This document shows, piece by piece, positions 1 through 54,117 of a stretch of DNA of 54,117 nucleotides. Made by a program: the position numbers and the translations under genes. The DNA lies in the NCBI GenBank assembly GCA_029564595.1, contig JAKQPS010000156.1, positions 1-54,117 of the forward strand, given 5' to 3'. The stretch is from a bacterium. GTDB taxonomy: Bacteria; UBP15; UBA6099. Positions within the stretch are counted from its first letter, which is position 1; the number at the start of each line of letters is the position of its first letter. The notes under the pieces are model-generated. The model was not told the origin of the DNA and searched no databases. It saw only the letters and a list, made by a program, of their open reading frames with translations.

Positions 1-66
1 TTCAAGGTATATTACTCTCTGCTCAAGCTCTTCGTATGTTGGTTTTCTCGCTTCATCGCTATCCAT
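1..66 (-). CDS. N-terminus of a PAS/sensor-kinase-like protein (cut by window edge)
   Basis: The minus strand from base 66 reads ATG and then 22 codons to the window edge. The peptide contains KPTYEELEQRV followed by IYLE. This stretch is a very common opening for PAS-domain histidine kinases and diguanylate cyclases of Desulfobacterota and related uncultured bacteria, where it starts a short coiled coil. Nothing else of the gene is visible, so kinase versus other PAS output is a guess. It is encoded on the same strand as the RNase D gene but downstream of it, with an 82-base gap holding no obvious terminator. Confidence 0.55.
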   Translation of the reverse strand, partial: MDSDEARKPTYEELEQRVIYLE

Positions 67-148
67 TAAAATAAAACATATCACGCGCAGGCAATTTTAA
101 AAAGCCTTTTTATGTTTTTTTTCAGAGAGCTAAATGCTTACAAAAAAT

Positions 149-1378
149 CTAGTGTTTCAGGTTCTTGATAATATCCAGTATCTCTTCGCCGTATAATTCC
201 GCGCGTTTTTTGCCGACGCCTTGAATAGCTGAGAGAGCTTCCGAGCCGTGCGGGCGCAATCTTGCAATGTTTTCCAGAGCGTAACCGGGAAGAACAGCCA
301 GATGATGTATCCCGCGTTCTTCGGCTTTCAAATTTCTCCATTTTTTCAACGAGTCCACAGCGTGCTGATCGTTCCAGTGAACGGGTTGTCTGGCATCGTT
401 GCGCCTTGTCTTGCTTTGTGGCGGCACTTTTGAAGCCGGCAACCTATCTCCGCGCCTCACAGCGTTCAACATGTCCTGTCCGTTCCTGTGCCACACCGTG
501 GTGGTTATGCCTTTGATCGCCATCAGTTCTTCTTTGTTTCTCGGTCGGGTTTTTGCGATGTCCAGCAGAGTTTTATTGTTCACAACTTTAAACGGAGGCA
601 GATTCACTCTAGCCGCCCTCTCCTGCCGCCATTTAAACAATTCATACATGACAGGCAATTCCTTGTCGTCAAGCCCTTTGACCCCTTTGATATCCCAGAC
701 GGTGAGATGCTCGTAGGCGGGTTCCAGAGGCTGCCTGTTTTCAAGATGATCGAATTCGAGTTCCGCCTCTTCCAATAAATTCTTTTCTACCAACTCGTCG
801 TAAAGCCGCCCCTTCATTTCGATCAAATACATCGTGTCCTGACACAAATAGACAATTTGCTCGATCGACAGCGGGCGGCGCGTCCAATCGCTCTTGGTAA
901 ATTTCTTCTCAAGCCTTACTCCGAAGTACTTCTCCACCAGATCGGCCATTCCGATGCGCTCGAAATTTAAAAACTGAGACGCCACCATCGTGTCGAATAT
1001 CCTGCGACATTCATAGCCGAAATCTCTCTTCAGCAGCCCGACGTCGTAGTCGGCTCCGTGGAAAATCTTTTCAATCTTGGGGTCGGCGAAAATCGGTGAC
1101 AACGCGCTCAAGTCTTCGAGCCTGATCGGATCAAATATATAATTAGCTTTCACGCTTGATATCTGTATCGTGCAAACTCTTTCTCTGAACGCATAAAGAC
1201 TGTTGCTTTCCGTATCGACGCCCAGCCTTCGGCAACGCAAAAGTTCCTCGACTACGGCGTCAAGGTCGGCATTCGAGTCCACATAAAACGTGGGACTTGA
1301 GAATTGTTTTCCATCCATTCTCATAGTTATACGCTCAAATAATTCTAATTGATCGAGTTGATACGTCAATATCGTCAT
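149..1378 (-). CDS. rnd: Ribonuclease D (DEDDy 3'-5' exonuclease with HRDC domains)
   Basis: A 409-aa protein with the N-terminal 3'-5' exonuclease fold of RNase D. The Exo I motif reads GVDTES, Exo II lies in FHGADYDVGLL, and Exo III is YLCQD, which gives the DEDDy set of metal-binding acids plus the tyrosine. Two HRDC-like helical regions follow (about residues 220-300 and 335-405; the second contains IQGVGKKRAELYG). In known bacteria RNase D trims tRNA and small RNA 3' ends. The start is uncertain. The ATG at 1378 has no clear ribosome binding site, and later ATGs at 1324 and 1318 would remove about 20 residues of poorly conserved leader. Confidence 0.93.
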   Translation of the reverse strand: MTILTYQLDQLELFERITMRMDGKQFSSPTFYVDSNADLDAVVEELLRCRRLGVDTESNSLYAFRERVCTIQISSVKANYIFDPIRLEDLSALSPIFADPKIEKIFHGADYDVGLLKRDFGYECRRIFDTMVASQFLNFERIGMADLVEKYFGVRLEKKFTKSDWTRRPLSIEQIVYLCQDTMYLIEMKGRLYDELVEKNLLEEAELEFDHLENRQPLEPAYEHLTVWDIKGVKGLDDKELPVMYELFKWRQERAARVNLPPFKVVNNKTLLDIAKTRPRNKEELMAIKGITTTVWHRNGQDMLNAVRRGDRLPASKVPPQSKTRRNDARQPVHWNDQHAVDSLKKWRNLKAEERGIHHLAVLPGYALENIARLRPHGSEALSAIQGVGKKRAELYGEEILDIIKNLKH

Positions 1379-1506
1379 CTTTGAGGAAATACGAGATTAT
1401 TCGAGTATTTGTTAGCTGCAGCTTATTTCTTAGCGATAATGTCTTGAATTCAAAAACACATTTAACAAATGACACGCATATAACAAATATGCCATATTGC
1501 CTTTAT

Positions 1507-2220
1507 TCATGCCTTTTTTTTGATTTCCAGCAGTGTTATCTTTTGCGGCATCCACTGTGGGTTCATTCGTATATTCGGAAAAAACCATGAAATCGGAATC
1601 GGAGCGTCGAAGCCGATCGGAGTAGAGTAAACAAGTTCAAGCCCGGCTTCGCTCAGCGCTTCCTTCAAGTTTGGCAACGAATAAAAGCACACCATTGGCA
1701 TCCTGCGGGCATTAAAGAGAAGCCTTAAAGGGAAATAAAATATTCGATTCAATACCTCAAAGAATGGTGACACAAGAGGTTCAAGAATAAATAATTTTGA
1801 CGATCTTTTCATTACTCTCGCCGTGTCCTGAAGAATGAGCCTCATTGCTCTGTCCGTCTCTACCGTGCTGTCTTCAGCGAGATGATGAAGCATATTAATC
1901 ATAAAAACCGTATCGAAAGAACCTCGGTCAAAAGGAAGCGCGCCCGCCGCCGCGCGGACCTTGAGCACATTATTCCTGTCCGGCACATGTTGCAAGCTGT
2001 TGAAAGAAAAATCGACGACGACCATCGGGTCCGCCTGAGGAGGAGTGAGATTGAGAGTTGGAGACCAACCTATGAGCAATGTGCTGCCGCTTGCTCTTCT
2101 CGCCAACAACGGGGCAGTCCCCTGTTTTAGAACATCGTCAACTCTGGCGAACTCCAATGCGTCCGCCATTGCGCGAGTCTCGTAGTAATCAAGCGAAATG
2201 TCGGAGTTCTCTTTTCTCAA
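1507..2220 (-). CDS. Class I SAM-dependent methyltransferase
   Basis: A 237-aa Rossmann-type methyltransferase of the Methyltransf_11 kind. The acidic end of strand beta2 is in VVVDFSFNSL, the beta4 region reads GSFDTVFMINMLHH, and an intervening alanine-rich loop fits motif II. The C-terminal half has hydrophobic segments and a FYSLPNLKEAL stretch as in UbiE-like enzymes, but the substrate cannot be inferred. The listed start is a TTG codon with a weak upstream GGGGAC. An internal ATG 17 codons later is an alternative. It is transcribed away from the AOR operon, so the roughly 150 bases between them hold two divergent promoters. Confidence 0.8.
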   Translation of the reverse strand: MRKENSDISLDYYETRAMADALEFARVDDVLKQGTAPLLARRASGSTLLIGWSPTLNLTPPQADPMVVVDFSFNSLQHVPDRNNVLKVRAAAGALPFDRGSFDTVFMINMLHHLAEDSTVETDRAMRLILQDTARVMKRSSKLFILEPLVSPFFEVLNRIFYFPLRLLFNARRMPMVCFYSLPNLKEALSEAGLELVYSTPIGFDAPIPISWFFPNIRMNPQWMPQKITLLEIKKKA

Positions 2221-2371
2221 TGTGGTGTGTCCCCAACCTCTGAATCCTATGATTTTTTCGCGCGCTGCTTCTTTGTGCTGCAGTTCTTCATATTATACAA
2301 TAATAAATGCGGATATAACTCGCTTCCGATTCCCTTCAAGGAATTTGGAAGGACAAAATGGACGGACCTTC

Positions 2372-4999
2372 ATGAATTCAAAATACGGCGGTTACATGGG
2401 CAGGATTCTCGATATCGACATGACCCGAAAGTCATTTTGCGATTATCCCATAACCGACAATGACAGAGAGAAGTTCATCGGGGGCAAGACTCTCGCGGCA
2501 AAGATTCTCTTTGATGAATTGTCGCCAGGGATCGACCCTTTCTCCGCGGAGAACATAATAGTGTTCATGACAGGCCCGTTTACAGGAACAGGAGCTCCCT
2601 GCACCAGCAGATTCGATATATCGACGAAAAACGCGCTTACTGGCGGAATAGCCAGCTCCAACTGCGGCGGGACTTTCGGGATTCATCTTAAGAAGGCCGG
2701 CTACGACGGATTGGTCATACGAGGAAAAGCCTCCCGCCCTACCCTGCTCAAAATCACTGAATCCGGCGTTGATTTTCTGGACGCGTCTTCATTGTGGGGC
2801 AAAGACACTGAAGAGACACAGAAGACCCTTGAGAAAGAATTCGGGCGGAAACGCGGAATGGCAGTAATAGGCCCGGCAGGAGAAAACCTTGTGCGGTACG
2901 CAAGCGTGATTTCCGGCGAGCGCGCCGCAGGCCGCTGCGGCGTTGGCGCTGTGATGGGGTCAAAAAATATCAAGGCCATCGTCGCATGGGGAGGAAAAAA
3001 GCCCCCCCTAAGCAATCCCGCGGCATTTAGAAAGGCTGTTAAGAAGTGGGTTAAAATCCTCCAAGAGAATCCCGCCACTTCAAAAACTCTGCCGGAGTTG
3101 GGAACGGCCAACTTGGTGAACGCATGCAACGCGTCGGGGACAATGCCGACGCGCAATTTCCAGAAAGGAACTTTCGAGCGCGCGCATCTTGTCAGCGGAG
3201 AAGAAATGGCTGAAAAGCATCTCGCAAACAACACCGGATGCGTGTCATGCCCGATCAGGTGCGGCAGACTTGTCAGGCTAGGCGACAAAATCATAAAGGG
3301 GCCGGAATATGAAACGCTAGGGATGCTCGGACCCAATATTGAAAACGACGACTTGGGAAAAATCATCGAGTGGAACTATAAGCTGGATTTGCTTGGAATG
3401 GACACCATCACCGCCGGGGCGACCATTGCCTGCGCAATGGAACTCAACGAAAAAGGGATTTGGAAAAACGGACTCGAATTCGGAAAAACCGACGCTATCT
3501 CGGCGCTCCTTGACGATATCGCGCACAGAAGAGGAATTGGCGACGAGCTGGCCGACGGGTCGTTGCGTCTGGCGTTGAAATACGGCTCTCCCGAGCTTTC
3601 AATGCACGCTAAAGGAATGGAATTCGCGGCATACTCGCCCCGGCGCGCTGTGGGTCACGGACTGGGTTATGCTACAAGCAACCGAGGCGGTTGTCATATT
3701 AATGGCGGATATCTTATCTATTTCGAGGCCGTCGGCCCTGTCACAATGGACCCCTTAAGCCCGAAAGCAAAACCTGAATTCTGCGTGTTTCAACAGAATA
3801 TGATGGAAGCATTGAGCGCCAGCGGGAACTGCATCTTCACAACTTACGCTCTGATACCGGGAATCGCCTCTCAGATTGTTCCTCCGGCTTCCGCAACGGC
3901 GGACATCGTTTCGAAAATGATGCTCGCTTCCGGCGCCATGCTTCGGCCGCAGGGACGCGCGCTTAAAGATTGGATGCTTCCATTCCATCTCCCTGTCATT
4001 CCTCACACGGAGACGCTTTCAGCCCTCACTGGAATGAAAATCGACCTCGGACATTTCGCGGTGGCAGGCGAACGCGGATTCACCCTAGAGCGCATGTTCA
4101 ATATGCGCGAAGGAATGGACCGCGCATACGACGCTCTTCCTCCCCGGTTGACGCATGAGCCGCAATCTCCCGACAATCCTCGCACGAAAGTCCCTCTCGA
4201 TCAGATGCTTCCTGTTTATTACGAAACCAGAGACTGGGACAAGCAAGGAAAACCCACAAAGAGGCTTCTCAAAAAATTAGGTTTGGAATTTGCGGACACG
4301 CCTCTTAGACACTCTGAGACTCGCCCTTCACAACAAAAAAAGCCTCTCCCTTCGTCAGTTGAAGAACTTAAAAATGAAACAGCAAATTTAAACCGGCTCT
4401 TAAATAAGCGGTCTGATAAAAAGAGCAAGACAATAGGCATTCATGAAGGGGACGCGTCGAAAATCAAAACGGATGAAATTAAAAAGAAAGTCGCCGCGTT
4501 GAGAACAAGCCGACTATTCATCCAACCGGATAGATGCCGCAGTTGCGGATTATGCCACGCGGCGTGCCCGGCAGACGCTATAGACTGGAGACATGGAACT
4601 CCGGCAATAATAAGCGCGAAAAAATGCGTTTCATGCGGCAAATGTTATGAAGCTTGTCCTTCGAACTTCAGCGCCGTCGCAATTGAAAAAAGCGACAAAG
4701 TGACATTGCGCAAGAAAAGAATTAAAGTTGAAATCGACGCCGAGTTGTGCAGGAAATGCGGAAAATGCTTTAGGAATTGTCCGACAGGCGCAATTCAGTG
4801 GCAAAAAAAGGAAATCGCGCGCATCGAGCAGAAACTATGCGTCAAATGCGGGGTGTGCCAAATAGTCTGCCCCGACAATTTTAACGCCGTCAGAATCAAC
4901 GGCAAGTTGAAAGTCGTTAAGCTGGACAGCAGTCCGCCGACGCCTAAAAAGCATCATGCTCACTTAAATCCGGATTCTTCGCAATCAACAATCGTTTAG
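2372..4999 (+). CDS. Aldehyde:ferredoxin oxidoreductase family protein fused to two 2x[4Fe-4S] ferredoxin domains
   Basis: An 875-aa tungsten/molybdopterin enzyme of the AOR family, which oxidises aldehydes or related carbonyl compounds with ferredoxin as acceptor. The N-terminal domain begins GGYMGRILDIDMT. The catalytic [4Fe-4S] ligands are visible as C290, C293 and C297 (CVSCPIRC) and C487 (SGNCIF), close to the spacing in archaeal AOR. After residue about 715 come two tandem dicluster ferredoxin domains whose CxxCxxC...CP motifs begin near C722, giving four more potential [4Fe-4S] clusters that ordinary AOR lacks. The start at 2372 is chosen because it follows GGACGG and matches the family N-terminus. 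The open frame extends upstream without homology. A ferredoxin gene follows after 10 bases. The fusion resembles electron-relay AORs such as the BamB type, but the substrate is unknown. Confidence 0.92.
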   Translation: MNSKYGGYMGRILDIDMTRKSFCDYPITDNDREKFIGGKTLAAKILFDELSPGIDPFSAENIIVFMTGPFTGTGAPCTSRFDISTKNALTGGIASSNCGGTFGIHLKKAGYDGLVIRGKASRPTLLKITESGVDFLDASSLWGKDTEETQKTLEKEFGRKRGMAVIGPAGENLVRYASVISGERAAGRCGVGAVMGSKNIKAIVAWGGKKPPLSNPAAFRKAVKKWVKILQENPATSKTLPELGTANLVNACNASGTMPTRNFQKGTFERAHLVSGEEMAEKHLANNTGCVSCPIRCGRLVRLGDKIIKGPEYETLGMLGPNIENDDLGKIIEWNYKLDLLGMDTITAGATIACAMELNEKGIWKNGLEFGKTDAISALLDDIAHRRGIGDELADGSLRLALKYGSPELSMHAKGMEFAAYSPRRAVGHGLGYATSNRGGCHINGGYLIYFEAVGPVTMDPLSPKAKPEFCVFQQNMMEALSASGNCIFTTYALIPGIASQIVPPASATADIVSKMMLASGAMLRPQGRALKDWMLPFHLPVIPHTETLSALTGMKIDLGHFAVAGERGFTLERMFNMREGMDRAYDALPPRLTHEPQSPDNPRTKVPLDQMLPVYYETRDWDKQGKPTKRLLKKLGLEFADTPLRHSETRPSQQKKPLPSSVEELKNETANLNRLLNKRSDKKSKTIGIHEGDASKIKTDEIKKKVAALRTSRLFIQPDRCRSCGLCHAACPADAIDWRHGTPAIISAKKCVSCGKCYEACPSNFSAVAIEKSDKVTLRKKRIKVEIDAELCRKCGKCFRNCPTGAIQWQKKEIARIEQKLCVKCGVCQIVCPDNFNAVRINGKLKVVKLDSSPPTPKKHHAHLNPDSSQSTIV

Positions 5000-5009
5000 G
5001 GAGTCAAAT

Positions 5010-5180
5010 ATGTATTTGATCAAAAAGAAAATATGCACAAAATGCGGAATGTGCGTCGAGTCATGCCCGGTGGACGCAATATTCGAAAGCGGAGAAAGCT
5101 ATGTGATCGACCCTGAGAAATGCGTGGAATGCGGCGAATGTCATTCTGTATGTCCCGTCGAGGCAGTCAAGGATATCTGA
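5010..5180 (+). CDS. Small 2x[4Fe-4S] ferredoxin
   Basis: A 56-aa protein with two CxxCxxCxxxCP motifs: C9-C12-C15-C19 and C38-C41-C44-C48. This is the full ligand set of a clostridial-type 2[4Fe-4S] ferredoxin of normal length. It starts 10 bases after the AOR stop codon behind TAGGGAG, so the two are almost certainly co-transcribed. By context it is a likely electron acceptor or donor for the AOR. It carries low-potential electrons in the cytoplasm. Confidence 0.93.
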   Translation: MYLIKKKICTKCGMCVESCPVDAIFESGESYVIDPEKCVECGECHSVCPVEAVKDI

Positions 5181-5210
5181 AATCGAGGAATGTTTAAGGG
5201 GATAATTGTA

Positions 5211-6326
5211 ATGAAATCACGAGAAAGAATCCTTGCGGCAATCAACCATCAACAACCGGACCGCGTCCCTCTCGATCTTGGGGGAAATGTATCCACATTC
5301 ACAGCAGAAGCATACAGGAAGATGCTTGATTTCCTGAGCATCAAAGACGCCGCCACCGCCGCCACCGATTTTTTCACAGTGATTGATATTGATGAGCGCG
5401 TATTGGAGAGATTCCATATAGATGTAAGGCGGGTCTGGCTGAATCCGCCCGACGATTACCGCCAAGAGCCTGACAGCCATGGGATGTGGCATGACGAATG
5501 GGGCATTAAGAGAACTGTTTCCGCAGGTTATTCTGAAATTGTTGAGAACCCGTTGAGGAACGCATCAGTTGCAGACCTAGACAGATTTCCATTTCCCAAC
5601 CCTGATGACCCCGGACGCTTTAGAGGTTTGAAAGAAAGAGTCGAATATCTATATAACGAAACTGAATATGCCATAAGCGCGGCATATCCGTTCGGTGGCA
5701 TTCTTGAATTGGCATGCTGGCTTCGCGGAATGGACGCGTTCATGATGGACATGGCTGCCCGCTCCAATTTTGCGTTTGCTCTTTTAGATAAAATAACCGG
5801 CGTCATGCTCAGACTATATAGTCAATTTCTCGACATTGCTGGTCCATACGCTCAGATATTCGAAACCGCGGATGATTACGGAATGCAAACAGGGCCTCTG
5901 ATATCTCCGGCCATGTACGGAAACATCCTAGCTCCGTACCAGAGAATGATTATTGAAATCATTCACGCAAAAAGCGACGCGAAAATATTCCACCATTCGT
6001 GCGGATCAATAATTCCTCTCGTGCCGAAGTTGATATCGACCGGAGTGGACATACTTAACCCCATACAACCGCTGGCGAAAAATATGGAGCCGGAATATCT
6101 GAAAGAGAAATTCGGGGAACAAATCGTGTTTCACGGAGGAATCTGCGTTCAGGAACTTCTGCCGAACGGCTCTCCGGAAGAAGTGCGCGCGGAAACGCTC
6201 AGGCGAATCGAGATTTTAGGAAGTGGCGGCGGTTACATACTTGCGCCCGCTCATAACATTCAAAGCGACGTGCCGCCGGAGAATGTGGCCGCCATGTTCG
6301 ATGCCGCAACCGAAACGACAATCTGA
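5211..6326 (+). CDS. Uroporphyrinogen decarboxylase-family protein (MtaA-like methyltransferase homologue)
   Basis: A 371-aa protein of the UroD/MtaA superfamily, opening with RERILAAINHQQPDRVPLDLG, typical of the branch outside haem synthesis. An HxC...C zinc motif is visible: H262-S-C264 and C312 (GGIC). This is the pattern used by MtaA/CmuA-type methylcobamide:thiol methyltransferases rather than by true HemE. The C-terminus carries GGGYILAPAHNIQSDVP, conserved in this branch. The start at 5211 follows AAGGGG with 9-base spacing. An ATG 7 codons earlier has its GAGG too close. It lies 30 bases after the ferredoxin gene, so it probably belongs to the AOR operon. A role in corrinoid methyl transfer or demethylation is inference. 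Confidence 0.87.
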   Translation: MKSRERILAAINHQQPDRVPLDLGGNVSTFTAEAYRKMLDFLSIKDAATAATDFFTVIDIDERVLERFHIDVRRVWLNPPDDYRQEPDSHGMWHDEWGIKRTVSAGYSEIVENPLRNASVADLDRFPFPNPDDPGRFRGLKERVEYLYNETEYAISAAYPFGGILELACWLRGMDAFMMDMAARSNFAFALLDKITGVMLRLYSQFLDIAGPYAQIFETADDYGMQTGPLISPAMYGNILAPYQRMIIEIIHAKSDAKIFHHSCGSIIPLVPKLISTGVDILNPIQPLAKNMEPEYLKEKFGEQIVFHGGICVQELLPNGSPEEVRAETLRRIEILGSGGGYILAPAHNIQSDVPPENVAAMFDAATETTI

Positions 6327-6378
6327 ATAAGGCGCGTCATTCTCGCAACCTTTCTTATGCCGTCATATGATTTCCAAC

Positions 6379-7242
6379 TTAGAAATCCTTAGGAGTCAAA
6401 TGGTTCGTTTTCCAGTCCGACCACACCTTCCGATAGTGCAGTTCCCCGTTCTTTTGCGTCGTCTCTAACTTCACCAGATGCAATGTCGCGACATCAAAGA
6501 AATAGGAGACTTTCGCGCTGTGTCCGTCTGAAAACTCATCCATATTCTTTTCAAAAACCCATATTGTCTGCTTGGGAAGCCCCCAAGCGTCATAGTTTAC
6601 TTTAGGATTCTTGGGCAATTTGGGCTTCATAAGATCAAATGTTACTTTGTAAGCGTCTTTCCCGTTCACCTTTTCAATGCCCTCCAGCACGGGCAACCTG
6701 TCCTGCATGATGAATTCCATTTTCATGTAATTCACGTGCATGGTCGAATAGAAGAAGTTCCCTGATTCCGTCTCCGTGCCTCGCGGTATTCCAACAGGAC
6801 TGACTTTAGGTTTGATGTACCAAGAATTGCCTTTCTTTTTGTCGGGCCTGTAAGTCATGGTCGCGCCTTGCAACATATCCGGCACATAATCCGACCTGAC
6901 AATTAACATTTGAACCAGAAACGGCTTCATAAATTCGTATTCGGATTGAAAAGTCATCCACTTTGGCTTGGAGCCGTCAACCTGATCCACATCCCCGGCG
7001 TATTTTTTTGCAAGGGGATTTCCGCTTGCTTCTCCCGTCAAGCTCTTGGTCGCTTCTGCCGTTTTTTCCATGTCGAAATCCCAGCCTTCGCTGGTTATCA
7101 CATAGCTGTAGCTTTTGTATCCCATAACTTTGTCTTTTGATTTTTTTATAATCTCTTTGGGATCTGTCAGTTTTTGCGCGCATGCCGCAACGCTAGTGAT
7201 CATTACCGCAATAATCGCCGCTGATAACGCTTTTTTTATCAT
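6379..7242 (-). CDS. Outer-membrane lipoprotein-sorting-like lipoprotein (LolA/DUF1571-like)
   Basis: A 287-aa exported protein. Residues 1-21 form a signal peptide ending in the lipobox VAAC, so the mature protein should be lipid-anchored. The body has the look of the LolA/LppX/DUF1571 half-barrel group: KEIIKKSKDKVMGYKSYSY near the start, then alternating beta strands with FEFKMEFIMQD-type segments and a DAYKVTFD strand. Such proteins bind lipids or lipoprotein acyl groups in the periplasm, but this member has no assigned cargo. AGGAA precedes the ATG. The gene faces the UroD-like gene tail to tail, 52 bases apart, with no clear terminator hairpin. Confidence 0.68.
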   Translation of the reverse strand: MIKKALSAAIIAVMITSVAACAQKLTDPKEIIKKSKDKVMGYKSYSYVITSEGWDFDMEKTAEATKSLTGEASGNPLAKKYAGDVDQVDGSKPKWMTFQSEYEFMKPFLVQMLIVRSDYVPDMLQGATMTYRPDKKKGNSWYIKPKVSPVGIPRGTETESGNFFYSTMHVNYMKMEFIMQDRLPVLEGIEKVNGKDAYKVTFDLMKPKLPKNPKVNYDAWGLPKQTIWVFEKNMDEFSDGHSAKVSYFFDVATLHLVKLETTQKNGELHYRKVWSDWKTNHLTPKDF

Positions 7243-7471
7243 GTTTTATTCCTTTCCCTTTCTTTTTGCACAGCTATTAATGAAGAAATGTAACACAATC
7301 TTTTACTCTCAGTCAAAAAAAACTGATGAGCATTCCATTCCTCAATAAGAAGCCTATCTCCGCGCAACCCTCGCAAACAGTCGCTTCAAACTCACAATGT
7401 TTCGATAATATTTATTTTCGGATATGTGTTTCGTCAATTTGAGTATATACTTTCCATTCAGACATATTGTG

Positions 7472-7487
7472 ATTGTCCTGAGACAAT
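7472..7487. promoter_or_regulatory. Inverted repeat in the leader of the oxoamine synthase gene
   Basis: ATTGTC-CTGA-GACAAT is a perfect 6-bp inverted repeat with a 4-base spacer. It ends 7 bases before the AGGAG ribosome binding site of the gene at 7511. It may be a small operator or a weak RNA hairpin near the ribosome binding site. The rest of the 268-base divergent gap (7243-7510) is AT-rich and shows no other structure that I trust. Confidence 0.35.
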
Positions 7488-7510
7488 TACTATTAGGAGA
7501 ATAACGACAA

Positions 7511-8761
7511 ATGGGTGAAAAGAAAAAAGGCCTGATCAATCTTGAAAATAATCCTCAATTGCAATTGCTTGATCACATTTGCTGCGAATTGGACAAGGCT
7601 GATGTGAACACTTACCAGCAAACGGTCCAGTCGGCTCTCATGAACAGAGCGGTAGTGGAAGGAAACGAGCTTATCGTTTTCGGCTCATACAATTACGCCG
7701 GCCTTAATAATGACCCCAGAATAAACGAGGCCGCAAAGAATGCCGTAGATAAATTCGGAACAGGCACGGGCGGAGTATGGATACTCGGCGGATACAACGA
7801 GATACATAAGAAGCTTGAATCGGAAATAGCCGATTTCGTAAACAAGGACAGAGCGGTCATATTCGGCAGCGGATTCACCACGAACGTATCGATAATCACC
7901 GCACTCTTCGGGCAAGGAAGCAAGGACAGAGACGCCATCTTCTATGACAATTACGCTCACCACAGCATACAGGAAGGCATCCAACTAGCCAGCCATTTCG
8001 GAGCGGCACGGTTCCGCTTCGCTCATAATGACATGGCCCAACTCGAATCCCTTCTCGAACAGAACAGCCGCTACAAAAGGAAAATCATAATCGTTGACAG
8101 CGTGTACAGCATGTTGGGCGACATCGTTCCCATGCCGGAGGTTCTGGCGCTCGCGGCTAAATACGATTCCGCCGTAATGACGGACGAAGCGCACGCCATC
8201 GGCGTGATCGGAAAAACCGGACGAGGCATTCAGGAGTATTACGGATTGAAAAAGGACGAGATAGAAATCGTCATGGGAACCTTCAGCAAGACGATTCCCA
8301 GCACGGGAGGATTTGCGGCAGTCAACGAGCGGCTGGCGGAATACTTCGAGAACGGATGCAATCAACGCGTCTTCACCGCTTCTTCGACGCCGGCCAACAC
8401 CGCCGCCGCGTTGGAAGGCGTGAGGATACTGAAAGAAGAAGGCGAGCAGCGGGTAGCGAAACTGCGAACGAACATCGATCATTACATAGACGAGATGACC
8501 GCCGCCGGTTTCAACCTCTTAAACAGCCCGACTTTCAGAACCGCCGTGATTCCCATCTTGGTGAAAGACGAAAACAAAGTGATGCAGTTTTCGAAAATGG
8601 CGCAGGAGCGCGGGGTCTTCATACATCCTATAAGGTTCCCGGCGGTGCCTATGGGGCAGGCCCTGATGCGGTCATGCGTTATGGCAAGCCACACACATTC
8701 GGATATCGAAACCGCAGTGCGAGTCTTCAAGGAAATCGGCAAAGAACTGGCTATTATTTAG
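7511..8761 (+). CDS. Alpha-oxoamine synthase (serine palmitoyltransferase / BioF-like PLP enzyme)
   Basis: A 416-aa fold-type I PLP enzyme of the alpha-oxoamine synthase family, which condenses an amino acid with an acyl-CoA or acyl-ACP. The PLP lysine is K260 in GTFSKTIPSTGG. The family signatures YNYAGL, GTGTGGVWILGG, DNYAHHSIQEG, VDSVYSMLGD and TDEAHAIGVIG are all present. The C-terminal VFIHPIRFPAVP is typical of serine palmitoyltransferase-like members. The length is normal. There are no biotin genes nearby, which makes BioF less likely. Sphingoid-base, ketosphinganine or other alpha-aminoketone synthesis is possible. AGGAG lies 11 bases before the ATG. The gene appears to be transcribed alone. 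Confidence 0.88.
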   Translation: MGEKKKGLINLENNPQLQLLDHICCELDKADVNTYQQTVQSALMNRAVVEGNELIVFGSYNYAGLNNDPRINEAAKNAVDKFGTGTGGVWILGGYNEIHKKLESEIADFVNKDRAVIFGSGFTTNVSIITALFGQGSKDRDAIFYDNYAHHSIQEGIQLASHFGAARFRFAHNDMAQLESLLEQNSRYKRKIIIVDSVYSMLGDIVPMPEVLALAAKYDSAVMTDEAHAIGVIGKTGRGIQEYYGLKKDEIEIVMGTFSKTIPSTGGFAAVNERLAEYFENGCNQRVFTASSTPANTAAALEGVRILKEEGEQRVAKLRTNIDHYIDEMTAAGFNLLNSPTFRTAVIPILVKDENKVMQFSKMAQERGVFIHPIRFPAVPMGQALMRSCVMASHTHSDIETAVRVFKEIGKELAII

Positions 8762-8866
8762 TCGATTTTATTTTTGCTGGTTATTCATTGAAGTTAATTC
8801 CGGCTGCGCAAATATTCTTGTAATAATTGCTCTTTTCAAAAAACAGCTTTGTGTTATTATTATTTC

Positions 8867-9085
8867 ATGGAACATGGAACGCCACCTGAAGAACGCAACC
8901 AACGCGGGCGCAAATTCATCGGCGTGATGTTTGAATGCTGTTCGATATACGGCAGAGTTTACTACAGCGAATCAAAAAAAGGATATTTTGGCGCATGTCC
9001 TATGTGCCACAGAAAAGTGAATGTGAAAGTTGACCCCGAAAAGGGAGTGGACGCAAGATTCTTCAGATTAAAACCCGGCTCATGA
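8867..9085 (+). CDS. Small conserved zinc-ribbon-like protein, function unknown
   Basis: A 72-aa protein with VMFECCSIYGRVYYS, then YFGACPMCHRKV and ending in DARFFRLKPGS. One CxxC pair and an adjacent CC suggest a small metal-binding ribbon. The same layout (aromatic-rich strand, CPxC, basic residues, C-terminal FFR) is seen in short hypothetical proteins of Planctomycetes and Omnitrophota-like genomes, from memory and unverified. No function is known to me. The ATG at 8867 is preferred over a TTG six codons upstream. The preceding 100 bases (8762-8866) hold no other feature. Confidence 0.6.
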   Translation: MEHGTPPEERNQRGRKFIGVMFECCSIYGRVYYSESKKGYFGACPMCHRKVNVKVDPEKGVDARFFRLKPGS

Positions 9086-9095
9086 ATCTGTAAAT

Positions 9096-9578
9096 TTATT
9101 CAAAAAGCCCCGCAGCTTCGGCTTCGAAAGTCAAATTTGCATCCTCATCGCATAGAGCTTTTTCCAAGGTTATCCTAGTGTTTGCGGTTTGCCTCAAAGT
9201 ATTGCGAACCTCTGCCGCAAGCTCATCCGCCATGAACGGTTTTGTTATGTATCTTTTCGCGCCGGCCAGAAAAGAAGACATCTTCGTTTTCATATCTGAC
9301 ATTATCGAAACCATAACGACCGGAGTCGATTTCAAGATTTCATCGTTCTTTATCTCGTTCAAAGCCTCCAAACCGTCCATACCGGGCATCATAACGTCTA
9401 GAAGAACAAGATCAGGCCGCCAAACGCGCATCGTTTCCAATCCCTCTATTGCGGATTCCGCTGTTCGCACATGGTATCCGCGCTCCTCAAGCGCGTTCTT
9501 CATCATGGCCCTCATGTCCATGTCATCTTCCATTATAAGAACTTTAGCTCTGTCGCATGTTTCTGATATTGAGTCCAT
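9096..9578 (-). CDS. Single-domain response regulator (CheY-like receiver)
   Basis: A 160-aa receiver protein. The acidic pocket is E17-D18-D19, the phospho-acceptor is D61 in LLDVMMPGMDG, and the signalling lysine lies in YITKPF. After the receiver there are only about 35 residues (LEKALCDEDANLTFEAEAAGLFE at the end), with no output domain, so it must act by protein contact or as a phospho-relay. The open frame continues 27 codons upstream through a hydrophobic AT-rich stretch. I place the start at 9578, where GGCGGTGG precedes an ATG and the receiver fold begins normally. No partner kinase is adjacent. Confidence 0.88.
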   Translation of the reverse strand: MDSISETCDRAKVLIMEDDMDMRAMMKNALEERGYHVRTAESAIEGLETMRVWRPDLVLLDVMMPGMDGLEALNEIKNDEILKSTPVVMVSIMSDMKTKMSSFLAGAKRYITKPFMADELAAEVRNTLRQTANTRITLEKALCDEDANLTFEAEAAGLFE

Positions 9579-9737
9579 GTTAGCCACCGCCCAGTTGTAA
9601 ATAATTATTATTAAAACAACAACAAATACCGATAAGTTTCTTGTTTTGTGCATTTTCATTCGAGCGGCGATTTGCGGCGCTATGTCTCTTTGTGATAGAC
9701 TTGTCGCGTTCTAAAGCTGTCTCGGAGGTCAGATAAA

Positions 9738-12272
9738 ATGTTTGCAAAAACAATCAAGTTCGCTTTATTAGCAGTCGCCGCTCTGGTTGTTGTGGGTTTT
9801 ATAGCGCTTCAGATTATCATGGGATTCGGAAAACCCAATTACAACGGCAGAATAATGGTGTCATCGGAGAATCTTGGAGCGGAAACCGCCGTTTACCGGG
9901 ACGACTACGGAGTGGCCCATATCGTAGCGGACACCGAGCGGGACGCATTCTTTGCGCTCGGATACGCGCACGCTCAGGATCGCATATTTCAGATGTTCCT
10001 GACCCGGCTGGCATGTCAGGGAAGACTCACTGAAGTGGTGGGCGACGCCCCGACTGACCCCGGCATGCTCGGCCACGAATCTCTGCTCGAACAGGATAAA
10101 TTCAACCGGGTCGTCGGATTTGCGGATCTGGGGCGACGCGGGGTCGCATACCTAGACCCGCAGTCGCTTGAGCTGGCCGAAGCTTACGCTGCGGGCGTCA
10201 ATCTTTATCTGGAGAGAACAAAAAAACTCCCGCCTGAATTCTTGTTGCTCGGAGTTAAGCCTGAGCCGTGGACAGTGGCCGACTCGTTGACTATCGGACG
10301 GCTTATAGCTTGGGGACTGTCGCACAATATGACGAGAGAATTGACTAGGATCAAAGCCGTCTCGGAACTGGGCGTCGAGCGGGGATGGGAGCTTATAGAC
10401 AGGTATCCTGATTACGGCCCTTATATAATCGACCCTTCAGTCAAACAATACGATCCTCGCGGCAAAACATTCGAAAAGCGGCCGATGCCGATTGACCCCG
10501 GTTTTTTAAATGCCCGAATTGTGACGGCGCTCTTGGACATAAAGCATAGAACGGCTTTCGGCCCCGGCATAAAGGGCTTTGACGATGCCAGCAACAACTG
10601 GGTGGTTTCAGGCGCTCTTTCGAAGAGCGGAAAACCGATACTCTCAAACGATCCTCATCTGCTGAACATGCTTCCTTCCATTTTCTACCAAACCAGAATT
10701 CTTACCAAAGACGGAGTGGACGCCATCGGAGTCACATTTCCGGGAATGCCGTTTATGGCCCTCGGGCACAACCGGCATGTCGCGTGGGCGGCGACGACCA
10801 CAAGAGCGGACGTTCAAGACTTGTTCGTCGAGCAAACAAACCCGGACAATCCTAACGAATATCTGCACATGGACGAATGGAAACAATTCGAAACCCGAGA
10901 AGAAGTGTTCAAAATCAAGGAAGGCAATAAATTCCGCGAAGAAAAAATCATCGTGAGAAAAACCGTTCACGGAACCGTGCTGAACGACATCATCAAAGGA
11001 GCGGGGAAAGACGCGGCTCCGATTGCTCTTGCGTGGTCCGGTTATTTCAAGTCAGACGATATTCAAGGATTTCTCGGTTTATCTCGCGCAGGTTCCGCCG
11101 ATGAGTTGAAAGCTTCTCTCGCTTTAATCGGCTCGCCTGTTCAGAACTGGATGTACGCGGACGACACCGGGAATATCGGATACTTCGCCAGCGGCCTCTA
11201 CCCCATCCGCAAGAAGGGAGACGGCACGATGCCTGTCCCCGGCTGGACGGGAGAGTATGATTGGAACGGATTCGTTCCCATAGCTGATCTGCCGCAGTTG
11301 GACAATCCTTCAAACAATGTGATTATATCGGCCAACAACGCGGTTCTTCCTGAAAAAGAGTATCCATACGTGGTGTCGGACAACTACCAGTATTACAGAG
11401 GGCTTCGTCTTAAAGAGTTGCTAGCCTCGAAAGAAGTTTTTACCGTGGAGGACATGCACAGGTTCCAGATGGACGTTTATTCGAAACAGGCCGAACGTCT
11501 CGCGCCTGTTTTTATATCCGCATTCGAGGTGGCCGGGGACTCTTCGGACAGCGTCGCTTCAGCCGCCGTCGAAGTCCTTCGCAAATGGGACTTCGAATGC
11601 AAGCCGGAAAACGCAGGCCCGACGGTTTTCTTCTGGGCATACAGAATCGCTCTCGACCTCGTTTTCAAAGACGAGCTTTCGGAATCGCTTCACACAGAAT
11701 TTCTCAGGTCTCAGGCTCTCGACACTTACATTGACGATTCCTTCGAGTCGGGAATGTCTTCTTTCTTCGATAACATCAACACGCCGGAAAAGGAAACCCG
11801 CGACGACATACTCGCCGAAGCATTGAAAATTGCGGCTGCCGAGCTTGCGAAAAGGTTCGGCCCAAAGCCTGAAAAATGGACTTGGGGAAAATCTCACATA
11901 GTTTATTTCAATCACCCGTTCTCTTCAGTTCCCGGGATGAAGTTGTTCTTCCCGGCTCATGAACAGGGAGCGTACGGCGGTAGAGAAACTGTGTTCAACG
12001 CATTTCATTTCTGGGACAAAGACATAAAGAATGGCGTTTTCAATGTCGCCGCAGGCCCTGCCTACAGAATGGTTATTGACATGGCGGACATCGAAGGGGC
12101 TGGAATGATAATCGACACGGGACAGGGAGGCCACTCGCGCTCGCGACATCTTTTCAACCAGAACCACAAATGGACTCACGGCGGTCTTATCCCGATGAAT
12201 ATGGACATCAAAGCAGTGGCCGCCATGAAAAAAGGGAAACTGACATTCGAGCCTAGCAAGCCTAAACAATGA
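9738..12272 (+). CDS. Penicillin acylase family protein (Ntn hydrolase)
   Basis: An 844-aa precursor of the penicillin/AHL acylase family. A hydrophobic N-terminal segment (about residues 5-30) directs export. The alpha-chain signature GYAHAQDRIFQMFLTR is followed by the auto-cleavage site, with the catalytic N-terminal serine of the beta chain at S285 (SNNWVVSG, then ILSNDPHL). The beta chain carries the expected asparagine and H-rich C-terminal GQGGHSRSRHLFNQ. Family members hydrolyse amide bonds of acyl-amino compounds such as beta-lactam side chains or acyl-homoserine lactones. The natural substrate here is unknown. GGAGG lies upstream of the ATG. The trmJ gene follows after 34 bases. Confidence 0.93.
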   Translation: MFAKTIKFALLAVAALVVVGFIALQIIMGFGKPNYNGRIMVSSENLGAETAVYRDDYGVAHIVADTERDAFFALGYAHAQDRIFQMFLTRLACQGRLTEVVGDAPTDPGMLGHESLLEQDKFNRVVGFADLGRRGVAYLDPQSLELAEAYAAGVNLYLERTKKLPPEFLLLGVKPEPWTVADSLTIGRLIAWGLSHNMTRELTRIKAVSELGVERGWELIDRYPDYGPYIIDPSVKQYDPRGKTFEKRPMPIDPGFLNARIVTALLDIKHRTAFGPGIKGFDDASNNWVVSGALSKSGKPILSNDPHLLNMLPSIFYQTRILTKDGVDAIGVTFPGMPFMALGHNRHVAWAATTTRADVQDLFVEQTNPDNPNEYLHMDEWKQFETREEVFKIKEGNKFREEKIIVRKTVHGTVLNDIIKGAGKDAAPIALAWSGYFKSDDIQGFLGLSRAGSADELKASLALIGSPVQNWMYADDTGNIGYFASGLYPIRKKGDGTMPVPGWTGEYDWNGFVPIADLPQLDNPSNNVIISANNAVLPEKEYPYVVSDNYQYYRGLRLKELLASKEVFTVEDMHRFQMDVYSKQAERLAPVFISAFEVAGDSSDSVASAAVEVLRKWDFECKPENAGPTVFFWAYRIALDLVFKDELSESLHTEFLRSQALDTYIDDSFESGMSSFFDNINTPEKETRDDILAEALKIAAAELAKRFGPKPEKWTWGKSHIVYFNHPFSSVPGMKLFFPAHEQGAYGGRETVFNAFHFWDKDIKNGVFNVAAGPAYRMVIDMADIEGAGMIIDTGQGGHSRSRHLFNQNHKWTHGGLIPMNMDIKAVAAMKKGKLTFEPSKPKQ

Positions 12273-12306
12273 ATTTGACGCGAGGAACAGCCGGTTTTAC
12301 GCGCCT

Positions 12307-13092
12307 ATGACTGATGAATCAAAACAGTTCAAAGATTTGGCCGCGCGCACGTCCGTCGTTCTAGTCGGCGCGCTGTACCCCGGCAACGTGGGAGCGGTGG
12401 CCAGATCGATGCGCAACTTCGGATTTGCCGATTTGCGGCTTGCGGAATCTTCTGTCCGCTTTGACGATATCGAAGCAATCAAGATGGCCATGTGGTCAAA
12501 GGAGATTCTTGATTCCGCGCGCGCGTTCGACACAGCCGCAGAGGCGGTTCAAGACGCGGTTATTGTGATTGGAACAACGCGGCGCAGGGGCAGACATAGG
12601 TCAAGATGGTTCTCTCCTTCTCAAATGGCGCTGGCGTTAAAAGATTCCAAACCGGAAACAAGAGTGGCAATACTTTTCGGAGCGGAGGATTCAGGCCTGT
12701 CGAACGCGCATCTGGATCTTTGCCACTGGCTGGTTTCCATTCCTACTCGCGCCGACTTCGACTCTTTTAATATTGCTCACGCCGCAACTATTGTTCTGTA
12801 TGAAATTAACAGGGTGTTTGAATATGCTGGGAATCGGGATAGTTGCGATCCTTCTCACGCAGCCGGACTTGCCAACCGTCTCGAACAACTATTGCGAGAC
12901 TCCGGTTTTCTTCCCGGAACCAATGATCCTAAACGCGTTATGCTGGCGATAAAAAGGATGTTGGAGAACTCCGGCTGGACGCGCGCCGAAATCGATCTGT
13001 CTCACTCAATAATCACGCACATTCATAAGAGAATCGAATCCGTCGACATAGAAAAACTTCCATTGCCCGACAAAACCAATTTCGACATTTGA
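12307..13092 (+). CDS. trmJ: tRNA (cytidine/uridine-32-2'-O)-methyltransferase, TrmJ-like SPOUT enzyme
   Basis: A 261-aa SPOUT methyltransferase. Motif 1 is in PGNVGAVARSMRNFGF, motif 2 in FGAEDSGLSN, and motif 3 in IPTRADFDSFNIAHA. The order and the C-terminal helical extension (about residues 165-250) match TrmJ, which methylates the 2'-OH of residue 32 in the tRNA anticodon loop. The knot loop reads SFNIAHA, close to the usual SLNLA-type sequence. The start lies 34 bases after the acylase gene with a GAGG somewhat distant, so the two may be co-transcribed. The 103 bases that follow (13093-13195) show no feature. Confidence 0.85.
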   Translation: MTDESKQFKDLAARTSVVLVGALYPGNVGAVARSMRNFGFADLRLAESSVRFDDIEAIKMAMWSKEILDSARAFDTAAEAVQDAVIVIGTTRRRGRHRSRWFSPSQMALALKDSKPETRVAILFGAEDSGLSNAHLDLCHWLVSIPTRADFDSFNIAHAATIVLYEINRVFEYAGNRDSCDPSHAAGLANRLEQLLRDSGFLPGTNDPKRVMLAIKRMLENSGWTRAEIDLSHSIITHIHKRIESVDIEKLPLPDKTNFDI

Positions 13093-13195
13093 TACAAACA
13101 CAATCGTTTTCTCAGCCTTCAAATCGAATTTAAGATGAACTTATGACAATAATTTCTCGTCCAGCAACATTGCCACATTTAACGCGGCTACTAGT

Positions 13196-14128
13196 TCATT
13201 TCTGATTGGCGCGCAGGAAATTCTTTCTCTCCTCTTCCCAACCTCTGTCGATCATGAGTTTGTCAATCTTGGCGGTCAAATCGAAATCTTTCGGCTTAAC
13301 TTCGAATATGCCGCCTTTAACAGCCATGAAGAAAAATTTGAGATTCTGGAATCTTTTGTCTTTTTCCCAGTTTTTGGCCGCAGACTGAATCTTGGAAATA
13401 ACCGTCGGATCAATGTCCCCCCTATAAATTACGAAAGGATTCATGATCATGTCGCGGCAAACAATAGGATGTATGTCTTTATACCTGTCGTCCGCTCCGC
13501 GAGCAAGGTCGACTTGAAACTTTTGGTTGGCAAAAGTGTCCACCCGCTTGTCCACAAGCGCGTTCATCATGTCGGTCGGCAAATAGGCCTGATAATAAAC
13601 GTCCTTGAAAAATTTCTTCAGAGGCTCGTCGACTCCCGCTTCGTACAAAAGATATCTGATATCTTTGTACACCAAGGTGGTCGTGCGTTTGCCGCGCAAC
13701 TGTTCGGCCTTAGTTATTCCATCGCTTTTTCGGACATATAGACAATATTCGGTGTTCTTCTTCTTATCCAATAAAAGACCGAAAAGAGGCGGATACTTTT
13801 CCTTCATCTGGGGAGACATTCTTACATACCAGTCGCCCGACATGCCGACGAAATCAACCTGTTTGTTCACAAGCTGAGAAATTGCGGCTTTCAGATACTC
13901 CTCCTCGTACAACGGAGTGTAGACAGGCTCAATTTCCGCGCCGATCACGCTCGATAACGCCTTCGATATCTCATCAGTCATGGTTTGAATATGCGATTTG
14001 GACTTCCCGGAAATCTGGTATGTGCCGGGCAGTATAAGCCTGTACTTTTTTTGTTGACCATAAGCGTCCGAGTTGATTAGGACAAAAACAAAAGCCGCAA
14101 GGGCCGTGATTGTTAGAATTTTTTTCAT
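13196..14128 (-). CDS. PhnD-like periplasmic substrate-binding protein (phosphate/phosphonate type)
   Basis: A 310-aa exported binding protein. A signal peptide (about residues 1-20, MKKILTITALAAF) is followed by two lobes of the PhnD/SsuA-like fold: YRLILPGTYQ, IEPVYTPLYEEEYLKAA, VDFVGMSGDWYVRM, and LRGKRTTTLVYKDIRYLLYEAGVD. PhnD proteins bind phosphonates, phosphite or related oxyanions. No ABC permease or ATPase gene is near, so this is an orphan receptor that may serve a distant transporter or a signalling kinase. The ATG at 14128 is set by a strong GGAGGAG. The 120 bases upstream of it (14129-14248) contain nothing recognisable. Confidence 0.8.
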   Translation of the reverse strand: MKKILTITALAAFVFVLINSDAYGQQKKYRLILPGTYQISGKSKSHIQTMTDEISKALSSVIGAEIEPVYTPLYEEEYLKAAISQLVNKQVDFVGMSGDWYVRMSPQMKEKYPPLFGLLLDKKKNTEYCLYVRKSDGITKAEQLRGKRTTTLVYKDIRYLLYEAGVDEPLKKFFKDVYYQAYLPTDMMNALVDKRVDTFANQKFQVDLARGADDRYKDIHPIVCRDMIMNPFVIYRGDIDPTVISKIQSAAKNWEKDKRFQNLKFFFMAVKGGIFEVKPKDFDLTAKIDKLMIDRGWEEERKNFLRANQK

Positions 14129-14248
14129 TACGCTCCTCCGAATATATCGATTTGTGTTAAGTCGCGGACTACGCTGGTTGTATAGCGCAAAGAACGCGCA
14201 TGTGTCGATTAAAGTAATAATCAACCAAAGACGGCTTTGGAATCGCGC

Positions 14249-16480
14249 TCATCGCGATACGACGATTTTTGAAAGTCCGGCGTCCGTGGCGACGATAACA
14301 GCGTTTGAACCTGCCAAAACCGCCGATCTGACGACATCGGAAGGCAACCCGTCGGAAGATGCAATTTTTCTAAAATTCGCGCCTTTATCGTCCGTTATGT
14401 AAACGCCGTCCGACGCGCCTATCCAAAGCCATCCCCGGTTATCCATTCTCATGGATGTGACGCGGGCGTTTTCAGGGAACGATTTTGCTTTCGCCGCTCT
14501 CGCGCCGCCGTACTCGACGGTGAACAGACCGTTTCGCGTTCCGACCATCAGAGTGTTGTCATGCCACGGATGAATAGCCGTAACATTCGAGTCTATGCCT
14601 TGCACGCGCGTCCATGTCACTCCGGTATCGCCGGAAAATAGAAGTCCCCCTACCCCGGTGTCGCCGGAATAAGTTCCGATTCCGGCAAATATCCAATTGT
14701 CTTCCGCGAAAATGGCGGATATCTCATTTGTCGGAAGTCCTTCACTTTCGGTTATTACATACCATTCGTTTCCGCCGTCGGGGGAGTAGACTATTCCCTT
14801 GCCGATGTTTCCGGCTTCGGAGCTGTTCATGCAGGCAAAAACAGCGTTGCCTGAGGTGTGAAGGCATCCTATGAGATTGCCGTCCAATATTCCTGACGCG
14901 ACGGTGTATCTATTGAAGTTTGCGCCTCGGTCGGCGGTCTTCATCAATCCTTCGCTTGTGGAACCTATCCAGATCGCGCCGTTGTCAGTCGCCGCCACAT
15001 GGTTGGGAACAACGCCGTAGGGAACCCTTACAAGCTTGAATTTAGCTCCGCCGTCTTGAGAGAGGAAAACGCCTCCCGCCGCCACCCAGAGTTCGGAGCC
15101 GTCTGCGGAACGCGCCGCAGACTTAACGGCTCCTGCAGGCAAGACGTCCCTTCCCGTTCCGGACAGAGGAGAGACCGAAATCTTTGCTGTTTGCGCGCTC
15201 GGCGGTTTCATTCTGCCGATAATTTTTTCAGCTTGTTCTATTGTTGCTATAGGCCTTCCGATTCTGTCGGCGACTTCAAGTATCTTTTCCAGCACGTACA
15301 TGTTGTTGGAAATATAATTGTCCGATTCGCCGGGCCAGAAGCGGGAGTAGTTGAAACCGAAGACTATGTGATCGCCCGATGTAACAGAGTAACCCACGAC
15401 GCGGGCCACGTTCTTGGTCGTCACCACATTGAAATAGCGCGGATTGGCCGCCGCAAGATTAGTCTTGGAAAGTTCGATAGATTTCAAATCATCCTGAGCG
15501 CGGTCGTCATAGGCCATATAGAGTTGAAAGACACGCGGTTTTTGCAGCGCGGCTCCTGCGTTGATAAGTCTCGGCAGAGAAAGAGCCTGCCATGGCGTCA
15601 TCACTACCGGAAGCGGCTTTACATAATAACCTTCAGTTCTTGCGAGAGCCGCATTCATTGCCTCGTAGTTGTTCATCCCGGAAACGACTTCGCCTGACGA
15701 CAGGGTTGTCTTGAAATCTCCGTATCCATACGGAGATGCTACGCTTACAGCCGGGTCCGACCTTATTAAAAGCCTTTTTGACAGCGGCAGATCAAGGTCG
15801 TTGACATCAATCATCATTCCGGGGCAGTTTTTGACCGTTTCCGAAATAATGCTTCTGATGTTTCTCATGCTTAGATCCGCATAGTCGTCATTGCTTGAGG
15901 TAAGTTCAGCCGGGAAGAACAGCCGCGCCATCTGAACGCCCTGCTCGCAGGCCCATGCCAACTCGTTTAATAATTCTTCTCTATTCTTCGGGATAGGGGC
16001 ATTGTAATCGAATCTTTCGCCGAATGAAGACGCGACAGGCGCGAACATTATTACAAGAGGCTCCATGCTTGAACCATCTATAGAGTCGATGGGAGCCGGA
16101 ATCCAGTCGTACAAACCGTCCGACATTTCGCCTCTGACGGCAATAGTTCCTCTTTGAAATATCTCTCCAGTGGGCAACTCTATCTCAACGGGGTATGTGC
16201 CGTCTTTGACGTTCGGCACGCTTATCCTTATTAAAGAATTCGACCATGAAATAATTCTCGCTGGAGCGTCTCCGATTTTCACAATCCCGCGAGCGCGACC
16301 GAAATTGTCGCCGAACAAAGTCGTCGTGTCCCCGCGAGTCAGAGAATCCACGGATATGCGAAAGACGGTCGGAGACGGCGATTCAGGGCCTTTTTCCTTG
16401 CGGCAGCCTGCTGATGCCAAAATAAGAACAACGAAAGAAACGTATACGAATCCGCGCAGATGTTTTTCGGACATGCTCAT
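14249..16480 (-). CDS. Lipoprotein with IPT/TIG domain and C-terminal BNR-type beta-propeller
   Basis: A 743-aa lipoprotein. The signal peptide ends in the lipobox ASAGC. Residues about 35-115 form an IPT/TIG immunoglobulin-like domain (DSLTRGDTTTLFGDNFG, then DGTYPVEIELPTGE). The middle (about 120-430) looks like an alpha/beta domain containing FSYSRFWPGESDN-type aromatic segments that I cannot assign. The C-terminal 300 residues repeat a propeller motif with Asp-box-like turns: LSQDGGAKF, TADRGANF, SPDGGNEW, SGDTGVTW and DDKGANF. It is probably a cell-surface binding or polysaccharide-handling protein. GGGGG lies just before the chosen ATG. Two shorter or longer starts are within 8 codons. 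Confidence 0.72.
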   Translation of the reverse strand: MSMSEKHLRGFVYVSFVVLILASAGCRKEKGPESPSPTVFRISVDSLTRGDTTTLFGDNFGRARGIVKIGDAPARIISWSNSLIRISVPNVKDGTYPVEIELPTGEIFQRGTIAVRGEMSDGLYDWIPAPIDSIDGSSMEPLVIMFAPVASSFGERFDYNAPIPKNREELLNELAWACEQGVQMARLFFPAELTSSNDDYADLSMRNIRSIISETVKNCPGMMIDVNDLDLPLSKRLLIRSDPAVSVASPYGYGDFKTTLSSGEVVSGMNNYEAMNAALARTEGYYVKPLPVVMTPWQALSLPRLINAGAALQKPRVFQLYMAYDDRAQDDLKSIELSKTNLAAANPRYFNVVTTKNVARVVGYSVTSGDHIVFGFNYSRFWPGESDNYISNNMYVLEKILEVADRIGRPIATIEQAEKIIGRMKPPSAQTAKISVSPLSGTGRDVLPAGAVKSAARSADGSELWVAAGGVFLSQDGGAKFKLVRVPYGVVPNHVAATDNGAIWIGSTSEGLMKTADRGANFNRYTVASGILDGNLIGCLHTSGNAVFACMNSSEAGNIGKGIVYSPDGGNEWYVITESEGLPTNEISAIFAEDNWIFAGIGTYSGDTGVGGLLFSGDTGVTWTRVQGIDSNVTAIHPWHDNTLMVGTRNGLFTVEYGGARAAKAKSFPENARVTSMRMDNRGWLWIGASDGVYITDDKGANFRKIASSDGLPSDVVRSAVLAGSNAVIVATDAGLSKIVVSR

Positions 16481-16594
16481 CGTCCCCCGCTGGCGCAAAG
16501 CCGTTATTTGTTGCCCGGCGGATAATCAGGCATTTTCCGCCGAAGACGTTGGCGGTCGTCATTCTTCGCGGCAATTCGAGCCGCCGCGTTTATG

Positions 16595-17758
16595 TTAAAA
16601 CTTAATCTTTGAAATTCTATCGACAGCTTCTTCAAGACGTTCCTTGCTCCGCGTGAAAGCGATCCTGAAATACCCTTCGCCTTCCGCGCCGAATCCTACT
16701 CCGGGAGTCACGGCCACGCCGGCTTCTTCGAGCAGCCGTTTGCAGAACTCTATGGATTTCAATCCGTGCGGAACCGGAGTCCAAAGATAGAAGGAGGCTT
16801 TAGGCGAGGACACGTCATAACCAATGTCGGTCAGCCCTTTGACTATGATATCGCGGCGTTCGCTGAAGACTTCGCAGATTTCCGCTGACTCTTCATCGCA
16901 TTCGTTCATTGCGGCGATCCCGGCGTGCTGGATTGCTTGGAAAAGCCCGGAGTCCACATTCGTTTTTACTTTCGCCAATCCTTCGACAATCTGTCTGTTT
17001 CCCACGAAGAATCCGACCCGCCATCCTGTCATGCAGAAAGTTTTTGAAAGCGAATGGAATTCGGCGGCGATATCTTTCGCTCCCTCAACCTGCAGTATGC
17101 TCGGGGCGACATATCCGTCGTAAGTCAACTCTGAATAGGCGCAATCGTGGCAAAGAACGATGTCGTGCTTTCTGGCGAGTTGGACGGCTTTTCTCATGAA
17201 CTCGATGCTGGTCACGGCGCCGGTCGGGTTATTCGGATAGTTGAGCATCATTATTTTGGCTTTGCTCAGGACTTCCTGAGGAATGGCGTCCAAGTCCGGC
17301 ATGAATCCGTTTTTACGAAGCAACGGCATCACGTGAGATGTTCCGTCGGCAAGTATGGTTCCGATGTTATAAACCGGGTATGCCGGAGAAGGGACAAGAG
17401 AAATGTCGCCGGGCTGGACGAAAGCCAGATAGATGTGCGCGATTCCTTCCTTTGATCCGATTAGAGAGATAACTTCGCGGTCGGAGTCGAGATCGACGTT
17501 GAATCTGCGTTTGTACCATTCGGACACAGCCTCGCGAAAAGCCGGCATTCCCTCATAAGACGGATACTGGTGGTTTGCGGGATTATCGATTTCACGTTTC
17601 ATTACTTCGATAATTTTTTTCGGTGTGGGCAGATCGGGGTCGCCGACGCTGAGATTGATAACGTCCACGCCGCGCGCGGCCACTTCCTGCCGCTTCTTGT
17701 CGAGGTCGGCGAAAAGATACGGGGGTATTTTGTCGATTCTCTTTGAATACTTAATCAT
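16595..17758 (-). CDS. dapL: LL-diaminopimelate aminotransferase
   Basis: A 387-aa class I aminotransferase. NLSVGDPDLPTP, YPSYEGMPAFREAV, NYPNNPTGA, the PLP lysine K239 in FHSLSKTFCMTGWRVGF, and the C-terminal FRIAFTRSKERLEEAV are all visible. The sequence matches the DapL2-type enzymes that convert tetrahydrodipicolinate directly to LL-diaminopimelate using glutamate, bypassing succinylation. The neighbouring dapF gene, 49 bases upstream on the same strand, encodes the next enzyme, which supports the call over a plain aspartate aminotransferase. GGAG precedes the ATG. Confidence 0.9.
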   Translation of the reverse strand: MIKYSKRIDKIPPYLFADLDKKRQEVAARGVDVINLSVGDPDLPTPKKIIEVMKREIDNPANHQYPSYEGMPAFREAVSEWYKRRFNVDLDSDREVISLIGSKEGIAHIYLAFVQPGDISLVPSPAYPVYNIGTILADGTSHVMPLLRKNGFMPDLDAIPQEVLSKAKIMMLNYPNNPTGAVTSIEFMRKAVQLARKHDIVLCHDCAYSELTYDGYVAPSILQVEGAKDIAAEFHSLSKTFCMTGWRVGFFVGNRQIVEGLAKVKTNVDSGLFQAIQHAGIAAMNECDEESAEICEVFSERRDIIVKGLTDIGYDVSSPKASFYLWTPVPHGLKSIEFCKRLLEEAGVAVTPGVGFGAEGEGYFRIAFTRSKERLEEAVDRISKIKF

Positions 17759-17807
17759 TGGTATCTCCTTGGTCGATGCCTACATGAGCTAAATATGAAG
17801 CGCCGTC

Positions 17808-18719
17808 TCAATCTATGTCGATCTTGCCTGTGAAGACGGTCACTGACGGCCCGGTCATCATTACTTCGCCTGACTGCGCCCATTCGATGTGAAGGTCTCC
17901 GCCGCTCAGATGAAGAACCGCGTTGCGAGAGGCGCGGTCAGTCAGATGCGCGGCGACGAGGGTTGCGCATGCTCCTGTTCCGCAAGCGAGCGTTTCTCCT
18001 ACGCCTCGCTCCCATACGCGCATCTTGAGGTTGCTAGGGGATATCACGTTCACAAACTCGACATTTGTTTTTCTCGGAAACAGTTTGTGGGTCTCGATTG
18101 CCGGGCCTATGCCGCAAACGTCGACTGAATTTACGTCCTCATCCATAAAAATGACGGCGTGAGGGTTGCCCATCGAAACGCAGGTCGCATAGAAAACACC
18201 TATAGGAGTCTCGACCGGAATGTCGATGGCGCGAACGGAAAGAGCGGCGACGGGGATGAGCGGCGGATCGAGGGTCGGCGCTCCCATGTTGACAGTCAGC
18301 ATTCCTACGACGTCGTTCACGCGCGCCGCGACCACTTTTTTGATCCCGGCTCCGGTCTCCACCCGCAACGCGATGTCTTCGTCTCCCGACGGCTTCGAAT
18401 CCGACGGCATCAGATTTTCGATATAATATCTGACCGCGCAGCGTATTCCGTTTCCGCACATCTCGGCTTCGGAGCCGTCGATGTTGAATATCCTCATCCT
18501 CAGGTCGGCCGTCTTGGATGGAAGAACGGCGATAAGCCCGTCCGCTCCGACACCGAAATGCCTGTCGCAGAGTTTCACGCTCAGGCCGCCGAAGTCGAAT
18601 CCTAAATTTATCGGTTCGGATTCGCCCTCGCAAAGCAAAGAAAGATCGGGGGATTCTCTGAATCCCAACACGACATAGTCATTGCCCAGTCCGTGCATTT
18701 TTGTGAATCGCATTTTCAT
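17808..18719 (-). CDS. dapF: Diaminopimelate epimerase
   Basis: A 303-aa two-lobed epimerase that converts LL- to meso-diaminopimelate for lysine and peptidoglycan. The opening is FTKMHGLGNDYV. The two catalytic cysteines lie in MCGNGIRC and ETLACGTGACA. The substrate contacts GNPHAVIF and ERGVGETLACG are present. The length is slightly above the usual 275-280. It starts 15 bases after hfq behind GGCGG, and dapL follows, so hfq, dapF and dapL form one transcription unit. The second ATG two codons in is an equally possible start. Confidence 0.95.
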   Translation of the reverse strand: MKMRFTKMHGLGNDYVVLGFRESPDLSLLCEGESEPINLGFDFGGLSVKLCDRHFGVGADGLIAVLPSKTADLRMRIFNIDGSEAEMCGNGIRCAVRYYIENLMPSDSKPSGDEDIALRVETGAGIKKVVAARVNDVVGMLTVNMGAPTLDPPLIPVAALSVRAIDIPVETPIGVFYATCVSMGNPHAVIFMDEDVNSVDVCGIGPAIETHKLFPRKTNVEFVNVISPSNLKMRVWERGVGETLACGTGACATLVAAHLTDRASRNAVLHLSGGDLHIEWAQSGEVMMTGPSVTVFTGKIDID

Positions 18720-18734
18720 GTTCCGCCGGATTGT

Positions 18735-19007
18735 CTATTCGGCCGCTTCGCTTTTGTCGGATCCCGGCGTCCTTCCCATTTTTATATTGAGTGGGAACGA
18801 CGGGGTGACTGTCGTGACGGCGTGTTTAAAAACCATCTGCTGCTTTCCCGCTGATTCGAGCAGTATCACATAGCGGTCGAATCCGGTTATGTGCCCGTGC
18901 AATTGAACTTTGTTTGTCAGAAACACGACAACCGAAATTTTGTCGTTTTTCGCTCTTTTAAGAAATTCGTCCTGCAGATTGATGATTGCTTCTCCGGCTC
19001 CCGCCAT
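18735..19007 (-). CDS. hfq: RNA chaperone Hfq
   Basis: A 90-aa Sm-fold protein. Helix and Sm1 read LQDEFLKRAKNDKISVVVFLTNKVQL, Sm1 ends in GHITGFDRYVILLE, and Sm2 is FKHAVTTVTP, with the K-H pair of the proximal U-binding face present. A short tail follows (about 20 residues, acidic end SDKSEAAE), so the disordered C-terminus is minimal compared with enteric Hfq. It follows miaA by 45 bases as in the widespread miaA-hfq pair. GGGGGA precedes the ATG. It would help small RNAs pair with mRNAs. Confidence 0.95.
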   Translation of the reverse strand: MAGAGEAIINLQDEFLKRAKNDKISVVVFLTNKVQLHGHITGFDRYVILLESAGKQQMVFKHAVTTVTPSFPLNIKMGRTPGSDKSEAAE

Positions 19008-19052
19008 GATTTTGTCCCCCTGTTTTAGTGTTATTTTATTAAAGCCTTTAGT

Positions 19053-20015
19053 TTAGTCTTTATTCGCCGCCTTCCATATTCCGCAGACGACATTCAAGGG
19101 GTCGTCAGCGCCGGAGCCGAAAGCGTCAAGCGATACGGCTCCTTGGACGGCGCGCAGCCATGTCAGTTGCCTCTTAGCATACCAGCGCGTCCTCTTCGCG
19201 GTCTCTTCGACCGACCATTCAATATCCCTCTGCCCGTCGATGACTTTCAGGGCTTCGGAGTATCCTATGGTTTTTTCAAGAAACAGCCTTTCTCGCGTTC
19301 CCAGCGACGCGATTGCTCCAGCTTCTTCCACCAGTCCATTATTGTACATAATCGCAGTTCTTTTGTTAATTATATCGTATAAAATTTTGCGCGGAGCTTC
19401 CAGCATAAAAACAATGAATTCCCAAGGGTCGTCGCTGTCGCGAGGAACCTGCGCGACCCTCTTGGCTCTCATTTCGGAAGGACGTTTGCCGGATGATTTC
19501 AACGCCTCCAAAGCTCGCGCCACTCTGAATACATCGTTGGGATGTATCTTCTCCGCCGCGACGGGGTCGGCCGCGCGAAGTCTGGCGTGCAACGCCTCTA
19601 CTCCATATTTCTCGGCTTCTTCCGTCAGTTGGGCGCGATATTCGGGGTCTTCATCGGATCCGCAGAATTCAAGTTTTCCCGCTAGCGCCGACAAATATAG
19701 AAATGTCCCGCCGACTATAATAGGTGTTTTCCCTCTTTCGATGATGCTTTTTATCGTTGCCCTCGCGCCTCGCGCGTAATCTACGACTGTGAATCTATCG
19801 CCCGGCTCAGCCACATCCAACATGTGATGCTTTGCGCGCGAAAGTTCTTCGAGGGTCGGTTTTGCGGTCCCGATGTCCATTCCCTTGTATATCTGCCTTG
19901 AGTCCATCGAGACGATTTCGCCACCGCAGGTCTCGGCAAGTTTAATGCCCAATGCCGTTTTTCCGCAAGCAGTGGGGCCGCAGATAACGGGAATTTTAAA
20001 CTTCGATGACGCCAT
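19053..20015 (-). CDS. miaA: tRNA dimethylallyltransferase
   Basis: A 320-aa P-loop enzyme that adds dimethylallyl to A37 of tRNAs reading UNN codons. The P-loop reads GPTACGKTAL, then VSMDSRQIYKGMDIGTAKP, HHMLDVAEPGDRFTVVDY and IVGGTFLYLSAL. The C-terminal KRTRWYAKRQLTWLR is the tRNA-contact helix. I place the start at 20015 (MASSKFKIPV), because the earlier open codon is TTG and adds unconserved residues. It overlaps the end of the preceding methyltransferase gene by 20 bases, which suggests translational coupling. Confidence 0.95.
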   Translation of the reverse strand: MASSKFKIPVICGPTACGKTALGIKLAETCGGEIVSMDSRQIYKGMDIGTAKPTLEELSRAKHHMLDVAEPGDRFTVVDYARGARATIKSIIERGKTPIIVGGTFLYLSALAGKLEFCGSDEDPEYRAQLTEEAEKYGVEALHARLRAADPVAAEKIHPNDVFRVARALEALKSSGKRPSEMRAKRVAQVPRDSDDPWEFIVFMLEAPRKILYDIINKRTAIMYNNGLVEEAGAIASLGTRERLFLEKTIGYSEALKVIDGQRDIEWSVEETAKRTRWYAKRQLTWLRAVQGAVSLDAFGSGADDPLNVVCGIWKAANKD

Positions 20016-20775
20016 AATAAATTGAACGCCCGCTCTCAATAATTTTCGAAAACCGGATGTCGTTGAAATAACCCCTGCGGCCTTTGACGACCACCCGCCT
20101 AGCAGCGATCCTTATGGCCTGAGAAATTGATTCCGCCGAAAGCGGTCTTTCATCCGCCACAGCCCGCATCCGCCTCATGGCCGCCGAGCCAGCCACCGTT
20201 TCGGGAAACATCGGATCAAAATACACCAGATCAAACTCGCCGTCGTTGGCGCGGCGCATATATTCAGAGTGATCCGCGCTCACGACATTAATCCTGCGCG
20301 AAGCTTCTCTTATGTTGGCAGCCTTGATATCGCAACTTTCGATTCCGCGCCGCGTCATATCGGCAAGAATCGGACAGCTTTCCAAACCTACCAGCTTGCC
20401 GCCGCCGGTCAGCGCGGTTGCAATCACGAGGGCGTCGCAGGCGATTCCCAGAGTCGCGTCAAGAACGTTATCCGAAGGTCTCGGCTCAAGCGCGCGCAAG
20501 AGCGCGTCCGTCGCGCCGGGATTCTTGGTTCTCTGCCCCGAAGTGTTTTCGTGAAATCTGAACGCGCCCTCCGAAGTCTGAATCAGCGGCGCGCCGTCCG
20601 TCTCGACATACAGCCCTTTTGCGTTCATGGAGTCGAGGAGTTTATCAACCGAGTTGTCGCCTCTGACGACAAATCTCAAATTGAGCCGCGCGGCCGTCTC
20701 CTCCGCTTTTGCGTTGAGGTCGAATCTTTTGCGCGGCGTCGTCACAACCCACGATTCAGCGCTTGAACCAGACAT
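19996..20775 (-). CDS. RsmJ-like SAM-dependent methyltransferase
   Basis: A 259-aa methyltransferase. The SAM motif I reads NVLDATLGIACDALVIA, an acidic residue follows in LVGLESCPIL, and the catalytic motif is YFDPMFPE, very close to the DPMYP of RsmJ, which makes m2G1516 in 16S rRNA. The N-terminal 80 residues differ from enteric RsmJ and resemble the related Firmicutes and candidate-phylum group, so the target is probably rRNA but unproven. It overlaps mutL and miaA by exactly 20 bases each. GGGAGG inside the mutL end serves as its ribosome binding site. Confidence 0.75.
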   Translation of the reverse strand: MSGSSAESWVVTTPRKRFDLNAKAEETAARLNLRFVVRGDNSVDKLLDSMNAKGLYVETDGAPLIQTSEGAFRFHENTSGQRTKNPGATDALLRALEPRPSDNVLDATLGIACDALVIATALTGGGKLVGLESCPILADMTRRGIESCDIKAANIREASRRINVVSADHSEYMRRANDGEFDLVYFDPMFPETVAGSAAMRRMRAVADERPLSAESISQAIRIAARRVVVKGRRGYFNDIRFSKIIESGRSIYYGVIEV

Positions 20776-22582
20776 CCAGCGCCTCCCGTGTCAGCTTGTG
20801 AGTTATAGGCCTTCCGTGCGGACATGTCCTGTTGAATTCTTCTTTTAAATATCGCTCGACAAGCGCGTCCATCTCGGAATGAGACAACGTCTGTCCGGCT
20901 TTCACAGCCATCCTGCACGCCGCCACAGTTAAAAGCCTTCCCGTGAGCAGGTTTTCCGGGGCTTTGTCCGGCGCGCTTCTTATTTCATCCGCAATGGCAG
21001 CAAGCAACTCGACCGGGTCGAAAGGCCCCGCGCTGTGCGCCACCGCTCTTATTATGAATGCGCGCTCGCCGAAAGGTTCGATTGTCAGCCCAGCTTCTCT
21101 GGCTCTTTCAAGATTTCTCGACAGTATTTCATAGACATCTCGCGGCGTTTCCACAGGTTCGGAGATAAGCTGAAGCTGTTCGGCGGAATTCTTCGTTTTC
21201 CTTCTCAATTCATTGTAAATGATGCGCTCGCTGGCCACATGCTGATCTATAAACATCGGGTATCCATCGAGGTCGATAAGAATATATGTTTTGAAGAACT
21301 GCCCTAATACTTTGAAATCGTGTCCGGCGATTCTCGACGGCTCGCGATATTCATTTTCAGCGGTTGTTTTTCGTATGGACGACCTGTTTTCGGGAACGGA
21401 TTGTGTGAGAGGGCGCGGAGCCGCCTCCGCGTCGAAAGGATGCGCGTGAACTTCCGAACTCTCGGTCGCCGCGCTTCTTTCCGGCTTCTCCGGAACCTGT
21501 ATGTTCAGTTCATGTTGAGAGGACGGCCTGCCGGCCGCGGCCGGCTCGTTCCTCTCTTTTATCGGATTCAATATTTCTTTCGGCTCTATGATTCCGGGTT
21601 CGGTGAATCTCCCCCGTATTGTTCTATACACCAGCGAATGCACATCGTGAGGGGAAAGAAATCTCACTTCGGATTTCGTGGGATGCACATTGGGATCGAT
21701 ATCCGACGCCGGAGCGTCAAGGAAAAGTATCGCCATGCAATGTCTTCCCGACGGGACAAGTCCCCGGCACGCTACTTGTACAGCCGCCGCCAGATGTTTG
21801 TCATTAACAACTCTGCCATTCACCACGAACATTTGGTATCGCCGGTTCGGAAACGCGAGGTCCGGCATAGTGAACCATGCCTCAAGGCGCATCCCGGCCA
21901 TTTCACCGTCCGAACGCGCGACTTTATCGGCGATGTCTTTCCCGAATATGTAGCGTATGCGTTCTTTCATATCAGCAGCGCCAGCCGCTTTGAAGACCGG
22001 AGATCCGTTATGAGTCTGCGTGAAAGCGACACCGGGATACGCCACAATCATTTTAGACATCATGGAGTTAACGGCTTGAATTTCAGAGCGCGCCGATTTA
22101 ATGAATTTTCTTCGAGCCGGGACGTTGTAAAAAAGGTTCTCGACTTCGACTGTTGAGCCGCGCGCACGCGCGGCCGCTTCAAGCGGTTTTTCCGCGCCGC
22201 CCTCCATCCTGACTCGCCATCCCTCGCCGTTTTCATTGTCGCTCGTTGTGACGGTCAGCGTTGAAACCGACCCTATGCTGTGCAGCGCCTCTCCTCTAAA
22301 ACCTAGAGTATGCACCCTTTCCAAGTCGTCAATCGAGCCTAGTTTGCTTGTTGAGTGGCTCTTCAGGCACATCTCCGCGTCTTCGCGGCTCATTCCAGTT
22401 CCGTTATCGCTCACCCTTATGAGTTTTCTTCCGCCATCCTCAATGTCCGCTACTATTTCTGTGGCTCCCGCATCAAGCGCGTTTTCGATCAGTTCCTTCA
22501 CAACGGCAACTGGCCGCTCGACGACCTCGCCAGCGGCTATTTTGCTTATTGTCAATTTGTCAAGAGCTTTTATTCGCCCCAT
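20756..22582 (-). CDS. mutL: DNA mismatch repair protein MutL
   Basis: A 608-aa GHKL ATPase. Motifs include IAAGEVVERPVAVVKELIENALDAGA, DNGTGM, STSKL, TLGFRGEAL and FYNVPARRKF. A linker of low complexity (about residues 340-420) leads to the C-terminal dimerisation and endonuclease domain. D446 begins DQHVASE, the metal-site motif of nicking MutL. ACRMAVKAG and CPHGRPI are also present. In this copy five rather than four residues separate the motif's two glutamates, a small departure. It should act with MutS (not in this window). GAGGA precedes the ATG. Confidence 0.96.
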   Translation of the reverse strand: MGRIKALDKLTISKIAAGEVVERPVAVVKELIENALDAGATEIVADIEDGGRKLIRVSDNGTGMSREDAEMCLKSHSTSKLGSIDDLERVHTLGFRGEALHSIGSVSTLTVTTSDNENGEGWRVRMEGGAEKPLEAAARARGSTVEVENLFYNVPARRKFIKSARSEIQAVNSMMSKMIVAYPGVAFTQTHNGSPVFKAAGAADMKERIRYIFGKDIADKVARSDGEMAGMRLEAWFTMPDLAFPNRRYQMFVVNGRVVNDKHLAAAVQVACRGLVPSGRHCMAILFLDAPASDIDPNVHPTKSEVRFLSPHDVHSLVYRTIRGRFTEPGIIEPKEILNPIKERNEPAAAGRPSSQHELNIQVPEKPERSAATESSEVHAHPFDAEAAPRPLTQSVPENRSSIRKTTAENEYREPSRIAGHDFKVLGQFFKTYILIDLDGYPMFIDQHVASERIIYNELRRKTKNSAEQLQLISEPVETPRDVYEILSRNLERAREAGLTIEPFGERAFIIRAVAHSAGPFDPVELLAAIADEIRSAPDKAPENLLTGRLLTVAACRMAVKAGQTLSHSEMDALVERYLKEEFNRTCPHGRPITHKLTREALDVWFKR

Positions 22583-22621
22583 TATCCGTTCCTCTGTCCT
22601 AAGCGTTTCTCCTAGCGGCGG

Positions 22622-25249
22622 TCAATCCCGCCTCTCTTCCTCCTGAAGGTCTTTTTTGAACGCCTCTCCTTTTATAGCCGTGTAGGCTTCAATCACTCTT
22701 CCCTTTGAATCATACACAATCTTTTTTGCGCTGAACGTTCTTTTCTTTTCATCTTTGACCGACACGTCTCCTTCAAGTATGGTGCGTTCCGACTTCCCAT
22801 AATGCCATAGCTTGTCGGCGCGCGCGGAGCTTGCTCCCTCAACGACGTTCACTCCGCCTTCCAAATATAGCTTCTCCTCGGAGTATTCGGAAATAAGGAG
22901 AGCCGCCGTCGCCTTCATCGGACGTCTCAGCCGGGTCTCCGTTTCTTTCTCCAATTCTCTTTCGATGATTCCATCGTCAAAAAGCCAGTCTCCTCTTTCC
23001 TGAGACATATAAACATCGCCCTCCGCGCGGAATTCCTTGAGGCTGTCGTCCGCCGACGCTTTTAACGCGCGAAGCTCCCTGCCCTCCTGCTTTATCAAGA
23101 CAGGTTTTCCGGCAAGGTCAGCCCTGCCCGCCACGTCGTCGAAAGTAGCCTTGTCGCAAATTATGTCAGTAGGTTTTTTTGCCACCTTCGCCGCCTTGCC
23201 GTCGGACTCTTCTTTAAATATGCGCTGTCTGTCCAGCCATGCTCCGTCGTCTTGCCTAATGTTCACAGAGCCATCGAAGACATAGCGTTTTTTATCTCTG
23301 TCGAAACTCAGTTTTTTTGCCGATGCCCGCCTCCCAGCGGCGGACATCTTCACCGTTCCTTCGGCTTCTCCTGTTTTTGTTCCCCAATTGTACGCCACGC
23401 GGTCGGCTTCCAAATCAAACGGCTCGTAATCGCCGTCCTCTCCGGGAACAGCGAGTCTGCCTCTGTCTTTCAGCTTCGCCTTTCCGGACAGTTCCATCCT
23501 TTTCTTTTTCCAGTCCAGCATGAATTTTTCCGCCTCAGCCTGATTCCTCGGATCGTCGAATCTTGCGGCTCCTTCTCCTTCGGCGATATCTTTTGAATAG
23601 TCCACGCGTATCCTGTCGGCCATCACTGTGATATCTAGGAACTTCATCGAGGCGGCCCCTTCAGCAGTCAATATGTCAGCGCTTTCGTCATATTTAAGTT
23701 TTACTGCGGTTACGACTATGTTCTCGCGGGAAATGGTTTTGACATCCCGCTTTGAGCCGTCTCTTTCGTCGAGGTAGTCCGCTATGTCGGCCGCGTGGTC
23801 GTCGTCGATTCTTTTTCTGGATGACGCTTCTCCTGACGCCTCCATCACGCCGTCGCTCTCCCGGTATGTGATTCCCGTCGCGGAGAGATGATAGTCGTCC
23901 TCCTCTATGCGCGGGTTGCCGGAAAGAGTCCATATTCTGTCGGAGCCGTCGAATCTCGCCGCCGAGCAGGACACACGCCTTTTCTGTTGCGTAAGAGTGA
24001 CGCCGCCGTACGCGAGAATATTCTCCGTGTTAAAATCCAGATCGAGTCCTACGCTTGTCACGACCGTTGCCTGCCGCGCTGCTTCGATTCTTTCCTTATT
24101 GCCGCTGTCTTCTATCAGGCCGTCTTCGATGAGCCAGTCGCCTTTTTCCTGCCAGATCGTCACTCCGCCGCCCAATGCCGCCGTCTCAAGCCTTGCGTCC
24201 GCGTAAAATCTTCCGGCGTCCACCCGAACGCCCGGACGCGTCGCCCTCGCCGGCCCCGGAGCGTCAACCACTCCCTTTTTCCAGAAGTAGAACGCTTCTT
24301 CCGTCTCGTATGTCGTCTCTCTCTTCAACAGCGCGCGGCGCGCCTTCGTGTCGCTTTCCTTTATCTGCTCGGCTTTCCTTATGGCTTTCACCCTTCCTGC
24401 CGCCCTCGCATATTCACGCTCTTCATCAATATATACTTCGGACGATGTCGCCTTGAAATGCGCTCCTTCAAGCGTCACAAATTCTTCTTTTGCCGCGTCG
24501 CCCTCAGAGCCGGGCATATATATCGCGTTTCTATGCTCCGTTGAATAACACTTCATCAGCCGGCGCTGCCTGTCATACTCTATCATTTTGGCGGTCAACT
24601 TCAGGTCTTTCGTGTATTCCTCGTCCGCAAGCGGTTCTTCTTCTTTTTCTTCTTCAGATTGCGCGGCGTCCTCTTTCGGTCGCGCCGAGCCTGTTTTCTT
24701 CAAATCGGGTATGAGCGCGGTCGCGTTGCCTCTGATTATGTAGCCGTCGAAATCCTCTCCCCACGCTTCCATGTCATCCCCGTAATATATGTTTCCATCC
24801 AGACTGAACTCCACCGGCGTCGGAATCACAAGTCTCTTCTGATTTCCGTTCCACTCGAACACGCCTGTGCGGAAATAGTCGCCGTTTTCCGATTTCATCT
24901 CGACTCCGCCGTCAAGATTCAGCGTCTCGGTTTCGGAATTATAAACGGCTCGTTTGGCGGTGAAAAAAAGAGGCGGTTCTTCGTCTCTGTAGAAAACCCC
25001 TCTTTTTACGGCTTTTATCTCGTGATGCTTGCCGGACTTGTCAATTCTGATCCCGTCCGTCCATGCTTCCCACTTCAAACGGCCGTCCCTGTAAACCCGC
25101 GCGTAAGTCCCCTTCAACAGAACCGTTCCCGGAGGTTTCTCTTTGGTCTCCTCCACCTTCATAACGAAAATAATAAACACGAACGCCGTTGCGAGCGCCG
25201 CGAAGACTCCCAAAAATATCTTCCGTATTGTTTCTATGCTATCGTACAT
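22622..25249 (-). CDS. Very long LptC/LptA-like (OstA-repeat) envelope protein
   Basis: An 875-aa protein with one N-terminal membrane anchor (about residues 8-30) and then only beta-strand-rich sequence. The first 150 residues resemble LptC (GTVLLKGTYARVY, then AVYNSETETLNLDGGVEMKS). After that, LptA/OstA-type units recur: AKMIEYDRQRRLMKCY, ARFDGSDRIWTLSGNP, ADRVAYNWGTKTGEAEG and LEGGVNVVEGASSARADKLW. Known LptC and LptA are each under 220 aa and form the lipid-carrying beta-jellyroll bridge for lipopolysaccharide. This single chain could supply several jellyrolls. The gene lies 39 bases upstream of mutL on the same strand. The ribosome binding site is weak. The assignment to the superfamily is good; the cargo is inferred. 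Confidence 0.78.
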   Translation of the reverse strand: MYDSIETIRKIFLGVFAALATAFVFIIFVMKVEETKEKPPGTVLLKGTYARVYRDGRLKWEAWTDGIRIDKSGKHHEIKAVKRGVFYRDEEPPLFFTAKRAVYNSETETLNLDGGVEMKSENGDYFRTGVFEWNGNQKRLVIPTPVEFSLDGNIYYGDDMEAWGEDFDGYIIRGNATALIPDLKKTGSARPKEDAAQSEEEKEEEPLADEEYTKDLKLTAKMIEYDRQRRLMKCYSTEHRNAIYMPGSEGDAAKEEFVTLEGAHFKATSSEVYIDEEREYARAAGRVKAIRKAEQIKESDTKARRALLKRETTYETEEAFYFWKKGVVDAPGPARATRPGVRVDAGRFYADARLETAALGGGVTIWQEKGDWLIEDGLIEDSGNKERIEAARQATVVTSVGLDLDFNTENILAYGGVTLTQQKRRVSCSAARFDGSDRIWTLSGNPRIEEDDYHLSATGITYRESDGVMEASGEASSRKRIDDDHAADIADYLDERDGSKRDVKTISRENIVVTAVKLKYDESADILTAEGAASMKFLDITVMADRIRVDYSKDIAEGEGAARFDDPRNQAEAEKFMLDWKKKRMELSGKAKLKDRGRLAVPGEDGDYEPFDLEADRVAYNWGTKTGEAEGTVKMSAAGRRASAKKLSFDRDKKRYVFDGSVNIRQDDGAWLDRQRIFKEESDGKAAKVAKKPTDIICDKATFDDVAGRADLAGKPVLIKQEGRELRALKASADDSLKEFRAEGDVYMSQERGDWLFDDGIIERELEKETETRLRRPMKATAALLISEYSEEKLYLEGGVNVVEGASSARADKLWHYGKSERTILEGDVSVKDEKKRTFSAKKIVYDSKGRVIEAYTAIKGEAFKKDLQEEERRD

Positions 25250-25411
25250 ACAATCGCCGATTATAAATATACAGCATTTCGCTTTCCGTGTCGTTTCCCG
25301 CCTCTGAAATGGATAATAACGGTTTTCGGTATTTCATCAATTCATACGGTGTATGATGGAGATTGATTGTCAGATTCAGTCAACTATAAGCTTGCGAATA
25401 CCGCGCGATAT

Positions 25412-25969
25412 TCATTCGCGCCTGCTGAAAGAACACCCGCAATAGTTTTGCCTTCGAAATCCGAATTCCCTGCTCAGTTCGCAGCTTTTTTTGTATCCGT
25501 CGTTCTTCTTGAAGTCGGCCCGCAAAAAAGCGATTCCAGTTTCTTCCGCCACGCTCTCTCCCTGCTCATTGATTACAGCGGCGTTTTTGTGGGGACTTAC
25601 CGAAAGCGTCGTGGCTATATGAGCGGCCCCGATTCCTGCCGCCGCCTTTGCCGCCGACTCAAGCCGTAGACTGAAACAAACCCTGCATCTGCCTCCGCCT
25701 TCAGGCTCGTTTTCCAGTCCTGATATTGATTCTCTCCATCTGTCGTTATCATACTCGGCTGTCAAAAGAGAGACGCCTGTCGCTTCTGAAAGTTTTTCCA
25801 TTTCGTCCAAGCGCATGCGCCATTCTTCCTGCGGCTCGATGTTGGGATTATAAAAATACAAAACTACATCCCATGAGTCCCGCAATATGTTAAGGACATA
25901 AGGCGAGCACGGCGCGCAACATGCGTGCAATAAAAGCTTGGGTTTTTTCGAATCCGTCGCGTCGCTCAT
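25412..25969 (-). CDS. queH: Epoxyqueuosine reductase QueH
   Basis: A 185-aa member of the QueH (DUF208) family. It performs the last step of queuosine synthesis in tRNA, reducing epoxyqueuosine. The cysteine motifs HACCAPCSPYV, GGGRCRVCF and RRQNYCGCSFS are all present, which fits the 4Fe-4S and extra metal site of the family. The length is normal. It sits alone between the SepCysS gene (34 bases upstream) and 162 bases of gene-free DNA (25250-25411) in which I see nothing notable. It may be co-transcribed with SepCysS. Confidence 0.93.
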   Translation of the reverse strand: MSDATDSKKPKLLLHACCAPCSPYVLNILRDSWDVVLYFYNPNIEPQEEWRMRLDEMEKLSEATGVSLLTAEYDNDRWRESISGLENEPEGGGRCRVCFSLRLESAAKAAAGIGAAHIATTLSVSPHKNAAVINEQGESVAEETGIAFLRADFKKNDGYKKSCELSREFGFRRQNYCGCSFSRRE

Positions 25970-26003
25970 AATTTGTCATAAAGCTACTGTATTATGCCAT
26001 GCT

Positions 26004-27125
26004 TCACATCCGGGCGATTTCCTTGAACGCTTCTATCAGATAATCAACCTGTTCGTCCGTAAAACCGAAGGTAGACATTTTAAACCACCGGGTCTGTCCG
26101 GGCTTCAAGCCTGTGATTCCTCTGTCCGCCAGCGCGGAATGAAGGAAATAGCCGCGCTTGCGACTATTCTCAGCGATGCGGTGGAACAACGGCGTTTCAA
26201 ACCTGATAAGATCGTGGCGCTTCGGTTTCTCGCCCATCTGACGGATTTCGCCCAACGATTCCATAGCTTCCACGAACCTGACGGCTTTGGCCACTTCTGC
26301 GTCCCACCGTTTGACGCGCTCCTTGACTCCGGGCAGAGCCGCCATGAAAGACACTATATTCGCGCCTCTGGCGGTGCAGCCCAGCAGCTCAATATTTTTG
26401 TTCGGATGCGTCAAGGATGTTCTGAACAAGCGTTCGGCCCATTCGCCGTTTGCTCCCATGAAGCCGACCGGACCGCTCGCTGCGAAACTCTTATGCCCTG
26501 AGCCAACCATGAAATCAACGCCGAGCGCGCGTCCGTCCACCGGCATTCTACCCGCCGAATACGCGCAATTCAGAATCAACGGGACGCCCGCGTCCTTGCA
26601 GATTTTCGAGAATTCTGCCGCGTCGTTGAGGTTGCCGTAATCGCCGTCCACGTGCGTAAGCAGGGCCGCCGCCGCGGGCTTTCCTGTTTTCGATTTGCAA
26701 TATTCCAATGTCTCGGCAAACGAATCAGGAGTCACTCGGAAGTCGGGGTCGCCGGTGTTTGTGGATTTGAAAACTTCGAGGCCCGCGCGCTGCGCCGCCA
26801 CGTATGTAGAATAGTGCGCGTTCGCGTCCAACACCGCGCCTCGCCCCGGTTCGGACAGCGTGTGAAATATCGCGAATTTCCCTTCCCTTGCTCCCATCGT
26901 GACTGCGACGCGGTCCATTCCCACAAATTCGGCCAACTCGACCGCGAAACATTTTATGTCCGGCTTTTCGATATCGTGAAGAACGCCCGCGCAACGGTCG
27001 CACACGGAATAACCGTCTGAAAAACGGGCGGCGGCTTTTCTCGCCGCGGCGCTCGCCCTGCCCCCCGTCTGAAGCGGGTTCAGGTTAAGCGCAAGCTCGT
27101 CTATCGCCACTCTTTCGAAACTCAT
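26004..27125 (-). CDS. pscS: O-phosphoseryl-tRNA(Cys):Cys-tRNA synthase (SepCysS)
   Basis: A 373-aa PLP enzyme that converts phosphoseryl-tRNA(Cys) to cysteinyl-tRNA(Cys), the tRNA-dependent cysteine route best known from methanogens. Family signatures are dense: NLNPLQTGG, YSVCDRC, DGDYGNLNDA, YSAGRMPVDG, the PLP lysine K212 in GSGHKSFAASGP, and ELLGCTARGANI. The three cysteines that carry sulfur in characterised enzymes are present as C42, C45 and C250. The partner SepRS is not in the window. The ATG overlaps the stop of a 65-aa gene by four bases (ATGA), so the two are coupled. Use as a general persulfide-dependent cysteine synthase is a less likely alternative. Confidence 0.88.
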   Translation of the reverse strand: MSFERVAIDELALNLNPLQTGGRASAAARKAAARFSDGYSVCDRCAGVLHDIEKPDIKCFAVELAEFVGMDRVAVTMGAREGKFAIFHTLSEPGRGAVLDANAHYSTYVAAQRAGLEVFKSTNTGDPDFRVTPDSFAETLEYCKSKTGKPAAAALLTHVDGDYGNLNDAAEFSKICKDAGVPLILNCAYSAGRMPVDGRALGVDFMVGSGHKSFAASGPVGFMGANGEWAERLFRTSLTHPNKNIELLGCTARGANIVSFMAALPGVKERVKRWDAEVAKAVRFVEAMESLGEIRQMGEKPKRHDLIRFETPLFHRIAENSRKRGYFLHSALADRGITGLKPGQTRWFKMSTFGFTDEQVDYLIEAFKEIARM

Positions 27126-27319
27126 AGCGAAGCCTCGATTCTGTCTAGCGCTTTGCGCGCTTTCTCGATTTTCTTTGTCAGCGCCGCGCGGCTCTCTTCC
27201 GAGAGATTCTGCAACGGGGCCGCGTCCCTCCAGATATCCCTCACGTCTTCCATTAGATCGAGCACCCTGAATGTGTCCTCAACCCGCTGTTTGTTCCTTT
27301 GAGCAATCGTCTTATCCAT
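27122..27319 (-). CDS. Small helical protein coupled to SepCysS, function unknown
   Basis: A 65-aa, highly charged protein that should be almost entirely alpha-helical (IAQRNKQRVEDTFRVL, then LTKKIEKARKALDRIEASL), probably a short coiled coil. It has a good ribosome binding site (AAGGTGG), and its stop codon overlaps the SepCysS start by four bases, so it is likely a real gene. I do not recognise a family. It is much shorter than methanogen SepCysE, and I see no resemblance to it. A scaffold or tRNA-binding helper for SepCysS is speculation from position. The divergent gap to thrC (27320-27496) shows no clear promoter. Confidence 0.6.
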   Translation of the reverse strand: MDKTIAQRNKQRVEDTFRVLDLMEDVRDIWRDAAPLQNLSEESRAALTKKIEKARKALDRIEASL

Positions 27320-27496
27320 ATTGCCACCTTCAGGCGGACGCTCTCGCCCCCCGTTGAATTTTACGCCTCGTTGAACTACTATAAAGTCTCAGCGCTCGGC
27401 TTTAGAACGCTGTCGCAGCGCGGCTAATATTATCGCAGATAGGCGGCAAAGATTAAAGCTTGCCGGGGCCGGATCGGCCTGAAAGCGGGGAATGTC

Positions 27497-28867
27497 ATGA
27501 AATTCAAAGCGTGGTTCCAATGCGTTATGGGCTGCGAAGGCAAATACAGCCTCGGCGAAATTATTTACAAATGCCCGAAGTGCGGCAGCTTGCTTGAAGT
27601 CCAGCACGACATGTCTCTGCTGAAAAGGCGCAAACCTGAAACTTGGATACGGCTGTTCGAAGACAGGTTCAGGCACACCAAATGGCCCTACGGCAGCGGC
27701 GTATGGGGCAAGAAAGAGCTTGTAAACCCTGAAATAGCCGATGAGAACGTGGTCAGCCTTTTTGAAGGAGGCACTAATCTTTTCTGGGCCGACCGGCTAG
27801 GCCGCGAGCTTGGCATGAAAGAGCTTTGGATCAAACAGTGCGGCAACGACCACACCGGCAGTTTTAAGGATCTTGGCATGACCGTTCTTGTCAGCCAAGT
27901 CAAACAGATGATAGCCGACGGAAAAAAGATACCTGCGGTCGCGTGCGCTTCCACAGGGGACACCTCGGCGGCCCTTGCCGCCTTCTGCGCCGCCGCCGGC
28001 ATCAAAGCCATTGTTTTGCTGCCTCGCAACAAGGTTTCCAACGCGCAGTTGATTCAGCCAATCGCAAACAACGCTCTCACGCTTGCTCTCGAAACGGATT
28101 TCGACGGCTGCATGAGAATCGTCCAAGAACTGACTGAAAAAGAAAACATATATCTTGCCAACTCGATGAATTCCCTCCGCATTGAGGGACAAAAAACCGT
28201 CAGCATCGAGCTTACTCAACAGTTCGACTGGGAAGTCCCCGAAGTGATCATCATCCCCGGCGGGAACCTCGGCAACGTTTCGGCTCTCGGAAAAGGTTTT
28301 TTAGAAATGAAAGAACTCGGCATTATAGACGAGCTGCCACAGATAATCTGCGCGCAGGCAGAACGCGCCAATCCTCTGTATCTCAGCTACAAAAAGGGCT
28401 TCAAGGAAATCGAGCCTGTCAAAGCGAAAAAGACTCTCGCGAGCGCTATTCAGATAGGCAATCCCGTGAGCGCGCACAAGGCGATAAGAACGCTTAAACA
28501 GTTTAACGGAGTCGTGGAGCAAGCCACCGAAAGCGAGCTTGCCAACGCGTGCGCCCGCGCCGACAGAACGGGCCTTTTCTGCTGCCCGCACACCGGCGTC
28601 GCTCTCGCCGTGCTGTTCAAGCTAATCGAACAGAAACGCCTCGATCCCCAAGCGCGAACAGTCGTCATATCCACCGCGCACGGCCTGAAATTCACTGACT
28701 TCAAACTGAATTACCACGAAGACAATATTCAAGGCGTGAAGCCTTTGTACCAGAACCTGCCCATACCCGTCTCCGCCGACTTCAAAAAAGTCCGCGATAT
28801 TATCTACAGACAAATTGAGAAAGACTTCGGCAAAACCTCGGGCGGCAAAATCAGGGGGAAACAATAA
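27497..28867 (+). CDS. thrC: Threonine synthase
   Basis: A 456-aa fold-type II PLP enzyme that converts O-phosphohomoserine to threonine. An N-terminal zinc-ribbon-like stretch (CVMGC at residue 9, CPKCGS near 32) precedes the catalytic domain. The PLP lysine is K124 in [31 protein letters not shown] and [15 protein letters not shown] form the phosphate and PLP loops. It is the family branch with the added zinc ribbon found in archaea and many anaerobes. GGGGA precedes the ATG. The next PLP gene follows after 2 bases. Confidence 0.93.
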
Positions 28868-28869
28868 TA

Positions 28870-30090
28870 ATGGCGGCAAAGAAGATTCAGAAACATCCGT
28901 CCAATAAACCGGCGGCTAAGCAAATGGGCATCTCGACTCTGTCGGTGCACGGCGGAGAGGAACGCCACAAGTATGCCGATTCTGTAACCGTGCCAATCGT
29001 TCAGACTTCCACATTCGTCTTTCAGGACGAAAACGATATCCGCGAGTACACATCGGGAAAGAAAAAACGATTCGAATACGCGCGCTATGGGAATCCCACG
29101 ACGAGAACCGCCGAGCTTAAACTTGCGGCTCTCGAAGGAGCCGAAGACGCTCTTCTTTTTGACTGCGGCATGAGCGCGGTTTCCACATCCCTTTTGTCCA
29201 TGCTGTCGTCCGGCGACCACATTGTCATCACAAGCGACGTTTATAAGAAAACGTTGCAGTTCGTACGAAACGATCTTTCCCGTTTCGGGATTCTCAACAG
29301 CGTCGTTCCGCCGCGCGCCGAAGACATTGCGTCAGCCATACGCCCGGAAACCAAACTGATTTTCTCGGAATCTCCCACTAATCCTTACGTTTACGTGCTT
29401 GATTTCAAAAAGCTTGCTGCTGTGGCAAAGAAGGCGGGCGTTCCGACCTTCGTGGACAGCACTTTCGCCACGCCTTACAATGTTCGCCCTCTCGAATACG
29501 GCATAGACATGGTGATGCACAGCGCGACGAAATATCTCGCCGGCCACAACGACATTATGGCCGGGGTGGTTCTCGGTTCCGAAGAAAGAATCAATAAAGT
29601 CAAAATGTTTCAAAAGACAGTGGGCGGATGCATAGACGCTCACGCCTCTTATCTGCTACTCAGAGGGTTGAAGACTTTCGCTCTGCGGGTCAACCATCAG
29701 AATGCGAGCGCTTTGGCCGTCGCTCGGTTCCTTGAGAATCACCCTCGAATTAAACGCGTATGGTATCCCGGACTTCCCAGCCACCCCAGCCACAAAATCG
29801 CGAAGTCTCAAATGCGCGGGTTCGGCGGCTGCCTCAGTTTTGAAGTGAATTCCAACATGGCAGGCGTCCAGAAGTTTCTCAGAAACCTGCGCCTGTGCCA
29901 GATGGGCCCAAGCCTCGGCGGAACTGAAACCCTCATCACACATCCCGCCACCATCACTTACTATGACATGACGAGACCCGCAAGACTGAAACTCGGCATA
30001 ACCGACCAGCTTGTCAGACTTGCGGTCGGCGTTGAAGACCCGGAAGACATCATCGCCGATCTCGACGCGGCGTTGAGCTTAATCAAATAA
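28870..30090 (+). CDS. Cys/Met metabolism PLP enzyme (cystathionine gamma-synthase / gamma-lyase type)
   Basis: A 406-aa gamma-family PLP enzyme. Family marks: YARYGNPTTRTAELKLAALEG, SSGDHIV, FVDSTFATPYNVRPLEYG, the PLP lysine K221 in MHSATKYLAGHNDIMAGVV, and GPSLGGTETLITHPA near the end. These enzymes interconvert cysteine, homocysteine and methionine precursors (cystathionine gamma-synthase, O-acylhomoserine sulfhydrylase, methionine gamma-lyase). Sequence alone does not separate them. The 2-base spacing after thrC shows co-transcription, fitting branch-point control of phosphohomoserine or homoserine use. A strong bidirectional terminator follows. Confidence 0.88.
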   Translation: MAAKKIQKHPSNKPAAKQMGISTLSVHGGEERHKYADSVTVPIVQTSTFVFQDENDIREYTSGKKKRFEYARYGNPTTRTAELKLAALEGAEDALLFDCGMSAVSTSLLSMLSSGDHIVITSDVYKKTLQFVRNDLSRFGILNSVVPPRAEDIASAIRPETKLIFSESPTNPYVYVLDFKKLAAVAKKAGVPTFVDSTFATPYNVRPLEYGIDMVMHSATKYLAGHNDIMAGVVLGSEERINKVKMFQKTVGGCIDAHASYLLLRGLKTFALRVNHQNASALAVARFLENHPRIKRVWYPGLPSHPSHKIAKSQMRGFGGCLSFEVNSNMAGVQKFLRNLRLCQMGPSLGGTETLITHPATITYYDMTRPARLKLGITDQLVRLAVGVEDPEDIIADLDAALSLIK

Positions 30091-30122
30091 TCGCAATCAA
30101 CTCAGGCAATTCTCAATGACAT

Positions 30123-30153
30123 AAAAAAACCGCCCCTCTCAGGGCGGTTTTTT
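30123..30153. terminator. Bidirectional intrinsic terminator
   Basis: A run of A, the stem CCGCCC, a 6-base loop, GGGCGG and a run of six T. The symmetric A and T tracts let it end transcription from both sides. It lies between the convergent PLP-enzyme operon and the giant gene, 33 bases after one stop codon and 21 bases before the other. Confidence 0.93.
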
Positions 30154-30173
30154 AATCTCTGAAATCACACTTA

Positions 30174-33100
30174 TTATTGTTCAATGCAGAGCAAGGTTTC
30201 AGCGGCACAGCCCCCGGTCCATGAACAACCGGAATCGACGGAACATGTCGCTTGTTCAGAATAGAAAGAACAAGCATAAGTGGGGTCTCCGGCGCAACCG
30301 GTCGCCCAAGAACAACCGTGAACTGCGCTGCAGGCGCTCTCATCCATGTAATTCACACAAGGAGCCGGCGTGCCATCGCAAGCGGAGCCGCCAGAGAAGC
30401 TGAACGCACACTCGATATTTGTCTCGCAAGCGCTTTGGCTTGACGCATACATGTAACAATCGGTTGAATCGGCCATCGTGCAATTCATATCCCCGCCGCA
30501 TGCAGGTGCATTGCTTCCGTAATATGAGCATCCTATCGAAGCGTCATCGCAAAGGCTAACGCCCGCATACCATCCGCATAAGCTGCTGTGGGTCTCGCAA
30601 TCAGTTTGAATCGTAAACACCGAGCATTGGAGCGCTTCCGTGAAGCTGTCGCAATCGGATCCCGTCCAGATACACGTCGCTTCAGCGTTGCAAATCGACG
30701 AGCTTGATCCAAACATGCCACATCCTGCCGTGCCGGTGTCCACGCATCCCGGCAAGTTATGGTTATATTCACAATCCGGGTCTGCGTTGCATGCGGACTC
30801 GCCATATCCGTAGTATCCGCATCCGAGCGCAATGTCGCCGCACAAATTAAGTCCAGAGTACCAGTTGCAGAGCGTTCCGTGGTAGCCACAGTCATTCTCA
30901 ATCGTGAACATCGAGCACTGGCTCGCGCTCACCAAGTCGGCGCATGTTGAGCCTGTCCACACGCATTCGGCGTTCACGTTGCATGTCTCGCCGGTTCCGT
31001 AAGTCTCGCAACCGGACGCCACGGATTCGATACAATGATCCGTGTCCCATTCGCAGTTGGGATCCCCCACGCACATCGACTCGTCCATCGGACCGTACTT
31101 GGAGCATCCGGCAGTGTCAAACGGCACACAATGATTATCCGAGTAATTCCACTCGCAGATTCCAGTCTGAGCGTTGCAGTTCGTGTTACTGTCGCCAAAT
31201 TCTCCGCAGCCCGCAGTGCCGTAATCCACACACATATCTGTGTTATGGTTATAATCGCAGTCAACATCCATATTACATTGTTCAACTGTGGCAAATTCGT
31301 AATATCCGCACCCGTAGGTGTTTCCGTCGCATGTCATCAAACCGGCGTACCATTTGCAATCAACGGAATGGTTCTCACAATAAACTTGGTCGATTAACTG
31401 ATTGCAACTTGAGACGCCGCCGAATGTGACGCATTCGCTATTAACATCATCCCAAATACACGCTGAATCCGTGTTGCAAGCTTCCAGAGTTGAGTGTTCA
31501 CCGCACGCTGGGCCGCCTATGTCTTCGACGCATTGATCCACGACCCACGCGCAATTCGCATCCATTCCGCAAGCTGTATCATTCGAGCCGTAAATCCCGC
31601 AGCCTTCCGACTTTCCGCCGCAGATTCCAAGCCCGACATACCAACTGCAATACTGCCCGTGAATCGAGCATTCCGTTTCGTCGATGAACATGGCGCAGTT
31701 GTTTTCGGCGTTTAGCGCGTAACAATTGCTTTCAATGTACACGCATTCCATGTCGGCGTTACAGGTCTCCATAGTCACATATCCGGAGCACTGCAGACCG
31801 GGTTCTTCCGCCATGCAAGTCTGAAGTCCCGAATCCCAGTAGCAATCGTGCGCCGCGCATGCCGTATCGTCGCTTTCGAACATGCCGCACATCATCGGGC
31901 TAAAGTCCAAGCAGCCTTCGCCATAAATACAATTCGGATTAGAGTTACATTCGTACTCAACAATGATTTCGTTGCAAACGACCATTCCGGCAGGTTCGCA
32001 ATAACTCATATCGCCCGTGTGCCAGTTGCATATTCCGCCGCCGCCATAAGCATCGCAATAAGACTGGCTCAGAGCATTGCAAGGCTCTCCTGATCCTTCG
32101 CCTGATTCGCAATAGTCATACCACCAATAACAATACGGCGACTCGTTGCAGGCGTACGGGTCGTTCTGATCCATGCATGGATTTGCTCCGCAGTGATCGC
32201 CGTACCAGAAGCAACCTTCCCAATCACATGTATAGCTGTCGTAGTACTGCGAGCAGACAGCGCCCTGATCTTGGTCGCACATATATCCATTCCAAGCGCA
32301 CATGGCATCTTCATCGCACGCGACTTGGTCAGACGGCCCGTATTTGAAGCAGCCTGCTTCTCCTTGATTGGCGCAGAATTCCTCGCCATAGTACCATTCG
32401 CAATCAGGATCGGAATTGCACGTTGCAGAATCGGTTGATGAATAATAATGACACTGGTGATATGCCTCAGCGCACACATTCGATGCAGAATACCAGTTGC
32501 AGTAATTGCTGTGAGTTTCGCATGAAGCGTCATCCGCGAATGTCGAGCAGTACGAATCATTAGTCATTTCCATACAACTGCCGGGATCGCCAGTGACCCA
32601 CACGCAACCGAAATCCATGTTGCAAGTCGTCGGTTCGCCGTACTGTCCGCACAATAAATTCCATTGAGTGTTGCATACGCCGTAATAAGTGTCCCACACA
32701 CAATATGGCTGATTGTCGCATTCAGCAGACTCATCCCAACCGTATCCTGCGCAACCCGCAGTTCCATAATCCACGCAGAGATTATCGTTAAAACTCCACT
32801 CGCATACGCCCGTTTGGTCTTCACAGATAGAAGAATCATCCGCGAAGGCTCCGCAACCGGCCATTCCTTCAGGAACGCAAGAATAATTGTTGAAATTCCA
32901 TTCGCATCCTAACGAAGAACTGTTGCAAGCGTCAGGCCCGCCGTATTCTTCGTAAGAGGCGCAGTCAACAGCTATCGGGCCGCAACTGCCTCCATAACCA
33001 CTGCCATACCATTCACAGAAGGTTGGATTCTGGTTGCAAGAATATTCAAATCCGTATGCTTCGCATTGACTGCCGTGCAACAGCGTCAGACACTTATCTG

Positions 33101-36100
33101 AGCCATAGCCGTCCCAGTAACAACCGGGCGCGACGTTGCATTCGGTGAGGTCGCTGTAATCCGAGCATGTTCCAGTGTCTTCATCGCACATGTAACCGTT
33201 CCAGTGGTAGCCCACACCGCATTGCGCTACACATAACTGATTGCCCGCGTCCCAGTAACAATCAAACTGGTTGCCGCAATTCCATTCATCTTCGTTGAAT
33301 GCCTCGCAACCCATTCCGCTCTCGAAACATTGGCCTAAGTTGTCAACCCACTCGCAACCGTTGTAATAGCAATCGTTGACGTTATAGGATTGACAACCCA
33401 AATCATCGGTGCAACTGTAGCCGTTCCAGTAGCAGTTTTCATTATTCTCGCACGGGGTTTCAGAGTAATAATCGTTGCAAATTCCGGTGTCCATGTAGCA
33501 GTTATATCCGTCCCAATAACAACCCATGCCGCCGGCGCATGCTGTTTCAGTGTAATTATCCATGCATCCATAACCGCCCATATCGACAATGCACTCATAA
33601 CCATTCCAATGACAATCCATTGTGTTGTCGCATTCATAACTGTCATATATGGACGCGCAGTCGGGAGCCACATAGTCTTCGCATAATGAACTGCCGTAGT
33701 TCCATGAGCAATCTACGTTCATGTTGCACATATTGTCGGAATCCCAGTAGGAGCATGGATACTCCGCTTCATCGACGCACATCGTCCAGAATGAAAGCCA
33801 TTTGCAACCGGGCGCGCCGTCGCATTGGAATCCGTCGCCGTATGCCGAGCAACCGGACGAGCCATATTCGACACATGAGCCTTCCTGATAGTTCCACTCG
33901 CAATCCGTGTCTGACTGACAAGGACCGGAGCCGTAGTTATTATAGTAAGAACATGCATAAGAGACATCGTCGCACCTGTTAAGTCCGGCGTACCAGTTGC
34001 ATCCGGCTTCCGCCTCGCAAGAGCTTCCCTCGTTGAACGCAGCGCAACCGGCATATCCTTCATCGTTGCATAGCGCTATATGGTAATTCCATTCGCACAG
34101 CGGGTCCGCGCTGCCGTTGCACGCCGAGTCGTCGTTGAACGCGCCGCACCCGGCTTCGCCTATGCCGACACAGTAATTGGCGACATAGTTCCATTCGCAG
34201 ACGCCCGTTTGCATCCCGCACATCTGAGAATCCGACCATCCCGCGCAACCCGCCGTCCCTTCTGTCACACACTCGCCAACCTGATAGTTCCACTGGCAGT
34301 CCGGGTCGTTGTTGCAGGAGTAGGCGCTTGCATTGTAGTATGAACAGCCCAATCCAACCGTGTCGCACCTGTCCACATACCATTCGCAATCGAAGTCGCT
34401 TCCGCAACTTGATTCATCGCCGTAGGCGTCGCATCCCACCGTGCCTTCTTCATAACACTTATACGCCCAGAAACTGTATTGGCAACTCGGATCGCTGTTG
34501 CAATCCGCGTCGCTGTCATAAGCTCCGCAGCCTGCCATCCCCAGTTCGACACAGATGTAGTTATTGAAATCATATTCGCAATTTGAATCCAAGTTGCATT
34601 CTTCGTCGTACTCATGAACGCCGCAACCGGCTGCTCCGTACTCGACGCAACTATTCAGCGCGAAACTCCATTCGCAGTTGCCTACATCGTTGTTGCAATT
34701 ATATGAGCCATTGTGAATTCCGCATCCCACCATTGACTCTTCCTGACATTGATTAACGTTATAGTTCCAAGCGCAGATGCTGTCTTCGTCGCACGTGTAA
34801 ATGTCCCCGAAAATTCCGCACCCAGCGGTTCCGATTTCCACGCAGGTCGAATTCGAGTAGTTGTATTCGCAAAGCTCATCGTAATTGCAGTATTCGTCTG
34901 ACGCGTACGACGCGCATCCGATATCCTCAACACATCCGGTTCCAATCCACTTGCAGCCTGAGGTTCCTCCGCATGTCGTCTGATCGTATTGATTCCAGCA
35001 TTCCGACCCTGCTCCCGTCACAACGCACTGGTCCACATCCCACATGCAGAGCATGTCTTTTCCGCACTGCATCTGGCTGGTGTAGTTCCAGCATTCACCG
35101 GGGATGATTTCCAAACAAGCCGTTTCGCCAGCGAACCAGAAGCAACCCGGAGCTGCGTCGCATTCGAGTTCGCCCGGATAATTGTAACATCCGGGGCCGG
35201 GATCGAACGCCTCGCAATATCCGTCGCCATAGGTGTTCCACTGACAGTAAGACGAGTGCAGTTCGCAAATCGACTGATCCCCGCTGAAGAATCCGCAGTT
35301 GCCTCCGTTATCAAGCATTTCGCAACCGCTCACTCCGTCGTAGTAGCAATTGACGTCATTGTTGCAATCAGTTGAGTTTTCATATAATGAGCAGACATCT
35401 CCAAAATCCTGAACGCATTCCGTGGTCATTCCATCCCACATGCAGCCGAACGTGTTGTCGCAATCCATCTGATTGAAAATGTTGAAGCATTCCGCCGGAG
35501 CGAGATCTTCGACGCATATCATCTCGACCTCGTCCCACAAACAACCCTGCTGCATGTTGCACATATTCATGTCCGTATATGTCTGGCAAACTTCTGACAT
35601 TTTAAATACGCACGTGGTCGCCATCATGTTCCATTCGCATCTGTCGTCAGCGACGCAATCCATGTCGTTGATGTGAATATCCGTGCAATCGCCTTCGAGC
35701 GAATAACAATTTCCGGCGTAAGAGTTCCATCCGCAACTCATATCTCCATAACAAGAAGAGGAAGTTGTATAAGCCGCGCAATCGTCGACCACTTCCACGC
35801 ACTCGCTGAAGCCATAATCCCAATTGCAACCGGGGGTTTGATTGCATATATCAGAGTTTACAAACTCTGAGCAAGAATCTCCGCCCATGTCCATCACGCA
35901 CTGGTCGCCATCCCACATGCAGCCCATGGTAGAGTTACATGAAGATTCATCGATCATCATCGGACATGTCGAGCCGGCGTCCTGCACACAGGACGTTCCA
36001 TTCCACACGCAACCCATCATGCCTAAGCATGAGGATTCGTCGGTGTTATTCCAACATTCTGGATTAACAATGTCTTCAATACAGTATGTTCCATCCCACA

Positions 36101-39100
36101 TGCAATCCATTGTCGCATTGCAAGTAGATTCATTAAATATGTTCCAGCACTCCGGGCCGCCCATGTCCATTACGCAGTATGTCCCGTCCCACATGCAGCC
36201 CATAGTGTTCGCGCAATCAACATCGTTGTAGATCATCGAGCAGTCAGGCCCCATGTCTTCAACACAGTATGTCCCGTCCCACATGCAGCCCTGCTGCATC
36301 TCGCACATGCCCATATCCGTGTATGTCGAACATACTTCTGACATTTTGAACACACATGTGTTCGACATCGAATTCCATTCGCACCTTTCATCGGCGACGC
36401 AATCCATGTCGTTGAGGTGAATATCCGTGCAGTCGCCTTCGAGCGAATAGCACGTTCCGGCATAGGCGTTCCATCCGCAACTCATATCTCCATTACAAGA
36501 CGGCATATCCGCATAAGCGGCGCATTCATCAATCACATCCTCGCAAACGCCGAAGTCATAGTCCCAGCTACAACCGGGGGTTTGGTCGCATATTCCAGAA
36601 TTTACGTATTGTGAACATGAACCGCCCATGTCCATCACGCACTGATCGATGTCCCACATACATCCCATCGTGTTCGAGCAGTCAACATCGTTAATTATTT
36701 CGCCGCAAGATATTTCGCCTTGAGCCTCGCCGCAGAAATCCATATTCCATTGACACGCGGGATCCATATTGCATTCTTCATATGTGTGGCCGCCGCAATA
36801 GACCTTTCCGCTGTTTTCCAAACAAACCATCTCGGCAGGATTCCAGTAGCAATCCTCCGTATTGGACATGCACGCGCTCATGTCATAGGAGCCGCAAATG
36901 CCGCCGTCGAAATTACATCTGGACTTCGAGACATCCCAGAAACAATTCGCGTCTGTTTCGCATATTCCGGCATCGCCGTAAATCTCGCAAGGATCAAAGA
37001 CTGAAACGCATTCCATCAATCCGAAATCCGGGTTTGTGCCCTGCGGGCAAACACAGAAGCCCGGCATCATCGGGTCTTCAACCGTTCCGCCCGTGCATTC
37101 TGCCGAACAACCGTCGACGAACGGATCCATAAACGGAGTGTCTCCGCCGCACACGCAATTGCCATCGCTATAAACCATTCCATCGGGGCAAATGCTCATG
37201 CATTCGCCTGCCGCCTGATCCGGATATGTCCCTTCAGGACATATACACATCCCCGGCATTTCCGGATCGTCGGCCGCCGCGCCGCCCGTGCAACTTGCGA
37301 CGCAGCCCTCTGTGAACGGATCCATGAACGGAGTGGAGCCGCCGCATACGCAATTGCCTCCGAGATATTCCATTCCGTCTGGACAAATGCTCATGCATTC
37401 GCCTGCCGCCTGATCCGGATATGTCCCTTCCGGGCACATACACATTCCGGGCATTTCAGGATCATCAGCCACTGTTCCGCCGGTGCAACTTATTTGACAA
37501 CCATATGTGAACGGATCCATGTAAGGAGCCGAGGGGCCGCATACGCAGCCGTTCGGCCCTTCAACCATTCCATCCGGGCACATCATTACGCATTGTTTCA
37601 AAGCAAAATCAGGACCGTAGCCCTGCGGGCAAACACACATCCCGGGCATCTCCGGCGTAGTCACCTGTCCGCCCGAACAATTCGCAGAACAAGCGGCGGT
37701 AAACTGGTCCATCAACGGAGCGTTCGGCCCGCAGACACATTCGCCTTCCGTTCCGACGACCATTCCGACCGGGCAACTGCTGACGCACTGTCCGGTGTTT
37801 ATGTCGAGCGCCGTGCCGGGACCGCATACGCATCTCATATTCGCGGGGTCTCCGATTTTCGGAGCCGGACATGTCGTGTGGCATGTTCCGTAGAACTGAT
37901 CGAGATACTGCCCTGTGGGGCATGTTACTGCTACAGTAGGACAATAGTTAGTGGCAGCGGTTCCGACTCTGCAGGGGCATTGATCCGAAGCGTTCGGAGC
38001 GCCGTCTAGATCGCAGTCGGGATTTGTCATGAGGTCGCATCCCACCGCGTCCGTCCCTTCGGGGCAAAGCCTCTGGAACGTGCCGGATTCAGTGACCACC
38101 ACGCCTGTTTCATTTACGCAGGGATTCGCGTCGTCCACGTTGAGAATGCCGTCCGCGTCGCAGTCTCTGCTCGCAATGGCGAAATCGCATCCGGCGCCAG
38201 CAGTTCCCGTCGGACAAATCGTGGCCGAAACATTGGCGACGCAGGTCTTTGTCGTCGGGTTTAAGGAAGTCCCTATCGGACAGACGCACTGGTTCATGAT
38301 GGGATCAATGACTTGTCCGCCGGAGCAGGTGGCAAAACACCCGTTGACCGACATGTCATAGTACAATCCGGGTTGGCACACGCACACGCGAGTCGCCGGG
38401 TCGCCCACCATTCCGGTCGGGCAACCGGGCAGACAGTATCCTTCCGTGCCGAGAAAACCGGTGGCGCAGTAACATCTGCCTATCGACGAGTCCGCGACCT
38501 GTCCGCCCGTGCACGAGCTTACGCATCCGCCGACCGCCGTGTCAAAATACTGGTCGTCGCCGCACTGCGCGAAGCTCGCGACCATACAGGACTGCATCGT
38601 CTCGCTCCACATCGTGCCGGAAGGACATATGCAGTTTCCTTCAGGGGTCTTTATCTGGCCGCCTACGCACACCGCCGCAGACGGGGTGACCGTCTGATAA
38701 GTTCTGGTTCCGGGGTTGTCCTCAGCCTTGCGCGGGTCGGTTCCTGCCTGAATTTCTTGCAGGTCAGTATAGTTATCTCCATCAGAGTCCTTTTTATATG
38801 GGTCGGTTCCGAGAGCCATTTCCTGAGCGTTCAACAGACCGTCGCCGTCGCAGTCTCCATCGGGCAAGGCCTGAGCGTTGCAGCTCACGGCGCAAAGCGC
38901 GCTGTCGCGCCTGACCGGAGCGGATTCCCATTTGTTCGCGTTGCAGTCAAGACCATTTCTAAGTCCGTCAAAATCGCAGTCCGCGTTCGGGTCGGTCGGA
39001 TCGCACACGCACTTGAGGTCTTCGTCGATAAGGCCGTCGCCGTCGTTGTCGATTCCGTCGGGCGATTCCTCGTCCACGCGTCCGTCGCGGTCGTCGTCGA

Positions 39101-41225
39101 TTCTATTGTCGCATTTCATGCCTATCTGAGCCGCTTGTTCTTCTGTGATGGCATCGCAATAAGCTTGGCTCAACCGGCTGTCGCATTTGGCTCCGATCGC
39201 GGGCGAGTCCTCGTCTATAAGCCCGTCGCCGTCATTGTCCAGACCGTCGACCGGATCCTCGTCGATTCTGCCGTCGCAGTCATTGTCTATTCCGTCTCCG
39301 GGAACCATCGCGGTTCTTGTGCAAACAATTCCGCGAAGCACAATAGCGTTTTCAGCAGGGGTGGATACGGATATGTCGCCGATTCTAGCTCTGACGATGA
39401 GAGGATTGGCGGGACCGCTGAAAATCGTCATTCTGGCCTGAGCGTAATAAGCGTTGGATTCGGTTGATGAACCGGTCTGTCCGCTCGCTCTCGCCGCGGA
39501 AGAGCCGTCTTCCCTCGCCGCAGTCGCTCCGGCGATCGGCATCAGCGTTCTGCTTCCGAGGAAGGTTCCGTTTCCGTCTGTGAACGTCACGGTAAGCGCG
39601 CCGGAGAACGGGGTGGAGGATTTTGCGGTCGCTACCGCTTGAACAGAAGTCTGACCGTTCACCCACACGCCGCTCGGAACCAGCAACACGTCAACATTCT
39701 GAATATTTACTCCCATCGCGGCGGCATTGTTTGTCGCGCCGGAATTGATAATCAATCTTGTCGTCTGTCCGAACTGGTCATTTGCCACGAACTCTATCGG
39801 TTTGGTGCAATCCTGTTGATAGAATCCATCAAGGGAGAATGAACCGTCGGCCCCGATGGTCGCTTTGGGATTTCCCTTGATAGAAGATCCATTAATATAA
39901 ACGTTGGTCCCGGGATTCGTCATACCTGAAATCGGGATCCACGGACACTGCATAAAACCTTCTGTCGGGTTCGATATCTCAAGTTTCGGAGGAGCCACCG
40001 CTTCTATCGCCACCTTGGCTTCCGCCTTGCATGTCCCATCCGAATTTGAACAAATAACTGAAACCGTTGTGTCTCCGGCCGATGCCAGTGTGAATTCCGA
40101 AGTGAACGCCCCGTTCGCGCCTGCCGTGACGGATGTGCCGCTCACAACGCATGTCGCTCCGGCAATCGTTGTTCCTGAAACAGCTACCGTTCCCTTGCTC
40201 AACGGATACGAGCCGCCATCCTCCGGTTTTGACAATTCAGCGAAACATTCGATCTCTTCTTCTTCGTCTTCCGATTCTTCATCATCCGATGTTGCCACGG
40301 CAACCGTGCCGGTGGCTGTTTCAGAACCGGATGCGGCCGGAGGAGCCACGCACACGGAGCCTTCTCCGCAATTCTTGCTGCAACATTCGTCTCCGGCTTT
40401 GCAGGCCGAACCGTTGGGAATGCAGGCGGCTGCCGTCTGGTCTGCCGCTTTCTCAGCGCAAACGCCATCCGCGCAGTTTCCGCTGCAACAGTCTTTGCCC
40501 GTTGTGCAAGCTGCTTCGATAACGCGGCAGCCTCCGCTCTGCATGGCGGATTCTTCGCCTTCGCACTGTCCGTCGACGCACTTATGAGACATGCAGTCTT
40601 CGTCTACTTCGCAAGCGTTCATCTCTTCGTTGGAGACCGGAACCGGGGGAGCCGGAGGCTGGTTCGGCTGAACAACCACCTGCGTGCCGGGAACCGCCAT
40701 GACCGACTGGCCCTGAGACATAACCTCAACCGAGCCTGTCCTTGTCGTGACGCTAGTGGTGTTCTCAGGCGTGTTCTCCATGTCGAACTCGGTTCCGCGA
40801 ACGCCTGCCACCGCGGTCGGAGTGCTAATCGAGAACTCCGAACTCGGGTTGTGCAGTTTCTCGGCCTTCGCCTTGACTTTGCCTGTCGTAAGGTCGAGGT
40901 TCGACGTGACCGTTTTTGTCCTCGGATCAATGTCGATATCCTTAATAGTAAAGTTTGTAAACGGGTTAATCTTCAATGTGTTTGAAGAACTCCACTTAAC
41001 CGTGGCGGATGACTTTGCGCCCGTTTTTATTTGCGTCCCGCTTGGCAGTGACATGTTGACCGTGCCAGCCTGCCACGAGCCTCCGGGCAACATAATCTGC
41101 ACGTCGCCTGTGACGCTCTGCAGCGATGCCGTTACAGGCAACGCTCTTAGATGCGCGGCATAAATCGCCACCGCAAAAATGAAAAGAATCATTACTGGGA
41201 CAAATCTAATCGCCCTTTTACACAT
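30174..41225 (-). CDS. Giant secreted protein: FecR domain, TSP3 calcium repeats and about 71 tandem four-cysteine repeats
   Basis: One uninterrupted frame of 3683 aa. Order: signal peptide (about residues 1-30); FecR domain (about 35-195, with AVAGVRGTEFDM); small Cys-rich EB-like modules (about 205-300, CMSHKCVDGQC); an acidic linker; Ig-like regions (about 335-640); thrombospondin-type-3 calcium repeats (about 640-845, DNDGDGLIDED); EGF/TIL-like modules (about 845-1410). From C1413 to the end come about 71 repeats (my manual count) of about 32 residues, consensus C-x(6-11)-C-x(4-7)-C-x-[WY]-x(3-9)-C, e.g. CNATMDCMWDGTYC. They hold close to 280 cysteines, are rich in Asp, Glu, Asn, Tyr, Trp and Met, and have almost no Lys or Arg. 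No transmembrane anchor or sorting signal is seen at the C-terminus. GGGGG precedes the ATG. Function is unknown; a surface adhesin, coat or metal-binding polymer is possible. The last repeats are degenerate. Confidence 0.92.
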   Translation of the reverse strand: MCKRAIRFVPVMILFIFAVAIYAAHLRALPVTASLQSVTGDVQIMLPGGSWQAGTVNMSLPSGTQIKTGAKSSATVKWSSSNTLKINPFTNFTIKDIDIDPRTKTVTSNLDLTTGKVKAKAEKLHNPSSEFSISTPTAVAGVRGTEFDMENTPENTTSVTTRTGSVEVMSQGQSVMAVPGTQVVVQPNQPPAPPVPVSNEEMNACEVDEDCMSHKCVDGQCEGEESAMQSGGCRVIEAACTTGKDCCSGNCADGVCAEKAADQTAAACIPNGSACKAGDECCSKNCGEGSVCVAPPAASGSETATGTVAVATSDDEESEDEEEEIECFAELSKPEDGGSYPLSKGTVAVSGTTIAGATCVVSGTSVTAGANGAFTSEFTLASAGDTTVSVICSNSDGTCKAEAKVAIEAVAPPKLEISNPTEGFMQCPWIPISGMTNPGTNVYINGSSIKGNPKATIGADGSFSLDGFYQQDCTKPIEFVANDQFGQTTRLIINSGATNNAAAMGVNIQNVDVLLVPSGVWVNGQTSVQAVATAKSSTPFSGALTVTFTDGNGTFLGSRTLMPIAGATAAREDGSSAARASGQTGSSTESNAYYAQARMTIFSGPANPLIVRARIGDISVSTPAENAIVLRGIVCTRTAMVPGDGIDNDCDGRIDEDPVDGLDNDGDGLIDEDSPAIGAKCDSRLSQAYCDAITEEQAAQIGMKCDNRIDDDRDGRVDEESPDGIDNDGDGLIDEDLKCVCDPTDPNADCDFDGLRNGLDCNANKWESAPVRRDSALCAVSCNAQALPDGDCDGDGLLNAQEMALGTDPYKKDSDGDNYTDLQEIQAGTDPRKAEDNPGTRTYQTVTPSAAVCVGGQIKTPEGNCICPSGTMWSETMQSCMVASFAQCGDDQYFDTAVGGCVSSCTGGQVADSSIGRCYCATGFLGTEGYCLPGCPTGMVGDPATRVCVCQPGLYYDMSVNGCFATCSGGQVIDPIMNQCVCPIGTSLNPTTKTCVANVSATICPTGTAGAGCDFAIASRDCDADGILNVDDANPCVNETGVVVTESGTFQRLCPEGTDAVGCDLMTNPDCDLDGAPNASDQCPCRVGTAATNYCPTVAVTCPTGQYLDQFYGTCHTTCPAPKIGDPANMRCVCGPGTALDINTGQCVSSCPVGMVVGTEGECVCGPNAPLMDQFTAACSANCSGGQVTTPEMPGMCVCPQGYGPDFALKQCVMMCPDGMVEGPNGCVCGPSAPYMDPFTYGCQISCTGGTVADDPEMPGMCMCPEGTYPDQAAGECMSICPDGMEYLGGNCVCGGSTPFMDPFTEGCVASCTGGAAADDPEMPGMCICPEGTYPDQAAGECMSICPDGMVYSDGNCVCGGDTPFMDPFVDGCSAECTGGTVEDPMMPGFCVCPQGTNPDFGLMECVSVFDPCEIYGDAGICETDANCFWDVSKSRCNFDGGICGSYDMSACMSNTEDCYWNPAEMVCLENSGKVYCGGHTYEECNMDPACQWNMDFCGEAQGEISCGEIINDVDCSNTMGCMWDIDQCVMDMGGSCSQYVNSGICDQTPGCSWDYDFGVCEDVIDECAAYADMPSCNGDMSCGWNAYAGTCYSLEGDCTDIHLNDMDCVADERCEWNSMSNTCVFKMSEVCSTYTDMGMCEMQQGCMWDGTYCVEDMGPDCSMIYNDVDCANTMGCMWDGTYCVMDMGGPECWNIFNESTCNATMDCMWDGTYCIEDIVNPECWNNTDESSCLGMMGCVWNGTSCVQDAGSTCPMMIDESSCNSTMGCMWDGDQCVMDMGGDSCSEFVNSDICNQTPGCNWDYGFSECVEVVDDCAAYTTSSSCYGDMSCGWNSYAGNCYSLEGDCTDIHINDMDCVADDRCEWNMMATTCVFKMSEVCQTYTDMNMCNMQQGCLWDEVEMICVEDLAPAECFNIFNQMDCDNTFGCMWDGMTTECVQDFGDVCSLYENSTDCNNDVNCYYDGVSGCEMLDNGGNCGFFSGDQSICELHSSYCQWNTYGDGYCEAFDPGPGCYNYPGELECDAAPGCFWFAGETACLEIIPGECWNYTSQMQCGKDMLCMWDVDQCVVTGAGSECWNQYDQTTCGGTSGCKWIGTGCVEDIGCASYASDEYCNYDELCEYNYSNSTCVEIGTAGCGIFGDIYTCDEDSICAWNYNVNQCQEESMVGCGIHNGSYNCNNDVGNCEWSFALNSCVEYGAAGCGVHEYDEECNLDSNCEYDFNNYICVELGMAGCGAYDSDADCNSDPSCQYSFWAYKCYEEGTVGCDAYGDESSCGSDFDCEWYVDRCDTVGLGCSYYNASAYSCNNDPDCQWNYQVGECVTEGTAGCAGWSDSQMCGMQTGVCEWNYVANYCVGIGEAGCGAFNDDSACNGSADPLCEWNYHIALCNDEGYAGCAAFNEGSSCEAEAGCNWYAGLNRCDDVSYACSYYNNYGSGPCQSDTDCEWNYQEGSCVEYGSSGCSAYGDGFQCDGAPGCKWLSFWTMCVDEAEYPCSYWDSDNMCNMNVDCSWNYGSSLCEDYVAPDCASIYDSYECDNTMDCHWNGYECIVDMGGYGCMDNYTETACAGGMGCYWDGYNCYMDTGICNDYYSETPCENNENCYWNGYSCTDDLGCQSYNVNDCYYNGCEWVDNLGQCFESGMGCEAFNEDEWNCGNQFDCYWDAGNQLCVAQCGVGYHWNGYMCDEDTGTCSDYSDLTECNVAPGCYWDGYGSDKCLTLLHGSQCEAYGFEYSCNQNPTFCEWYGSGYGGSCGPIAVDCASYEEYGGPDACNSSSLGCEWNFNNYSCVPEGMAGCGAFADDSSICEDQTGVCEWSFNDNLCVDYGTAGCAGYGWDESAECDNQPYCVWDTYYGVCNTQWNLLCGQYGEPTTCNMDFGCVWVTGDPGSCMEMTNDSYCSTFADDASCETHSNYCNWYSASNVCAEAYHQCHYYSSTDSATCNSDPDCEWYYGEEFCANQGEAGCFKYGPSDQVACDEDAMCAWNGYMCDQDQGAVCSQYYDSYTCDWEGCFWYGDHCGANPCMDQNDPYACNESPYCYWWYDYCESGEGSGEPCNALSQSYCDAYGGGGICNWHTGDMSYCEPAGMVVCNEIIVEYECNSNPNCIYGEGCLDFSPMMCGMFESDDTACAAHDCYWDSGLQTCMAEEPGLQCSGYVTMETCNADMECVYIESNCYALNAENNCAMFIDETECSIHGQYCSWYVGLGICGGKSEGCGIYGSNDTACGMDANCAWVVDQCVEDIGGPACGEHSTLEACNTDSACIWDDVNSECVTFGGVSSCNQLIDQVYCENHSVDCKWYAGLMTCDGNTYGCGYYEFATVEQCNMDVDCDYNHNTDMCVDYGTAGCGEFGDSNTNCNAQTGICEWNYSDNHCVPFDTAGCSKYGPMDESMCVGDPNCEWDTDHCIESVASGCETYGTGETCNVNAECVWTGSTCADLVSASQCSMFTIENDCGYHGTLCNWYSGLNLCGDIALGCGYYGYGESACNADPDCEYNHNLPGCVDTGTAGCGMFGSSSSICNAEATCIWTGSDCDSFTEALQCSVFTIQTDCETHSSLCGWYAGVSLCDDASIGCSYYGSNAPACGGDMNCTMADSTDCYMYASSQSACETNIECAFSFSGGSACDGTPAPCVNYMDESACSAVHGCSWATGCAGDPTYACSFYSEQATCSVDSGCSWTGGCAAETLLCIEQ
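35540..36660 (-). repeat. Eight-unit segmental duplication inside the giant gene
   Basis: Repeats 4-8 and 12-16 of the four-cysteine array are near copies at both protein and DNA level. Matching DNA, such as that beginning at 36394 and at 35650, is displaced by 744 bases, equal to eight repeat units (248 residues). Shared peptides include GDMSCGWN, CYSLEGDCTDIH and CVFKMSEVC. A second, shorter duplication of 195 bases (65 residues) lies in the EGF/TIL-like part, around 37216 and 37411. The array has thus grown by unequal exchange of blocks. Confidence 0.8.
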
Positions 41226-41447
41226 GGAACGACCCCCGCTGATAAAGTTTTTCGAAAAAATAAATATAACAGTGGTAATTAGTTGAGGTAATGCTATGTA
41301 ACATAAAACATTGTGCCATATTGTTGTTATACTAACAAAACAATTTTACCATAGTCACTTCATTTATGGAAGAGAATTTTTTCCTGATTACTCCATTCAG
41401 ATGGTATGACTTAACCCTTAAGAATTAAGTAAAAACACAAAAAACCT

Positions 41448-41476
41448 TTTATATTATTCAACATTTTTTATCGCAA
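41448..41476 (-). promoter_or_regulatory. Sigma70-like promoter of the giant gene
   Basis: On the minus strand, TTGCGA (41476-41471) and TATAAA (41453-41448) are separated by exactly 17 bases. They match the -35 and -10 consensus at 4 of 6 and 5 of 6 positions. Transcription would start near 41441, leaving a leader of about 215 bases before the ATG at 41225. The rest of the 321-base gap (41226-41546) is AT-rich and has no other feature that I can name. Confidence 0.65.
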
Positions 41477-41479
41477 GTA

Positions 41480-41495
41480 TGTGACTGCGCTCACC
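41480..41495. promoter_or_regulatory. CRP-type binding site, promoter-proximal
   Basis: TGTGA-N6-TCACC matches the CRP consensus TGTGA-N6-TCACA at 9 of 10 half-site positions. It lies 3 bases upstream of the -35 hexamer of the giant gene, centred near -46 relative to the predicted start. That position suggests activation by contact with RNA polymerase. Confidence 0.7.
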
Positions 41496-41501
41496 GTTGG
41501 C

Positions 41502-41519
41502 ATGTGATAGTTGTCACAT
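41502..41519. promoter_or_regulatory. CRP-type binding site, distal, perfect consensus
   Basis: A-TGTGA-TAGTTG-TCACA-T is a perfect CRP consensus palindrome, including the flanking A/T. Its centre is 23 bases from the proximal site, about two helical turns, so both dimers would lie on the same face of the DNA. It is centred near -69 from the predicted start of the giant gene and lies 28 bases beyond the stop codon of the adjacent CRP-family gene. Confidence 0.8.
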
Positions 41520-41546
41520 CCGCTCCGCATAGCTTGTGCAAACTGT

Positions 41547-42227
41547 CTAATAGACTCTGCTTTTCAGTCCGTCCGCGCTTTTTATGATAAAGGAATTTTT
41601 CTTTATATTTATATACCCCATAATCTCCAACGTTTTTAACGCTCGCGTAAGCGTCTCCCTAGTGGTTCCAACGAGACTCGCCAATTCTGTCCTTTTGTGT
41701 GTCACCTTAATCTCAATACCCTCCGCCGAACTAATCCCATCTTCTCTTGCCATGTCGAGAAGAATCCTAGCCAACCTTCCGCAAACATCCAGAAAAACCA
41801 AGCTCTCCATGCTCTCGTTGGCATTCCTCAAACGTCTTCCCAGCACTCTTAACACTTTAATTGCTATATCAGGATGGCTCGTGAATTGTCTAATGAAGTC
41901 TTCTCTTCCGAGCGTCACCACTTCCGTCGGCTCAATGGCTACGACAGACGCCGATCTCGGTTCGCCGTCTATCAAGGACAGTTCGCCGAAGAATTCCTGA
42001 GGTTGAAGAATTCCGACAATGAATTCCTTGCCCTCATCGTCTGCCAGCACGACTTTCACCCTTCCTGACACAATCGAAAAAAACGAATCGCCTTCATCCT
42101 GCTTATGAATGATGATTTCATCTTTATCGTATTTTTTATATGTGGAAGCTTTGCTGAGAGCTTCCAGTTCTTTGGCAGTCAGATCGGAGAAAAGAGGGAC
42201 CTTCTCAAAAATTTCCTTTGTGGTCAT
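41547..42227 (-). CDS. CRP-family cAMP-responsive transcription regulator
   Basis: A 226-aa regulator. The N-terminal cyclic-nucleotide domain has the phosphate-binding cassette G81-E82-L83 to R91-S92, the two residues that hold the cAMP phosphate in E. coli CRP. The C-terminal winged helix carries a recognition helix RETLTRALKTLE with R190, E191 and R195 in the places of CRP R180, E181 and R185, which read TGTGA. FNR-type N-terminal cysteines are absent. The start at 42227 follows GGAGG; the upstream extension is discarded. The nearest matching sites lie just past its own 3' end, before the giant gene. An adenylate cyclase gene is divergent to it. Confidence 0.9.
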   Translation of the reverse strand: MTTKEIFEKVPLFSDLTAKELEALSKASTYKKYDKDEIIIHKQDEGDSFFSIVSGRVKVVLADDEGKEFIVGILQPQEFFGELSLIDGEPRSASVVAIEPTEVVTLGREDFIRQFTSHPDIAIKVLRVLGRRLRNANESMESLVFLDVCGRLARILLDMAREDGISSAEGIEIKVTHKRTELASLVGTTRETLTRALKTLEIMGYINIKKNSFIIKSADGLKSRVY

Positions 42228-42572
42228 ATCAAGAAATCCTCCAGAGACCGCGCGGCATTCGCGCATAACAAATTGTAAATTTAATTATGGAATAAGTATT
42301 AAGTAAAATCGTATCACACATTATTTTTATTATACACAATTTCAAACAAATTGGAATAAGTGATTTTAGAAAGCTGCCGGCAGTCGCGACTTGCGTCAAT
42401 GAACGCCACTAAATTGAAATAAACAGAGCTATTAATGAAATATTACCGCTCTTCTGTTAAAATTATGTCCACTAATTCTGCGGTCAGCAGTAAACCGCGG
42501 CTGTAGGCGTTTATTCTTTGCCTTGCCGAGGAACCGGTGTCGCCGCAGATTTACTGAAGCGGAGAAAGCGCT
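42228..42572. promoter_or_regulatory. Divergent control region between crp-like and cyclase genes
   Basis: 345 AT-rich bases without a gene. On the minus strand a perfect TATAAT (42334-42329) could serve the crp-like gene, though no good -35 is spaced from it. A single TCACA half-site at 42314-42318 lies just downstream of it, where autoregulation could occur, but the other half is not conserved. GGAATAAGT occurs twice as a direct repeat (42289 and 42353). For the cyclase on the plus strand I see only a possible TTGAAA at 42414. Confidence 0.4.
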
Positions 42573-45401
42573 GTGGCGCGAAGCCTTCTGGATATCGACA
42601 ATCTAATAAACGAGTCTACGGAACTCGCCGCCTTGGGTCGGCACGATGACGCCGCTTTAGGTTTTCGGCAAGCTCTCTCAGGACTTGAGGACAGATTCCG
42701 CGGGGCCGCAAGCCAGTTGCCTGTGGATATAGTAGAGCGGCGCTTCAGACTTTTGTTGCGCCTAGCGCGAGCGCATATCGACGGAGACTCGCCTCTAAAA
42801 GCCATACCTTGCGCCACCGAAGCTATGGCCATCGCGCGCGGTCCGTTCTCCGACTATCCTGAATTTTTTCTAAGAGCGGCGTTCGAACTTGGATCAAGCT
42901 ATCTTGCTTCTGGAGACACAGCGGCGGCGAAGTCAATAATCACTGAAGCGGCAAAGATTTCAAGATCTACATCGGCCGACTCATCGGCCCTTCCACAAAT
43001 GTTATCGGCGTTGGCGGTAGGAAGACTTTTTGCGGCCGAGGAAAAAACCGCTCCCGCTATCGCGGCTTTCGAGCATGGAGTTAAATCGTCTCCTGAACCG
43101 ACGGACGTTGAGACAGCGTTAGTGAAATCCGACCTGTTGCTATCGCTCGGCGACGCCGTCTCCCGCCTGTCTATGGCTGAGAAAGCTTTTCAATCATACA
43201 TAGAGGCGGTTTCAACTCTTAGGAATTCGGGGATTGAAGCGATAAAGAACAACAAATCCCTTGACGCGGCTGTTCTGTTGGCGTCGGCCAGAAAGATTTT
43301 TCCGAAACTGCCCAACACTGCAGAATGTGTCGCCGCGCGGATTGATTCAGACATAGCCCTTGCATCCATATTGGATATGCGCGGCAGGTGGGAAGAGGCG
43401 GACAAGCTGTGCCGTGAAGCCGCAGAGCTGCTTCAACGCACCGGAGTGTCCCATCCCCGCGGAGCAGCCCTAGCGCGCATTGGAATGGGCGCTTTCCTGA
43501 CTCACATGAAAAAATATGAAGATGCCGCGGTTGAACTTTCTCGCGCTGTTGAAATCGCGGAAAAAAACAACGATGTTTTCGCCCTTTGCGTCGCGCAATA
43601 CAATCTCGGACTTGCCCTTTCAAAGCGTGGATCGGATGAAAAAGGAACAAAACTGTTCGAGGAAGCGTTGGACATGTTGTCCACTTCCCTGCCCGACGAC
43701 GCGGACGCAAAGAGATTGATGGCTTTAATCAGGAATCAGTTAGGTTTTATCAGCGCGCGCGCGCGGCGATTCGACGCCGCCGTCGAACATTTCCAACAGA
43801 GCATCGAGTTGCTTAGGAACAGACCGGCGGACACCGCCATCGGCGAGACGTATCGCTTGTTGGGCGAAATCTATTCCGAACGCGGCCAGAACATGCAGAG
43901 CGAGCGGGCCTTGAAGAAAGCTCTGAAAACTTTCGAGGACGCTGGAGCCGTTTACGAGACCGCCCGCACATTCAGAAGCATCGGAGTCAACTTCCTGTCT
44001 ACAGGCGAATTGGACAAAGCAATTTACTTTCTTGACGAGAGCATCAGCTTGCTCGAAAAGCTTGGAATCGAAGCAGAGCTTCCCATGGCGTACAGCACGA
44101 AAGCTAAAGCGTGCGTGATGATGGAAGAGTACGCGCAGGCGGAATCTCTTTTCACCAAGGACTTCAATATTGCCAAGAAATCGGAGAACAAGCATTCGCT
44201 GGCGTTTTCGTATTTTCATCTGGCAAGGATAAGACGGCTGTTGGGAAGGTCTCACACCGCCGAAGATTTCCTCAAACGCAGCTTGGACCTTTTCAATGAG
44301 GTGAACAACAGGGAGATGGCGGCGCTGACCATGCTTGAAATGGCGTTGTGCGCCTCCGCCCGAAGAGACACTAAAACAGCCACCGACCTCTGCGCCAAAG
44401 CGCAGTCTGTTTTCGAGGCGTCAAAGAATCAGGAGAATATCGCCTGCGAACTTCTTACGCGAGGCATAGTGCTGAGAGAAGCAAAACGCCGCCAGATGGC
44501 GCGGCGGTGCTATGAAGACTGCATCAGAATCCATGAAAAGCTTAATCCTGCGGCTCTCGAACTGGCGGAGGCGCATTTTGAGTTCGCCATGTTCTGGCGA
44601 GAGGAGAGCGACAAAAAATCGGCGACCCGCCATATCCTGAACGCTATAGAAATAACTGAAAAACTCGGTCTCACAAAAAAACTCAGCAAGTATCTGGCCG
44701 CCCTGAACGATATTAACCCGGAAGCGGGAGCGGGAATGAGGCTCTCCCGCATCATGGGCAAGTCCGGCGCGGAACAGATGATAAAAACGAAGGACGAGGA
44801 CAAACTTACCGTAGAACAGAAAAATCTCACGGTGTTCTTTACCGATATACGAGGTTTCACTACAATATCGGAGACCTTGTCGCTTGAGGAGTTGAACTCG
44901 TTTCTTAATGATTTCTACACCAGCGTCACCCAAGTGATTATCAGGTTCGGGGGGCTTATCAACAAGTTCATAGGCGATGAGGTCATGGCGCTGTTCAATA
45001 TCGACGGCGCTCTGGAGGATCACCCCGCGCGCGCGCTGAAAGCGGCCGTGGAGCTTGTCAGAACTATGGGCGAAGTCAACATGATTCGCGAGCGGCGCGG
45101 CGAGACTCCCATTCATCTGGGAATCGGAGTGAACTGCGGAGACGTTCTAATCGGCACTTTCGGTTCGTCTCTCAGGCAGGATTACACCGCCATCGGGGAC
45201 ACTGTGAACACTGCCGCGCGACTGCAAGCCAAGGCGGGACCCGGCGAAATTGTTGTGAGCCAGAAGGTTTACAACGCGGCTTCGGATGTCATCGCCGAAG
45301 CGGAGGACATGGGAGAAATACCTTTAAAAGGAAAAGACCGCGCCGCCAGATTATGGAAAATCAAGGCGCTTAAAGAAGAGGCGACACGGGAGGGGCAATA
45401 A
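42573..45401 (+). CDS. TPR-repeat protein with C-terminal class III adenylate cyclase domain
   Basis: A 942-aa soluble protein. Residues about 20-720 are helical tetratricopeptide-type repeats (for example AQYNLGLALSKRG and TYRLLGEIYSERGQ). Residues about 750-935 form a class III nucleotide cyclase. Metal-binding aspartates are D758 (FFTDIRGFT) and D802 (IGDEVMA). The adenine-specifying pair is K798 and D870, and N879 and R883 are the transition-state residues. The site is therefore complete and of ATP type, predicting cAMP output. The TPR part probably senses a protein partner. The start is GTG behind GGAGAAAG. The efp gene begins one base after the stop. The divergent neighbour is a CRP-family regulator. 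Confidence 0.92.
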   Translation: MARSLLDIDNLINESTELAALGRHDDAALGFRQALSGLEDRFRGAASQLPVDIVERRFRLLLRLARAHIDGDSPLKAIPCATEAMAIARGPFSDYPEFFLRAAFELGSSYLASGDTAAAKSIITEAAKISRSTSADSSALPQMLSALAVGRLFAAEEKTAPAIAAFEHGVKSSPEPTDVETALVKSDLLLSLGDAVSRLSMAEKAFQSYIEAVSTLRNSGIEAIKNNKSLDAAVLLASARKIFPKLPNTAECVAARIDSDIALASILDMRGRWEEADKLCREAAELLQRTGVSHPRGAALARIGMGAFLTHMKKYEDAAVELSRAVEIAEKNNDVFALCVAQYNLGLALSKRGSDEKGTKLFEEALDMLSTSLPDDADAKRLMALIRNQLGFISARARRFDAAVEHFQQSIELLRNRPADTAIGETYRLLGEIYSERGQNMQSERALKKALKTFEDAGAVYETARTFRSIGVNFLSTGELDKAIYFLDESISLLEKLGIEAELPMAYSTKAKACVMMEEYAQAESLFTKDFNIAKKSENKHSLAFSYFHLARIRRLLGRSHTAEDFLKRSLDLFNEVNNREMAALTMLEMALCASARRDTKTATDLCAKAQSVFEASKNQENIACELLTRGIVLREAKRRQMARRCYEDCIRIHEKLNPAALELAEAHFEFAMFWREESDKKSATRHILNAIEITEKLGLTKKLSKYLAALNDINPEAGAGMRLSRIMGKSGAEQMIKTKDEDKLTVEQKNLTVFFTDIRGFTTISETLSLEELNSFLNDFYTSVTQVIIRFGGLINKFIGDEVMALFNIDGALEDHPARALKAAVELVRTMGEVNMIRERRGETPIHLGIGVNCGDVLIGTFGSSLRQDYTAIGDTVNTAARLQAKAGPGEIVVSQKVYNAASDVIAEAEDMGEIPLKGKDRAARLWKIKALKEEATREGQ

Positions 45402-45402
45402 A

Positions 45403-45966
45403 GTGACGACCACAAACGATTTGTACAACGGCATGTTCTTCGAGTATGACAACAACATCCTCGAAGTAACCGAGTTCCTGCACGTCAAACCCGGCAAAGG
45501 CCCGGCTTTCGTCCGCGCGAAAGTCAGGAACATGCGCACAGGGGCTTTGGTGGAGAGAACTTTTCGGGCGGGAGAGAAAATCGAAAAACTCCGCATCGAC
45601 AAAAAAGACATGGAATATCTTTATCAGGATGGAGAAGGCTACGTGTTCATGGACACGCAGACCTATGAACAGGTACACATCCCCGCCGTCCTTCTGGGCG
45701 ATCAGGTGAAGCTGCTCAAACCGAACTCCACGATGCACGTGCTGTTTTACGGGAGCGAGATTCTAGGGGCCGAACTGGATCAGTTCATGGAATACGTCAT
45801 CGAGTTCGCGGAGCCGGGCGAAAAAGGCAACACCGTGCAGGGAGCTCTTAAAAGAGCAAGGCTCGAAACAGGAGCGGAAGTCATGGTTCCGCTTTTCATA
45901 GAAGCTGGAAGCGTTGTCAAAATCGACACCCGCACTATGCGCTACATAGAGCGAGTGAGCAAATGA
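45403..45966 (+). CDS. efp: Translation elongation factor P
   Basis: A 187-aa three-domain EF-P of normal length, which rescues ribosomes stalled on polyproline. The tip loop of domain I reads VKPGKGPA with K32 at the position that is modified in many bacteria. The C-terminal OB domain includes GNTVQGALKRARLETGAEVMVPLFIEAGSVV (quoted in part: GNTVQGALKRARLETGAEV). It begins with GTG one base after the cyclase stop, behind GGGAGGGG, so it is probably read on the same transcript. No modification gene (epmA/epmB or ymfI type) is seen in the window. A 103-base gap follows. Confidence 0.97.
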   Translation: MTTTNDLYNGMFFEYDNNILEVTEFLHVKPGKGPAFVRAKVRNMRTGALVERTFRAGEKIEKLRIDKKDMEYLYQDGEGYVFMDTQTYEQVHIPAVLLGDQVKLLKPNSTMHVLFYGSEILGAELDQFMEYVIEFAEPGEKGNTVQGALKRARLETGAEVMVPLFIEAGSVVKIDTRTMRYIERVSK

Positions 45967-46069
45967 CCTTCTGCGCGCGGCAAGACGCGGCGGCGTTATT
46001 GTGCTATGATATGGAATACGCTGACCGCTTGTCGCGGTTGCGGATAACTTTAGAAAACAAGGGGGCGCC

Positions 46070-46450
46070 ATGAGCGAACCGGTCGCGTCTCAGGGAAAAA
46101 TCGAAATATTCGACGATGTCATACGAGCCATCGCCGGAGTGGCGATGAGCGGAGTCAAAGGCATCGTAGGTCCGCGCGGGACTTTCATCGACGGCATCAA
46201 AGCCGCCACCACCGGCAAACGGGATTTCCATTCCGGAGTCGATGTGAAAAAAACCGCCGACGAAAAGTTCGAGATAGATTTGTATATCATCATTGAATAC
46301 GATGTGCGCGTTATGGAAGTCGCGCAGGAGGCCCAGCGCGTGGTCAAGGAAAGAGTCGAGGCCATAACCGGCAGAAGCGTCGGAGCCGTCAACGTCCATA
46401 TCGCCGATATCAAGCTCCCCGACTCGATCCTCTCCCGCGAGCAGGATTGA
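46070..46450 (+). CDS. Asp23/Gls24 family envelope stress protein
   Basis: A 126-aa Asp23-family protein. It has the typical opening GKIEIFDDVIRAIAGVAMSGVKGI, the central VDLYIIIEYDVRV-like strand (here IDLYIIIEYDVRVMEVAQ) and the end GAVNVHIADI. In Gram-positive bacteria Asp23 is a cell-envelope stress protein tethered to the membrane by AmaP, whose homologue is the next gene. GGGGGCGCC precedes the ATG. Its place before nusB recalls the Firmicutes yqhY-nusB order. Confidence 0.92.
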   Translation: MSEPVASQGKIEIFDDVIRAIAGVAMSGVKGIVGPRGTFIDGIKAATTGKRDFHSGVDVKKTADEKFEIDLYIIIEYDVRVMEVAQEAQRVVKERVEAITGRSVGAVNVHIADIKLPDSILSREQD

Positions 46451-46455
46451 ACTTA

Positions 46456-47001
46456 ATGAAAGTCATCTTTATTCTCATAGGGCTTTTATTCGATCTTGTC
46501 ATCCTCGCTCTATCGGCGTTCATGATATACAGCGCCGTAGACCCCGGCGTATTCGCGATGGGGACGGAAACTGTTTGGCCTTTTCTGGAGTATCAGCGCG
46601 AAAGAATGATTGTCGGCGGAGTCGCCGCCGTTTTCTTCGTGCTTTCTTTCAGAGGGCTTTTCCTGCTCGCTTTCGGCGGAAGCGAAAAAGTCTTCACTTT
46701 GCGGCGTTCCGAAAACGGCGCGCTTACTGTCTCAGCCGTCACGCTCGAGCGTCTTGTGGATAGACTCGCCGGAACTATGCAGCCGCCCGCGAAAACCATC
46801 TCGGTTTCATTCGCCCAATCCGGCTCCGCTCTTGCCATCCGCCTCAAAATCAAACTCGACATGGCCGCCTGCAACCTCGGCGTTTACACCTCCGGCCTCG
46901 AATCTTCCGTGCGCGCTTATTTCAAGGATTCGCTGGGCATAGATATTTCCAGATTCGATGTTCAAGCGGAAACGGAAAAACCGCGCAATTCTGAACAGTA
47001 A
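46456..47001 (+). CDS. amaP: Alkaline shock response membrane anchor AmaP
   Basis: A 181-aa membrane protein with two N-terminal transmembrane segments (about residues 3-25 and 50-75) and a cytoplasmic domain whose ALTVSAVTLERLVDRLAGTM resembles Asp23 itself, as in AmaP. It anchors Asp23 to the membrane in characterised species. I chose the ATG at 46456 behind CAGGA. A TTG three codons earlier would overlap the asp23 stop codon. Confidence 0.85.
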   Translation: MKVIFILIGLLFDLVILALSAFMIYSAVDPGVFAMGTETVWPFLEYQRERMIVGGVAAVFFVLSFRGLFLLAFGGSEKVFTLRRSENGALTVSAVTLERLVDRLAGTMQPPAKTISVSFAQSGSALAIRLKIKLDMAACNLGVYTSGLESSVRAYFKDSLGIDISRFDVQAETEKPRNSEQ

Positions 47002-47014
47002 AGGACTCGTCGAC

Positions 47015-47230
47015 ATGCTTTCGGACGATGAACGGATTTTTCTTATTAAGAATCGCGGCAGAATTATTCTTGCTGTCTTTCTTATCGTCGTGGGATTGCT
47101 CCTTATGACGATAGGTTTTCTTAAGACGGCTTTTCTGGTTCTTCTCGGCATAATCGGCTGGTTCTTCGGCCGCGCAATAGACGATAAGGATTTTCTAAAA
47201 AGATTCATTAACAATTACTTGGGGAAATAG
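47015..47230 (+). CDS. DUF2273-type small membrane protein
   Basis: A 71-aa protein with two closely spaced hydrophobic helices (about residues 12-55, including IILAVFLIVVGLLLMTIGF) and the ending GRAIDDKDFLKRFINNYLGK. It matches the small DUF2273 proteins that accompany asp23 and amaP. The function is unknown beyond that association. The ATG at 47015 follows AAAGGAC and lies 13 bases after amaP. A longer frame overlapping amaP is less likely. Confidence 0.8.
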   Translation: MLSDDERIFLIKNRGRIILAVFLIVVGLLLMTIGFLKTAFLVLLGIIGWFFGRAIDDKDFLKRFINNYLGK

Positions 47231-47236
47231 CGCCTA

Positions 47237-47683
47237 ATGTCAAGAAATAAAGCCCGACTCGTCGCCATGCAAGGATTATTCCAATTAGACGACGACAGAG
47301 AAGGCATGAAGCTTGTGATAGAATTCAGGGCCGGCGAAGAGGAACTCGCGCCGCGCGACTCGAAATATCTCGAAGAACTGGTCAACTCCGTCGTCGACAA
47401 CCAAGCCGCCATCGACGAGCGCATAGGCAAATATTCCATAGGATGGGACATCTCCCGCCTCGGAAAAGTCGAAAGGGCGATTCTCAGGCTGGCAATCGCT
47501 GAAATGCTTTATATGACCGACATCCCTGTCAGCGTTTCAATCAACGAGGCGGTTCTGCTGGCAAAAAAATACGGAGCCGATCAGGCGTCGAAATTCATAA
47601 ACGGAATACTCGGCAAATTCAGCAGGGAAGAAATGGACGCCGACCCCGCAAACCGGGCTAAACGAAAGGACCCCCGACAATGA
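47237..47683 (+). CDS. nusB: Transcription antitermination factor NusB
   Basis: A 148-aa all-helical NusB. SRNKARLVAMQGLFQLD opens the RNA-binding arginine-rich region. The C-terminal half has IGWDISRLGKVERAILRLAIAEMLY and SINEAVLLAKKYG, followed by FINGILGKF. NusB binds boxA with NusE (S10) to support rRNA transcription. Its last four bases overlap the xseA start (ATGA). Confidence 0.96.
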   Translation: MSRNKARLVAMQGLFQLDDDREGMKLVIEFRAGEEELAPRDSKYLEELVNSVVDNQAAIDERIGKYSIGWDISRLGKVERAILRLAIAEMLYMTDIPVSVSINEAVLLAKKYGADQASKFINGILGKFSREEMDADPANRAKRKDPRQ

Positions 47684-48933
47684 GCGCGATCCCCGGCTCA
47701 GCACAACCGGTCCTTTCCGTCACTCAACTGACATCCATCGTAAGAAAAACAATTGAAGCGGAACCCTCTCTCGAAGGGGTCAGCGTCAGAGGCGAAATTT
47801 CGAATTTCACCCGGCACGCAAACGGAAACCTGTACTTTTCTCTCAAGGACAAAGACGCCCAAATCCGCGCCGTCATGTTTTCTAGGTCGGCCTTCGGCCT
47901 GAATTTCAAGCCCGCCGAGGGCGACGAGGTGGTAGCGGCAGGCTCCGTCAGCGTGTATGAAAAGCGAGGCGAGTATCAACTATATGTCCGCTCGATGACT
48001 CCGGCGGGCAGAGGCGCGCTTTTCCTCGAATACCTCAAACTGAAAAAGAAACTTGCGGACGAAGGACTGTTCGACTTTTCCCGCAAAAGGAATCTCCCGA
48101 TGTTTCCCCGGCGCATTGCTGTTGTTACATCGCCGACCGGGGCCGCAGTCCGCGACATCATCAACGTGATTAAACGCAGATTTCCCGCGCTGGAACTAAC
48201 AGTGTGTCCGACGCTCGTGCAGGGAGACCAAGCTCCGCCGCATATCCGCGCTGCTTTGAAAAGAGCCGCGGCCCTCCCCGGCGTTGACCTGATTATCGTC
48301 GCTCGCGGCGGCGGTTCCTTCGAGGACTTGTGGTGCTTCAACGACGAGCTTCTGGCGCGCGACGTCGCCGCCTGCCCCATCCCGGTTATCAGCGGCGTCG
48401 GACATGAAATCGACGAGACAATCATAGATTTCGTCTCGGACTTGCGCGCTCCCACTCCTTCCGCCGCTGCGGAAATAGCGGTTCCCGATATTTATGAGCT
48501 TCGGCTGAGGTTGCGCGGCGTCGGCGACAATCTTTCACGACGGCTGATAGAAACTGTCAGATACACTCGGTCGGCCCTGAAGAATATTGAGTTGACTCTA
48601 TCCCCGAAAAGGTTTTTAGAAAGATTGGACCGTAGGAAACAAACGCTTGACGACTATGCGTCTGTTATGAAACGCTCCGTCTCGTATAAGTTGGCGACGC
48701 TGAAAAAGCAAATTGAGCACGAACAGGAGAAACTCGCGTCCATCGATCCGCGTCGAGTATTATCTCGCGGGTATGCGATGGTTTCGGACGCGAAAACCGG
48801 GGCCATCGTCAAATCGACGTCTCAAGCCCCGCACGGCGCGCTTCTTCGCGTGTCGGTCTCCGACGGCGATTTCAACGCCCGCTCGGAAGCCCCATCGACT
48901 CAGAGACAAAAATCTCTTTCGTTCGACGACTGA
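47680..48933 (+). CDS. xseA: Exodeoxyribonuclease VII large subunit
   Basis: A 417-aa subunit. The N-terminal OB domain reads VRGEISNFTRHANGNLYFSLKD. The catalytic domain carries the family motif TSPTGAAVRDI, then IIVARGGGSFEDLWCFNDE, VISGVGHEIDETIIDFVSD and RAPTPSAAAE. A long coiled-coil region follows before the end DPRRVLSRGYAMV. It degrades single-stranded DNA together with XseB, whose gene follows after 14 bases. Confidence 0.97.
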   Translation: MSAIPGSAQPVLSVTQLTSIVRKTIEAEPSLEGVSVRGEISNFTRHANGNLYFSLKDKDAQIRAVMFSRSAFGLNFKPAEGDEVVAAGSVSVYEKRGEYQLYVRSMTPAGRGALFLEYLKLKKKLADEGLFDFSRKRNLPMFPRRIAVVTSPTGAAVRDIINVIKRRFPALELTVCPTLVQGDQAPPHIRAALKRAAALPGVDLIIVARGGGSFEDLWCFNDELLARDVAACPIPVISGVGHEIDETIIDFVSDLRAPTPSAAAEIAVPDIYELRLRLRGVGDNLSRRLIETVRYTRSALKNIELTLSPKRFLERLDRRKQTLDDYASVMKRSVSYKLATLKKQIEHEQEKLASIDPRRVLSRGYAMVSDAKTGAIVKSTSQAPHGALLRVSVSDGDFNARSEAPSTQRQKSLSFDD

Positions 48934-48947
48934 TTAAGGAGTCTCAC

Positions 48948-49178
48948 ATGGCAAAAAAAGAAAAACAAAACTCATTCGAAGAAAACCTCGAAAAACTCCA
49001 AGAAATCGTCGACCGGGTCGACAGCGGAGAACTTGGTTTGGAACAGATGATAGCCTCCTATGAAGAAGGCCTCTCCCTGATAAAAACATGCAAGTCTATA
49101 TTGGACGGCGCGGAATTAAAAATAAACAAGCTCGTTGAAGATTCAGAGAAGTCCGAACCATTCGATATTCAAGATTAA
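48948..49178 (+). CDS. xseB: Exodeoxyribonuclease VII small subunit
   Basis: A 76-aa helical hairpin subunit: FEENLEKLQEIVDRVDSGEL, then EQMIASYEEGLSLIKTC. The length and pattern are typical; several copies wrap the coiled coil of XseA. AAGGAG precedes the ATG. It ends the plus-strand gene run, with no clear terminator hairpin directly after it. Confidence 0.95.
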   Translation: MAKKEKQNSFEENLEKLQEIVDRVDSGELGLEQMIASYEEGLSLIKTCKSILDGAELKINKLVEDSEKSEPFDIQD

Positions 49179-49290
49179 CCCGGAATATGCAGTTCATTCA
49201 ATAGTATTAACTACCAGAACATACCCAATTCAAGTCCACCATCCCCAGTCTTTTTACAAATAATAAGACAATCATAAGCGTATTCCCTAT

Positions 49291-49363
49291 TGGCGGCGAC
49301 CCAATGCGAAAACGGGGACTGGCAGCGCGCCTCACAGCGATGCCTGTACCCGCTTTTCGCCGC
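49291..49363. repeat. REP-like imperfect palindrome (about 73 bases)
   Basis: Left arm 49291-49323 and right arm 49340-49363 are inverted copies. GCGAAAACGGGGACTGGCA on the left pairs with the complement of TGCCTGTACCCGCTTTTCGC with three differences, and GGCGGC at the outer left matches GCCGCC at the outer right after an 8-base bulge. The 16-base loop is GC-rich. This looks like a dispersed REP or MITE-like hairpin. It fills much of the 301-base gap after xseB, which holds no credible gene. Confidence 0.6.
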
Positions 49364-49381
49364 CGTGAGAACACCCAACAC

Positions 49382-49410
49382 ATCGTTGCCAAGGTCTCCT
49401 TGGCAACGAT
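49382..49410. repeat. Perfect 13-bp palindrome with 3-base loop
   Basis: ATCGTTGCCAAGG, TCT, CCTTGGCAACGAT: perfectly paired arms of 13 bases. It lies 18 bases from the larger hairpin in the same gap. It lacks a T-run on either side, so it is not a standard intrinsic terminator. A role in ending the xseB or SCP2 transcripts, or membership of a repeat family, is possible. Confidence 0.65.
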
Positions 49411-49479
49411 AAATAAATTCTTCATTCAGATTATTCAGTTTTAAACGAAATACATCCGCGCTAAACAGAATCGTTTCCG

Positions 49480-49941
49480 CTATTTCTTTTCCAGCTTGCC
49501 TAGGATGGAAAGGAAAAGCAGTTTGAGCGCGCCCATGTTCGCCATCAGAGGAGCAACATTGCCGGAAAACTTTATCTCTCCGCTCATAACTAGCGTTTTA
49601 ACATCCGTTCCGGCGGTCATAGCCGCCCAGCCGCTCTCTGTGAAAGCCACCGTCGCGGTCGGCTCGATCCCGCTCTTCATAACCTTCAATTTGCCTTCCT
49701 TCATCTCGATGAGAGCGTCCTTGTCTCCGCAGCTCATTTTAACGACGCCGGTCAATGTCTTCGCCTTTTCCAGATACTTGTCATAATCGTTCAATTCTTC
49801 CGCTTTCTTAATCAACTCGAAAGAAAATCCGCCTTCCGGAAGAGCGACAGGCGCGGCCGCCGTCGCCCCGCCCCCGAAAAGCTTCTTTATCTTGAAAATC
49901 AGCCCTGTGAAAAAAAGTCCTATTTTCATCCATATCGACAT
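49480..49941 (-). CDS. SCP2 sterol-carrier domain protein
   Basis: A 153-aa protein with a hydrophobic N-terminal segment (MSIWMKIGLFFTGLIFKI), a glycine-alanine linker and an SCP2 domain (about residues 45-150: TGVVKMSCGDKDALIEMKEG, then TATVAFTESGWAAMTAG and MSGEIKFSGNVAPLM). SCP2 domains bind lipids or acyl-CoAs in a hydrophobic cavity. The start is set by GAGGTGAC before ATG at 49941; the longer open frame is not used. The adjacent hydratase genes on the same strand suggest a shared acyl-lipid role. Confidence 0.82.
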   Translation of the reverse strand: MSIWMKIGLFFTGLIFKIKKLFGGGATAAAPVALPEGGFSFELIKKAEELNDYDKYLEKAKTLTGVVKMSCGDKDALIEMKEGKLKVMKSGIEPTATVAFTESGWAAMTAGTDVKTLVMSGEIKFSGNVAPLMANMGALKLLFLSILGKLEKK

Positions 49942-50077
49942 AGCCGTCACCTCGTTGTGGTTTCGCGCCCTTTGCGCGGACATATTATATCGACGCAACA
50001 ATGAATTAAACAGTGGCGAGGCGCAACAAAAAATCTGAGCGTTCAATCGCAGACAAAGATATGCGTTCGGATAGCTG

Positions 50078-50485
50078 TTATATTTTTCTGAATTCCGCTA
50101 TGCCGTTCGTAAGAACCTGATTTTCGCCTTTGTTCGTGCTGGCGCCGAATTCGGCTGTCGCCGTGTCGCCTTCTTTGGCGATAATCTTTCCGGCAACAAT
50201 GACTGTTTCGAGCGGTTTGACGGGTTTGGAGAACCGGGCTTTGAGCCGTTTCAGGGAAGCCGGGTCGCCTCCGGCGTAATCCACGCAGGTTTTCGCGGCG
50301 AACGCCAGAGTGCAAAGGCCGTGAAGTATGTTTCCGCCTAGCCCCACCATCTTGCCGAATTCGGGGTCGATGTGAATCGGGTTAAAATCGAGCGAAGCGC
50401 CCGCGTAATAATGCGGTTGGTACTTGCCTACTGGATGCTTGCCTTCTGTTATCGCGTCGCCTATTTTTATGTCATCGAAATTCAT
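50078..50485 (-). CDS. MaoC-like hot-dog hydratase/dehydratase
   Basis: A 135-aa hot-dog protein of the MaoC family. The catalytic Asp and His are in the hydratase-2 motif around ASLDFNPIHIDPEFGKMVGLGG, with D of DFNPIH and the following H. HGLCTLAFAAK follows. These enzymes hydrate enoyl-CoA or dehydrate 3-hydroxyacyl thioesters. It follows the second hot-dog gene by 16 bases behind GGAGGAG, the usual arrangement of a heterodimeric HadAB-type dehydratase. Confidence 0.9.
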   Translation of the reverse strand: MNFDDIKIGDAITEGKHPVGKYQPHYYAGASLDFNPIHIDPEFGKMVGLGGNILHGLCTLAFAAKTCVDYAGGDPASLKRLKARFSKPVKPLETVIVAGKIIAKEGDTATAEFGASTNKGENQVLTNGIAEFRKI

Positions 50486-50501
50486 GTCCGCTCCTCCGGG
50501 G

Positions 50502-50939
50502 TTATCCTCTTATGACGAACGTCCAACGCGCTTTCACGACTGGGCGTCCGTTCTGGTTGGTGGTCATTGTCTCTGCGGTGACGAAGCTCTTGCCGCTCTT
50601 TTCAGAGATATCGGAAATCACGCAATTAGTCGTCATCGTGTCGCCCGCGCGGGCCACCTCGAAGAACTCGAAATCCTGTTCGCCGTGAACCAGCATCATC
50701 AGATTCAAAGCGAGTTCCTTGTCGTAGAGCATTTCTCCCACAGGGCCTCCGGCGTAAAGAGAGGCAAAAGTGGGAGGCGCGACAATGTCGCCATGCGGCC
50801 CTTTTTTGGCCGCTTCCTCGTCCAGATACAGCGGGTTGGTTTCGCCTATCGCTTTCGCGAATTCCTTTATCTTCTCTCTGCCCACCTCATACACGAATGG
50901 AGCGTACTGCTTGCCTATGAATTTCTTGTCAACCGCCAA
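50502..50939 (-). CDS. MaoC N-terminal-type (FAS1-like) dehydratase partner
   Basis: A 145-aa hot-dog protein, the non-catalytic-helix partner type: FIGKQYAPFVYEVGREKIKEFAKAIGETNPLY (shown in part: VGREKIKEFAKAIGETNP). VAPPTFASLYAGG and HGEQDFEFFEVARAGDTM are family marks. I place the start at the TTG at 50939 because AAAGGGG lies about 8 bases upstream and the peptide then opens MAVDKKFIGKQY as in homologues. A GTG three codons earlier would overlap that ribosome binding site. Together with the next gene it should make a two-subunit hydratase. Confidence 0.88.
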   Translation of the reverse strand: MAVDKKFIGKQYAPFVYEVGREKIKEFAKAIGETNPLYLDEEAAKKGPHGDIVAPPTFASLYAGGPVGEMLYDKELALNLMMLVHGEQDFEFFEVARAGDTMTTNCVISDISEKSGKSFVTAETMTTNQNGRPVVKARWTFVIRG

Positions 50940-51009
50940 ATCATCCACCCCTTTCGCGCGTCGCGCGCTACTTTTGAATCGTCAAACTAAAATGCAAAAT
51001 GGAGATCGC

Positions 51010-51699
51010 TTATTTTCCGCCGCTGATTGTCTCCGCATAGTTGATAATGTCTGTGATGTACGGTTGCGAGGAATTCGGGACGCAATTGCAATCCTTGACC
51101 ACTCGCGGCCCGGTGAGATATCCTGCCAGAGCCATCACCAGTTGATTGTCATTTCCCTGCCAGATGTCGAGCATCTGCCTGAAATATTTGAAGGAGCCGT
51201 CAAGATTCTGATCAATGTCGAAGGGGTCGGAAACTCCCATATTGGCGGCGGTAGAGTCGATAAGCTGTCCGAGTCCCTTTGCGGAACTCGGCGAAACGGC
51301 GTTCGGATTGAAACGGGATTCCCGCGCTATCAGGGCCGCCGCCAATGCGCTGTCGATATTATGTTTGTCCGCGTAGAAAACTATCGAATCGGATATCTTT
51401 TTCAGAAGCTCGTCGTTGATAGACGGGTCGAGCTTCATGGTTCTGGCGAAGCTGTAAACCTTGGCGGATCTGGCGGAAGCTTCCGCCGACAGATTGGCGT
51501 TTACCGGGTACCGGATTGCGGGTTGCGGTTTCTGCTGTTCATCGGGAATTTGAACCGAGTCGCCGTCCGTGGAAGGAGCCTGCTGTTCGACCACCGGCGG
51601 CCTTGTTTCGACCGGAAACGCTTTTGATGTCTTAGCGTCTTCCTTCTTAAACACATTGAATATTAAAAATACAACCAATACAGCCGCTGCTGTCTTCAT
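51010..51699 (-). CDS. Exported lytic transglycosylase (SLT domain)
   Basis: A 229-aa protein. A hydrophobic N-terminus (about residues 3-17) and a low-complexity linker (about 20-70) precede an SLT domain. The catalytic glutamate is E127 in IARESRFNPNAVS, followed by SAKGLGQLI and, near the end, ALAGYLTGP. These enzymes cleave peptidoglycan glycan strands to form 1,6-anhydro ends. The length fits small MltE/Slt-like members. AGGGGA precedes the ATG. The next genes downstream on this strand are the hydratases, 62 bases away. Confidence 0.9.
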   Translation of the reverse strand: MKTAAAVLVVFLIFNVFKKEDAKTSKAFPVETRPPVVEQQAPSTDGDSVQIPDEQQKPQPAIRYPVNANLSAEASARSAKVYSFARTMKLDPSINDELLKKISDSIVFYADKHNIDSALAAALIARESRFNPNAVSPSSAKGLGQLIDSTAANMGVSDPFDIDQNLDGSFKYFRQMLDIWQGNDNQLVMALAGYLTGPRVVKDCNCVPNSSQPYITDIINYAETISGGK

Positions 51700-51823
51700 G
51701 CATCATTCCCCTTGTTTCGTTACTGCCCGTCTTCGCGCCGATTGCCGGAACGAGCGGACTTTCGTATGAATGGCGGCATCTAAAAAAGAAGACCGCCTGC
51801 CGGGTCGGCTATGCCGATCCCAT

Positions 51824-53185
51824 TTAGTAATATGACTTCTCGCTTATCACAGTCGCTTGGAATCCGAGGGATTTCAGTTCCTCGGCCTTGTTATGCGCTT
51901 TGCCCGACGTGGTGTAATGCCCCACCGTGAGCCAGTAAACATTGCGACCGTGACTGACCGTCTGCTTGATCTCCGGGCTGACGGTCCCGAGATTTATTCT
52001 TCTTCCGAGAGCGCGGAGTTCTTCGACATCCGACGACTCCCTGATAAGAACGCTGTAGAAAGTTTTTGAAGCTGCCAAATCGTCTAGGGCTTTCTTCTGT
52101 TCGGTTCCGGCCACTCTTGGAGCGGGGTCGAACAGGCTCTTGCTGCTTCCGGCAGACTGTCCGCCCGGCCAGTCGAACAAACTCGAATCCGCCGAGGATG
52201 CCGACGGGACTCTGGCGATTTGCACTGTGGCGGGCCGGGTTGTTCTCTTTGCGGGATAAGACTGAACCTTCGCCGCCGCGACGGGCTTTGCAGCCGGTTT
52301 GGCCGGAGCGGGCGAAGAGACAGGCTTAGCTGCTGTCGCTTTCGGAGCGGGCGCGGGAGCCGTAGCGGCCTGCGCGGCTCTCTTTGCCGGAGCGGCGCTC
52401 GACTGCTGTCTCTGCGCGGGTTTCGACTGAGTCTTTGCAACAGGAACAGGTTTTGCATCCTGCGCCGCAGAAATCCTCGGCTGTCTTGTCTTTGTAGTTG
52501 AAGCTGACGCAACCTTTGCAGGCTCAGCAGCCGGTTTCGCTGAAGGCTTTTTTGCGACTGCTGGTTTATGTTCCTGAACGGGAGGCGCGGGCTTTTCAGC
52601 CGTTCTCTCAGGCAAATTGGGCAAATCTTCAATCTTGGGTATGGTCGGCTGCCGGACAGCGCTCCTGTCTTGGGCCGTCTGAACGGGAGCGGAAGTCTCA
52701 GGAGTTATCTTTTTTGCTTGAGCCGGCGGTTCCACCACAATTCCGCCGCCGCCGCGCCTTGCGGGACCGGTCGTTTTAATCGGCTCTGCGGCAGGCTGTT
52801 CGGCGTCCATTCTGGCGCCTTCGGACAATATATCTTCGGAAGGTTGCTGAATTCGCCTAGGCGATTGAGTCTCCGGCCCGCCGACAGCGGGTCTCTGCGC
52901 CCTCGCCACAGGCATCTGCGGCGGCGCCGCCGGGCGGGAGAAATACATGGAGGCCCCCGCGCCTGCCAGAGCTATCACAAGAATAACCAATAGGACTATC
53001 TTCTTTTTGCCAGCGTCCTGCCCCCCGCCTGAGGGAGCCTTTTGCGCTTTCTGCTTGGGCTGCTTTTTCTCGCGAGGAGGTTTTTCTTTCTTGACCTTCG
53101 CCGTTTTTTCAGGAGCCGCAGAGCCGGGCGCGGGTTTCTTCCCGCCCTTATCCGGTTTGCCGCCCCCGATATTTATTCGTTTCAT
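51824..53185 (-). CDS. SPOR-domain membrane protein with long Pro/Ala/Lys-rich linker
   Basis: A 453-aa protein. A lysine-rich cytoplasmic N-terminus (about 1-60), one transmembrane helix (about 60-82, IVLLVILVIALAGAGASMYF), a roughly 280-residue linker dominated by Ala, Pro, Lys, Gln and Ser, and a C-terminal SPOR domain (about 375-453: FYSVLIRESSDVEEL, VYWLTVGHYTTSGKAHNKAEEL). SPOR domains bind denuded glycan at the division septum. The layout matches FtsN/DedD-type proteins and fits the neighbouring lytic transglycosylase gene 125 bases downstream. The base composition of the linker is GC-rich, as expected for its codons. Confidence 0.88.
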   Translation of the reverse strand: MKRINIGGGKPDKGGKKPAPGSAAPEKTAKVKKEKPPREKKQPKQKAQKAPSGGGQDAGKKKIVLLVILVIALAGAGASMYFSRPAAPPQMPVARAQRPAVGGPETQSPRRIQQPSEDILSEGARMDAEQPAAEPIKTTGPARRGGGGIVVEPPAQAKKITPETSAPVQTAQDRSAVRQPTIPKIEDLPNLPERTAEKPAPPVQEHKPAVAKKPSAKPAAEPAKVASASTTKTRQPRISAAQDAKPVPVAKTQSKPAQRQQSSAAPAKRAAQAATAPAPAPKATAAKPVSSPAPAKPAAKPVAAAKVQSYPAKRTTRPATVQIARVPSASSADSSLFDWPGGQSAGSSKSLFDPAPRVAGTEQKKALDDLAASKTFYSVLIRESSDVEELRALGRRINLGTVSPEIKQTVSHGRNVYWLTVGHYTTSGKAHNKAEELKSLGFQATVISEKSYY

Positions 53186-53346
53186 TCGTTTCTCAACCTC
53201 TTCCAGTTCAAAAGGCGTCCGATACGCCCGGAGCCGGTCGCCGCCAGCCCGCTTGGTCGCTTATTATACCATATATATGAATAATCAATATATTTTTAAA
53301 AAACCCGCGCACTCCATCTAATAACTTCCCAGTCTCCTCAAACATG

Positions 53347-53841
53347 TCAAAACAGCCCTTTTATCAGTTTGACCAGCCCCTCTGACGCAAAAACGACTAT
53401 AGTGAACCTGATAAATTTGCCCGCCATAGAAACGAAAAAATAGTTCCAGAATCGATACTTGATAATTCCGGCAGCCACCGCAAGAGGGGACAGCGGCGGC
53501 ACGCTGGTCACCGAGGACACGAAAATAACCGGCGCGCCGATTCTCTTATATTTCGACATATCCGTCTTATCTATCTTTTCCTGAACCTTCTTGGAAACCT
53601 TCAATGCGCCTCTTCCCATGAAATAAAAGAAGCTGCTCCCGAACGTGCTCCCGATGGCTGTCGCAAAACCCAGCAGCAGGCCGGATTCCGCCTTATAGTT
53701 CGACAGATTGATCGTCCACCACAGAAAATTGAACGCCGGAACTTGGTCGACATTCGCCATAGCGGACAGAGTCAGCTCGCAATTCGGAAACCAGAAAGCG
53801 CTGCCCGTAAACCCGAACAGAGCCATCAGCAAATAAGGCAT
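53347..53841 (-). CDS. VTT/YqaA-family membrane protein
   Basis: A 164-aa integral membrane protein with about four hydrophobic segments. GFATAIGSTFGSSFFYFMGRG and FVSSVTSVPPLSPLAVAAGI fit the glycine-rich re-entrant loop of the SNARE-associated (DedA/VTT) superfamily, YqaA branch. Members are thought to flip or move lipids. The start is at the ATG at 53841 behind GAAGG. A TTG four codons earlier is an alternative. The 161 bases between this gene and the SPOR gene (53186-53346) hold no feature I trust. Confidence 0.82.
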   Translation of the reverse strand: MPYLLMALFGFTGSAFWFPNCELTLSAMANVDQVPAFNFLWWTINLSNYKAESGLLLGFATAIGSTFGSSFFYFMGRGALKVSKKVQEKIDKTDMSKYKRIGAPVIFVSSVTSVPPLSPLAVAAGIIKYRFWNYFFVSMAGKFIRFTIVVFASEGLVKLIKGLF

Positions 53842-53911
53842 TAGAACCTTCAAATAACCGCCCTCTTATACAATTTTCGGAAAACTAACACATTTATGAG
53901 TAATAGCCATG

Positions 53912-53932
53912 TTTTTACAGTCTTTGTAAAAA
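53912..53932. other. AT-rich hairpin
   Basis: TTTTTACA and TGTAAAAA pair perfectly around a 5-base loop. It lies between the VTT gene and the IS-like end. It has no GC-rich stem, so a terminator role is doubtful. Confidence 0.35.
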
Positions 53933-53978
53933 GCTCCAAAAGACTTACTGTTTTTTAACCATTCCTTGGTGTTGGAAC

Positions 53979-54117
53979 TGATCTGCCCCCATTTATAGTA
54001 CCAGTCAGAAAGTTAGGGTTTTCTCTTTCGTAGTCTCCGTCTCCGTCGAAGTGTCGTCAATGCTGTCTCCGCTATGGAAGCGTAAGGAGACAGGAGGTCG
54101 ACTGGAGCTTCCATAGC
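53979..54117 (-). mobile_element. Possible end of an insertion sequence (cut by window edge)
   Basis: From 53979 the sequence TGATCTGCCCCCATTTATAG resembles terminal inverted repeats of IS3/IS21-type elements, which often start TG-(A/T)-CTG-CCCC. Inside it, on the minus strand, an open frame ends with TAA at 54013-54015 and runs to the window edge (34 codons, arginine-rich end RRRRRLRKRKP), as a transposase tail might. An 11-base inverted repeat (GCTATGGAAGC at 54071 and GCTTCCATAGC at 54107) lies at the very edge. I cannot name the family, and the other end is outside the window. Confidence 0.35.

What the first reader, a model, noticed from the sequence alone, without database searches (positions are those of the whole stretch)
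30174..41225. 3683-residue secreted protein ending in about 71 tandem four-cysteine C-x-W repeats
The frame is unbroken over 11 kb. From residue 1413 onward it is built of a repeat of about 32 residues with four cysteines and a C-x-[WY] core. I do not recognise this as a named bacterial repeat family. It is reminiscent of a minimal PSI-like knot but lacks that domain's full cysteine set. The array is strongly acidic and nearly free of Lys and Arg, with about 280 cysteines in the repeats alone. FecR, TSP3 calcium repeats and EGF/TIL-like modules precede it. Such an architecture suggests a long disulfide- or metal-stabilised surface fibre or coat.
Basis: partly seen in the sequence, partly recalled or inferred. 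Interest (0 to 1): 0.88.

Follow-up and report, generated by a model that had tools for sequence, protein, structure and literature searches.

The report
Giant bacterial protein of PSI-like repeats
An uncultured anaerobic bacterium encodes a very large secreted protein whose last 2,270 residues are about 70 copies of a tiny, disulfide-rich fold otherwise best known from animal receptors and the surface coats of ciliates and trypanosomes, so it is probably a stiff surface fibre or coat.

Summary
One unbroken 3683-aa frame runs on the minus strand (30174-41225). From residue 1413 it is 70-73 copies of C-x8-C-x5-C-x-[WYF]-x4/6-C, with 286 Cys and Asp+Glu 371 against Lys+Arg 18. The array has no CC, CxC or CxxC (shuffles give about 27-36 of each). 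The gene is under purifying selection (dN/dS about 0.16 in the array), has orthologues and paralogues in related MAGs, and the unit recurs in giant proteins of two distant lineages. Four-repeat segments reach Pfam thresholds for PSI/plexin repeat (28.8 bits) and Paramecium surface antigen (22.2; 55.9 for a relative), and single segments touch the VSG C-terminal domain; controls keeping only Cys and the core aromatic lose this. AlphaFold2 gives a confident fold (pLDDT 94) whose nearest solved structures are PSI domains, missing half the PSI cysteines. Best reading: an exported acidic rod or coat of mini-PSI beads, each with two crossed disulfides. Upstream lie a Crp gene and the window's only perfect CRP box, both conserved in a relative. 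Downstream lie genes for tRNA-dependent cysteine synthesis. Surface location, disulfides and function are inferred, not shown.

The parts
30174..41225 (-). Giant secreted protein, 3683 aa
   Evidence: Unbroken ORF; dN/dS 0.03-0.2 against the ADurb.Bin236 orthologue
41154..41225 (-). Hydrophobic N-terminal stretch, probable signal peptide (residues 1-24)
   Evidence: Read from the sequence; no signal-peptide predictor available
40725..41033 (-). FecR domain (residues 65-167)
   Evidence: PF04773 49-58 bits, cut-off 24; 98% identical to the orthologue over residues 31-200
40344..40613 (-). Small cysteine clusters with CCSGNC-type motifs (residues 205-294)
   Evidence: Read from the sequence; no Pfam hit
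40014..40205 (-). Ig-like stretch (Big_6, residues 341-404)
   Evidence: 25 bits, below the 27.6 cut-off
38721..39305 (-). DxDNDGDGxxDED calcium-type / MopE-type / TSP3 motifs (residues 641-835)
   Evidence: PF18884 29.8 bits over cut-off; PF11617 18.2 bits, below
36990..38678 (-). Cys-rich CPxGM..CVCG repeats, EGF/TIL-like by eye (residues 850-1412)
   Evidence: Read from the sequence; no Pfam model matched
30177..36989 (-). Array of about 70 four-Cys mini-PSI units (residues 1413-3683)
33957..34355 (-). Four units modelled by AlphaFold2
   Evidence: pLDDT 93.8, pTM 0.77; PDB neighbours are PSI domains
41503..41518 (.). Perfect CRP box TGTGA-N6-TCACA between crp and the giant gene
   Evidence: Only match in 54 kb, 0.01 expected; conserved at the same place in L051
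41547..42266 (-). Crp/Fnr-family regulator
   Evidence: cNMP_binding 88.9 bits, HTH_Crp_2 55.5; PRK11753 CRP model 134.7 bits, below its 266 cut-off
42573..45401 (+). TPR protein with C-terminal adenylate/guanylate cyclase domain
   Evidence: Guanylate_cyc 91.3 bits, TPR_12 139.6; ORF of similar size at the same place in L051
26004..27125 (-). SepCysS, Sep-tRNA:Cys-tRNA synthase
   Evidence: TIGR02539 504 bits, cut-off 365; a SepSecS-family orthologue lies at the same place in ADurb.Bin236 (L052)
27497..28867 (+). Threonine-synthase-like PALP enzyme
   Evidence: PF00291 200 bits; TIGR00260 229 bits
28870..30090 (+). Cys/Met metabolism PLP enzyme (cystathionine gamma-synthase / methionine gamma-lyase family)
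   Evidence: PF01053 452 bits; convergent with the giant gene

Best explanation
The gene makes an exported structural protein. A conserved N-terminal part (FecR, Ig-like and calcium-type modules) lies nearer the cell. The 2270-residue array is a semi-rigid, acidic rod of about 70 mini-PSI beads. Each bead is two short helices plus a beta hairpin, locked by two crossed disulfides (Cys1-Cys3, Cys2-Cys4) around the C-x-W core. Oxidation after export, by the VKOR/DsbA-type system present in the genome, would fold it. It then serves as a protease-resistant surface fibre or coat, with a more variable C-terminal end exposed outermost. Expression is probably set by cAMP-Crp through the CRP box upstream. 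Shown: ORF, array, conservation, predicted fold, CRP box, oxidative-folding genes. Inferred: export, surface location, disulfide pairing, coat or fibre role, regulation.
For: Predicted fold of four units pLDDT 93.8, pTM 0.77. Foldseek against PDB: nearly all leading hits are plexin/semaphorin PSI domains, 22 residues at 0.4 A for Sema2b. Pfam segments over the gathering score: PSI 28.8/23.1 and Paramecium_SA 22.2/21.2; 55.9 for the G005 relative; no such hit in ten shuffles that keep Cys and the core aromatic. All four Cys present in 227 of 227 complete HMM-aligned units. No CC, CxC or CxxC. VKOR 85 bits and DsbA 54 bits in the genome, both over cut-off. dN/dS 0.03-0.10 in the N-terminal part, about 0.16 in the array, 0.21 at the C-terminus. 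Lineage-specific duplication of one unit type in ADurb.Bin236. CRP box and Crp-family gene upstream, with an ORF of matching size and place in ADurb.Bin236.
Against: Foldseek E-values are all above 0.1 because the unit is about 30 residues. No known outer-membrane anchor, sortase, T9SS or autotransporter signal was found, so the export route and attachment are unknown. Pfam finds nothing when the whole array is scanned at once. The first structure model (A1) was only middling (pLDDT 72.9, pTM 0.32). No proteomic or imaging evidence.
Confidence: 0.6

Rival explanations
1. It is a specific adhesin or receptor: the array is a stalk, and binding to a partner cell or surface (through the stalk or the variable C-terminal end) is the function, rather than a passive coat.
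For: Long modular extracellular architecture with FecR and Ig-like modules; the N-terminal part matches the FecR region of the Leptospira adhesin Lsa33 at 68.5 bits, far below that model's 420 cut-off; the C-terminal end is the most divergent part.
Against: No lectin or other named binding domain at the C-terminus; constraint across the array is not concentrated in one site; the array shares only fold, not known binding residues, with PSI.
Confidence: 0.25
2. A metal-binding or electron-carrying protein: the four cysteines of each unit hold a metal ion or Fe-S cluster (metallothionein-like).
For: Very high Cys content in an anaerobe; acidic residues; MopE-type motif upstream.
Against: No CC, CxC or CxxC among 286 Cys where about 27-36 of each would occur by chance; predicted fold is PSI-like, whose cysteines form disulfides; disulfide-forming genes present.
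Confidence: 0.05
3. A sulfur or cysteine store, which would explain the neighbouring cysteine-synthesis genes.
For: SepCysS, PALP and a Cys/Met enzyme lie next to it in two genomes.
Against: Sequence between the cysteines is under purifying selection with a conserved aromatic core and fold, which a store would not need; the G005 array has different neighbours; exported cysteine is hard to recover.
Confidence: 0.05
4. The array is a misplaced eukaryotic (ciliate) gene: contamination, or a recent transfer from ciliates.
For: Similarity to the Paramecium surface antigen domain.
Against: Sits in a 54-kb contig of bacterial genes; orthologues with the same neighbours in an independent MAG; FecR N-terminus; the same unit in two further bacterial lineages. 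Recent transfer is also not supported: domain scores are near threshold, not close.
Confidence: 0.04

Closest known systems
PSI domain / plexin repeat (PF01437)
   Same: C-x-W core; PSI domains dominate the Foldseek hits; one window segment over the gathering score (28.8 against 23.1 bits). The spacing Cys1 to Cys2 (9) and, in short units, Cys3 to Cys4 (7) equals RON PSI cysteines 527-536 and 545-552, which belong to the pairs 527-545 and 536-552 (PMC3405059).
   Different: Four instead of eight cysteines, about 30 instead of about 50 residues, and about 70 in tandem in a bacterium; PSI usually occurs as single hinge domains in animal receptors.
Paramecium/Tetrahymena surface (immobilisation) antigens (PF01508, Paramecium_SA)
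   Same: Giant surface proteins (average about 2,200 aa, PMC9788069) with more than 10% Cys in a fixed periodicity, often with internal tandem repeats; PF01508 spans two of the present units; segments at 22.2 bits, relative L057 at 55.9 (cut-off 21.2).
   Different: Ciliate antigens are GPI-anchored and belong to a switching serotype system; here there is a FecR N-terminus, no GPI system, and no evidence of switching. Domain scores are at threshold only.
Trypanosome VSG C-terminal domain (PF10659)
   Same: Four conserved cysteines and a conserved aromatic in one small structured region (PMC12226131); profile match E 0.04 to 2jwg; 2 of 36 two-unit members match PF10659, best E 2e-4; 5m4t among the Foldseek hits.
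   Different: One or two copies next to a GPI anchor, not a long array; statistics are marginal.
FecR-domain surface proteins (e.g. Leptospira Lsa33, LipL45)
   Same: FecR domain near the N-terminus.
   Different: Those proteins are a few hundred residues; no Cys array; scores are far below their model cut-offs.

Membership tests
PSI domain (PF01437) | Profile match over the gathering score | tested here: met
   28.8 bits (cut-off 23.1) for window:35595-35975; others 15-17 or none; 12 of 36 two-unit members match at E<=1
PSI domain (PF01437) | Eight cysteines, four disulfides | tested here: not met
   Four Cys per unit, invariant in 227 of 227 complete units
PSI domain (PF01437) | PSI fold core | tested here: inconclusive
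   Confident model; top PDB neighbours are PSI, down to 0.4 A over 22 residues, but E>0.1
Paramecium_SA (PF01508) | Profile match over the gathering score | tested here: met
   22.2 bits in the window, 55.9 (whole protein) in L057 (cut-off 21.2); whole array: none; genome-wide scan: none over cut-off
Paramecium_SA (PF01508) | GPI-anchored ciliate surface protein with serotype switching | tested here: not met
   Bacterial gene among bacterial genes; GPI anchoring is a eukaryotic pathway (general knowledge)
VSG C-terminal domain (PF10659) | Profile match | tested here: inconclusive
   2 of 36 members, best E 2e-4; PDB profile search E 0.04
FecR domain (PF04773) | Profile match over the gathering score | tested here: met
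   49-58 bits, cut-off 24
Metallothionein / metal-cluster protein | CxC, CC or CxxC ligand motifs | tested here: not met
   0 of each in the array
PSI / Paramecium_SA / VSG-CTD alike | Cysteines form disulfides, pairing 1-3 and 2-4 | not testable with these tools
   No model coordinates; inferred from register with RON PSI

The most novel reading that the evidence does not exclude
The bacterial four-Cys unit, the PSI domain, the ciliate surface-antigen repeat and the trypanosome VSG C-terminal module are branches of one old mini-PSI superfamily. This lineage would have built a whole coat from it, in a cAMP-Crp controlled locus placed beside tRNA-dependent cysteine synthesis that helps feed it.
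Probability: 0.2. Interest if true: 0.82.

Novelty: new variant of a known kind. Interest (0 to 1): 0.62.

Why it matters
If right, a bacterium uses the same kind of tiny disulfide module, in similar giant cysteine-rich arrays, that ciliates use for their surface coats, so the coats could be compared as one structural type. The sequences gathered here touch three eukaryotic families (PSI, Paramecium_SA, VSG-CTD) that are separate entries in the Pfam library used, and give a test of whether they share ancestry. The array also gives a regular, predicted-to-fold protein rod from an anaerobe, and a rare case in which a very cysteine-hungry gene sits next to SepCysS.

Tried and rejected
PF01508 searched genome-wide gave nothing over cut-off: single domains are too weak at genome scale, so these negatives say little. 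phmmer of one segment against PDB returned designed SAKe kelch propellers at E 1e-11: rejected, because these are sums over six identical copies, no single stretch passes, and the cysteines are not conserved in them. A single-unit profile found nothing in PDB. A viral-contig scan with A1 could not be run (no conserved stretch); one with L057 found nothing. Plasmids: no match. Viral fold library: scattered weak giant-virus hits, all E>0.04, not pursued. Looking for paired loss of cysteines to infer pairing failed because no complete aligned unit lacks one. Rfam and tRNA scans of the window: nothing. Sigma-70 and terminator scans: no excess over shuffles. Searches for a paper on such bacterial arrays found none.

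Full report
Observation. The frame is real: 3683 codons on the minus strand, 30174-41225. The last 2271 residues hold 286 cysteines, 371 Asp+Glu and only 18 Lys+Arg. The unit is C-x8-C-x5-C-x-[WYF]-x4/6-C followed by 5-9 residues; 70 units by pattern, 73 by an HMM made from the units. The pattern occurs 86 times with overlaps against at most 7 in 500 shuffles, and CC, CxC and CxxC are all absent although about 36, 32 and 27 would be expected.

It is a gene under selection. Against the orthologue in bacterium ADurb.Bin236 (L048/L051, found), dN/dS is 0.03-0.10 in the N-terminal modules, about 0.16 over the aligned array and 0.21 at the C-terminal end. FecR-region identity is 98%, the C-terminal end 60%. 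The array is largely collinear, but one unit type (GPDCSMIYNDVDCANTMGCMWDGTYC) has been multiplied in ADurb.Bin236. So the N-terminal part is fixed and the array turns over, more so towards the C-terminus.

Family. The window's genome and ADurb.Bin236 (G003) each have two such genes. Type A is the window gene; in G003 it is split between L051 and L052. Type B is complete in G003 (L050, 1852 aa between stops) and split over C48 and C9 in the window's own genome. The splits are inferred from matching neighbours and contig ends. Among 386 sampled genomes, the four-unit profile at E<=1e-8 found only this order: 5 genomes, counting the window's own. At E<=1e-3 two other lineages appeared, G030 and G097; reading them showed 10 to 27 pattern matches per protein, in giant Cys-rich proteins of 2239 to 4626 aa. 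A two-unit profile that includes those sequences matches G030 at 1e-12 but neither of the two other genomes held from its phylum (G030 is in the training set, so that score is not independent).

Fold. A 30-row alignment of four-unit segments gave an AlphaFold2 model with pLDDT 93.8 and pTM 0.77: two short helices and a hairpin, four times. A second starting sequence gave the same order of elements at lower confidence (72.9). Foldseek against PDB lists mostly PSI domains of plexins and semaphorins, including 22 residues at 0.4 A with Sema2b; VSG C-terminal domain 5m4t also appears. All E-values exceed 0.1, as expected for such a small unit.

Sequence relatives. Scanned whole, the array matches no Pfam family. 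In four-unit segments it does: PSI 28.8 bits (cut-off 23.1) and Paramecium_SA 22.2 (cut-off 21.2). A relative from another family of the order scores 55.9 with Paramecium_SA, summed over repeats. Over 30 segments, 15 matched Paramecium_SA and 10 PSI at E<=10; over 36 two-unit segments at E<=1, 12 PSI, 9 Paramecium_SA and 2 VSG C-terminal. Ten shuffled segments that kept every cysteine and the aromatic after it matched none of these, so cysteine spacing alone is not the cause.

Disulfides rather than metal. RON PSI pairs Cys527-545, 536-552, 548-558 and 533-567 (PMC3405059). The present unit keeps the spacing of 527-536 (9) and 545-552 (7 in short units) and the C-x-W, so its cysteines correspond to 527, 536, 545 and 552; pairing should be 1-3 and 2-4. 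The genome has VKOR and DsbA homologues over cut-off, so it can probably oxidise exported thiols.

Locus. Upstream on the same strand is a Crp-family gene (41547-42266), and divergent from it a TPR-cyclase (42573-45401). Between crp and the giant gene is TGTGATAGTTGTCACA at 41503-41518, the only perfect CRP box in 54 kb (0.01 expected). The ADurb.Bin236 locus has one exact box too, at the same place with a different spacer. Downstream are a Cys/Met enzyme, a PALP enzyme and SepCysS (TIGR02539, 504 bits, cut-off 365); the same Pfam families in the same order flank the gene's 3' end in ADurb.Bin236. The genome also encodes SepRS (454 bits, cut-off 381) and ordinary CysRS. ADurb.Bin236 was already noted for a non-canonical SepRS and a SepCysSn-SepCysS pair (PMC5424206). 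A link between cysteine supply and this protein is suggested by position only; the G005 array has other neighbours.

Verdict. Best read as an exported, acidic, disulfide-locked rod of mini-PSI beads forming a surface fibre or coat (0.6 overall; the fold class is surer than the surface role). The family is a new bacterial variant of a known structural kind, not a categorically new fold. The nearest named relative is an unclassified bacterium in NCBI taxonomy; I did not establish the phylum name.

Noticed in passing
window 26004-27125 (-); G000:C143:18181-19644; G000:C137:4157-5044: The genome encodes SepCysS and SepRS, both over their model cut-offs, together with an ordinary CysRS: RNA-dependent cysteine synthesis in a bacterium beside the standard route. 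SepRS over cut-off is also found in G003, G004 and G005.
   Followed up: partly
window 41503-41518 and L051 8743-8758: Perfect CRP box between crp and the giant gene, conserved in position but with a different spacer, suggesting cAMP control.
   Followed up: yes
G000:C48 and G000:C9 (L053, L054); L050 9887-15442: A second paralogous Cys-array gene; in the window's genome it is broken at contig ends, probably by assembly of the repeats, so repeat numbers there are unknown.
   Followed up: partly
L119 1840-15717; L120 947-7663; L121 3-9647: Giant Cys-rich proteins of two other bacterial lineages carry the same four-Cys units; those of G097 begin with lipoprotein-like signals (by eye).
   Followed up: partly
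window 14249-16498 (-): 749-aa protein with weak beta-propeller, Sortilin-like, YCF48 and TIG matches and also a marginal BKACE hit (26.1 bits, cut-off 24.8); an odd mix that may be chance.
   Followed up: no
window 22622-25249 (-): 875-aa protein with LptC at the N-terminus and LptA/LptD_N at the C-terminus, apparently a fused LPS transport bridge, implying a two-membrane cell.
   Followed up: no

Follow-up and report, generated by a model that had tools for sequence, protein, structure and literature searches.

The regulator, the giant gene and the paired sites

The window, by which we mean the whole 54,117-nucleotide stretch analysed here, carries a CRP-type regulator gene followed, in the same direction, by a giant gene. 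The gap between them contains two palindromes of CRP type and two candidate promoters, P1 and P2, and a cyclase gene diverges on the other side of the regulator gene.

30174-41225, minus strand: giant gene, 3683 aa; FecR domain and Cys-rich repeats
41226-41546, 321 bp: gap between the giant gene and the regulator gene, both on the minus strand
41226-41446, minus strand: giant-gene leader, from the predicted P1 start to the ATG, 221 nt
41343-41351, minus strand: extended -10 of P2, TGGTAAAAT; predicted start ~41336, ~110 bp downstream of P1
41453-41458, minus strand: -10 box of P1, AATAAT, with the centre of the proximal site 29.5 bp away; start predicted at ~41446
41476-41481, minus strand: -35 position of P1, CATACT; 2/6 to consensus, unusable, overlapping the operator edge
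41480-41495, minus strand: putative proximal CRP-type operator, TGTGACTGCGCTCACC, read GGTGAGCGCAGTCACA on the minus strand; one mismatch (9/10)
41503-41518, minus strand: putative distal CRP-type operator, TGTGATAGTTGTCACA, read TGTGACAACTATCACA on the minus strand; no mismatch to TGTGA-N6-TCACA
41547-42266, minus strand: CRP-type regulator gene (protein P0001), 239 aa; cNMP_binding and HTH_Crp_2 domains
42573-45401, plus strand: divergent neighbour, a TPR protein with a C-terminal class III adenylate/guanylate cyclase domain (44817-45344)

A sequence-only reading of this DNA had reported a perfect and a 9-of-10 palindrome, and we confirm both at their coordinates, with zero and one mismatches and with centres (41510.5 and 41487.5) 23 bp apart. 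The distal site lies 28 bp from the regulator stop codon and is the sole perfect TGTGA-N6-TCACA match in the window. Of 20,000 dinucleotide-shuffled versions of the gap, 0.05% contained a perfect site and none combined such a site with a second one of at most one mismatch, which bears out the earlier view that chance is an unlikely source. The placement of both sites on the same DNA face is only roughly right, since 23 bp amounts to ~2.2 turns, which, with a turn taken as 10.5 bp, rotates one site by ~70 degrees against the other.

The regulator scores 88.9 bits against PF00027 (cut-off 27.5) and 55.5 bits against PF13545 (cut-off 27), and it is the only protein of the source genome (G000) with HTH_Crp_2 above the Pfam cut-off; its congener, bacterium ADurb.Bin236 (G003), likewise has a single one. 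Its best match in the NCBIfam library is NF008732, CRP proper, at 134.7 bits and thus below the equivalog cut-off of 266. The full-length solved structures that it matches best are Corynebacterium GlxR and M. tuberculosis CRP, followed by E. coli CRP, to which it is 34% identical. In the recognition helix, TTRETLTRAL, residues R203, E204 and R208 align with R180, E181 and R185 of E. coli CRP (mature numbering), the residues that read TGTGA, and this R-E-x3-R pattern is invariant across three orthologues. The adjacent regulator, which had been named as the binder, therefore stands as the likely one, with its Crp domains and DNA-reading residues kept. In sum, the reading as CRP-type operators, with the adjacent regulator as their likely binder and with a promoter for the giant gene downstream, is supported.

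The ligand is a softer assignment. The pocket of P0001 retains E95, R104, S105 and R145 (E. coli E72, R82, S83 and R123), and in the alignment Ala149 and Asn150 occupy the positions of Thr127 and Ser128; cAMP is a plausible effector, and the cAMP dependence predicted earlier may not be strict, since the pocket lacks the residue matching Thr127. The genome encodes 12 class III cyclase domains, and cAMP is for this reason probably made. The closest solved relative of the neighbouring cyclase domain is CyaB, and the adenylyl cyclase residues for metal binding, adenine selection and the transition state are presumably those in the domain's motifs TDIRGFT, NKFIGDEV and QDYTAIGDTVNTAARL. In G003, too, the regulator gene has a cyclase domain beside it, at the corresponding position. 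DeMMO6_30 (G006), a member of another family in the same order, gave no cyclase match on the contig carrying its regulator gene, where the upstream ORF resembles, by eye, a histidine kinase/receiver protein. We therefore discard cyclase linkage as a conserved trait; the neighbouring cyclase need not be the source of cAMP. A role of such sites at a divergent regulator/cyclase promoter was also discarded, as none with two or fewer mismatches lies between 41716 and 45663.

The giant protein has a secreted-type N-terminus and contains 387 cysteines among its 3683 residues (10.5%). SepCysS, an enzyme of tRNA-dependent cysteine synthesis that is rare in bacteria, is encoded 3 kb from the giant gene (26004-27125, minus strand; TIGR02539, 504 bits, cut-off 365), with a Cys/Met-metabolism PLP enzyme in between, and there is possibly a link between tRNA-dependent cysteine synthesis and the heavy cysteine demand of the giant protein. 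Upstream, a 65-aa ORF (27122-27319, minus strand) overlaps the start of SepCysS and might be a piece of SepCysSn. An operon of SepCysSn and SepCysS, together with an unusual SepRS, has been described in ADurb.Bin236 (PMC5424206). The gene immediately after SepCysS, likewise on the minus strand, encodes QueH, an epoxyqueuosine reductase (25412-25969; PF02677, 216 bits), and the 875-aa product of 22622-25249 (minus strand), with an N-terminal LptC match and an LptA match below cut-off, is an apparent LptC-LptA fusion.

Two candidate promoters in the gap

Relative to the predicted P1 start at 41446, the proximal site is centred at -41.5 and the distal site at -64.5. At E. coli class II promoters with a site centred at -41.5, the -10 box begins 29.5 bp away from the centre of that site. 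Boxes at exactly this distance from the proximal site are found in the window (AATAAT), in G003 (GATAAT) and in G006 (TAAAAT), and GATAAT occupies the P1 -10 in G001 as well. P1 thus has the class II spacing, with a start site that is itself a prediction. The probability of an acceptable -10 at the class II distance in both the window and G006 by chance is ~0.002. AT richness inflates -10 box matches in general; 29.5 bp is also the commonest distance from site to -10 among 42 oriented sites. The -35 position reads CATACT in G000, G003 and G006 alike, and the lack of a usable -35 hexamer fits an activator-dependent promoter. We therefore propose, from these sequence features, that P1 is regulator-dependent and starts near 41446. 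The leader that would result (41226-41446) matches no Rfam family.

The sites had been described as lying before the giant-gene promoter, which is upheld by a conserved -10 downstream of them, although not by the -10 and start originally chosen. The hexamers of that promoter, TTGCGA (41471-41476) and TATAAA (41448-41453) with a 17-bp spacer, do exist. They are not conserved, with TGTAAT in place of TATAAA in G003, and our consensus promoter scan did not call them; with TATAAA as the -10, the sites would fall at -46.5 and -69.5, out of class I or class II register. The start once placed at 41441 moves accordingly to near 41446, as predicted from the conserved AATAAT.

The second promoter, P2, is better conserved than P1, and nothing else in the gap is conserved as well as its extended -10: TGGTAAAAT is invariant among G000, G003 and G001 and reads TGTTATAAT in G006. 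Paralogues of the giant-gene N-terminus, 79-80% identical and with a related leader, occur at G000:C48:3476-4078 (L040) and at L034, L038 and L039. At these four, P2 is largely kept, as TGGTACAAT in two, TGGTAAAAT in one and TGTTACAAT in one; the TATGGTAMAAT form is found at three of the four, with a shift to CATGGTAAAAT in the G001 paralogue and TATGTTACAAT in that of G002. The C48 locus and its relatives were rejected as further carriers of the pair, having one weak site only, TGTGACGGATATCAAT or similar, at about -177. Since P2 is better conserved and recurs at paralogues without the pair, regulator-independent expression is likely, and P2 is a probable regulator-independent second promoter. 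The strong activation expected earlier has to be toned down, given this better-conserved promoter ~110 bp downstream and a distal site that may either add to or reduce the output.

Conservation and distribution of the sites

Relative to P0001, the regulator is 96% identical in G003 and 61% identical in G006. The gap is 85% identical between the congeners G000 and G003, and in the latter the half-sites of both operators are kept, with differences confined to the spacer (TGTGACTATGCTCACC and TGTGATAATTGTCACA). In G006, CGTGACGCCAATCACG and TGTGACTTTAATCACA, 24 bp apart, come directly after the regulator gene, the former aligning with the distal site of the window and the latter, proximal one being perfect; the gene after this pair has an FecR-type N-terminus like that of the giant protein (51% over 119 aa). 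The succession of regulator gene, paired sites and FecR-domain gene is therefore common to G000, G003 and G006. Judged from these genomes, it predates the family split, because G006 belongs to another family and shares all three elements. Regulator and pair occur together in three genomes only, which amount to two independent lineages because two of the three are congeneric, and we regard the conservation evidence as good but not deep. The G004 and G005 assemblies contain similar pairs; a regulator orthologue was not found in them.

Genome-wide, pattern searches with the reversed pattern as control returned five perfect sites in G000 (control, 0) and 90 sites with at most one mismatch (control, 26). 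Among the matches listed, out of the total of 90, 26 of 48 are intergenic, as against a non-coding background of ~15% that varies between regions (tail 2e-10). Both the shortcomings of the reversed pattern as a control and the AT richness of intergenic DNA make the size of this enrichment approximate. All five perfect sites of G000 are perfect in G003, four as an identical 16-mer, and the window site differs from its counterpart in one spacer base. The other perfect sites precede, among others, a proton-pumping pyrophosphatase, a 3-hydroxyacyl-CoA dehydrogenase and a predicted secreted protein. Because perfect sites also precede such genes, P0001 looks like a global regulator, not one dedicated to the giant gene.

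Across the phylum's seven genomes, exact GTGA-N6-TCAC pairs 18-48 bp apart were found at eight places (control, 0), six of them with a spacing of 23-24 bp. Counting the window and G003 once, five independent loci have this spacing: the -10 lies at 29.5 bp in four, including G006 C19 and G005 C59, and at 30.5 bp in the fifth, G004 C61, which is thus 1 bp off. A rough binomial, computed after the pattern was seen, gives ~5e-4 for this register. Among 25 pairs in 234 genomes from other phyla, 13 have a spacing of 20-24 bp, which suggests that abutting CRP/FNR-type sites are a general architecture and not specific to this locus. We note that at G005:C166:510-586 (L068) a run of three CRP-type sites, at intervals of 32 and 31 bp, lies ~150 bp before the start of a plus-strand ORF that by eye resembles DXP reductoisomerase.

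Proposed mechanism and known systems

We consider it probable that the pair is the operator of the adjacent CRP-type regulator and drives the class II promoter P1 of the giant gene. Regulator dimers, with ligand bound, would occupy both sites. The dimer at -41.5 would substitute for the missing -35 contact and recruit RNA polymerase to AATAAT (41453-41458), with transcription from P1 beginning near 41446. The abutting dimer at -64.5 would cover a position otherwise available to the polymerase alpha C-terminal domain and might tune P1 output, through cooperative activation or as a brake, while P2 would supply transcription independent of the regulator. Binding, activation, the start sites, the ligand (most likely cAMP) and the role of the distal site are what we infer from the arrangement. 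It is very likely that the predicted sites and their activator role in a P1 switch are real, since the arrangement is kept in relatives of another family.

The M. tuberculosis whiB1 promoter, bound by CRPMt, is reported to carry tandem activating and inhibitory sites (PMC4117774). A similar division of labour here is possible, if not what we expect: the proximal dimer would activate P1 at low regulator level and the distal one would brake it, or the reverse, giving a response confined to a certain range of regulator levels in place of plain strong activation. Besides the whiB1 precedent, this reading draws on GlxR and CRPMt as the best full-length solved relatives of P0001 and on the -64.5 site, which coincides with the usual position of alpha-CTD. 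The distances from the start differ, however, the whiB1 sites lying reportedly at about -37.5 and -58.5, and the sequence gives no sign, positive or negative, to the distal site.

That the giant gene is expressed mainly via P2 or by read-through from the regulator gene, with the pair as a roadblock or minor input, strikes us as unlikely. It would agree with the extended -10 of P2, the best-conserved stretch of the gap and largely kept at paralogues that are 79% identical and lack the pair, and with the lack of any terminator-like site in our scan of the gap between the two genes; yet the class II -10 at P1 is kept in three genomes despite diverged surroundings, and the pair persists in G006.

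It is very improbable that the repeats act as RNA hairpins closing the regulator mRNA at its 3' end and are no protein sites. Both inverted repeats do lie within ~70 nt after the stop codon, and the G006 stretch folds better than its shuffles (z = -3.2), but the window does not (z = 0.21) and offers no U-tract, terminator-like site or Rfam family; moreover, the half-sites are conserved literally, without compensatory change, and the motif is enriched in intergenic DNA genome-wide. We give next to no credence to chance palindromes, which the 90 near-matches in the genome might suggest, in view of the empty shuffles, the conservation across families and the exact pairs at eight places in seven genomes against none in the control.

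Returning to the regulator-driven class II promoter, we offer a wider reading only tentatively and with considerable doubt: a self-contained nucleotide-signalling module, in which the sole CRP-type regulator of the genome is encoded between a TPR class III cyclase and a strong operator pair, the giant Cys-rich FecR-domain surface protein would be a main output, and the two adjoining dimers, centred at -41.5 and -64.5, would make up a defined two-dimer complex for activation. We know of no described promoter with this geometry. The locus opens the regulation of a giant cell-surface gene to experiment in an uncultivated phylum, represented here by seven genomes, and it shows that CRP operators, their class II geometry and the close abutment of paired sites reach into the lineage UBP15.

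The proposed mechanism is textbook class II activation to which a second, abutting dimer is added, and hence a well-known kind of switch. With E. coli class II CRP promoters it shares the -41.5 site, the absence of a -35, the TGTGA-N6-TCACA operator and the R-E-x3-R recognition helix; unlike them, it has an abutting -64.5 site, a downstream second promoter, Ala in place of Thr127 and just one neighbouring target gene whose place next to the regulator is conserved. Similarly to whiB1 and CRPMt (Rv3676) of M. tuberculosis, two close CRP sites serve one promoter in a genome with many class III cyclases, and P0001 is most like CRPMt and GlxR among full-length solved structures; unlike at whiB1, the proximal site stands at exactly the class II distance, the two sites are 23-24 bp apart and the target follows directly after the regulator gene. 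E. coli class III (tandem) promoters also engage more than one CRP dimer, but there the upstream sites are usually farther away, whereas at 23 bp the two dimers would touch.
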